36,707 nt of DNA, taken from Gemmatimonas phototrophica. GTDB lineage: Bacteria; Latescibacterota; UBA2968; UBA8231. Location: positions 1-36,707 of the forward strand of contig CAMAVQ010000024.1 in NCBI GenBank assembly GCA_945861755.1. The letters run 5' to 3'. A program made the translations under genes and the position numbers. Numbering within the stretch: the stretch's first letter is position 1; every line of letters starts with the position of its first letter. The notes below the pieces were generated by a model. The model did not search any database and had not been told where the DNA came from. It saw only the letters and a program-made list of their open reading frames with translations. Below are positions 1-36,707 of this stretch, piece by piece.

Positions 1-1258
1 GGAAGCGCACCCCGTCGAAAGGATCGGTCCCATCCCCCAGGTTGCCGGCGTGGGCCTGGCGGTAGCCCTGGTCGTGGGCCCAGAAATCGAGGTTGTCGCC
101 ACCGCCTCTGCCGTCAGCCACCCGGCCCAGCGGGTACCCCGCATCCTGCCACCTGCCATCGGCGCAAACCAGCTCTAGCCGGTCCAACGAGTGATGCCAG
201 ATCAACACGCCCTCACCGGGCATCTTTCGATCGTAGTAGCAGCCTGTCCATGCCCGGTACTCCAATAATAAGGCTTCGTGGTCGCCCACTGGAATCCGGT
301 ACACCTCTCCCCTCATTCCCACCTCCGAAAGCTGCATCACCTCGCGGGTATTGGCGATCTGTGTTGGGCTGGCCCAGCCCAGCTGCAGCCGGCTCCAGGC
401 GCAGAAGCTGTTGGGGCCGTCGTTTCCATTCCAGCCCGATGCGCCCCAACCCATCAGGCACCAGGCCCCGACGCCGGCACGGTCTTCCTCTGGCCCCGCC
501 TCTGCCTGGGCGAAGAAGTTGGTGTTGTACAGATCGGGCAATCCCAGCACATGCCCGTATTCGTGGCACATGGCACCCACCGCCTCGGCGAAAAAACGCC
601 CCTGCTGAAGGGTGCCTTGCCCGGGCAGAACCCGGACGACCCGCCCGCCGGTGCCGGCGTCGGCGGTGGCGAAGGGCTCGACAAACCCCAGGTCGCTGAT
701 GCCAGTGGCTTCTGAGCGCAGAAAGCCCGGCGGTATGTGGTCCAGCACGATGAAGACCGCATCCACCACTCCATCGTCGTCCCCAGAGCTATAAATCCCA
801 TCCGGACCATCGTTGTCGAACTGGGCAAAGTCGATATCCCGGTCGGCCTGGCGCAGAATCTCCTGACTGAACTGCCCAAACCTGCCAGGTGCAGCGGCAT
901 TGTCGGGCACATAGGCCGAAGTGGGGTGGGCCGATTCGTACACTCGCGGGGCCACCTCGCCGCGCACCTGCAGCTTGCCAAAGGACATGGTGTCGTAGAA
1001 GTGGGAGAAGCTGCCGGGCAGGTCGGGGCTGAAGATATCGTCCGCCCAAGAGGGGAGCGCGGTGTCCTCCCCTTTGAAGCGGGCGAAGAGCACCAGGGCG
1101 CGGCGGGTGCCGGTGGTACTGGATTGGGAGGCACGGGTCAGCTTGGGGGCACCTGCGGGAAGGGCAGTGGTGAAGGGAGCACCTGGGCTGCCGGCGCAGC
1201 GGAACTCGGCCGGGACCGGGCTGGCGCACCAGAGGAGAAGGAGCAATAGAAAGATCAT
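1..1258 (-). CDS. Secreted M6-family metalloprotease, partial (runs off left edge)
   Basis: An open minus-strand frame of 419 codons starts at an ATG at 1258 and has no stop before base 1, so the C-terminal part lies outside the window. The N-terminus (MIFLLLLLLWCASPVPA) looks like a Sec signal peptide. The zinc motif HEYGH lies at residues 232-236 (bases 551-565) and continues GLPDLY, the hallmark of immune-inhibitor-A-like M6 peptidases. Downstream are family-typical stretches (LMGWGASGWNG and later LIWHHS). Known family role: secreted zinc endopeptidases that degrade extracellular proteins. The start is uncertain. The only purine-rich SD-like string (AGGAG) is about 20 nt upstream of the ATG, and an in-frame GTG further upstream would add an Arg-containing n-region. 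A C-terminal sorting tail like that of the gene at 33420 may lie outside the window; that is only a guess. Confidence 0.9.
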   Translation of the reverse strand, partial: MIFLLLLLLWCASPVPAEFRCAGSPGAPFTTALPAGAPKLTRASQSSTTGTRRALVLFARFKGEDTALPSWADDIFSPDLPGSFSHFYDTMSFGKLQVRGEVAPRVYESAHPTSAYVPDNAAAPGRFGQFSQEILRQADRDIDFAQFDNDGPDGIYSSGDDDGVVDAVFIVLDHIPPGFLRSEATGISDLGFVEPFATADAGTGGRVVRVLPGQGTLQQGRFFAEAVGAMCHEYGHVLGLPDLYNTNFFAQAEAGPEEDRAGVGAWCLMGWGASGWNGNDGPNSFCAWSRLQLGWASPTQIANTREVMQLSEVGMRGEVYRIPVGDHEALLLEYRAWTGCYYDRKMPGEGVLIWHHSLDRLELVCADGRWQDAGYPLGRVADGRGGGDNLDFWAHDQGYRQAHAGNLGDGTDPFDGVRF

Positions 1259-1441
1259 AGTGAACGGCCTCGATGAAATCTCCTGCCCGAGCCTGGCCGG
1301 CACCCGCAGCCATTGGGTCATCAGATGGGGCGGCAGCCGCTGCTAGTCGCTGGCGCTTGCCCTTTTGATCGCGGTCTTCATGCAGAATTTTTGGGGCGGC
1401 GAGAAGACCGAGACAATATAGGAAATAGGTCCGCCAGACGG

Positions 1442-1470
1442 TTGCCCCGGCTCTCTCCCCCTTCTATATT
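1442..1470 (+). promoter_or_regulatory. Candidate sigma70-like promoter for wecB operon
   Basis: TTGCCC (1442-1447) and TATATT (1465-1470) are separated by exactly 17 nt. The -10 box ends only 8 nt before the wecB ATG at 1479, so transcription would begin at or next to the start codon, giving a leaderless or near-leaderless mRNA. That fits the absence of an SD sequence there. The call rests on sequence match alone (4/6 and 5/6 to consensus), and the host's sigma-factor preference is unknown. Confidence 0.35.
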
Positions 1471-1478
1471 GACCTCCT

Positions 1479-2591
1479 ATGGCTTTGAAGATCGTCGTCG
1501 TCGCCGGCACGCGGCCCAACTTCATGAAGGTGGCCCCTATTCTGGCCGAGTTGCGCCGCTTTCCCGGGGATTTCGCCCCGCTGCTGGTACACACCGGCCA
1601 GCACTACGACTACCGGATGTCCGACATCTTCTTCGAGGAATTGGAAATGCCCGCCCCCGACTGCTACCTGGGGGCCCAGGGCGAGGGGGCGACGGCCCAA
1701 ACTGCGGACATCCTGCTCAAATTCGCGCCGGTGCTGGTCCGGGAGCAGCCCGACCTGGTGCTGGTGGTGGGGGACGTGACCTCGACCCTGGCCTGTACCC
1801 TGGCTGCGGCCCAGCGCGATTTGCCCGTAGCCCACGTGGAGGCTGGCCTGCGCAGCTTTGACCGGCGCCTGCCCGAGGAACTCAACCGCCTGGCCATAGA
1901 CGCGCTCTCCGATTTGCACTTTACCTATTCGGCGGATGCGGACGCCAATCTGAGGGCCGAAAACGTGTCGACGTCCTGCATCTTCCGGGTGGGCAACGTG
2001 ATGATCGACACCTTGGTGCGCCTGCGGGAGCGGGCTGCGGCCTCGACGGTCCTCAAAGATCTGGGCTTGGAGCGCAGAGGGTACGGCCTAGTCACCCTGC
2101 ACCGCCAGTCCAATGTGGACGACGAGCGGACCCTCGCTGGCATTCTCGAGTCCTTGGCCCGCATCGGCCAGCGCCTGCCGCTGATCTTCCTGGTCCACCC
2201 GCGCACCCGCAAGAACGCCGAGCGTTTTGGGTTGGGGTCCCGCATGGAGCACACCCCCGGACTGCGCCTGGCTGAGCCGGTCGGATACCTCGATATGTTG
2301 TGCCTACAGGAATCGGCGCGCCTGGTGCTCACGGATTCGGGCGGCATCCAAGAGGAGACCACGGCCTTGCAGGTGCCCTGCCTGACGCTGCGCGAAAGCA
2401 CCGAGCGGCCCGTGACTATTGAGCAGGGCAGCAATACCCTGGTGGGCTGCGATCCGAGCCGCATTGTCGAGGCCACGCTGCGGGTCCTCGATCAGGGGGG
2501 ACAAAAAACTTATCCCATCCCCGAGTTGTGGGATGGGCATGCTGCTGAGCGGCTGGTGGAAGTGCTGCGACAGGGGATAGGACGGAGATAG
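1479..2591 (+). CDS. wecB: UDP-N-acetylglucosamine 2-epimerase (non-hydrolysing)
   Basis: 370 aa, the usual length of the family. The protein opens with the signature [12 protein letters not shown]. It carries the expected catalytic residues: D99 in GDVTST, E121 in HVEAGLRS, the E133/E134 pair in LPEELNR, H208 in LHRQSN, and the nucleotide-binding DSGGIQEE near the C-terminus. Known role: interconversion of UDP-GlcNAc and UDP-ManNAc in the cytoplasm, supplying ManNAc-type sugars for surface polysaccharide. It is first in a three-gene run, with 11 nt to the next gene, a UDP-sugar-modifying SDR, so both probably feed one glycan. No SD precedes the ATG. Upstream bases contain a plausible promoter placed for leaderless initiation. 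Confidence 0.95.
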
Positions 2592-2602
2592 AGGAGAGAA
2601 CT

Positions 2603-3532
2603 ATGCGTTTACTGATCACTGGCGGGGCCGGCTTCATCGGGTCGCATCTGTGCGATTTCTTCCTGGAAAAAAACTGCGAAGTGATCTGCATGGACAACCT
2701 ACTGACCGGGCGGGCCGACAATGTGGCCCGGCATTTTGGTCACCCCAAATTCAGTTTTGTCCATTATGATGTGACCAACTACATCCACGTGGATGGGCCG
2801 CTGGATTTCATCCTCCATTTTGCCAGCCCGGCCAGCCCGCCCGATTTTGAGCGGCTGGGCATTCGTATCCTCAAGGTGGGCGCCCTGGGCACCCACAAGG
2901 TCCTGGGCCTGGCCCGGGTCAAGGGGGCCAAGTATCTGCTGGCCTCCACCTCCGAGGTGTACGGGGATCCCCAGATCCACCCCCAGCACGAGGACTACTG
3001 GGGCAACGTCAACCCCATCGGCATCCGCGGGGTGTACGACGAGGCCAAACGCTTCGCCGAGTCCATGACCATGGCCTACCATCGTCTGCACGGCATCGAC
3101 ACCCGCATCGTGCGCATCTTCAACACCTACGGCGAGCGGATGCGACTCGACGACGGGCGGGCCATCCCCAACTTCATCAGCCAGGCCCTGGCCGGCGAGG
3201 AATTAACCGTGTACGGAGACGGCAGCCAGACCCGCAGCATCGGCTACGTGGCCGATCTGGTCGATGGAATCTACCGGCTGATGCAGTCCGGGCTCAATAT
3301 CCCGGTCAATATTGGCAACCCGGTGGAACTGACCGTAAAACAATTGGCCGAGAAGATCATCGCCCTCACCGGCAGCCAGAGCCGGATCGCCTTCAGACCC
3401 CTGCCTGCCGACGATCCCAAACAGCGCCTGCCCGACATCAGCCGGGCCCGCCGCGAACTGGGCTGGGAACCGCAAGTGAGCGCCGAAGAGGGCCTGAAGC
3501 GCACCATCGAGTGGTTCGCGAAGAACCGGTGA
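2603..3532 (+). CDS. UDP-glucuronate decarboxylase-type SDR (UDP-xylose synthase)
   Basis: 309 aa extended-SDR. The NAD-binding GGAGFIGSH glycine motif is at residues 7-15. The active-site pair Y145 and K149 lies in YDEAK, preceded by the STSEVYGDP stretch. The [15 protein letters not shown] segment and the IFNTYGERM plus DGRAIPNFI region match bacterial UDP-glucuronate decarboxylases (UXS) better than dTDP-glucose dehydratases. Expected reaction: NAD-dependent oxidation and decarboxylation of UDP-GlcA to UDP-xylose in the cytoplasm. It lies 11 nt behind wecB with a GAGGAGAG ribosome site and 3 nt before the next gene. UXS family identity is well supported. The exact product could differ, since close homologues include UDP-sugar 4-epimerases. 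Confidence 0.88.
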
Positions 3533-3535
3533 GCC

Positions 3536-4408
3536 ATGATTAATCTAGGAGTACACGAGAACTGCCTGGGTTTTGAGATTCACGACGGGGACCGGTTGGT
3601 AACCCTGTACCGGACCCGGGAGGAGCTGCCGCGCAGCGAATCGCCCAAACCCTGCTTTGCCCCCATCTACACCCCCTCGGGCAGGCTCATTACCGAATAC
3701 CGGCCCGCTGACCATCCCTGGCATACCGGGCTGTACTTTGGCTGGGTCCACGTCAATGAGACCAATCTGTGGGGCGGTCCCTGGTACCTGCCCGACAAGG
3801 GCAAATACGAATTGGTCGAGGGCAGCCACGGGGTGCAGCGCCACGTGGACTTTGTCGAGGAGCAGGTGGAGGCCGGGGAAGTCTTCATCCAGGAAAAGCT
3901 GGAGTGGCTGGATCATCAGGACGCGGTCATGGCCGAGGAATTGCGCACCTACACCTTCCGCAAGTTGGAGGAACCCGGGTACCTGTGGACCATCGAGACC
4001 CAGATCCGGCCGACGGTGGAGCGGCTAGTGATGGGGGCTTCGCGGGCCGCTCGCTACAGCGGCCTAGAATTGCGTATGGGACCGCTGCTGGCGGATGCGC
4101 GCCACCAGAGCAGCGAGGGCAGTGAGGGTCACGAAAACATCATGGGGCAGAAAGCCCGCTGGGTGAGCGCCGCCGGGGCCGCCGGGGGCGCGGTGGTGAT
4201 GATGGACCACCCAGATAACCCCCGTTACCCCACGCCCTGGTTCACTCGGCGGAACCTGCTTGGCGCCGGCCTGCTGATGGAAGGCGACCTGGAAGTGCAG
4301 CGGGGGGAGCAACTGGTGCTCCGCTACGGTTTCGCCGTGCTCGACCAGGCGCCGGACTATAGGGCGGTCGAGGAACTCTACGGGGAGTTTGTCGCGGAGA
4401 GCGAGTGA
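3536..4408 (+). CDS. DUF6807 / PmoA-like family protein
   Basis: 290 aa with no signal peptide. The stretch HPWH at residues 60-63, followed by TGLYFGWVHVN and LWGG, is typical of the DUF6807 family, often annotated 'methane oxygenase PmoA'. That label is historical; these proteins are not methane monooxygenase subunits. Members occur with sugar dehydrogenases and glycan-degradation genes in Planctomycetes- and FCB-type genomes, and their reaction is not established. It starts 3 nt after the SDR stop with no clear SD, so it is likely read by translational coupling, and it ends the wecB operon. A role in sugar or glycan handling is inference from neighbours. Confidence 0.8.
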   Translation: MINLGVHENCLGFEIHDGDRLVTLYRTREELPRSESPKPCFAPIYTPSGRLITEYRPADHPWHTGLYFGWVHVNETNLWGGPWYLPDKGKYELVEGSHGVQRHVDFVEEQVEAGEVFIQEKLEWLDHQDAVMAEELRTYTFRKLEEPGYLWTIETQIRPTVERLVMGASRAARYSGLELRMGPLLADARHQSSEGSEGHENIMGQKARWVSAAGAAGGAVVMMDHPDNPRYPTPWFTRRNLLGAGLLMEGDLEVQRGEQLVLRYGFAVLDQAPDYRAVEELYGEFVAESE

Positions 4409-4543
4409 GTTGCTCCAGGTAGGGTCCAAGGGCACAACCAAGTATCCCGGCAGTGCGATCAAACTCGCTCAGAGCTAGCGTCCGAGACTCCGGAACTAGG
4501 TTCTCTCGCCGAGTTCACCTTTCTCAGTTCCTATTTTGCCAGA

Positions 4544-4568
4544 ACAAATCTCAGCGAGAAAGATTTGT
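4544..4568. promoter_or_regulatory. Perfect inverted repeat, candidate operator of the efflux operon
   Basis: ACAAATCT (4544-4551) and AGATTTGT (4561-4568) are perfect 8-bp complementary arms around a 9-nt spacer. The site lies in an AT-rich intergenic patch that contrasts with the GC-rich surroundings and ends 7 nt upstream of a -35-like box. Its position and symmetry suit a dimeric repressor or activator. No regulator gene lies next to it in the window. Confidence 0.45.
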
Positions 4569-4575
4569 CCTTTTC

Positions 4576-4604
4576 TTGATTACTGCACATTTGTTTAGTA
4601 TTTT
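4576..4604 (+). promoter_or_regulatory. Candidate promoter of the first RND efflux operon
   Basis: TTGATT (4576-4581) and TATTTT (4599-4604) lie 17 nt apart in the only AT-rich stretch of the 4409-4632 gap. An SD (AGGAG, 4621-4625) and the GTG start at 4633 follow at normal distances. Each hexamer matches consensus at 4 of 6 positions. The call is modest and depends on the host using a sigma70-type consensus. Confidence 0.35.
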
Positions 4605-4620
4605 GAAGCATCGTCAAACA

Positions 4621-4635
4621 AGGAGTAGATACGTG
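4621..4635 (+). promoter_or_regulatory. SD and GTG start that set the N-terminus of the first TolC-like gene
   Basis: AGGAG at 4621-4625 is followed after 7 nt by GTG at 4633. Starting here gives a canonical signal peptide directly at the N-terminus. The frame stays open upstream to an ATG at 4453, but those 60 codons encode nothing signal-like and would bury the signal sequence. Confidence 0.8.
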
Positions 4636-6180
4636 CGAAAAACCCTATCGTGGGTCACACCATCGCTGTCCCTAGCGTTTTTTTGCGCGGCCAATGCCGC
4701 AGCCGAACCGATGCCTGCAAACCCCGACAGCGCCCTCTTGGCGGTACTCGGGGAACTCAGGGGCACTTCTCTTCCTCTTGAGGTAGCGGTGCAACACGCC
4801 CTGAAAAACGCCACTTCAATCCGCAGGGCAGAGGCCACCTATCTGGCCGCCGCCGGCGCAGTGCGGCGGGAAAGAGGGGCCTTTGATCCCGAGTTCTTCT
4901 TCAGTCTGGACTATCAGGACCGAGAACAGCCCACAGCTTCGTTTTTCGCCGGCGCGTCGGTGCTGGCCACCCAGCAGACGGCCTCCCGGACCGGGTTGCG
5001 CATGGATCTGCCGGTCGGCACCAAACTGGAACTGGCGCTCAACACCGTCCGGCTGAACACCAACTCCCAGTTCGCTTTCCTGGACCCAGAGTACAATACC
5101 TCTGGCAGTTTCAGCATCCGCCAGCCGCTGTTGAGGGGATTTGCCAAATCCGCCCGCAAGGGGCTTTCCCACGCGGAGCGGGCACTGGCAGCCGAGAAAG
5201 CCCGCTACGATCAGCAGGTGCTGGCCCTGAACGCCGAGGTCGAACACCGGTACTGGGATCTTTACGCCGCCGAACGCGATTATGCGGTGCAACGGTTTTT
5301 GCGCGACCGCGCCACGGCCTTCCTGGAGGAAACCCAACTGCGGACCCAGGCAGGTATCATCGGCCCCAATCAGGCCGCCAATGCGAGGACTTTTTTGGCT
5401 GAACAGCAGTTGCTCCTCATCGACCGCGAGGAACAACTCGACCGCCAGTCTGATCAACTTGCTTCCCTGATCGGCGTGCGGCCCGAAGCCGGAATGCCCC
5501 GCTTCATTCCGATAGATGACCCGCCCAGCGACTTTCCCAGCGAGCCGGTGGAAAGACTGATCGAACGCGCGCTGAAGAACAATCTCGACTTGCAGGCAGC
5601 GCACCAGGACCTGGAAGCGGCGCAGGCGCTGGTGAATGCGGCCAAATGGGAGGCGCGGCCCCGCGCCGACCTGGTCGGCTCGCTGGGAGGTGCAGGACTT
5701 TCTGGGACGGCCCAGGAGGTCGTCTTTGGCAGCGACACGCTGCGCACGGCGCGCAGCGGTGGTTCCGGCGAAGCGCTGAGTCAGGCCGCCAAGCGCGAGT
5801 TTCCCAACTGGAGCGTGGGCTTAGAACTCAGCATTCCCATCGGTTTTCGCAGCGCTTTGGGCGAGCAGGAGCGCCTGGAGGCACAGGTCCTCAGCGCCAG
5901 GCAGGTACACCTCGAAAAGTCTCGCCTGCTAGAGGAGCAGGTACGCGCCACCTGGCGCGAATTAGCTCACGGGAAAAGCCGCCTCGAAGCGGCCAGAGAA
6001 GGCGTGGAGGCTGCCCAGGAGCAAATGCGCATTGGTGTGGTTGAATTCCACAACGGTCGCTCGACGGCTTTTGAGTTGGTGCATCTCGGCGCCGACCTCG
6101 CCGTGGCACAGCGGCGCTATTCCGATGCCTTGGTGCGCACGGCCAAAGCAGCCGCCACCCTGAAGCAGCTAACGCATTGA
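4633..6180 (+). CDS. TolC-family outer-membrane efflux factor (system 1)
   Basis: 515 aa from the GTG at 4633. A signal peptide (RKTLSWVTPSLSLAFFCA, then NAAAEP as likely cleavage area) is followed by two OEP repeats. The first begins at LPLEVAVQHALKNA with long helical stretches such as GLSHAERALAAEKARYD. The second begins around PVERLIERALKNN and ends with the family-typical RYSDALVRTAKAAATLKQL. Known role: a trimeric outer-membrane duct taking substrates from an RND pump and adaptor. It is first in an operon with an adaptor 12 nt downstream and a pump after that. The longer reading from 4453 is rejected because it places the signal peptide internally. Confidence 0.92.
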   Translation: MRKTLSWVTPSLSLAFFCAANAAAEPMPANPDSALLAVLGELRGTSLPLEVAVQHALKNATSIRRAEATYLAAAGAVRRERGAFDPEFFFSLDYQDREQPTASFFAGASVLATQQTASRTGLRMDLPVGTKLELALNTVRLNTNSQFAFLDPEYNTSGSFSIRQPLLRGFAKSARKGLSHAERALAAEKARYDQQVLALNAEVEHRYWDLYAAERDYAVQRFLRDRATAFLEETQLRTQAGIIGPNQAANARTFLAEQQLLLIDREEQLDRQSDQLASLIGVRPEAGMPRFIPIDDPPSDFPSEPVERLIERALKNNLDLQAAHQDLEAAQALVNAAKWEARPRADLVGSLGGAGLSGTAQEVVFGSDTLRTARSGGSGEALSQAAKREFPNWSVGLELSIPIGFRSALGEQERLEAQVLSARQVHLEKSRLLEEQVRATWRELAHGKSRLEAAREGVEAAQEQMRIGVVEFHNGRSTAFELVHLGADLAVAQRRYSDALVRTAKAAATLKQLTH

Positions 6181-6192
6181 GAGAGGGACCTT

Positions 6193-7296
6193 ATGACCAA
6201 AGAAAGAAAATTCTCGCTGGGAGCGGGGGGGGTATGGGGCAGGGTGGTTTTTTCCGCACTCGCTGTTTCCCTGGCCCTGTCGGGTTACGGTTGTTCAAAG
6301 GAGGAGGCAACTGGCGGAGGTTTTTCCATGCCGCCGATGCCAGTAGAAGTGGCGCTGGCACAGGTGCAGAAGATTTCGGATCGCTTTGAAGCGGTCGGCA
6401 CGATCGAGGCGGCGGCAGCAATCACGGTCGTGTCAGAGATCGACGCCGCCGTCATCCGCCTTCCTTTCGCGGAGGGCAGCGCTATAGGGCGAGGAGCGCT
6501 CATCGCCCAGCTCGACGATTCCCAGCTGGCTGCCGAGGTCGCGCGCGCCGAAGCGCTGCGCGCCCAGGGCCAGGCGACCTACGACCGCGTCAAGGTGGTT
6601 GTCGCCCAGAAAGCCGGTGCCCCCCAAGACCTGGACGATGCCGCCGCGGCGCTGAAGGTCGCCGAAGCAAATCTGACCCTGGCCAAAGCGCGCGCCGCCA
6701 AAACGCGGATCACCGCCCCCTTCTCCGGGATCATCGGCGCGCGCAAAGTGAGCGTCGGCAGCTTCCTACGCAGCGGGCAGGCGATCGGCGAATTGGTGGA
6801 CATCGACGAAATCCGGGTGACGTTTTCGGCCCCCGAGCGTTTCCTTTCCCTCCTGAACCGCGGCGCCCAGATCGCCGTCTCCACGGCCGCCTATCCCGAC
6901 CACCAGGCGACCGGGGAGATCATCGTGGTTGAACCAGTCCTCGATGCGGCCACCCGAAACGTCCGGGTCGTGGCCAGAGTGGCTAATCCCGAGCGCAAGT
7001 TCCTTCCCGGAATGTCGGCCAACGTCTCCGTGGTCCTCAACGAGCGGCCCGACGCCATTGTTATCCCCAACGAAGCAGTGTTTGCCAACGGTGGCCAGTT
7101 CTTTGTTTTTGCCGTCAAAGCCGATACTACTGTCGCCCGCGTCGCCATCGCGCTGGGCATGCGGCTGGCTGATGTGGTAGAGGTCACGCAGGGATTGGCG
7201 CCGGGAGCGCAGGTAGTGCGGGCGGGCCACCAGAAGCTCTTTGAAGGCGCCAGGGTCATGCCCATCGCCGCTCAGGGCGCAGCAGCGGCTAAATGA
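6193..7296 (+). CDS. RND efflux periplasmic adaptor lipoprotein (system 1)
   Basis: 367 aa. The leader ends in a lipobox (LSGYG then C34), so this is a lipid-anchored membrane fusion protein. Order of parts: lipoyl/barrel-sandwich half starting near VEVALAQVQKISDRFEAVG, an alpha-helical hairpin rich in Ala/Glu (AAEVARAEALRAQGQ through ANLTLAKARAAK), the second lipoyl half (TRITAPFSGIIGARKV), then a beta-barrel and membrane-proximal domain. It links the pump in the inner membrane to the outer-membrane factor. An SD-like GAGAGGGA lies just before the ATG. It sits between the matching TolC and RND genes, with 12 and 37 nt gaps. Confidence 0.93.
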   Translation: MTKERKFSLGAGGVWGRVVFSALAVSLALSGYGCSKEEATGGGFSMPPMPVEVALAQVQKISDRFEAVGTIEAAAAITVVSEIDAAVIRLPFAEGSAIGRGALIAQLDDSQLAAEVARAEALRAQGQATYDRVKVVVAQKAGAPQDLDDAAAALKVAEANLTLAKARAAKTRITAPFSGIIGARKVSVGSFLRSGQAIGELVDIDEIRVTFSAPERFLSLLNRGAQIAVSTAAYPDHQATGEIIVVEPVLDAATRNVRVVARVANPERKFLPGMSANVSVVLNERPDAIVIPNEAVFANGGQFFVFAVKADTTVARVAIALGMRLADVVEVTQGLAPGAQVVRAGHQKLFEGARVMPIAAQGAAAAK

Positions 7297-7333
7297 CTCC
7301 TTTTTGCCCAACCTCTGAACGAGGAGAGCCTAA

Positions 7334-10300
7334 ATGAAGCTCAGTCACATTTCCATACAGCGCCCGGTGTTCGCCACCGTGATGAGTTTGACCATCCTGC
7401 TGTTTGGAATCATTTCCTTTACGCGCCTGCCGGTCCGCGAATATCCCGACATCGATCCGCCGATCATCTCCGTGGTCACCTTTTACCGGGGCGCCAGTCC
7501 CAGCGTGGTGGAGACGGAGATCACCGACGTGCTCGAAGAGCAGTTTGCGACCTTGGAGGGGGTGAAGACCATGACCTCCTCGAGTCGCGAGCAGGGCTCG
7601 GCCATCACCATCGAGTTCGAACTGAACCGCAACGTGGACGAAGCCGCCAATGACGTGCGCGACCGGGTTTCCCGCGTTTGCGGCAGACTGCCCAGGGAGG
7701 TGGACGACCCCATCGTCTCCAAGGTCGACGTCAATGCCCAGGCCATTGTCTGGCTGGCGCTCTTCAGCGAACGCCACACGGGACTGGAGTTGACCGAGGT
7801 GGCCGACCGTCTGCTGAAAGAGCGGATTCAGCGCCTGCCCGGCGTCGGCTCGGTAATCATCGGCGGCGAGCGCCGCTACGCCATGCGGGTCTGGCTCGAC
7901 CCCCTGCACATGGCCGCGCACGGGTTGACCGCGCCGGACATCGAAGCGGCCATCCGGAGAGAAAACGTCGAAATCCCCGGCGGCAGGGTGGAAGGGGAAG
8001 GCAGGGAGTTTGCCGTCCGCACCCGGGGCGAGCTTTCCAGGCCGGAAGAGTTCGGGGCGATTATCGTCCTCCAAAAAGAGGACAATGTGGTGCGGCTGCG
8101 GGATGTGGCCGAGGTGGTGGTGGGTGCCGAGGACGAACGCACTGCAGTCCGTTACAACGGCGAGCAAGCCGTGGGTCTGGGCATCGTCAAGCAGTCCAAG
8201 GCGAGCACCGTCGAGGTGGCCGCAGCGGTGCGCGGCGAGCTGGGGGAGTTGACCAGGTTGCTCCCCGAAGGCATGAAATTAAACGTCGCCTACGATTCCT
8301 CCGCCTTCATCGACGAATCCATCGCCGAAGTCCAGCAGACCCTGGTTATCGCCATGTGTCTGGTAGTGCTGGTGGTGCTGGCCTTCCTGAAGAGCTTTCG
8401 CGCCACGGCCATTCCTTCGCTGGCCATACCGATCTCGATTATCGGCGCCCTTTCGGTGGCGTACTTCGCCGGCTTCACCATCAACATCCTCACGCTGCTG
8501 GCGCTGGTGCTGGCCATCGGCCTGGTGGTAGACGATGCAATCGTGGTGCTCGAAAACATCTACCGTCACATGGAAATGGGGAAAGACCGCCGGCAGGCGG
8601 CCCTGGATGGCAGCAAGGAGATCGGCTTTGCGGTCGTCGCCACCACCCTCGCCCTGGTCGCGGTATTCGTGCCCCTGGCCTTCCTGACTGGGTCCGTCGG
8701 GCGGCTCTTCAACGAATTCGGGGTTTCCGTCGCGGTGGCGGTGCTGATTTCCGGCTTCGTGGCGCTGACCCTGACCCCCATGCTCGCTTCGCAGATGTTG
8801 AAACCGCTGCACGGCACCGGCACCGGCTGGATATCTCGTTCGTTCGACTCCTTCTTCGAATTCCTGAATCGGTTCTACGAGCGCGTCCTGCGGGGGGCCC
8901 TGCGCCATCGGGTGCTGGTGATCGCCGGTGGTGTGGCAGCCGTCGTTCTGGGGGTGTACCTCTTCAAACTCCTGCCCAGCGAACTGGTGCCCACCGAAGA
9001 CCGGGGCATCGGCTTTGGCATCATCATCGCCCCGGAAGGCGCCACGCTGGGTTATACCGACAAGTACATGCGAGAGGTGGAAAGCCGCCTGCTGGTCCTG
9101 CCCGAGCGCCGTGGGCTCTTCACGGCCACGGGGCTGGGATTTGGCGGACCCGGACAAGTGACCAATGGGTTCATGTTCCTGGCGCTGAAGCCGCGCGACC
9201 AGCGGCAGAAATCCCAGCAGCAGATTGTCCAGGAGCTGTTCCCACAACTGCTTTCGATTCCGGGGGTGCTGGCCTTTGTCGTCAACCCACCCAGCCTGGG
9301 CGGGGGTGCCTCTTCCAGCCCGGTGGAATACATCCTCCAGGGGGAGAGCTACGAAGAACTGGACCACGCCCTGGGCATCATGATGGGGGAAGCCTCGCAG
9401 TTGGGGTACCTGATCAATCTGGACTCTAATCTGAGATTGAACAAGCCGCAGCTCGATATAGACATCGACCGCGAACGCGCCGCGGGCCTGGGCGTCTCGG
9501 TGACGGATATTGGCTCGGCCCTGGAAACCTTTTTGGGTGGCCGCACGGTCACCAATTTCAAGCGCGGCACCAAACAGTACGACGTCATCTTGCAGATGCG
9601 GGCACAGGCCCGCTCTACGCCAGATGCGATCCGCGACATCTACATCCGCGGCACCGGAGGACTGGTGCAGTTGGCCAGCGTGGTGAAGGTGGAAGAGACC
9701 GTGGCCCCCAAGGAGCTGAACCACTACAACCGGGTGCGTTCGGCCTCGATCACCGCCAACCTCGCTCCCGGGGTGACGCTGGGGCAGGCCCTCGACGACC
9801 TCGACCGCATCGCGCGGGAAAAGCTGCCCTCCAGCATCAAACGCGATTTCGGCGGACAGTCCCTGGAGTACAAGTCTTCGAGCACGAGTCTTTATCTTAT
9901 GTTCCTGCTGGCGATTGGGTTCATCTACCTGGTGCTGGCTGCCCAGTTCGAGAGCTTCATCCATCCCTTCACTATCCTGCTCTCCGTGCCCCTGGCCATC
10001 TGCGGCGCGCTGGTGACGCTGTTCCTTTTTGGCCAGAGCCTGAACATCTATTCCCAGATCGGCTTGATCATGCTCATCGGCTTGGTCTCCAAAAACGCCA
10101 TTCTGATCGTGGAGTTCGCCAACCAACTGCGGGCCCGTGGACATGAGGTGGGCGAAGCCGTGGTTCAGGCGTCGATCATCCGCCTCCGGCCCATCTTGAT
10201 GACTTCCTTCGCGACCATTTTCGGCGTGCTGCCCATCGCCATCGGCCTGGGGGCGGGCGCAGAAGCGCGGCGTCCTTTGGGCCTGTCAGTGGTCGGGGGC

Positions 10301-10438
10301 CTGTTTTTCTCTACCTTCCTGACTTTGGTGATAGTCCCAGTGGTCTATGCCCTGCTGGCGCGTTTCACCCGGGTCGAGGTGCCGGGCGAGCAACAGGCAG
10401 AAACCGAACTGGGGGCACCGGTGCCGGGCGTACAATAA
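7334..10438 (+). CDS. RND multidrug-type efflux pump permease (system 1)
   Basis: 1034 aa, the standard length of HAE-1 (AcrB/MexB-like) pumps. The N-terminus KLSHISIQRPVFATVMSLTI is the first membrane helix. The proton-relay pair D400/D401 lies in GLVVDDAIVVLEN and the matching lysine K920 in GLVSKNAILIVEF. Two large periplasmic loops separate the helix bundles (about residues 30-335 and 560-870). Family role: proton-driven export of hydrophobic or amphipathic compounds from the periplasm through the TolC duct. A strong SD (GAGGAGA) precedes the ATG. Substrate cannot be told from sequence. It ends system 1; a 118-nt gap separates it from the second outer-membrane factor. Confidence 0.96.
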   Translation: MKLSHISIQRPVFATVMSLTILLFGIISFTRLPVREYPDIDPPIISVVTFYRGASPSVVETEITDVLEEQFATLEGVKTMTSSSREQGSAITIEFELNRNVDEAANDVRDRVSRVCGRLPREVDDPIVSKVDVNAQAIVWLALFSERHTGLELTEVADRLLKERIQRLPGVGSVIIGGERRYAMRVWLDPLHMAAHGLTAPDIEAAIRRENVEIPGGRVEGEGREFAVRTRGELSRPEEFGAIIVLQKEDNVVRLRDVAEVVVGAEDERTAVRYNGEQAVGLGIVKQSKASTVEVAAAVRGELGELTRLLPEGMKLNVAYDSSAFIDESIAEVQQTLVIAMCLVVLVVLAFLKSFRATAIPSLAIPISIIGALSVAYFAGFTINILTLLALVLAIGLVVDDAIVVLENIYRHMEMGKDRRQAALDGSKEIGFAVVATTLALVAVFVPLAFLTGSVGRLFNEFGVSVAVAVLISGFVALTLTPMLASQMLKPLHGTGTGWISRSFDSFFEFLNRFYERVLRGALRHRVLVIAGGVAAVVLGVYLFKLLPSELVPTEDRGIGFGIIIAPEGATLGYTDKYMREVESRLLVLPERRGLFTATGLGFGGPGQVTNGFMFLALKPRDQRQKSQQQIVQELFPQLLSIPGVLAFVVNPPSLGGGASSSPVEYILQGESYEELDHALGIMMGEASQLGYLINLDSNLRLNKPQLDIDIDRERAAGLGVSVTDIGSALETFLGGRTVTNFKRGTKQYDVILQMRAQARSTPDAIRDIYIRGTGGLVQLASVVKVEETVAPKELNHYNRVRSASITANLAPGVTLGQALDDLDRIAREKLPSSIKRDFGGQSLEYKSSSTSLYLMFLLAIGFIYLVLAAQFESFIHPFTILLSVPLAICGALVTLFLFGQSLNIYSQIGLIMLIGLVSKNAILIVEFANQLRARGHEVGEAVVQASIIRLRPILMTSFATIFGVLPIAIGLGAGAEARRPLGLSVVGGLFFSTFLTLVIVPVVYALLARFTRVEVPGEQQAETELGAPVPGVQ

Positions 10439-10477
10439 GGCCGGCGGGTAAAAAAAGCACCGAAGCATACAATAATC

Positions 10478-10497
10478 CGGAGACTGATCCGTCTCCG
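10478..10497. promoter_or_regulatory. Inverted repeat between the two RND systems
   Basis: CGGAGAC (10478-10484) and GTCTCCG (10491-10497) are perfect 7-bp arms around 6 nt. The site sits in the 118-nt gap between the first pump gene and the second TolC-like gene. No T-run follows, so it is not an intrinsic terminator. It could be an operator or an mRNA processing hairpin separating the two systems. Confidence 0.3.
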
Positions 10498-10556
10498 ATG
10501 GGTATCCCTCCGCCCCCGAGCTGGGATGCGGGCCACAACAAACCTTGTACTGATCT

Positions 10557-12029
10557 ATGGAGCGGAAGCTGAAAAAACACCCTCTTCTTCCCTGGTGGCC
10601 GGTCTTGTTAATCGGGTTCGGTGGAGTCGGCGCTGCCGGGGCGGCGGCTCGGGGCCTCAGCCTGGAAGAAGCCCTGGATCTGGTCCTGGCCCAGAGTGCG
10701 GAGGTGCGTCTGGCCAGCGCCGGGGTGGAGCAGGCGGCGGCCGAACAACTGGTGGCCCGCAGCCAGCTCTATCCCCAGATATCGGCCACGGCCGGGTACA
10801 CGCGCACCCTCAAGTCCCAGTACAGCGGTCTGGGAAACTCCTCCTCCGAGCCTGACTCCGGAGGACAGGGAGCCCCGGCCGACACCAGCTCGAACGCCTC
10901 CTTTTTCGACGATCTGCCCTTCGGCCAGAAAAACCAGTACTCCCTGGGCTTGTCCCTCTCCCAGAACCTCTTTGCCGGCGGGCGGCTGGTGGCGCAGAAG
11001 CGCGCCGCCAATGCCCGGTACCGCAGCGCCAGCCTGCAACTGGCCATGGCCCGGGCCCAGGCGCTGCTGGAGGTGACCCGGCGGTACTACGACGCCCTGC
11101 TGGCCGAAGAGCTGGCCCTGATCGCCGATTCCTCCCTGGTCCAGGCCGAGGGGGTGCTCAGCCTGACCGAGACCACCTGGAAGGAGGGGCAAAAGTCAGA
11201 GTACGAACTACTGCGAGCTCGGGTGGTGCGAGACAATCAGCTGCCCCTGGTGCTGCAGCGCCACAGCGAGCGCGATCAGGCCCATCTGCGCCTCAAGGAA
11301 TTACTCGCCCTGGCCCTGGACGATTCGCTGAGCCTGACTACCGGGCCCGAGACGCCCCTGCCCCGCTTTGCCCTGGCTGCCGACACCAGCGCGGCGCGGC
11401 GGGTCCCGGTGCGCCAGGCCCAGGAAGGGGTGGCCGGCACTGAGGCACTGCTGCGCGCCGCCCGTGGCGAGCGTCTGCCGGCCCTGAACTTCAATTCGCG
11501 CTACAGCCCAGTGGCCTACCCGCGCAGCGGCCTGCCTGGCAAGGGAGACTTCCGCTCCGATTGGACGGTGGGGCTATCCCTGTCCCTGCCGCTCTTTACC
11601 GGCCGACGCCTGGCCGGCAGCGAAGGAGTGGCCCGCAGCCAGCTGGTTGTCGCCCGCACCCGCCTGGACCAGGCCCGCCAGGCGGCGACCCTGGAGGCGC
11701 GGGTGGTACACCGCGACCTGGCTCAGGCCGCCGCTTCACTGCAGGCCACCGCCACCACCGTCGAACAGGCCCGGCGCGCCTGCGGCATCGCCCAACTGCG
11801 CTATCAGGAAGGACTCTCCACCCAGCTCGAGTTGAGCGACGCGCGTCTGCTGCTCGACCAGGCCCTGGCTAACCAGGCCCGGGCCGCCTGCAACCTGCAG
11901 GTAGCCCGCACCAGACTGTCCCTGCTCTCCGAACTGCCCCTGTCCGGGGGTGGAGGGCAGCCGGCTTCCGCCCCGGCATCGGCCTCGCCGGCCGGGGCGG
12001 CGACCGCCAATTCCGCAGGGAGTTTTTGA
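10557..12029 (+). CDS. TolC-family outer-membrane efflux factor (system 2)
   Basis: 490 aa. A basic start (MERKLKKH) and hydrophobic core form a signal peptide ending near GAAGAAA. The first OEP repeat begins LSLEEALDLVLAQSAEVRLA, and the second region carries YQEGLSTQLELSDARLLL, typical of the family near its end. The last roughly 30 residues are a Gly/Ala/Ser/Pro-rich low-complexity tail, absent from the other TolC-like protein in this window. It is the duct for the adaptor and pump that follow, with a 1-nt gap to the adaptor. No clear SD precedes the ATG. Confidence 0.9.
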   Translation: MERKLKKHPLLPWWPVLLIGFGGVGAAGAAARGLSLEEALDLVLAQSAEVRLASAGVEQAAAEQLVARSQLYPQISATAGYTRTLKSQYSGLGNSSSEPDSGGQGAPADTSSNASFFDDLPFGQKNQYSLGLSLSQNLFAGGRLVAQKRAANARYRSASLQLAMARAQALLEVTRRYYDALLAEELALIADSSLVQAEGVLSLTETTWKEGQKSEYELLRARVVRDNQLPLVLQRHSERDQAHLRLKELLALALDDSLSLTTGPETPLPRFALAADTSAARRVPVRQAQEGVAGTEALLRAARGERLPALNFNSRYSPVAYPRSGLPGKGDFRSDWTVGLSLSLPLFTGRRLAGSEGVARSQLVVARTRLDQARQAATLEARVVHRDLAQAAASLQATATTVEQARRACGIAQLRYQEGLSTQLELSDARLLLDQALANQARAACNLQVARTRLSLLSELPLSGGGGQPASAPASASPAGAATANSAGSF

Positions 12030-12030
12030 C

Positions 12031-13125
12031 ATGATAAAGAAATGCCTGCTGCTCGGCATCCTGCTGGTCGCCGGCTGCGGCCGGCCCGAGGGTGCCCCAC
12101 CTCCCGCCGCCGCCCTGGCCGTCATCGAGATCGGCCGGGAGGACTACGCCATAGCAGCGGTGATCGAACTGGAGGATGGCCCCGCCTTTTCCGGCTCGCT
12201 GGTCCCCAGCCGCCAGGCTACCCTCCGCGCCCAGCTAGCCGGAACGGTGAGCGAAACCCTGGCCGAGGCCGGTGAGCCGGTGAGCAAGGGACAACTGTTG
12301 GCCAGGCTGGAGGCGATCGCCATCCGCGAGGCGCTGCTCTCGGCCAAATCGGCGCAGGCCGACGCCCAGCAGGGCCTGGACCTGGCCCAGCGAGAAGAGC
12401 AGCGTTTCGCCACCCTGGCGCAGGCCGGGGCTATTCCCGCCCGCGACCTGGAAAACGCCCAGCACCGCAAGGTGGCGGCGCGCGCCGCCCTCGACCGGGC
12501 AGCGGCCCAGCTGGCCACGGCGGTAAAACAGGTAGACTACACCGAGATCCGCGCCCCCTTTGCCGGAACCGTCGGCCAGCGACGCATCTCGCGGGGCGAC
12601 GTGGTCCAGCCGGGCGGGGAACTCTACACCCTGGTAGATCTCACCAGCATCGAGCTGGAAGCAGCGGTCCCCGCCGAAAATCTGGCGGCCCTTCAGGTAG
12701 GCGTGCCAGTGCGTTTCGCCGTGAGCGGGTACCCGGGCAAGCTCTTCAGCGGCCACATCAGCCGTATCAATCCCAGCGCCGATCCGGTCACGCGCCAACT
12801 GCACCTCTACGCCGCCATCGACGATCCCGCCCACGCGCTGGTGGGCGGCCTCTTCGCCACCGGGCGGGTGGTGAGCCAGAATCGGACGGGCATCGCTGTG
12901 CCCCTGGCGGCCCTCAATCTGCAGGGTCTCACACCCTCGATCACCCGTATCCGGGGCGGGCGCGCCGAGACCGTGGCCCTTGCCCTGGGACTGCGCGACC
13001 AGTTCGCCGGCAAGGTGGAGGTGGTCTCGGGCCTGAGCGCCGGCGACACGGTGCTGGTGGGTGCGGCGCAACATCTGAGTGCCGGTACCCCTGTCCAGCC
13101 GCCAAGGGCCCGGACCGCCCTCTAG
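12031..13125 (+). CDS. RND efflux periplasmic adaptor lipoprotein (system 2)
   Basis: 364 aa from the ATG at 12031. The start is chosen because it gives a perfect lipoprotein leader (MIKKCLLLGILLVAG then C16) and has an AGGGAG site 8-9 nt upstream. An open reading back to 11950 overlaps the TolC gene and is not needed. The HlyD-like order is lipoyl half (SGSLVPSRQATLRAQLAGTV), helical hairpin (LLSAKSAQADAQQGLDLA), second lipoyl half (YTEIRAPFAGTVGQRRIS), beta-barrel, then membrane-proximal domain. It joins the pump at 13145 to the outer-membrane factor at 10557. Confidence 0.93.
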   Translation: MIKKCLLLGILLVAGCGRPEGAPPPAAALAVIEIGREDYAIAAVIELEDGPAFSGSLVPSRQATLRAQLAGTVSETLAEAGEPVSKGQLLARLEAIAIREALLSAKSAQADAQQGLDLAQREEQRFATLAQAGAIPARDLENAQHRKVAARAALDRAAAQLATAVKQVDYTEIRAPFAGTVGQRRISRGDVVQPGGELYTLVDLTSIELEAAVPAENLAALQVGVPVRFAVSGYPGKLFSGHISRINPSADPVTRQLHLYAAIDDPAHALVGGLFATGRVVSQNRTGIAVPLAALNLQGLTPSITRIRGGRAETVALALGLRDQFAGKVEVVSGLSAGDTVLVGAAQHLSAGTPVQPPRARTAL

Positions 13126-13144
13126 TCCCTCTTTAGGAGCACGC

Positions 13145-16100
13145 ATGTTCATCTCCGATTTCGCCATCAAACGCCCCAATGTCACCGTGGTCTCCATGGT
13201 GGCACTGGTGATCTTCGGCCTCTTTGCCCTCTGGCAACTGGACACCGACGAGTTCCCCGACGTCCAGCCGCCCTTCGTGCTGGTGGGCATCGTCTATCCG
13301 GGTGCTTCGCCGCAGGGGGTAGAGCGCGAGGTGGTGGACCCGGTGGAGGAGGCCATCTCGGGCATCAGTGGGGTCAAACACATCCAGAGCACCGCCAGCG
13401 ATGGCTACGCGCAGCTGGGAGTAGAGTTTGTCTTCGAGAAAGATATCCAGCAAGCCACCCAGGATATCCGCGACGCCATCTCGGCCATCCGCGCCGAGCT
13501 GCCCGCCGAGATGAAGGAACCCATTCTGCAGCGTTTCGACCCGACCAATCAGCCCATCGTCTCCCTGACCCTGGCCTCGTCGGCGTTGAACTCGGCCCAG
13601 CTCACCCGCCTGGCCGATCCGGGCATCACCCGCGTGCTGCGGGTCATCCCCGGAGTGGCCCAGGTCAAGGTGGCCGGCAAGGTCGAGGCCGAGTTGAGCG
13701 TCGAACTCAAGCCGCAGGCCCTGGCCGCCGCCGGCATCAGCGTCGCCCAGGTGGTGCAGGCCCTCCAGTCCCAGAACCTGGCTGCTCCGGTGGGCCGGCT
13801 CAACACCGCGCTGACCGAGCAGGCCATCCGCCTCGAGGGCCGTCTGGAAGGGCCCGAGGAGTTTGCGCAGCTGGCGGTGGGTCGCGGCGCCGAGGGCCAA
13901 CTCATCCGCCTGGGCCAGCTGGCCACGGTCTCGGCCGGCACCGAAGAGCCGCGTACCCTGGCCCTTTTCAACGGGCGCGAGGCAGTGGGTATCGACATTA
14001 TCAAATCCAAGGGGTACAGCACTACCGAGGTCAGCAAGCAGGTCCGCGACGAGGTCGAAAAGTTGCGGCAGACCCTGCCCCCCGGAGTCGAGATGGACAT
14101 CGTGCGCGATTCGGGCACTCGGGTATCCAATTCGGTGCGCAACGTCCAAGAGGCGCTGCTCGAAGGAGCGCTGCTCACGGTGCTGGTGGTGTTCCTCTTT
14201 CTCAATTCCTGGCGTTCAACCACCATCACCGGCGTGGCGCTGCCCATCTCGGTGATCTCCTCCTTCATTGCGGTGTGGATCTTCGGCTTCACCCTCAATA
14301 CCATGTCGCTTCTGGGCCTCTCGCTGGCCATCGGTATCCTCATCGATGATGCAATTGTGGTGCGAGAGAACATCGTCCGCCATACCCACATGGGTAAGGA
14401 CCACTTCACCGCTGCCCGCGAGGGCACCGACGAGATCGGCCTGGCGGTGGTGGCCACCACCTCCTCGATCGTGGCAGTCTTCATCCCGGTGGCCTTCATG
14501 TACGGGGTGGCTGGGCAGTGGTTCAAACCCTTTGCCCTGACCCTGGCCTGTTCGGTGCTGGTTTCGCTCTTCGTCTCCTTTTCCCTCGACCCGATGCTTT
14601 CGGCCTACTGGCCTGACCCGCCGGTGCCCGAGGACCGCAAGAACTGGATCACCCGCAAGCTCGACCGCTTCAATCATGCCTTCGAGCGGCTGGCCGAGTG
14701 GTACAAGGTGGTCATCGCTTGGGCGCTGGACCACCGCTGGAGTATGGTCGGCCTGGCCCTCCTGTCCTTTGTCGGGGCCCTGGCCCTGCCCTCCCTGGGC
14801 CTGGTGGGTTCGGGTTTCATGCCGGTGGACGACCGTTCCGAGCTGAACATGGTGGTCGAAACCCCGCCCGGCTCCAGCCTCGAGTACACCCGCCTCAAAG
14901 CCGAGGAGGCCGCCCGCCTGGCCCGGGCTCTGCCTGAGGTGCGCTACACCTATACTACCATCGGCGGCGCCTCGGGCGCGGTGGACCAAGCCAGCATCTA
15001 CGTGCGCCTGGTGCCCATGGAGGACCGCCAGCGCGATGCCGAAACCTTGGCAACCCTGATGCGTGAGCAAATTAAACGTCTGAGCGGTACCACCACCTCG
15101 GTCTTCACCAACTCCATGCAGGGCCACAATACGCAGATCCAGCTCCAGCTGCGCGGCAACGACCTGGCGTTGCTCAACCGCACTGCCGCCCAGGTGGCTG
15201 ACCAGGTCCGCCAGGTGCCCAATGCCATCGATGTCAGCCTGTCGACCAAAGGGGATAAGTCCGAGCTGGAGGTAGAGATCAATCGCGACCTGGCCGGAGC
15301 CCTGGGGTTGAGTGTGGGCCAGGTGGCCCAGGCCCTGCGCCCGGCCTTTGCCGGGTTGGAGGTGGGCAACTGGGTCGATCCCAGCGGCGAGACCCGCAAG
15401 GTGCGGGTGCGCTTCTCGCCCGAATACCGGCAGCGCCTCACCGATCTGGCCCAGCTGCCCCTGATCATCACCCCTGCCTACGGCGGCCCGCCGGCCGTCA
15501 TGCCCCTGGGCCAGGTGGTCCAGCTCAGCGAAACCGTGGGGCCGGCCCAGATCACCCACCTGGACCTGGACAAGGTGGTCTCGGTGCAGGCCAATGTCTC
15601 GGGCCGCTCGCTCACCGAGGTGATGACGGACATCACCGCGCAGTTGCAGGCCACGCCTTTCCCTTCCGGGGTACGCCTGACCCAGGGCGGCGAGGTGCGG
15701 GACCAGCAGGAGGTATTCGGGCGCATCGCGACGGCCCTGGGCATTGCCGTGGGCCTGATGTACCTCATCCTGGTGCTGCAGTTCAACTCCTTCCTCGACC
15801 CGTTGGCAATCATGGTTTCCCTGCCCCTCTCGCTGATCGGGGTGATGCTGGCGCTGATGATCACCGGCTCGACCATCAACATCATGAGCCTGATCGGGGT
15901 AATCTTGTTAATGGGCATCGTCGTCAAGAACGCTATCCTGCTCATCGACTTTGCCAAGTGGGCGCGCGAGCGCCAGGGCATCTCGCTGCGCGAGGCGCTC
16001 ATCCAGGCCGGCGCCATCCGCCTGCGCCCAATTCTGATGACCACCTTTGCCCTCATCGCCGGCATGATCCCGGTGGCCCTGGGCAGCGGCGAGGGGGCGA

Positions 16101-16258
16101 TGTTCCGCGCCCCGCTGGGGCGGGCGGTGATCGGGGGCACCATCACCTCCACGGTGCTGACCCTGCTGGTCATCCCCACCGTGTACGAAATCCTGGACAC
16201 CTGGCGCGAGAAGGTTCTGCGTTTTTTTGGCCGGGGGGACCACCGCGCCGGGCACTGA
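13145..16258 (+). CDS. RND multidrug-type efflux pump permease (system 2)
   Basis: 1037 aa from the ATG at 13145, which has TTTAGGAG just upstream and begins with the classic FISDFAIKRPNVTVVSMVA first helix. The longer frame from 13079 overlaps the adaptor and puts 22 unlikely residues before it. Proton-relay D401/D402 lie in GILIDDAIVVREN and K928 in GIVVKNAILLIDF. Two large periplasmic loops are present, as in AcrB-like pumps. It differs clearly in sequence from the pump at 7334, so the tandem pair is not a recent duplication. Substrate is unknown. No terminator hairpin is evident after the stop before the next promoter. Confidence 0.96.
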   Translation: MFISDFAIKRPNVTVVSMVALVIFGLFALWQLDTDEFPDVQPPFVLVGIVYPGASPQGVEREVVDPVEEAISGISGVKHIQSTASDGYAQLGVEFVFEKDIQQATQDIRDAISAIRAELPAEMKEPILQRFDPTNQPIVSLTLASSALNSAQLTRLADPGITRVLRVIPGVAQVKVAGKVEAELSVELKPQALAAAGISVAQVVQALQSQNLAAPVGRLNTALTEQAIRLEGRLEGPEEFAQLAVGRGAEGQLIRLGQLATVSAGTEEPRTLALFNGREAVGIDIIKSKGYSTTEVSKQVRDEVEKLRQTLPPGVEMDIVRDSGTRVSNSVRNVQEALLEGALLTVLVVFLFLNSWRSTTITGVALPISVISSFIAVWIFGFTLNTMSLLGLSLAIGILIDDAIVVRENIVRHTHMGKDHFTAAREGTDEIGLAVVATTSSIVAVFIPVAFMYGVAGQWFKPFALTLACSVLVSLFVSFSLDPMLSAYWPDPPVPEDRKNWITRKLDRFNHAFERLAEWYKVVIAWALDHRWSMVGLALLSFVGALALPSLGLVGSGFMPVDDRSELNMVVETPPGSSLEYTRLKAEEAARLARALPEVRYTYTTIGGASGAVDQASIYVRLVPMEDRQRDAETLATLMREQIKRLSGTTTSVFTNSMQGHNTQIQLQLRGNDLALLNRTAAQVADQVRQVPNAIDVSLSTKGDKSELEVEINRDLAGALGLSVGQVAQALRPAFAGLEVGNWVDPSGETRKVRVRFSPEYRQRLTDLAQLPLIITPAYGGPPAVMPLGQVVQLSETVGPAQITHLDLDKVVSVQANVSGRSLTEVMTDITAQLQATPFPSGVRLTQGGEVRDQQEVFGRIATALGIAVGLMYLILVLQFNSFLDPLAIMVSLPLSLIGVMLALMITGSTINIMSLIGVILLMGIVVKNAILLIDFAKWARERQGISLREALIQAGAIRLRPILMTTFALIAGMIPVALGSGEGAMFRAPLGRAVIGGTITSTVLTLLVIPTVYEILDTWREKVLRFFGRGDHRAGH

Positions 16259-16278
16259 GACCGGGCCTCGCATCCTGC

Positions 16279-16308
16279 TTGACACGCCTCGGCGCGCTGC
16301 TCTATCTT
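16279..16308 (+). promoter_or_regulatory. Sigma70-like promoter of the molybdenum hydroxylase operon
   Basis: A consensus TTGACA (16279-16284) and TATCTT (16303-16308, followed by AT) are spaced by 18 nt. This is the best promoter match seen in the window. It lies about 95 nt before the FAD-subunit ATG, leaving a leader of roughly 80 nt, and separates this operon from the efflux genes. Confidence 0.55.
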
Positions 16309-16402
16309 ATTCGCGCACTACCACCCCCTATATAGATAGTTAAAAGAGCCTGCCCCCTCTGGGCGGCGGGCACGCCCACCACCTCTCAGCGAGGGAAGAC
16401 CC

Positions 16403-17311
16403 TTGAAAAACTTCGAGTATCTAGCTCCCCGGACCCTGCGCGAGGCAGTGCGCCTGCTGGCCGAAAAGGGCGAGCAGGCCCGGGTGCTGGCCGGCGGCAC
16501 CGATCTGATCGTGCAGATGCGCAATCGACGCCGGCAACCCGAGCGCGTCGTCGACATCAAAAACGTTCCCGACCTCAACAAGATCACCTACACCGCCCGC
16601 AAGGGGCTGCGCATCGGCGCGGCCGTACCCTGCAGCCGGATTTACAGCGATGCCGAGGTGGTGACCCGTTATCAGGGCCTGGTGGACGCGGCCTCCATCA
16701 TCGGCGGCATTCAGATCCAGGGCCGGGCCACGCTGGGCGGCAACCTGTGCAACGCCTCCCCCAGCGGCGACAGCATTCCCGCCCTCATCGCCTACGGGGC
16801 CATCGCCGAGATCGCCGGTCCCGAGGGCCAGCGCGAAGTGGCAGTAGAGGACTTCTGCACCGCACCGGGCCGCAATGTGCTGCGCCCCGGCGAGCTGCTG
16901 GTGGCCCTGCGCCTGCCCACCCCGGGCAAGGGTGCCGGGGCTCATTACCTGCGCTTCATCCCCCGCAACGAGATGGACATCGCCGTAGTCGGCGTCGGGG
17001 TATGTGTGGAGCTGGCCAACCGCGGCAAGGAGTTCAAGTCGGCGCGCATCGCCCTGGCTGCGGTGGCGCCCACCCCGCTTTTCGCCAGGCAGGCCAGCGA
17101 GCTTTTGGCGGGCCGGCCGGTGAGCGACGAGGCCATCGCCGAAGCGGCCGAGGCGGCCAAGGCCATTGCCCGGCCCATCACCGACATGCGCGGCACCGTC
17201 GAGTTCCGCCTCCACCTGGTGGGGGTGCTCACCCGGCGCGCCCTGCAGGGAGCGGTGAAGCGGGCGCGCGGCGAATTTGTGGCCAACGCGGTGCAGGAAG
17301 CAGCCGGCTAA
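16403..17311 (+). CDS. Molybdenum hydroxylase FAD-binding (medium) subunit
   Basis: 302 aa, matching the FAD subunit of the xanthine dehydrogenase/CO dehydrogenase family. Both FAD motifs are visible: AGGTD at residues 30-34 and TLGGNLCNASPSGD starting at residue 110. The C-terminal CODH_FAD domain follows (RFIPRNEMDIAVVGVGV, later MRGTVEFRLHLVGVLTRRAL). Role: carries electrons from the 2Fe-2S subunit to the final acceptor through FAD, in the cytoplasm. It is first of three subunit genes in medium, small, large order, followed by a MoaD-like gene. The ATG is 9 nt after GAGGGAAG. Confidence 0.93.
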   Translation: MKNFEYLAPRTLREAVRLLAEKGEQARVLAGGTDLIVQMRNRRRQPERVVDIKNVPDLNKITYTARKGLRIGAAVPCSRIYSDAEVVTRYQGLVDAASIIGGIQIQGRATLGGNLCNASPSGDSIPALIAYGAIAEIAGPEGQREVAVEDFCTAPGRNVLRPGELLVALRLPTPGKGAGAHYLRFIPRNEMDIAVVGVGVCVELANRGKEFKSARIALAAVAPTPLFARQASELLAGRPVSDEAIAEAAEAAKAIARPITDMRGTVEFRLHLVGVLTRRALQGAVKRARGEFVANAVQEAAG

Positions 17312-17351
17312 GTGCCCATAGGGGCGATAACTGTCGCAGTGGGGAGCCACA

Positions 17352-17438
17352 ATGACCAGCAATGATCTGTGGATTCATCCAGTTTTGCGCCAGGCCTACG
17401 TGCGGCGACCATCCATCCAGACCATTACCCGGAGCTGA
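17352..17438 (+). CDS. Possible 28-residue small ORF between hydroxylase genes
   Basis: An ATG at 17352 follows a strong SD (GGGGAG, 17341-17346, spacing 5 nt) and opens a frame ending at TGA 17436-17438, 8 nt before the next gene. The peptide (MTSNDLWIHPVLRQAYVRR then PSIQTITRS) has no recognised motif, signal or membrane segment. The good ribosome site and tight fit argue for translation. The small size and lack of homology leave it uncertain. It could be a coupling leader for the 2Fe-2S subunit or the relic of a longer gene. Confidence 0.3.
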   Translation: MTSNDLWIHPVLRQAYVRRPSIQTITRS

Positions 17439-17445
17439 TAATTAG

Positions 17446-17925
17446 ATGAGCAAGGTACACGTAACAACCCAGATCAACGGCGAAGAGGTCGAATTCCTCT
17501 GTGAGCCGCGCCAGAGCCTGCTGGAGGTGCTGCGCGAGACCCTCGGCTTCACCGGCACCAAAGAGGGCTGCAACGACGGCAATTGCGGGGCCTGCAGTGT
17601 GATTGTGGACGGGGCGCTGATCAATTCCTGTCTGGTGTTGGCCGTCGAGGCCCAGGACAAGCAGATCACCACCGTCGAAGGGCTGGCCAACCCGGCCGGG
17701 TTACATCCCCTGCAGCGCAAGTTCCTGGAGCACGCCGGTCTGCAGTGCGGCATCTGCACGCCCGGTTTCCTGGTGGCAGCCAAGGCCCTGCTCGATCAGA
17801 ATCCCGATCCCACCGAGCACCAGGTGCGCCATTGGCTGGCCGGCAACCTGTGCCGCTGCACCGGGTACGACAAGATCGTCCGCGCCGTGCTCGACGCGGC
17901 CCAGACCATGCGCACCAGCGCCTGA
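17446..17925 (+). CDS. Molybdenum hydroxylase 2Fe-2S (small) subunit
   Basis: 159 aa, the usual size. The N-terminal plant-ferredoxin-like domain binds one cluster through C42, C47, C50 and C62 (CNDGNCGAC). The C-terminal helical domain binds the second through C101, C104, C136 and C138 (QCGICTPG and LCRCTGY). All eight ligands are present, so it should be functional. It passes electrons from the Moco subunit to the FAD subunit. An SD (CGGAG) lies 10 nt before the ATG. The gene ends 19 nt before the large subunit. Confidence 0.96.
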   Translation: MSKVHVTTQINGEEVEFLCEPRQSLLEVLRETLGFTGTKEGCNDGNCGACSVIVDGALINSCLVLAVEAQDKQITTVEGLANPAGLHPLQRKFLEHAGLQCGICTPGFLVAAKALLDQNPDPTEHQVRHWLAGNLCRCTGYDKIVRAVLDAAQTMRTSA

Positions 17926-17944
17926 GCCAGCGAGGAGGAAGCCC

Positions 17945-20215
17945 ATGTTGACCACCAACGGCACCCACTACAAGGTCATCGGCACCCGCCCCATCCGCCA
18001 CGACGGGACCGACAAAGTCGTCGGCCGGGCGGTGTACGGGGGCGATGTGCGCTTGCCCGGCATGCTCTATGGCCAGGTGCTGCGCAGTCCCCATGCCCAC
18101 GCCCGGATCCGCAGCATCGACACCTCCAAGGCTGAGGCCCTGCCGGGGGTGCGCGCCGTGACCACGGCCGCAGATTTCCCCTCCACTGCGGACAGGCGCA
18201 TGGACCTGGGCGAGGAGGTGGTCAGCCTCAAGTATCTGCGCGAAAATATCCTGGCTTCCCACAAGGTGGTGTACAAGGGCCAGGCCGTGGCCGGGGTGGC
18301 CGCCATCGACATCCACACTGCCGAAGAAGCCTTGGCCCTGATCCAGGTCGACTACGAGGTGCTCAGCCCGGTGGTCGAGGTGCGCCAGGCCATGCAGGAA
18401 GGGGCGCCCCTCTTACACGAGACCGTGACCACCAAGGAGTTGGGCGAGGACACTGGCCGCAAGAGCAATATCGCCAGCCACCTGCACCACCAGGTGGGCG
18501 ACTTAGCTGCGGGTTTCGCCAGCGCCGCAGTGGTGATCGAACGGGAGTTCCACACCTCTACCGTGCATCAGGGCTATATCGAGCCCCAGAATGCCACGGC
18601 CATGTGGAGCCCGGACGGCCAGCTCACCGTTTGGACCAGCACCCAGGGCGCTTTTACGGCCCGCGATCAGATCGCCGCAGTGCTGGACCACCCGGTGTCC
18701 AAGATCAAAGTCGTGCCCCAGGAGATCGGGGGCGGTTTCGGCGGCAAGATCCCCGTGTACCTGGAGCCGGTGGCGGCGCTGCTCTCGCGCAAGACCGGCC
18801 ACCCGGTAAAGCTGATCATGACCCGCTCCGATGTCTTCCAGAGCACCGGGCCCACCCCCGGCTCGTATCTCAAGATCAAGATGGGGGTGGACCAGAACGG
18901 CAAGATCGTGGCTGCCGAATCTTATATGGCCTTCGAAGCCGGCGGTTTCCCAGGCTCCGAGATCGGGGCAGCGGCCATGTGTGTGTTCGCCTGCTACGAC
19001 ATTGCCAACGCCCAGGTGGACGCCTACGACGTGGTGGTCAACAAGCCCAAGAGCGCCCCGTACCGGGCGCCTGGGGCGCCCCAGGCGGCCTTTGCCGTCG
19101 AGATCGTTGTCGACGAACTCGCCGAAAAGCTGGGCCTGGACCCCATCGACTTCCGCCTGAAAAACGCGGCCAAGGAGGGCACCCGCCGGGTGGACGGGGT
19201 GGTATTCCCGCGCATCGGCTGCGTCGAGACTCTCGAAGCCCTCAAGAACCACCCCAATTATAAGGTTCCCCTCAAGCCCAACCAGGGCCGCGGGGTGGCC
19301 CTCGGCTATTGGTTCAATATCGGCTTTAGGTCCAGCGTCAGCGCCAGCGTCAACGAGGACGGCACTGTCAACCTGGTCGAGGGTTCCACCGACATCGGCG
19401 GCAGCCGCACCTCCATCGCCATGCAGTTCGCCGAGGTGTTGGGTCTGGCCGCCGAGGATGTCAACCCAGCGGTGGTGGACACCAATTCCATCGGCTACAC
19501 CGACGTGACCGGCGGCAGCCGCGTGACCTACGCCACCGGCTGGGCGGCGTACGAGGCGGCCCAGGACGTCAAGGCCCAGATGATCGTGCGCGCCGCCATA
19601 TTGTGGGAAGTGCCCGCTGACCAGGTCGAATTCAGTGAGGGGTCCTTCCTTCACCAGACGGACAGCGACAAGCGCCTGACCTTTAAGCAACTGGCCGCCA
19701 AACTCGACGAGACCGGCGGCCCGGTGGTGGGCAAGGGCAATGTCAAACCCAACTCCGGAGTGGGCGGTTCCTTTGCCGCCAACATCGTCGACGTGGAGGT
19801 AGACCCCGAGACCGGCAAGGTGCAGGTGCTGCGCTTCACCGTGGCCCAGGACGCTGGCAAGGCCATTCACCCGGCCTATGTCGAGGGCCAAATGCAAGGT
19901 GGCTCGGTGCAGGGCATCGGCTGGGCCCTGAACGAGGAATACTGTTACAACGAGCGGGGTGAGATGGCCAATTCCAGCTATCTCGATTACCGCATCCCCA
20001 CTGCCCTAGACCTGCCCATGATCGACACCGTGATCGTGGAAGTGCCCAACCCCGGCCATCCCTTCGGGGTGCGCGGCGTGGGCGAGGCGCCCATCATCCC
20101 ACCCATGGCCGCCATCGCCAATGCCATTTACGGGGCCACGGGCGTGCGCCTCAACAAACTGCCCATGCGGCCCGACCGCGTCCTGGCCGCCACCCAGGCC
20201 CAGGCTGCCGGCTAA
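17945..20215 (+). CDS. Molybdenum hydroxylase molybdopterin-binding (large) subunit
   Basis: 756 aa, normal for xanthine dehydrogenase-family large subunits. Two Moco-binding domains follow an N-terminal Ald_Xan_dh a/b hammerhead (GRAVYGGDVRLPGMLYGQV). The GGGFGGK loop is at residues 262-268, the active-site loop PYRAPGAPQ at 372-380, and the base-catalyst Glu in GVGE is E714. The loop lacks the Cys of aerobic CO dehydrogenase (AYRCSFR), so it is unlikely to oxidise CO. An aldehyde, purine or other N-heterocycle is more likely, but the substrate cannot be assigned. An SD (GAGGAGG) precedes the ATG. A MoaD-like gene follows 4 nt after the stop. Confidence 0.93.
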   Translation: MLTTNGTHYKVIGTRPIRHDGTDKVVGRAVYGGDVRLPGMLYGQVLRSPHAHARIRSIDTSKAEALPGVRAVTTAADFPSTADRRMDLGEEVVSLKYLRENILASHKVVYKGQAVAGVAAIDIHTAEEALALIQVDYEVLSPVVEVRQAMQEGAPLLHETVTTKELGEDTGRKSNIASHLHHQVGDLAAGFASAAVVIEREFHTSTVHQGYIEPQNATAMWSPDGQLTVWTSTQGAFTARDQIAAVLDHPVSKIKVVPQEIGGGFGGKIPVYLEPVAALLSRKTGHPVKLIMTRSDVFQSTGPTPGSYLKIKMGVDQNGKIVAAESYMAFEAGGFPGSEIGAAAMCVFACYDIANAQVDAYDVVVNKPKSAPYRAPGAPQAAFAVEIVVDELAEKLGLDPIDFRLKNAAKEGTRRVDGVVFPRIGCVETLEALKNHPNYKVPLKPNQGRGVALGYWFNIGFRSSVSASVNEDGTVNLVEGSTDIGGSRTSIAMQFAEVLGLAAEDVNPAVVDTNSIGYTDVTGGSRVTYATGWAAYEAAQDVKAQMIVRAAILWEVPADQVEFSEGSFLHQTDSDKRLTFKQLAAKLDETGGPVVGKGNVKPNSGVGGSFAANIVDVEVDPETGKVQVLRFTVAQDAGKAIHPAYVEGQMQGGSVQGIGWALNEEYCYNERGEMANSSYLDYRIPTALDLPMIDTVIVEVPNPGHPFGVRGVGEAPIIPPMAAIANAIYGATGVRLNKLPMRPDRVLAATQAQAAG

Positions 20216-20219
20216 AGCC

Positions 20220-20483
20220 ATGCCCCTGGTGTGGATTCCCACCCAGTTCCAGCGCTTCACCGGGGGGCAGAGTCAGGTAAAGGTAGAAGGGGGCACGGTG
20301 CGCCAGGTGATCGACAGCCTGGAGGTGGCCTATCCGGGGATCAGGGAGCGCCTGTGCGAAGAAGGGCGGGTCCGCCCCGAGATCGCCGTGGCCGTAGACA
20401 GCGAAATCATCACCGAGGGCCTGCGCGCCCGGGTGGGACCAGAGAGCGAAGTGACCTTCCTGCCGGCCATCGCGGGGGGGTAA
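20220..20483 (+). CDS. MoaD/ThiS-family sulfur carrier protein
   Basis: 87 aa from ATG 20220, 4 nt after the large-subunit stop, so it is probably read by coupling. The beta-grasp layout is clear: VWIPTQFQRFTGGQSQVKVEG, then VRQVIDSLEVAYPGIRERL, then VTFLPAIAGG. It ends in the Gly-Gly tail that is adenylated and thiocarboxylated in MoaD/ThiS proteins. Placement as the last gene of a Moco enzyme operon suggests it supplies dithiolene sulfur for molybdopterin. A role in thiamine or tungsten cofactor synthesis is less likely. No MoaE or MoeB gene is in the window. Confidence 0.85.
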   Translation: MPLVWIPTQFQRFTGGQSQVKVEGGTVRQVIDSLEVAYPGIRERLCEEGRVRPEIAVAVDSEIITEGLRARVGPESEVTFLPAIAGG

Positions 20484-20793
20484 ACAGGAATAGAGAAGGA
20501 ACAGAGATCGAATCAAGGCCTGGCTGCCGAAAGGTGGCCGGGCTTTTTGTTTGATGAACCTGGTCGGGACTTGGGTGGTCTCGGTGGGCCAGGGCTAACC
20601 GGGTTGCTCGGCACGCTGGAATGATCTTGGGCTATTACGAGTTGCGGGGGAAGACAGGGGAGAAATTGTGCTTGATGGGGACTAGGTGAGAAGGTACCTT
20701 GGCGGGGTGTAGTGGATTATCGGTGGGTGCCGGTGGCTCAATAACAAGTTGGCGCACTTCACTCAAGAATTAACAGTGCCGGAGGTTGAAGTC
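20484..20793 (+). other. Intergenic gap with one terminator, otherwise no gene seen
   Basis: This 310-nt stretch holds the terminator at 20517-20548 and then about 245 nt with no supportable gene. Composition drops in GC towards its right end. A weak promoter-like pair (TTGATG at 20672, TACCTT at 20695, 17 nt spacing) could drive the nucleotidyltransferase. I found no tRNA, no attC core pair and no insertion-sequence ends. Confidence 0.5.
20517..20548 (+). terminator. Intrinsic terminator of the molybdenum hydroxylase operon
   Basis: A 12-bp stem (arms 20517-20528 and 20533-20544, with a few G-U pairs) closes on a GAAA tetraloop (20529-20532) and runs into TTTTT at 20544-20548. It starts 34 nt after the MoaD-like stop. 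A closely related copy lies at 22187-22220, sharing the loop, arm pattern and the TTTTTGTTTGA end. Confidence 0.85.
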
Positions 20794-20796
20794 GTG
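20781..20796 (+). promoter_or_regulatory. SD and GTG start that set the nucleotidyltransferase N-terminus
   Basis: GGAGG at 20781-20785 is followed 8 nt later by GTG at 20794. The TTG at 20749 opens the same frame but has no ribosome site. Starting at 20794 gives a protein beginning with a short helix leading into the catalytic GSRAWGF motif, as is usual in the family. Confidence 0.7.
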
Positions 20797-21564
20797 GAAG
20801 ACATCATACGCGCTCATCTCGGCAAACTAGAAGTCGACGAAAATATCAAGGTTGTTTACGCTTGCGAATCGGGTAGCCGTGCCTGGGGTTTTCCATCTGT
20901 AGACAGCGACTATGACGTGCGCTTTCTCTATATCCGGCCGGTCGAGTGGTATCTATCCATCGATGCAAAGCGTGGTGTTGTCGAGCGCCCGATCAATGAA
21001 GGCCTGGACATCACCGGATGGGATTTGAGAAAAGCCCTGCAACTTTTCCGCAAGTCTAATCCTCCACTTTTAGAGTGGCTTGGCTCACCTATCGTCTATC
21101 TCGAAAAGTATTCGGTAGCCGCTAAACTTCGGGAACTGGCTTTGGTGTATTACTCGCCGTCCGCCTGTCTATATCATTATTTTCACATGGCGCGCGGCAA
21201 CTTTCGAGATTACCTGAAGGGCGAAGCCATCTGGATCAAGAAATACTTTTACGTTTTGCGACCCGTCTTGGCGATGAACTGGATTGAAAGAGAGTTGGGT
21301 GTCGTTCCAACTGATTTCAATATCTTGGTGGAAAAGCTCGTCACTGAACCAGACCTACGGACGGAAATCTATTGTTTGCTTGCGGCAAAACGCGCCGGGG
21401 CGGAATTAGATCGGGGGCCACGAATAGAACCGATAAGCCAGTTCATTGAACGTGAACTGAAACGCTGGGAGACGCAGGAGATTGTGAACCATAAACGACT
21501 AGCGTTCACGGATAAACTTGATGACCTCTTCAGGGCAAGCCTGGCAGAAGTATGGCAGTTATAG
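20794..21564 (+). CDS. YcgL-type predicted nucleotidyltransferase
   Basis: 256 aa from the GTG at 20794 (271 aa if the TTG at 20749 is used). The polymerase-beta-fold core is seen in ESGSRAWGFPSVDSDYDVRF: GS plus two metal-binding aspartates (DYDVRF region) near residues 27-44. Later VEWYLSI, WDLRKALQLFRKSNPPLLEWL and YHYFHMARGNF are typical of the COG3541 family. The biochemical role of that family is not settled; related proteins include toxin-antitoxin-like and nucleic-acid-modifying enzymes. Base composition is visibly lower in GC than all neighbours and the gene has its own SD, pointing to horizontal acquisition. It stands alone between two related terminators. Confidence 0.85.
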   Translation: MEDIIRAHLGKLEVDENIKVVYACESGSRAWGFPSVDSDYDVRFLYIRPVEWYLSIDAKRGVVERPINEGLDITGWDLRKALQLFRKSNPPLLEWLGSPIVYLEKYSVAAKLRELALVYYSPSACLYHYFHMARGNFRDYLKGEAIWIKKYFYVLRPVLAMNWIERELGVVPTDFNILVEKLVTEPDLRTEIYCLLAAKRAGAELDRGPRIEPISQFIERELKRWETQEIVNHKRLAFTDKLDDLFRASLAEVWQL

Positions 21565-21729
21565 CGTCAGAGCGTGCGCCCAACCGCATATTGTGGCCGC
21601 CCCGCTCCGCTAACGCTTCGCGAATGGCTGAACTCAACCGTCAGGCCGCCAGCTGTGCAGCCTCTGCTTATTTTGGCTGCTTATGAAAACAAGTTCTCTG
21701 CGTCCCATTATGAAGTGGAGGAAGTTCTC

Positions 21730-22137
21730 ATGCGCATCGGCCATTGTCAGTTCGAGTCCATTCCAGGCGATTTCGAGGGCAACCTCGCCAAGGTCGTTAA
21801 GGGCCTGGAGCAGGCCGACGGCGAAAGGGTCCAGGTCGTCTGCTTCCCCGAGTGTTTCCTGACTGGATACCAGGACACCGAGGTGATGGTCCGCGCGGCG
21901 GCCTTTGCGGCGGATTCGCCGCAGATGATGAAACTCCTCGACCGGATCAGCGGCTTTCACGCGACCTGTATCGTCGGCTACAACGAACGGCGCCACCAGG
22001 AAGACTTCATCTTCGCGGACGTCGATCCCGAGATGGCCGAGGACAAGGCTTGGGGGGTCGGACGATCGCTCTGGAGTGCCCGCGAGTTCGGCAAGGCCCT
22101 GCTCGCGGTTGCCGAGCAAGCCGACGGGGAAAAGTGA
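21730..22137 (+). pseudogene. Nitrilase-superfamily remnant with in-frame internal deletion
   Basis: An ATG at 21730 after AGTGGAGGAAG opens a 135-aa frame. Residues 1-88 are a normal carbon-nitrogen hydrolase N-terminus, with the catalytic Glu (E41 in FPECFLTGY) and IVGYNERR. From about residue 90 the sequence jumps to the usual C-terminus (EDFIFADVDPEMAEDKAWGVGRSLW). About 110-150 residues expected between them, which hold the catalytic Lys and Cys, are missing, though the frame is kept. Intact family members are about 260-290 aa. It cannot be an active amidase or nitrilase by the known mechanism. It may be a decayed gene, or an assembly collapse around base 21993. An open reading upstream to 21574 adds low-quality sequence and is not supported. 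Confidence 0.75.
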
Positions 22138-22186
22138 ATCGCCATTCCGGAGCGGCGAGGGCCCGCGCAGGAGTCCCTTTATCTCA

Positions 22187-22220
22187 GGCCCTGGCCGCCG
22201 AAAGGCAGCCGGGCCTTTTT
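22187..22220 (+). terminator. Intrinsic terminator, second copy of the GAAA-loop type
   Basis: GC-rich arms (22187-22199 and 22204-22215, one mismatch and one bulge) enclose a GAAA loop (22200-22203) and are followed by TTTTT at 22216-22220. It ends transcription from the nitrilase remnant before the convergent oxidoreductase gene. It shares loop, arm pattern and the TTTTTGTTTGA end with the terminator at 20517. Confidence 0.8.
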
Positions 22221-22271
22221 GTTTGAGCAGATGCGAGGTAACGACGGTCAGCGTGAGAGGCGCGCTCGCTT

Positions 22272-23276
22272 TTAGAACTGCACCTCGCGCAACCCTTCGT
22301 CGGCGGCCCGCTGAATCTGCAGGGCCAGACTCGCGGCCTTGAGCACCGCCGTGGTGTCCAGTTCCGCCGGCTCGCCGGCCAGGTCGGCGAGGAAATCCTG
22401 TAAATAACCGCCCTCGCGCGCTGGCGGCAGGGGCAGGGTGCGCAGTTGCGCGTCGCCGGCCAGGGCCAGGCTGAGTTGCGTCGCCGTGGCCGCAGTCTCG
22501 GCCACTCCCTCCCTTCCCCATAGGGTCAGCCGCCAATACAGGGGCAGCGAGTACCCCGCCCGATCCGGCGAAAAGTAGGACACATCGCCGATCACCCCGC
22601 AGCCCCCACCCATGGTCAGCATCACCTGGGCCCCATCGCGAAAATGGGGAAACTGGGGCACAAAGGCATTCCAACTGCGGGCCGCGTTGATCGCCGTAAA
22701 CTCCAGGCCGGTGATCCAGGGCAGGGCGTCAAAGGCGTGGATGCCGATGTCGTTGAGCGTGCCCCCGTGTTTGCCCGGCTCGAAGTACCAGGAAGGCCGC
22801 GAGCCCAGCATCAGCGGATGCTGGCCGCCAAAGGCGATGGCATGGATCTGCCCCAGTGCCCCCTCCCGCACCAGGGCGCGCAGCCCCAGGGCCCAGGCCG
22901 AATCGCGCATAGTCAACATACAGCCCACCTTCAACCCACCTGCCCGCGCCAGCGCTTCGATCTGGTCCAGATCGGCCAGGCTGGTACACAGCGGCTTGTC
23001 GCTGATCACATGCCGGCCTCCTTTGAGCGCCGCGATGGCCAGGCTGCCCCGCCGGGCGTAGTAGTCGCCGATGGCCACCGCCTCGCATTCCACCTCGGCC
23101 AGCATCTGCTCGCAGGCCTCGTGGGTGAACCGCACCCGCCCGGCCAGGGCCTGGCGCGTGGCAACATCGTCCTCGGCAGCGGCCACCACTTCGATGGCGG
23201 CACTGCGGCTGGCCAGCTCGTACAGGCTGAGGATATGGCCGTGGCGGAAACCTGCAAAGGCCAGTTTCAAAGGCAT
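22272..23276 (-). CDS. Gfo/Idh/MocA-family oxidoreductase
   Basis: 334 aa from ATG 23276, chosen because GGAG lies upstream at normal spacing and the Rossmann strand begins immediately (KLAFAGFRHGHI). The open frame back to 23387 passes through a large hairpin and is unlikely to be translated. The N-terminal NAD(P) domain has the EKP-type motif as SDKPL (Asp for Glu). The C-terminal domain has GGTLNDIGIHAFDAL with the usual Asp/His pair. The family carries out NAD(P)-dependent oxidation or reduction of sugars and related polyols in the cytoplasm; the substrate is unknown. It is a single gene, divergent from the operon at 23484 and convergent with the nitrilase remnant. Confidence 0.9.
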   Translation of the reverse strand: MPLKLAFAGFRHGHILSLYELASRSAAIEVVAAAEDDVATRQALAGRVRFTHEACEQMLAEVECEAVAIGDYYARRGSLAIAALKGGRHVISDKPLCTSLADLDQIEALARAGGLKVGCMLTMRDSAWALGLRALVREGALGQIHAIAFGGQHPLMLGSRPSWYFEPGKHGGTLNDIGIHAFDALPWITGLEFTAINAARSWNAFVPQFPHFRDGAQVMLTMGGGCGVIGDVSYFSPDRAGYSLPLYWRLTLWGREGVAETAATATQLSLALAGDAQLRTLPLPPAREGGYLQDFLADLAGEPAELDTTAVLKAASLALQIQRAADEGLREVQF

Positions 23277-23307
23277 AGGTCGTGCTCCATGTTGGGCGCC
23301 TGCCGCA

Positions 23308-23343
23308 GGCCCTGGGACCCGGCGATTGCCGGGTCCCAGGGCC
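23308..23343. repeat. Perfect 16-bp inverted repeat with 4-nt loop in divergent intergenic region
   Basis: Arms at 23308-23323 and 23328-23343 are perfectly complementary, almost all G/C, around GATT. No T-run follows on either strand, so it is not a standard terminator. A smaller palindrome (GCCTG, CCG, CAGGC, 23298-23310) overlaps the arm nearest the oxidoreductase start by 3 nt, so the two hairpins cannot both form fully. On the minus strand this lies in the 5' leader, about 30 nt before the start codon. It could be a REP-like element, an RNA stability hairpin or an attenuator-type switch. Confidence 0.6.
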
Positions 23344-23483
23344 GGAAGCACCGGTTCGAATATATCCCCCTGCGGCAATGCGCTCAAGCGTACTTGCCGC
23401 CCCCGGCCTTGGCTCTTAAGTTTGGGTTACCCCTCTGTTTCGCTGCCCCGCGCAACTCCCCTGCCTTCACCTGACCAACCGCC

Positions 23484-24332
23484 GTGGATTTTAATCGCAC
23501 TGCCGTGATCGGTGCCGGTGCCATGGGCTGCGGCATCGCCCAGGTCCTGATCACCTCCGGTCTAGAGGTATGCCTGTACGACGCCGACCCCGCCGCTCTC
23601 CAGCGCGGCCTGGACCGCATCGCCGGGCGCCTGAGCCGCCAGCAGGAAAAGGGCGAAATAAGCGCCGCTGCCTGCGCCCAATCTCTCCAGCGCCTGAGGC
23701 CCATCGCCGAGTGGACCGCCTTGGCCACCGTGGACCTGGCCATCGAGGCGGTGCCCGAAAAACTGGCGCTCAAGCAGGAGGTTTTCGCCCTGCTCGACAC
23801 CCATTGCCCCAGGGAGGCGGTGCTGGCCAGCAACACCTCGGGCCTGGATGTGGAGGCCCTAGCCCTGGTCACCAGCCGGCCCGACCGCGTGCTTGGCCTG
23901 CACTTCTTCAACCCACCTCCGCTCATGCCCCTGGTCGAACTGGTGCGCACCCCGCACACCGACCCCAAAGTCCTGGCGGCGGTGGAAGGGCTGGCCCTGC
24001 GCCTGGGCAAGGTCCCCATCGCGGTGCGCAACCGCCCCGGCTTTGTGGTCAACCGCATCCTCTTCCCCATGATCAACGAGGCCATCTTTGCCCTGGCCGA
24101 AGGTGTGGCCTCGGCCGCCGATATCGACCGGGCCATACAACTGGGCGCCAGCCATCCCCTAGGTCCCCTGGCCCTGGCCGACTTCGTCGGCCTGGACGTG
24201 ACCCTCGATATCCTCGAGTCTTTTGCCGAACGTTTTGGCGACCCCAAGTACCAGCCTTGTCCCCTGCTGCGGCAAATGGTGGACCGGGGCGAACTGGGCC
24301 GCAAGACCGGCAAGGGATTTTTCGGGTACTGA
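23484..24332 (+). CDS. 3-hydroxyacyl-CoA dehydrogenase (3-hydroxybutyryl-CoA dehydrogenase type)
   Basis: 282 aa from a GTG start, the typical length of single-domain 3-hydroxybutyryl-CoA dehydrogenases. The NAD-binding GAGAMGCGI is at residues 10-18. The catalytic dyad H140 (GLHFFNPP) and E152 (PLVELV) is intact. The C-terminal dimer domain ends [14 protein letters not shown], a family hallmark. Reaction: NAD(P)-dependent oxidation of 3-hydroxyacyl-CoA, or its reversal, in the cytoplasm. It lies first in a long plus-strand run and 5 nt before the NlpC/P60 gene, although its metabolic role has no clear link to the envelope genes behind it. Confidence 0.93.
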
Positions 24333-24337
24333 TTTTG

Positions 24338-24856
24338 ATGCGCGCCCGGGTCCTCACCCTCCTGCTCTTGCTGAGCGGCTGCGCCTCGGCCCCGCGCTAC
24401 ACCCTTCCCGTGCGCCCCGGAGACCGGGGCGTGACCCGCGAACTGGAAAAACGCCAGCAGGCGATGTTACACGGCGACCGCAGCCGACTGATACGGGTGG
24501 CGCAGAGTTACGTGGGGGTACCCTACCAGTGGGGCGGCAACACCCGCACCGGCATCGACTGCTCGGCCCTGACCCGAGCCATCTACCGCGAAGCCTACGG
24601 CCTGGAACTGTCGGGCAATTCCCAGCAGCTGTACCAGTTGGGCAGCAGCATCTACTCCCAGCGCCAGCTCCACCCCGGCGATCTGGTCTTCTTCCGCATC
24701 TCCTCGCAGGGGCAGGGGGTCTCCCATGTGGGGGTGTACCTGGGCAAGAACCGTTTCGCCCACGCCAGCCCCTCGATGGGCCAGGTAGTCATCGCCCCCC
24801 TCTCGGCCCCTTACTTCCAGGCGCGCTACGCCGGGGCGCGCCGCGTCCTGCGCTGA
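24338..24856 (+). CDS. NlpC/P60-family lipoprotein (cell-wall endopeptidase)
   Basis: 172 aa. The leader MRARVLTLLLLLSG followed by Cys15 is a lipobox, so it is lipid-anchored in the envelope. The NlpC/P60 fold occupies about residues 55-170, with the catalytic Cys C75 in GIDCSAL, H130 in SHVGVYLG and the third polar residue H142 in FAHAS. Known family role: hydrolysis of gamma-D-Glu-diaminopimelate or similar bonds in peptidoglycan stems. All three catalytic positions are present. It is tightly packed, with 5 nt from the preceding stop and 1 nt to the next ATG. Confidence 0.93.
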   Translation: MRARVLTLLLLLSGCASAPRYTLPVRPGDRGVTRELEKRQQAMLHGDRSRLIRVAQSYVGVPYQWGGNTRTGIDCSALTRAIYREAYGLELSGNSQQLYQLGSSIYSQRQLHPGDLVFFRISSQGQGVSHVGVYLGKNRFAHASPSMGQVVIAPLSAPYFQARYAGARRVLR

Positions 24857-24857
24857 G

Positions 24858-26162
24858 ATGTCCGGACTCAGATCCCAGCTCCCTCTCCTGCTGGGCGGAC
24901 TGGCCATCGAGGCCGCCTGGTGCTGGCTGGTCTGGTTGGGCCCCCTGCAGGCCCAGATCCCCTGGTTCTGGGCCGCCCTGCTGCCGGTCTTTGCCGCTTA
25001 TCTGGCCGCCGCCTGGTGGGTGTGGCGCCGGCCCGCCGGCCCGCTGTGGCCCATCCTCGGCCTGGCCCTGCTCTTCCGCCTGACCCTGCTGGTCAGTGAA
25101 CCCAGCCTCTCGGACGATATCTACCGCTACGTGTGGGACGGCCGCGTGCAGTTGGCCCAGATCAACCCCTATCTGTACGCCCCCGAAGCCCCCGAGGTGG
25201 CCCACCTGCGCGATGGGCTCTACGCGGGTATCAACCACAAAGAAATCTCGACCATCTATCCGCCCCTGGCCCAGTTCTTCTTTCTCCTGGTCTGCGCCCT
25301 CCACCCCGGACTCTTGGCCATGAAAGGAGCCTTGGTCCTGGTCGAACTTGGCCTGGTGCTGCTGCTGGTCCGTATCCTGCGCCAGCGGGGCCAGGATACG
25401 CGCCGGGTACTGCTCTACGCCTGGAATCCCCTGCCGGTGATCGAAGTGGCCGGCAGCGGCCACCTCGATGTGCTGGCGGTGTCCCTGCTGCTCCTGGCGC
25501 TGTACTGGCTTGAAGCGGGGCACCGGCAGGCCGCAGTGTGGGCCGGCGCTGCGGCCCTACTGGCCAAATTCCTGCCGGCCCTGGCTCTGCCCCTGTTCTG
25601 GGGGCGTCTGCGAGGCCATCGCCGGCGCCTGTGGTGGCTGCCGCTGCTGGTGGGGCTGGGCTTTTTGCCCTATGCCGGGGCAGGCAAACAGCTCTTCGCC
25701 GGCCTGCAGGCCTATTTGCTCAAGTGGCGCTTCAACGACGCCTTCTTCTCGCTGGTGTACCAGCTGCTCAAGGACCCGGCCCTGGGCCAGGACGAGGCCG
25801 CCCTGCACCACGCCAAGCTGCTCTGCGCCGCCCTGCTGGGCCTGGTGGTGCTGTGGGCCTGTTGGCGCGGCAGCGACCTGTACCGGGCGGTCTTCGCCAT
25901 CCTGGGCGCTTATCTGTTGCTCACCCCTACCCTGCACCCCTGGTATTTGATGTGGGTGCTGCCCTTCTTCGTGCTCTTCCCGGTGCCGGCCTGGCTCTAC
26001 CTCAGCGGCGCCATCTTCCTTGCCTACAATGTCCTCAGCGTCTATAGTAGCACCGGCCTCTGGGAAGAACGCCCCTGGGTGCTGTGGGCCGAGTTCCTGC
26101 CCTTCTACCTGCTCTTGCTGGGCCTGCCGCTGTATCGCTTCCTGAAGCGCCGCACGCGCTGA
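24858..26162 (+). CDS. Multi-pass membrane glycosyltransferase-like protein (GT87/DUF2029 type)
   Basis: 434 aa with about ten to twelve hydrophobic helices spread over the full length and short charged loops. The first large loop carries SDDIYRYVWDGRVQLAQINP, with the DD pair and NPY element typical of GT-C-fold polyprenyl-phosphate-sugar-dependent mannosyltransferase-like proteins. A conserved NPLPVIEVAGSGHLD segment follows, and LLTPTLHPWYLMW appears later, as in that family. Expected role: transfer of a sugar from a lipid-linked donor to an acceptor on the outer face of the inner membrane. Donor and acceptor are unknown. It starts 1 nt after the NlpC/P60 stop and ends 33 nt before the cytochrome fusion gene. 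Confidence 0.85.
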   Translation: MSGLRSQLPLLLGGLAIEAAWCWLVWLGPLQAQIPWFWAALLPVFAAYLAAAWWVWRRPAGPLWPILGLALLFRLTLLVSEPSLSDDIYRYVWDGRVQLAQINPYLYAPEAPEVAHLRDGLYAGINHKEISTIYPPLAQFFFLLVCALHPGLLAMKGALVLVELGLVLLLVRILRQRGQDTRRVLLYAWNPLPVIEVAGSGHLDVLAVSLLLLALYWLEAGHRQAAVWAGAAALLAKFLPALALPLFWGRLRGHRRRLWWLPLLVGLGFLPYAGAGKQLFAGLQAYLLKWRFNDAFFSLVYQLLKDPALGQDEAALHHAKLLCAALLGLVVLWACWRGSDLYRAVFAILGAYLLLTPTLHPWYLMWVLPFFVLFPVPAWLYLSGAIFLAYNVLSVYSSTGLWEERPWVLWAEFLPFYLLLLGLPLYRFLKRRTR

Positions 26163-26195
26163 AACTTTCACCCCTTTGCGCCGTCTCTATTACGC

Positions 26196-28946
26196 ATGCG
26201 ACTATTGGTGTTTTGCCTCCTCTCGCTGGCCCTCTCCATGCCCGCCTGGCCCCAGGACGCCTTTATCCTTCACACCGGCGACACCCGCTCCTTTCTCGAA
26301 GTGTGCGGCTGCGCCGACGGGCAACTGGGCGGCATTACCCGGCGCGGCACCCTGATCGAGCGACAGCGGGCCAGCGGCGATCCCTTCTTGCTGGTCGACG
26401 CCGGCGGCTTTGTCGACGGTGAGGAGGAACTCGATCACCTCCGGGTGGAGACCTATGCCCGGGCCATGGTGCAACTGGGATACGGGGCCCTCAATCTGGC
26501 CGGCGACGACTTTCACTTTGGCGCTGAGTTTATCACCCAGCTGGCCAGCCAGCTCAACCTGCCCTTGGTCTCCACTAACCTGCGCCAGCCTTTGGCCGGG
26601 GTGGTGCCGCACCTGGTGCTTCCTCTGGGCAAGTGGCAGGTGGGCATTCTGGGCGTGGGCGCGCCCCAATCCGACCACTTCGTCGAACCCGCCCCTGCCC
26701 TCGTCACCCCCATCGCCCAACTGAAGGGCAAGGTCGATTACCTGATCCTGCTCAGCGATCTTGCCGCCGACAACAACAAAACCCTCGCCGCGCGTTTTCC
26801 CCAGCTGGATCTCATCATCAGCCGCCAGGCTCTGCCCCGCCAGGAGGGCTGGCCCGCCCTGGTCGGCTCGGCGCCCCAGGGCACCCGCCTGGGCCGGGTT
26901 AAACTCCGGGCCGACGCCGCCGGCAAACCCGTTTTAGCCAGCGCCGAGGAAGTGCCGGTCAGCGCCGCCCTGCCCGAGGCCGCGGCGATGAAGGCACTGA
27001 TGGCCGCCTTTCAGGACAGTGTGGCCCGCAAGGCTATCTTGCAGACGCCCATGCCCTCGCCCTTTGCCCCTTATGCGCTCGAAGGAGACCCGACCCACAC
27101 CTACGCCGGGGAGGCCGCCTGCCGGCCCTGCCACGCGCAGGAGCACGCCCAGTGGCAAGGCACGTTACACGCCCACGCCTTCGACACCCTGCGCCAGAAG
27201 AACCGCCATTTCTTTCCGCAGTGTGTCACCTGCCACACCACCGGCTTTGGCCTGCCCAGCGGCTTTGCCCTAGCCCAACCCCGCGAAGCCCTGGCCGGGG
27301 TGCAGTGCGAGGTCTGCCACGGCCCAGGCCAACAACACGTCCTGCGCCCGGAGCCGGCCAATATCCGCCGCAACGCCGATGCCGAGTTCTGCCAACACTG
27401 CCACACCCCAACGCAGAGTCCAAAGTTTACCTTTGCCGAATACCTGGCCAAGATCGACCACCGCGCCGCGCCCCAACCCCTCGGACAGGTGTTGCACCAG
27501 CACCTCCAACAGCAGGGCAAGGCCGAACTGGAACTCTTTGTGATGAGCCTATGCCCCTATGGTATGGAAGCCGAGCAGGCCTTGCTGCCCCTGCTCGAAG
27601 GTTTCGGGGACCAGGTGCATCTAACCGTTTACTACATCGCCAATGAGCAGGACCAGGCCAAACCCCGGCCCGTACAGGCCCGTCCCCAGGAGCGGGCCGG
27701 CTGCGCCGGCCAAGCGTCCTCGGGCAATGGGCCCTTTGCCAGCCTGCATGGCCAGCCCGAGATCGACGAGGGCCGGCGGCAGTTGATCGCCCGCCAAGAT
27801 TTCCCCCAGCGCTACCTGCCCTATCTGCTCTGCCGCAGCCGCCAGGGCCCCGGCGGGGACTGGCAGGCCTGCGCCGTGGCCGCCGGCCTCGACCCCGAAG
27901 TCCTGCAACAAGAGGCCGCCGGCCCCCGGGGTGAGCAACTCTTCCGCGAGAATATCCGGCTGGCCAATTCCCTGGGCATCGACCTGTCGCCCACCCTGCT
28001 GATCGACGGGGAGGAGTTCAAGCGCGAGTTCGCGCCCCTGCCCCTGGCCCGCCGCCTCTGCCGCGACCGGCCCGAGAGTCCATTATGTCGCGAACTGCCC
28101 GCCTGCGGCAGCGACACCGACTGCGCCCCACCCCCTGGGAAAGGCGCCCTTTGCCGCGATCCCAACACGCCGCAGGCCCACTGCGACTACTACGAGCCGG
28201 TGCCCTTCTCACTGCAGGTGCTCAACAGCGCCACCTGCGAGGTCTGCAATACCGGGATTTTCCTGGCTTCCACCCTCGAACTCTTTCCCCAGGCCCAGAT
28301 CAGCGCCCACCGGCTGGAGACCCCCGAGGGCCAGCGGCTGGCCGGGCAATATGGCATCCAGATCTTTCCTGCCTATATTTTTAGCGCGGACTTCGCCCGC
28401 GATCCCCGTTTTGCGCGGGTGCGCCACCTGCTCGATAAAAAGGGCGAGGCTTATCTGTTGACTCCCCGCCTGGTCGGTGCCTCCCTGTGGCACCAGCGGC
28501 CCTCCAGGCCTGGGCAGTTGGAAATTTTCGCGCCGGCCTGGAATTCGGACGCGGAAATGGCATTGCTATATAATTGGCCCGCAGATCCGGCCGGCCTTCA
28601 CCTCCGCCTGCTCCAGCACGGCGCCGAGCCGGGCGGCGAAGAACTAGCAGTGCGGGCCTGCCTGGGGGCCGGGCAGCCCGGGCGCTATCCGGCCTACGCC
28701 ACTGCACGCGATTCGGCCGCCAGTTGGCGCGCCGCCGCCGCCCTGGCCGGGGCTGACCTAGGCGCCCTAGCCGCCTGCCTGGAACAAGGGCGGGGCCGGC
28801 AACTGCTGGGTGAGGCCGCCGCCCTGGCCGATTCCCTGGAACTGGAACCGGGCACGATCTCGGCCCTGCTCGATAACCGCGTGCTCTTGCGCCGCGCCCG
28901 TCCCGAGGATTTTTGGCCCCTGTGGAAGAAAGGAACCGGACCTTGA
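26196..28946 (+). CDS. Periplasmic fusion: degenerate metallophosphatase, tetraheme cytochrome c, thioredoxin-fold domains
   Basis: 916 aa with a signal peptide (MRLLVFCLLSLALSMPAWP). Residues about 23-270 resemble the UshA/5'-nucleotidase metallophosphatase fold with a CGC pair (37-39) and GGITRRGTLI, but the usual metal-binding His/Asn residues (GNHE, GGHTH) are not seen, so phosphatase activity is doubtful. Residues about 295-410 hold four CxxCH heme motifs at 309, 343, 371 and 399, as in cytochrome c554-type proteins. A DsbA/GILT-like domain starts near 448 with CPYG (453-456) and a Cys-rich continuation. A second thiol domain near 670-790 has CEVC (681-684, no His, so not a heme site). 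A helical tail follows. Probable periplasmic redox role joining heme electron transfer to thiol chemistry; that role is inference. Confidence 0.8.
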   Translation: MRLLVFCLLSLALSMPAWPQDAFILHTGDTRSFLEVCGCADGQLGGITRRGTLIERQRASGDPFLLVDAGGFVDGEEELDHLRVETYARAMVQLGYGALNLAGDDFHFGAEFITQLASQLNLPLVSTNLRQPLAGVVPHLVLPLGKWQVGILGVGAPQSDHFVEPAPALVTPIAQLKGKVDYLILLSDLAADNNKTLAARFPQLDLIISRQALPRQEGWPALVGSAPQGTRLGRVKLRADAAGKPVLASAEEVPVSAALPEAAAMKALMAAFQDSVARKAILQTPMPSPFAPYALEGDPTHTYAGEAACRPCHAQEHAQWQGTLHAHAFDTLRQKNRHFFPQCVTCHTTGFGLPSGFALAQPREALAGVQCEVCHGPGQQHVLRPEPANIRRNADAEFCQHCHTPTQSPKFTFAEYLAKIDHRAAPQPLGQVLHQHLQQQGKAELELFVMSLCPYGMEAEQALLPLLEGFGDQVHLTVYYIANEQDQAKPRPVQARPQERAGCAGQASSGNGPFASLHGQPEIDEGRRQLIARQDFPQRYLPYLLCRSRQGPGGDWQACAVAAGLDPEVLQQEAAGPRGEQLFRENIRLANSLGIDLSPTLLIDGEEFKREFAPLPLARRLCRDRPESPLCRELPACGSDTDCAPPPGKGALCRDPNTPQAHCDYYEPVPFSLQVLNSATCEVCNTGIFLASTLELFPQAQISAHRLETPEGQRLAGQYGIQIFPAYIFSADFARDPRFARVRHLLDKKGEAYLLTPRLVGASLWHQRPSRPGQLEIFAPAWNSDAEMALLYNWPADPAGLHLRLLQHGAEPGGEELAVRACLGAGQPGRYPAYATARDSAASWRAAAALAGADLGALAACLEQGRGRQLLGEAAALADSLELEPGTISALLDNRVLLRRARPEDFWPLWKKGTGP

Positions 28947-29458
28947 GGTATTATCTAACCCTGGGTTGGCTGCTGGTGGTTGGCAGTCTGTGGGGTTGCC
29001 TGGAGACGATCCGCCGGCCGGCGCCCGACCGACCCGCAGCGGCCCAGGGGGCAGCCCGGCCGGCTGCGGGAGCGACCCTGCCGGCACAACACCCCGCAGC
29101 GCCGCCCCCGCAGCCGGCTGCCAGGAAACGCGCCGCCACCCCGGGCGCCAAGCAGGTCAACGAATACGCCTACTGGTGCATCGGCAAAGGCCTGTGGCAG
29201 GAGGCCCGGCTGCACCTGGAGCAGGCCGTCCAGCACGACAGTCTGACCGCTAGTTATCACAACAACCTGGCCATCATCTACGAACACTTAGGTCTAGAAG
29301 AGCAGGCCGCTGCCGCCTACCACCAGGCCCAGACCCTCCAGCCTGAGCAGGAGGCGTACCAGGCCAATATCCGGCATTTCGGGGACCGTCAGCGGGCCGC
29401 TCACCCCGACTCGACCGCTCTGCTCCAGACCGACCCCCAGCCCCCCACAGGAGAGTGA
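28943..29458 (+). CDS. TPR-repeat lipoprotein
   Basis: 171 aa from a TTG at 28943 whose last two bases are shared with the preceding TGA stop (TTGA overlap). AAGGAA lies 8-10 nt upstream. The leader RYYLTLGWLLVVGSLWG followed by Cys is a lipobox. A Pro/Ala/Arg-rich linker (about residues 25-65) spans to two TPR-like helix pairs (EYAYWCIGKGLWQEARLHLE and YHNNLAIIYEHLGLEEQAAA). TPRs bind partner proteins, so this may be an envelope scaffold for its neighbours. It ends 2 nt before the ATG of the peptidase-barrel gene. Upstream GTG/TTG alternatives inside the preceding gene are less convincing. Confidence 0.8.
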   Translation: MRYYLTLGWLLVVGSLWGCLETIRRPAPDRPAAAQGAARPAAGATLPAQHPAAPPPQPAARKRAATPGAKQVNEYAYWCIGKGLWQEARLHLEQAVQHDSLTASYHNNLAIIYEHLGLEEQAAAAYHQAQTLQPEQEAYQANIRHFGDRQRAAHPDSTALLQTDPQPPTGE

Positions 29459-29460
29459 GG

Positions 29461-32400
29461 ATGCAGGCACCCATCAAAAGCGCAGGCCCCTTGCTGGCGC
29501 TGCTGGCCTGGATGGCACTGATCGCTGCGCCGGTGTCCGCCCAGGATATCCTCACCACCCAGCTCGACCAGGGCTTTGGGCAGAACAAGGTCCGCTACAA
29601 GGATTTCAAGTGGATGGTGATGGAGAGCCAGCACCTCAACCTCTACTACGAGCCCGAGTTCGCCGACCTGGCCCAGCTCGCCGTCCAGTACCTCGAAGAG
29701 GCGTACATCCACATTAGCCAGGTCATGCACCACGAACTGTCGACCAAACCGCCCATCGTCATCTTTAAATCGCATTACGAGTTCGAGCAGACCAACATCG
29801 TCCAGGACTTCCTGCCTCCCGGCGTCGCCGGCTTTGCCGAGCCGCTGCGCTACCGCATGGTCATTCCCTTCAACGGGGACCTAGACGAATTCCGCAATGT
29901 GCTCACCCACGAATTGATGCACATCTTCCAGTACGACGTCCTCTACAAGGGGCCCATCAAACGCCTCTCCTCCAATCCGCTCAGCTCGCCGCCCACTTGG
30001 ATCATGGAGGGGCTGGCCGAGTACGCCACCGAGGAGATGAGCACCATCGACGAGATGGTGCTGCGCGACGCGGTACTCACCGACGAACTGATCCCGCTCA
30101 AGATCATGGACGCCCAATGGGGCATGGGCAATGTCTTTCTGGCCTACAAGCAGAGCCACAGCCTGATGCAGTACATCGCCACCAATTACGGCCCCGAGAA
30201 GATCAGCCGAATTCTGAGAGCATGGGACAGCCAGAACGACACCGACAAGTTGCTCAAGCGCCTCATCGACCTGGATATGGAAGACCTGGACGAGCGCTGG
30301 TCGGCCCAGCTGCGCAAACACTACTGGCCCCTGCTGCAGAGCCGCGACTACCTCAGTGAGATCGCCCACAAGATCATCAAGACCGAGGATGAGTACGAGA
30401 ACTACAGCAATCCCCGCTGGTCGCTCAGCGGCGACATGCTGGCGGTGCTCTCCACCGACGGGGTCGAGGAACATGTCGATATCATCCGCATCGACGACGG
30501 CAGCCTGGTACACCGGCTCACCAGCCACATGCGCACCGCCGACTTCGACCAGCTCACCTTTGGTTCGGGCACCGTGGCCTGGGCGCCGGACGGCCATACC
30601 ATCGCCTTTGTCGCCAAGAAAGGCCCGCGCGACGTGTTGCTCTTGTGGGATCTCTACGACAAAAAGCTGAAGGAGACCCTGGAGTTCGACGAGTTGGAGG
30701 TTATCGAGTCGCTGGACTGGGCGCCCGACAGCCGAAGGCTGGCCCTGGTGGGCACCGGTGACGGGCAGAGCGACATCTATGTGATGGACGTGGCCAGCCA
30801 CCAGTTGCAGCAGATCACCGGTACCCCGCAGCGCGACGACTACCCCGCCTGGTCTCCCGACGGCAATCGCCTGGCCTACAGCGCCAAGCAACAGGGGCAG
30901 TTCGATATCAAGGTCTACGACTTCCAATCCGGCAAGACCCAGACCCTGATCGACAACCCCACCGATGATATGTGGCCCTTGTGGATGCCCGAGAGCAACA
31001 AGCTGCTCTTCGTCTCCACCCGCGAGGGGATCAACGACCTCTTCCTCTACCATCTCGAAGAGGACATGGAATACCGCCTCACCCGCACCATCAGCGGCAT
31101 CATGACCCCGGCCCTTTCGGCCGATGGCAAACAACTGGTGCTGGTGACCTACTATCACGGCCGGCGCGAACTCTACCGCATGGAGATGCCCTCTTGGCCC
31201 GAAATCAAGAAACGCAGCACCATCCTGGCGGAACGAGCCGCAGGCCGCCCCCTTCCCTTGGCCGATTCGTCCGCCCAGGTGGTCCCCCCGGTTGACACCG
31301 CTGCGGCGCTGATGGCGGTGGCAACCCTGCCCCAGCCGCTGGCGCTGATTGACCAGGCCATCCGCTCACCCAACGCGGTGAAGCTGGCCCAGCTCACGGA
31401 CGCCCTACCAGAAGCCACTGCGGCCGAGCAACCCTTCCCACTCCTGCCGCAGCCGGCCGCAGCGCTGGCCCCCGATCAGACGCCAGCCCCCGCCACAACC
31501 GACAGCACCCGTGCCGATGCCCTGCCCCATCATGCCTACACCCCGGAACTGGAATTTGATGGACTGTCCGTACAGATGGGTTATTTCGACGGCTTTTTCT
31601 CCTCCGTCGCCCAGTTGAGCATGAGCGACCTGCTGGGCAACCACGACCTGTCGATGTCCACCGATTACGTGACCTCGCAGCAGATCGACAACGACTTCAA
31701 CTTCGCCTTCTCTTACACTTACTACGGCCAGCGCCCCACCTACAATGTGGTGCTCTTCAACTGGAACCAGTTCTTCAATGATCGACAGAATCGCCTCTTC
31801 TTCTACCGGGGCACAACCGTGCGCGGCATCGAGCGCAGCCGGCAGAGCGGGCTGCTGGCCAATATCAGCTACCCCCTCGACATCTATCGCCGCCTCGACC
31901 TGAGTTACACCTTTGTCGACGAGCAGAGCCAGCTGGTCTGGCCCACCGATGAGGTTATCGAAAGCTTTGGCACCCATCTCTTCCGCGCCGCCTACGTACA
32001 CGACTCCATCGCCTACGGCCTGCTGGGGCCCACCAGCGGACGGCGCTTCTTCCTGTCGGCAGGGCGCACCCTGACCCCGGTCGAGGGCGATCGCTCCTTC
32101 TCCCATCTAGAGGGGGACTACCGCCACTTCCTGCGCCTGGGACGCTGGTCAGTACTGGGCCTGCGGGCCACCGGCGTCAGCTCCCTGGGCCGCGACGGCC
32201 TGCACTACAACCTGGGCGGGCCGGCCTGGTTTTTGCCCTTCTACAGCGGCTTCAACCTCAACATGGGGCCGCTGCGCGGCTACAGTTTCACCGAGTTCGA
32301 GGGCACCCGGGTGATGCTGATCAACAACGAGGTGCGGGTGCCCTTCATCCGCAATATCACCTTCGGCTGGCCCGGCACCTTTGCCATCCCCGCGGTGGAC

Positions 32401-32658
32401 GGCAGCTTCTTCCTCGATATCGGCACCGCCTGGAACAAGGGGGATACCCTGAAGCTGTGGCCCCTGCACAATCCCCACGATCCCCTGCCACGGGCCGCGG
32501 CAGAGGTGGCGCAGCAGCAGCGCCTGCACGGCAGCGTCGGTTTTGGCCTGCTGGTCTACTTTGTGCTGCCGATGAATTTCGAGTTCGCCAAACAAACCGA
32601 CCTGCGGGGCAACTACTCGGATTACAAATTCCACTTTAGCTTTGGTAAAAGCTTTTGA
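29461..32658 (+). CDS. Peptidase MA / TolB-propeller / outer-membrane barrel fusion
   Basis: 1065 aa from the ATG at 29461, chosen because AGGAGA lies at proper spacing; a GTG at 29455 would abut the SD. The signal peptide ends near AAPVSA. A gluzincin-type peptidase domain carries HELMH (150-154) and the downstream WIMEG glutamate E183 as probable third zinc ligand. About residues 315-575 form WD40/TolB-like propeller blades (NPRWSLSGDMLAV, AWAPDGHTIAFVA, DYPAWSPDGNRLAYSA). A Pro/Ala/Thr-rich linker leads to a C-terminal barrel region from about 690, ending in FHFSFGKSF with the terminal Phe typical of outer-membrane proteins (BamA-like). Likely an outer-membrane-anchored protease facing the periplasm or surface. 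The substrate is unknown. Confidence 0.85.
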   Translation: MQAPIKSAGPLLALLAWMALIAAPVSAQDILTTQLDQGFGQNKVRYKDFKWMVMESQHLNLYYEPEFADLAQLAVQYLEEAYIHISQVMHHELSTKPPIVIFKSHYEFEQTNIVQDFLPPGVAGFAEPLRYRMVIPFNGDLDEFRNVLTHELMHIFQYDVLYKGPIKRLSSNPLSSPPTWIMEGLAEYATEEMSTIDEMVLRDAVLTDELIPLKIMDAQWGMGNVFLAYKQSHSLMQYIATNYGPEKISRILRAWDSQNDTDKLLKRLIDLDMEDLDERWSAQLRKHYWPLLQSRDYLSEIAHKIIKTEDEYENYSNPRWSLSGDMLAVLSTDGVEEHVDIIRIDDGSLVHRLTSHMRTADFDQLTFGSGTVAWAPDGHTIAFVAKKGPRDVLLLWDLYDKKLKETLEFDELEVIESLDWAPDSRRLALVGTGDGQSDIYVMDVASHQLQQITGTPQRDDYPAWSPDGNRLAYSAKQQGQFDIKVYDFQSGKTQTLIDNPTDDMWPLWMPESNKLLFVSTREGINDLFLYHLEEDMEYRLTRTISGIMTPALSADGKQLVLVTYYHGRRELYRMEMPSWPEIKKRSTILAERAAGRPLPLADSSAQVVPPVDTAAALMAVATLPQPLALIDQAIRSPNAVKLAQLTDALPEATAAEQPFPLLPQPAAALAPDQTPAPATTDSTRADALPHHAYTPELEFDGLSVQMGYFDGFFSSVAQLSMSDLLGNHDLSMSTDYVTSQQIDNDFNFAFSYTYYGQRPTYNVVLFNWNQFFNDRQNRLFFYRGTTVRGIERSRQSGLLANISYPLDIYRRLDLSYTFVDEQSQLVWPTDEVIESFGTHLFRAAYVHDSIAYGLLGPTSGRRFFLSAGRTLTPVEGDRSFSHLEGDYRHFLRLGRWSVLGLRATGVSSLGRDGLHYNLGGPAWFLPFYSGFNLNMGPLRGYSFTEFEGTRVMLINNEVRVPFIRNITFGWPGTFAIPAVDGSFFLDIGTAWNKGDTLKLWPLHNPHDPLPRAAAEVAQQQRLHGSVGFGLLVYFVLPMNFEFAKQTDLRGNYSDYKFHFSFGKSF

Positions 32659-33356
32659 AAAAGCGCGCATCCATACTCCTCGTCCTGCTAACCGTTCTGG
32701 CCTCCTGCGCCACTGCGGGCGGCCCCTTCAAGCAGGTGACCTTCCAGGCCCCCTCCCAACCCGATCCGGAATTGCGCCCCTACCTCAAAGGCGTACAGCG
32801 CATCGGCGTGCTCTCCACCACCAATATCGAGCCGCTCAAGGAATTAGATATCGAGAAGGTGATGGACCGGCTGGCCGAAGCCACGGCCCGCGGCCTGGGC
32901 AGTCTGGCAGAAAGAACCGTGGTGGGCCAGGACGAGATCCGCTGGAACTGCAAGGACCTGCGTTTCGACTCCACTGGGGCACTCAGCCCCGAGAGCCGGG
33001 TCGTCCTCCGCGATCAGCTGCCCCTGGATGCCCTGGTCTTGGTGGAACTCAAGTCCCTCAAAGCCCAGGTGACCCCCATGTCGCCCAGTCCGTACGGCGG
33101 CATGACCAGCCAGCCCGGGTTCGATCTGTCGGTGGATCTGCAGGTGACCCTGATCAACCTGCGCACCGGAGAAACCTGGACCCAGCGCGGCGAACCCCGG
33201 CGCAACTGGCAGCCGGTTCAGACGCAGCTCCTCGGCGATGACCAAGCCGAACGCCAACTGCTCCAGGCCCTGGCCGGCCCCCTGAAGAAATTCCTGGACC
33301 GTTTGGCCCCCCCACCCAACCAGCAGGTGCGCCACTTCGACCTGGGTGCAAGATAA
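32655..33356 (+). CDS. Hypothetical lipoprotein
   Basis: 233 aa from a TTG that overlaps the preceding TGA (TTGA), the same arrangement as at 28943. The leader KKRASILLVLLTVLAS followed by Cys is a clear lipobox. The body has a mixed alpha/beta pattern: RIGVLSTTNIEPL, LDALVLVELKSLKAQV, DLSVDLQVTLINLRTGETW. That pattern resembles periplasmic lipoproteins that bind envelope components (a CsgG/LpoB-like look), but I cannot assign a family. It is the last gene of the operon, 4 nt before a shared terminator hairpin. Weak SD, so translation probably depends on coupling to the barrel gene. Confidence 0.75.
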   Translation: MKKRASILLVLLTVLASCATAGGPFKQVTFQAPSQPDPELRPYLKGVQRIGVLSTTNIEPLKELDIEKVMDRLAEATARGLGSLAERTVVGQDEIRWNCKDLRFDSTGALSPESRVVLRDQLPLDALVLVELKSLKAQVTPMSPSPYGGMTSQPGFDLSVDLQVTLINLRTGETWTQRGEPRRNWQPVQTQLLGDDQAERQLLQALAGPLKKFLDRLAPPPNQQVRHFDLGAR

Positions 33357-33359
33357 AAA

Positions 33360-33393
33360 AACCCTCCCGGGGCTTAGGTTGCCCGGGAGGGTT
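33360..33393. terminator. Bidirectional terminator hairpin between convergent genes
   Basis: AACCCTCCCGGG (33360-33371) and CCCGGGAGGGTT (33382-33393) are perfect 12-bp arms around a 10-nt loop. Read on the minus strand the stem runs into a seven-T tract (complement of 33355-33361), so it should terminate the Calx-beta gene well. On the plus strand only two T residues follow, so it may be weaker for the lipoprotein operon. Confidence 0.8.
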
Positions 33394-33419
33394 ATGTTGC
33401 GCCTAAAGGGAAGCGGTGT

Positions 33420-36400
33420 TTACCTGACCAGCAGCATCTTGCCCACTGCCACCTGCGGGCCGGCCTCCAGCCGATAGAAGTAGATCCCCGCGCCCACCTG
33501 ATGCCCCAACTCGTCGGCGCTGTCCCATTCCATGCCGTAACTGCCCGGCCCCTGCACATTCTCCACCAGCACCTTCACCCGCTGCCCCAGCATATTGTAG
33601 ATCGACAGCCGCACCGGCGCTTCCTCGGAAAGGGTGTAGACGATGGTGGTGGTGGGATTGAAGGGATTGGGGTAGTTGCCCACCCCGAAGCCCTCGTTTC
33701 CGCTCAGCTCAGCGGCCACCTTGGCCGCCACGCCTTCTAGGCCGCCGGTAACCGAGTTGTATTTCTGGCCGTCGTCAATGGCCCCGGTGTCACTCCCGTT
33801 GCGCGGGACATTGACCTTGACGCTGCCGGCGACCAGGCCACCTTCGTGGCCGTCGCTGACGGTAAAGGAAATCTGATAAACTCGCCCGTTGCCACCGCCC
33901 TCGCGCTCGGCCCGCACCTGGGCGACCGCCGTGCCGATCCCCGCCCCGTCCGGACCCGTCTTCTTGCCACTGCCCGAACCGTACACCGACTCGTCCTGGG
34001 TGATCTTGGTGATCTTGACCGTCAGCGGGTCGTTGTTCGCATCGGTTAGTCCGGTGATCTGGATGTTCACCATCTTGTGGTCAGGTGGCCACAGCAGCCC
34101 GATGCTGGGCGCCGCCAGCGAAACGTTCGGCGCGTGATCGTCGTTGGTGATGGTACCCAAGCCTTGGGCATCGGCCAGGGTCGCGTTGACCACATTGGTG
34201 AGATTCACCGCGAAGGTCTCGGTGGCCTCATTGGCCAGGTCGCCGTTGATGGTGATGCTGATCGTCTTGCTCGTTTCCCCGGCGTTAAAAGAAAGGGTGC
34301 CGGTCTTTTCCAGGTAGTCGATGCCCGCCAGCGCGCTGCCATTCAACGTGGCATACTGCACACTCACCGCCTGGCCGCTGGCCGCCGACAGGGTCAGGGT
34401 GAACACCAACTGCTTGGTGCCGCTATTGCCCTCACTCACCGCAGCATCGTTGATACTCAAGGTCACCGCGATATCGTCGTTGGTGATGGTGCCCACCCCT
34501 TGGCCGTCGGCGATAGTCGCGTTGACCACATTGGCCAGATTCACCGCGAAGGTCTCGTTGGGCTCGTTGGTCAGATCACCGTTGATGGCGACACTGAGGG
34601 TCTTGCTGGTTTCGCCGGCGGCAAAATTCAGGATACCGTTGGCCGCCACATAATCGCTGCCGGCCAGGGCGCTGCCGTCTGCCGTGGCCCAACCCCCACT
34701 CACCGCCAGACCACTGGGAGCTGAAAGGCTCACCGTAAACAGCAGTTGCTTGGTTCCGCTGTTGCCCTCGCTCACTGAAGCGTCACTAACGCTGAGGGTC
34801 GGGGTCGCATCGTCGTTAGTGATGGTGCCGACGCCCTGCCCGTCGGCCAGGGTCGCGTTGACCGCATTGGCCAGGTTCAAGGTGAAAGTCTCGTTGGCCT
34901 CGTTGAGCAAATCGCCGTTGATGGTGATGCTGAGCGGCTTGCTGGTCTCGCCGGGATTAAAAGAAAGGGTGCCGTTGGCCGCCACATAGTCGCTGCCGGC
35001 CAGGGCGCTGACATTGGCCGTGGCAAAACCAACACTCACTGTCTGGCCGCTGGCGGCCGACAGGTTCACCTTGAACATCAGCTGTTTGGTGCCGCTGTTG
35101 CCTTCTAGCTCTGTGGCGTCGCTGATGCTCAGGGTCACCGCCAGATCGTCGTTGGTGATGGTGCCCACGCCCTGGCCATCGGCGAGGCCCGCGTTCACCG
35201 GATTGGCCAGGTTCACGGTAAAGACCTCATTGGTCTCGCTGACCAGATCGCCGTTGAGGGTGACACTGATCGTCTTCCCGGTCTCCCCGGCGGCAAAGCT
35301 CAGCGTGCCGTTGGCCGCCACATAATCGCTGCCGGCCAAGGCGCTGCCGTCGGCCGTGGCAAAACCCACACTCACCACCTGGCCGCTGGGGGCCGACAGA
35401 CCCACCTTGAACACCAGTTGTTTGGTGCCGCTGTTGCCTTCAATCTCTGTGGCGTCGCCGATGCTCAGGGTCGGCGTCGCGTCGTCGTTAATGATGGTCC
35501 CCGCCCCTTGGGCATCGACCAGGGCTGCGTTCACCGGTCCACTCAAGTTCACCGCAAAGACCTCGTCGGCCTCGTTGAGCACGTCGCCGTTGATGGTGAT
35601 GCTGAGGGCCTTACCGGTTTCACCGGCAGCAAAGGTCAGGCTGCCGCTGGCCGCCACATAGTCGCTGCCGGCCAGGGCGCTGCCGCTGGCCGTGGCAAAA
35701 CCAACACTCACCGTCTGGCCGCTGGCGGCCGACAGGTTCACCTTGAACATCACCTGCTTGGTGCCGCTGTGGCCCTCGATCTCCGTTGCATCGCTGATGC
35801 TCAGCGCCGGCAGATCATCGTCGTTGGTGATGGTGCCCACGCCCTGGGCATCGACCAGAGCCGCGTTTATCGCCCCACTCAGGTTCACCAAAAAGATCTC
35901 GTCCGCCTCATTGCCCAGGTCGCCATTGACAGCGACGCTGAGGGTCTTGCTGGTTTCCCCAAGCGCGAAGGTCAGGGTGCCGCTGGCCGACACATAGTCG
36001 CTGCCGGCCTGGGCGCTGCCATCGACCGTCACCCAACCCACACTCACCGGCTGCCCGCTGACGGACGACAGGCTCACCTTGAATACCGCCTGCCTGGTGC
36101 CGCTGTTGCCCTCGACCACCGAAACATCGCCGATGCTCAGGCCCGGCAACATATCGTCGTTGGTGATGGTGCCCACGCCCTGGGCATCGGCCAGCGTCGT
36201 ATTGACGGCACTGGTCAGATTCACCACAAAGGTTTCGTCGGCTTCGTTGAACAGGTCCCCGCTGACGAGGATCACCACGGCCGCGCTGGTCTCCCCGGGG
36301 GCAAAACTCAACACGCCCCTTGCCGGCACATAATCGCTGTTATCGGCCGTCCCGTCGGCCGTGACATAAGAGACGCTGACAATCTGACCGCTGGGCGCAG

Positions 36401-36707
36401 ACAGGCTCAGGGCGAATACCAGGCGCTTGGTTCCGCCGTTGCCCTCGGCCACCGACACATCGCCGATGGTCAGGGCCGGCGGTGCGTCGTCGTTGATAAT
36501 GGTGCCCACGGCCTGGGCATCGGCCAGCGTGCCGTTGACCACACTGCTCAGGTTCACCAGGAAGGTCTCGTCCGCTTCGTCGAGTTGATCGCCGGCAATC
36601 ACAACGCTGAGGGTCTTGCTGGTCTCCCCGGCAGCAAAGTTCAGGGTGCCGCTGGCCGCCATATAATCGGCACCGGCCCGGGCGCTGCCATCGGCCGTGG
36701 TGTAGGC
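33420..36707 (-). CDS. Calx-beta repeat surface protein with T9SS/FlgD-like C-terminal tail, partial
   Basis: The minus-strand frame is open to the right edge, so the N-terminus and any signal peptide are missing; at least 1095 residues lie here. Reading N to C there is one partial and seven complete Calx-beta domains, each ending GTI-T/I-NDD and carrying SDYVAA, FAAGETSK and EADETF-type calcium-binding patterns. A distinct domain follows (IGLLWPPDHKMVNIQITGL through GRVYQISFTVSDGHEGG). The final 85 residues are a FlgD-Ig/T9SS type A sorting tail (NYPNPFNPTTTIVY, LSIYNMLGQRV, GAGIYFYRLEAG). Expected to be exported and attached to or released from the cell surface, with Ca-dependent rigidity. 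An internal ATG at 36662 is not the true start. Confidence 0.93.
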   Translation of the reverse strand, partial: AYTTADGSARAGADYMAASGTLNFAAGETSKTLSVVIAGDQLDEADETFLVNLSSVVNGTLADAQAVGTIINDDAPPALTIGDVSVAEGNGGTKRLVFALSLSAPSGQIVSVSYVTADGTADNSDYVPARGVLSFAPGETSAAVVILVSGDLFNEADETFVVNLTSAVNTTLADAQGVGTITNDDMLPGLSIGDVSVVEGNSGTRQAVFKVSLSSVSGQPVSVGWVTVDGSAQAGSDYVSASGTLTFALGETSKTLSVAVNGDLGNEADEIFLVNLSGAINAALVDAQGVGTITNDDDLPALSISDATEIEGHSGTKQVMFKVNLSAASGQTVSVGFATASGSALAGSDYVAASGSLTFAAGETGKALSITINGDVLNEADEVFAVNLSGPVNAALVDAQGAGTIINDDATPTLSIGDATEIEGNSGTKQLVFKVGLSAPSGQVVSVGFATADGSALAGSDYVAANGTLSFAAGETGKTISVTLNGDLVSETNEVFTVNLANPVNAGLADGQGVGTITNDDLAVTLSISDATELEGNSGTKQLMFKVNLSAASGQTVSVGFATANVSALAGSDYVAANGTLSFNPGETSKPLSITINGDLLNEANETFTLNLANAVNATLADGQGVGTITNDDATPTLSVSDASVSEGNSGTKQLLFTVSLSAPSGLAVSGGWATADGSALAGSDYVAANGILNFAAGETSKTLSVAINGDLTNEPNETFAVNLANVVNATIADGQGVGTITNDDIAVTLSINDAAVSEGNSGTKQLVFTLTLSAASGQAVSVQYATLNGSALAGIDYLEKTGTLSFNAGETSKTISITINGDLANEATETFAVNLTNVVNATLADAQGLGTITNDDHAPNVSLAAPSIGLLWPPDHKMVNIQITGLTDANNDPLTVKITKITQDESVYGSGSGKKTGPDGAGIGTAVAQVRAEREGGGNGRVYQISFTVSDGHEGGLVAGSVKVNVPRNGSDTGAIDDGQKYNSVTGGLEGVAAKVAAELSGNEGFGVGNYPNPFNPTTTIVYTLSEEAPVRLSIYNMLGQRVKVLVENVQGPGSYGMEWDSADELGHQVGAGIYFYRLEAGPQVAVGKMLLVR
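34138..36707 (-). repeat. Tandem 336-nt coding repeats (Calx-beta units)
   Basis: The marker TCGTCGTT (coding for NDD on the minus strand) recurs at 34138, 34474, 34810, 35146, 35482, 35818, 36154 and 36487. Six successive intervals are exactly 336 nt (112 codons) and the last is 333 nt. Several stretches, such as the SDYVAA and GSALAG coding parts, are nearly identical between units. The array continues past the right edge. Confidence 0.9.

Follow-up and report, generated by a model that had tools for sequence, protein, structure and literature searches.

UshA-like selenoproteins have been on record since 2008, when a survey of marine samples reported a UshA-like family with 76 selenocysteine (Sec) and 92 Cys forms (PMC2398784), and a 2026 review assigns the motif CxU to that family (PMC13188914). 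No function was described for these proteins in the literature examined. Here we analyzed a 36,707-nucleotide stretch of contig CAMAVQ010000024.1 (assembly GCA_945861755.1; host lineage Latescibacterota), hereafter the window, which encodes a 916-residue protein whose best overall match was the NCBIfam model NF041198, “UshA-like (seleno)protein” (E 5e-68; 229.8 bits vs a cut-off of 275). This model (519 positions) extended into the heme region of the protein and spanned both domains, in agreement with an earlier note on this DNA which held that UshA-like and cytochrome pairs are known; among 64 Latescibacterota genomes, no match over the 275-bit cut-off was found. The pair of UshA-like (seleno)protein and tetraheme domain is thus known, and what this protein adds to it is the thiol cassette. 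The full architecture had been put forward as unfamiliar, and we found no described homologue with the same layout in the open-access literature searched, yet the layout recurs in two phyla.

Domain anatomy of the 916-residue protein

The ORF (26196-28946, forward strand, as are all features below unless marked otherwise; ATG start) encodes 916 amino acids plus a stop. Full-length relatives with 74-92% identity were present in four congeneric genomes, and relatives outside the genus, in other families of the class, showed ~38% identity (37-39% over ~760 residues); internal stops were absent from both groups. The ORF is real and conserved. The four CxxCH sites far exceed what chance would give: none of 20,000 shuffled versions of the protein had more than two. 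From the N-terminus, the order of parts was a signal peptide, a UshA/CD73-like domain, a c554-type tetraheme domain, a GILT/DsbA-fold domain (Trx1), a PDO-like domain with CEVC (Trx2) and a degenerate third domain (Trx3). This anatomy, shown by comparison of sequences and structures, is secure. The predicted structure supported separate domains; the packing between them was not reliable (pTM 0.41, with pLDDT ~40 in the heme domain). The signal peptide (residues 1-20, MRLLVFCLLSLALSMPAWPQ; 26196-26255) was read from the sequence, and the model placed a helix at residues 2-13.

The UshA/CD73-like domain (residues ~21-280; 26256-27035) folds like the catalytic domain of 5'-nucleotidases, as judged by phmmer (CD73, E 4e-9), Foldseek (E 2e-16), the model and an alignment. 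Its dimetal ligands were mostly lost when aligned with CD73: DxH is replaced by DxR, the D of DAGD by G, and GNH is missing, and such losses were also seen across relatives. The earlier note had likewise described a UshA-like domain without recognizable metal ligands, but it treated the domain as inert and omitted VCGC (36-39), and on this point we differ. VCGC sits in the loop after the first strand, at the edge of the old active site, and the CxC motif C37-G38-C39 within it (26304-26312) is the Cys form of CxU, which is the redox motif in UshA-like (seleno)proteins; C37 was found in 21 of 21 fusions and C39 in 20 of 21. The CxC probably makes this domain a redox site in its own right. Sec at this position was ruled out by the absence of an in-frame TGA there in the 916-residue ORF and the fusions inspected. 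Another in-frame TGA, in genome G098, falls in the GILT-like domain at a place where relatives have no redox cysteine, and does not look like Sec. A UshA-tetraheme protein of genome G007 (L143:5331-6656, reverse strand) carries PCESC (CxxC) instead of CxC, similar to CxxU, the motif given for family 2 of the UshA-like selenoproteins.

Residues ~283-420 form a c554-type tetraheme domain, as had been proposed, with Pfam Cytochrome_C554 (PF13435) matching residues 308-376 well over its gathering cut-off (E 1.4e-15; 58.4 bits vs 20.8). This model, the motif itself and an alignment of 21 fusions marked heme sites 1 (CRPCH, 309-313; 27120-27134), 2 (CVTCH, 343-347; 27222-27236) and 3 (CEVCH, 371-375; 27306-27320); site 4 (CQHCH, 399-403; 27390-27404) was marked by NF041198, the motif and the alignment. 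Three candidate distal heme ligands were invariant in the same alignment, namely H325 (27168-27170), H381 (27336-27338) and H422 (27459-27461), whereas H338 was present in 8 of 8 Latescibacterota rows and 3 of 13 Poribacteria rows. Three hemes may therefore be bis-His, and one may be without a conserved sixth ligand.

The thiol half begins with the GILT/DsbA-fold domain (443-622; 27522-28061), which was recognized by profile searches and a structure match. Its wider-family profile found GILT, BdbD and DsbA structures, and 10 of 10 wider-family members matched Pfam GILT (PF03227; best E 4.4e-12), although the 916-residue protein alone scored 16.0 bits, under the cut-off of 22.4. In Foldseek the top match was mouse GILT (6nwx; E 1e-7; TM 0.77 by target), which makes GILT the best solved fold match of a domain that had been called DsbA/GILT-like. 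The CPYG site (27552-27563), identified by motif and the 21-fusion alignment, has one cysteine, C453. With the resolving cysteine missing, an ordinary dithiol enzyme is impossible at this site, so that the earlier view of CPYG as a thiol-redox site stands as to the thioredoxin fold and has to be amended to a monothiol rather than a CxxC. In G024, a heme-free relative carries CPYC at this site, and this points to CPYG as a CxxC cut down to one cysteine. Two further invariant cysteines of this domain, C546 and C559 (27831-27872), emerged when the 21 fused proteins were compared, and a cysteine-rich linker (622-663; 28059-28184), in which C622, C631, C637, C643, C653 and C663 are invariant, precedes Trx2.

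Trx2 (~671-760; 28206-28475; profile search and model) matched the P. furiosus protein disulfide oxidoreductase (PDO) with the family profile (E 2e-5), and its proline P725 is invariant. Its active-site-like motif CEVC (681-684; 28236-28247) had been assigned to thiol chemistry rather than heme, and its place in a thioredoxin-like domain matching PDO agrees with this. Trx3 (~773-913; 28512-28934) is a degenerate GILT/DsbA-like domain without an active-site CxxC, recognized from relatives and the model. The earlier note had located the ORF, the CxxCH sites at 309, 343, 371 and 399, CPYG at 453 and CEVC at 681 exactly as we found them, and both of its thiol-redox domains proved to be present (one GILT-like, one PDO-like), but the third, degenerate thioredoxin-like domain had been overlooked.

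Distribution, conservation and gene neighborhood

We found a UshA-CxC domain, four hemes and a GILT-like domain together in at least 19 of 64 Latescibacterota genomes, all with Trx2 (5 of g1, 11 of g9, and 1 each of g11, g13 and g15; the gene of the g11 genome is cut by a contig end). Similarly, about 32 of 85 Poribacteria genomes carried UshA-heme-GILT, in a shorter form that ends after the GILT-like domain. Homologues sharing the order of these three modules, whose count had been named earlier as a check on the reading of this protein, are present in both phyla. Several UshA-heme-GILT paralogues per genome, with up to ten matches, were observed in Poribacteria (e.g. G147, G118, G115), and two Poribacteria fusions (L167, L168) carry long unrelated C-termini. 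Among viral contigs, no relatives were found. Across an alignment of 21 fusions from the two phyla (8 Latescibacterota and 13 Poribacteria rows), C37, all CxxCH, H325, H381, H422, C453, C546 and C559 were invariant.

The modules existed in several sets: UshA(CxC)-heme, UshA-heme-GILT, UshA-heme-GILT-Trx-Trx, UshA(CDC)-GILT-Trx-Trx and GILT-Trx-GILT. The heme-free UshA(PCDC)-GILT-Trx-Trx form was found in G024 of Latescibacterota (L141:2779-5211, reverse strand; CPYC) and in G078 of Poribacteria (L170; CPYA), and five genomes of family f4 (g12, g14) had the stand-alone thiol cassette only. In a tree of UshA-heme halves, the fusions of both phyla grouped together (support 100/99), apart from most UshA-heme proteins that are free of thiol domains. 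Two exceptions fell inside the group, L171 (no thiol domain, long branch) and L185 (cut by a contig end); a single clade of fusions was mildly rejected (p 0.013) when both were counted as non-fused. Also in family f4, G057 (L025/L144) keeps the fusion with LCGF in place of CxC and the second cysteine lost, whereas its sister genera (L032-L034, L036, L146) have the thiol half only in the same gene context. This looks like a stepwise loss of the UshA-heme half in the family.

In the window, the fusion gene is preceded by a GT87 glycosyltransferase gene and followed by genes for a TPR protein and then a peptidase-propeller-Omp85 protein, an order kept within the genus only. The G057 fusion lies near cytochrome c assembly and heme-synthesis genes, and the f4 thiol gene follows cytochrome c assembly, siroheme, hemA, hemC, hemD and cohesin/FlgD genes and precedes PCMT. 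The neighborhood of fusion and thiol genes varied between families, with no partner conserved everywhere. Cytochrome c assembly genes, DsbD and VKOR were present in the window's genome, and no DsbB match was found in it. A role of the fusion as a DsbB/VKOR replacement was considered and set aside as unspecific: carriers in g9 are without both, but so are many fusion-free genomes. Three ~500-residue VKOR proteins (G014:C116, G061:C510, G062:C20) also matched the GILT-like/Trx profile in the same reading frame.

Other genes of the window were noted as well. The peptidase-propeller-Omp85 protein (29455-32658; 1067 aa) is built from a region resembling Peptidase_MA, a PD40 propeller of TolB-like type and an Omp85 barrel, has the TPR protein just upstream, and has a partial relative in L149. 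A Calx-beta repeat protein (33420-36662, reverse strand) ends in a sorting-like domain, and its 85-residue tail also ends the cohesin protein beside the f4 stand-alone thiol gene. Two consecutive RND efflux systems (4453-16258; outer-membrane channel, HlyD-type adaptor and AcrB-type pump, twice), a molybdenum hydroxylase pair ([2Fe-2S] and Mo-binding subunits; 17446-20215) and, after this pair, an RlaP RNA-repair polymerase-beta family gene (20749-21564) were also observed.

Proposed function and alternatives

Reasoning from the fusion and its conservation, we lean towards the view that the 916-residue protein is a multidomain oxidoreductase, exported to the periplasm or the surface, which would couple thiol chemistry to c-type hemes in one chain. 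Direct electron exchange between hemes and thiols, which the earlier note had suggested, is plausible in the light of the repeated fusion and the conserved cysteines. C37 and C39 would act as a dithiol exchanging electrons with the hemes; C453 would bind a substrate as a mixed disulfide or persulfide and hand the adduct on to the CxC or to CEVC, which may serve as a relay; and the hemes would exchange electrons with the respiratory chain. As to direction, we have a slight and tentative preference for thiol oxidation with the hemes as electron sink over heme-fed disulfide or persulfide reduction, which we regard as a little more doubtful.

Several observations argue for such heme-coupled thiol chemistry: the three modules are joined in two phyla, where the fusions cluster by their UshA-heme halves; C37, the CxxCH sites, the distal histidines, C453, C546 and C559 are invariant; and NF041198 links the CxU/CxC UshA domain to a cytochrome. 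The GILT fold, the genome's cytochrome c assembly genes and DsbD, and the heme-gene context in f4 point the same way. Besides, the heme-free UshA(CDC)-GILT-Trx-Trx proteins of both phyla indicate that hemes are not required for the CxC domain to be joined to thiol domains, and the recurrence of the modules in many combinations, with and without hemes, is the strongest indirect support. On the other side stand the unpredicted packing, a GILT-like site without its resolving cysteine, the LCGF of G057, the varying neighborhood and the fusions' not being strictly one clade.

The same module sets bear on one alternative, that independent modules share one export tag, with the heme part serving as an electron carrier of the ordinary kind, the thiol domains working separately as a foldase, and no electrons passing between hemes and thiols. 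UshA-heme alone and GILT-Trx-GILT alone both exist, which speaks for it, but the same three modules occur together repeatedly, heme-free UshA-GILT fusions are found, and the invariant cysteines are shared, which makes this explanation unlikely. The gene context in f4, where the thiol gene follows genes for cytochrome c assembly and siroheme, hemA, hemC and hemD, and a single cohesin gene, could instead suggest a thiol-disulfide helper in heme homeostasis or the maturation of cytochrome c, in which the cassette would reduce or isomerize apocytochrome CxxCH thiols and the UshA-heme half would be a sensor or substrate. GILT/DsbA and PDO-like folds would suit this role. However, that context was seen neither in the window nor in g9, DsbD and cytochrome c assembly genes lie elsewhere in the window's genome, and many copies per genome in Poribacteria are unlike a maturation helper; we give this explanation a similarly low probability.

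A SoxB-type enzyme of sulfur species, in which the UshA domain, as a relative of the thiosulfohydrolase SoxB, would act on a sulfur adduct bound to C453 while the hemes take electrons, appears still less probable. The monothiol is a carrier-like cysteine, G45, G46 and R50 are invariant close after the CxC, and SoxB was among the best characterized-enzyme matches for some alignment members (E 1.5e-18); the match of the 916-residue protein itself was weak, however (E 0.001; 17.4 bits vs a cut-off of 550), and the dimetal ligands are lost. SoxY over its cut-off was found in none of the 64 genomes, which counts against this enzyme type and rules out a classical Sox pathway.

Returning to the heme-coupled oxidoreductase, one specific form of it would be a self-contained, heme-wired sulfur or thiol shuttle, in which the monothiol GILT-like domain carries substrate sulfur (disulfide or persulfide) to the CxC, the counterpart of CxU in related selenoproteins, in the dead nucleotidase pocket beside four hemes, and so feeds electrons of envelope thiols into the cytochrome network without a membrane partner of the DsbB/VKOR type. 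We regard this form as speculative and rather improbable. The fusion family ties the CxC/CxU domain and hemes physically to a thiol-exchange module, and ties the CxC domain to it without hemes as well. For the selenoprotein family as a whole this offers a concrete hypothesis that can be tested, in which its members undergo redox exchange with thiols of proteins or of small molecules. Should it hold, a soluble route would link the thiols of the envelope to multiheme cytochromes, and this in phyla with many genomes in which neither DsbB nor VKOR is seen.

Comparison with known systems

The dimetal ligands, conserved in 5'-nucleotidases and other metallophosphoesterase enzymes, are mostly lost in the 916-residue protein. 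With the Nitrosomonas cytochrome c554 (PF13435; PDB 1bvb, E 4e-9) it shares the first three CxxCH over the full model, but its heme domain is embedded between UshA and thiol domains and only three distal histidines are invariant. With GILT (PDB 6nwx, PF03227) it shares the fold and, in the wider family, a sequence signal; it differs in having CPYG in place of the active-site CxxC, in a Pfam score below cut-off, and in being bacterial, exported and fused to hemes. The P. furiosus PDO (PDB 1a8l) has in common with it the Trx2 region and a CxxC, although here a single thioredoxin unit lies inside a larger chain and its TIGR02187 score was below the cut-off. Myxococcales and DPANN archaea have exported GILT-Trx-GILT proteins (among L042-L053) that match residues 443-913 in the order of their three thiol domains, but are without the UshA/heme part and keep CPYG or CPFG in their third domain. 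The NF041198 UshA-like (seleno)proteins differ from the present protein, which scored below their cut-off, has Cys for Sec and has gained the GILT-like, PDO-like and degenerate third domains; they share with it the CxC at the position of CxU, followed by a c554-type tetraheme domain.
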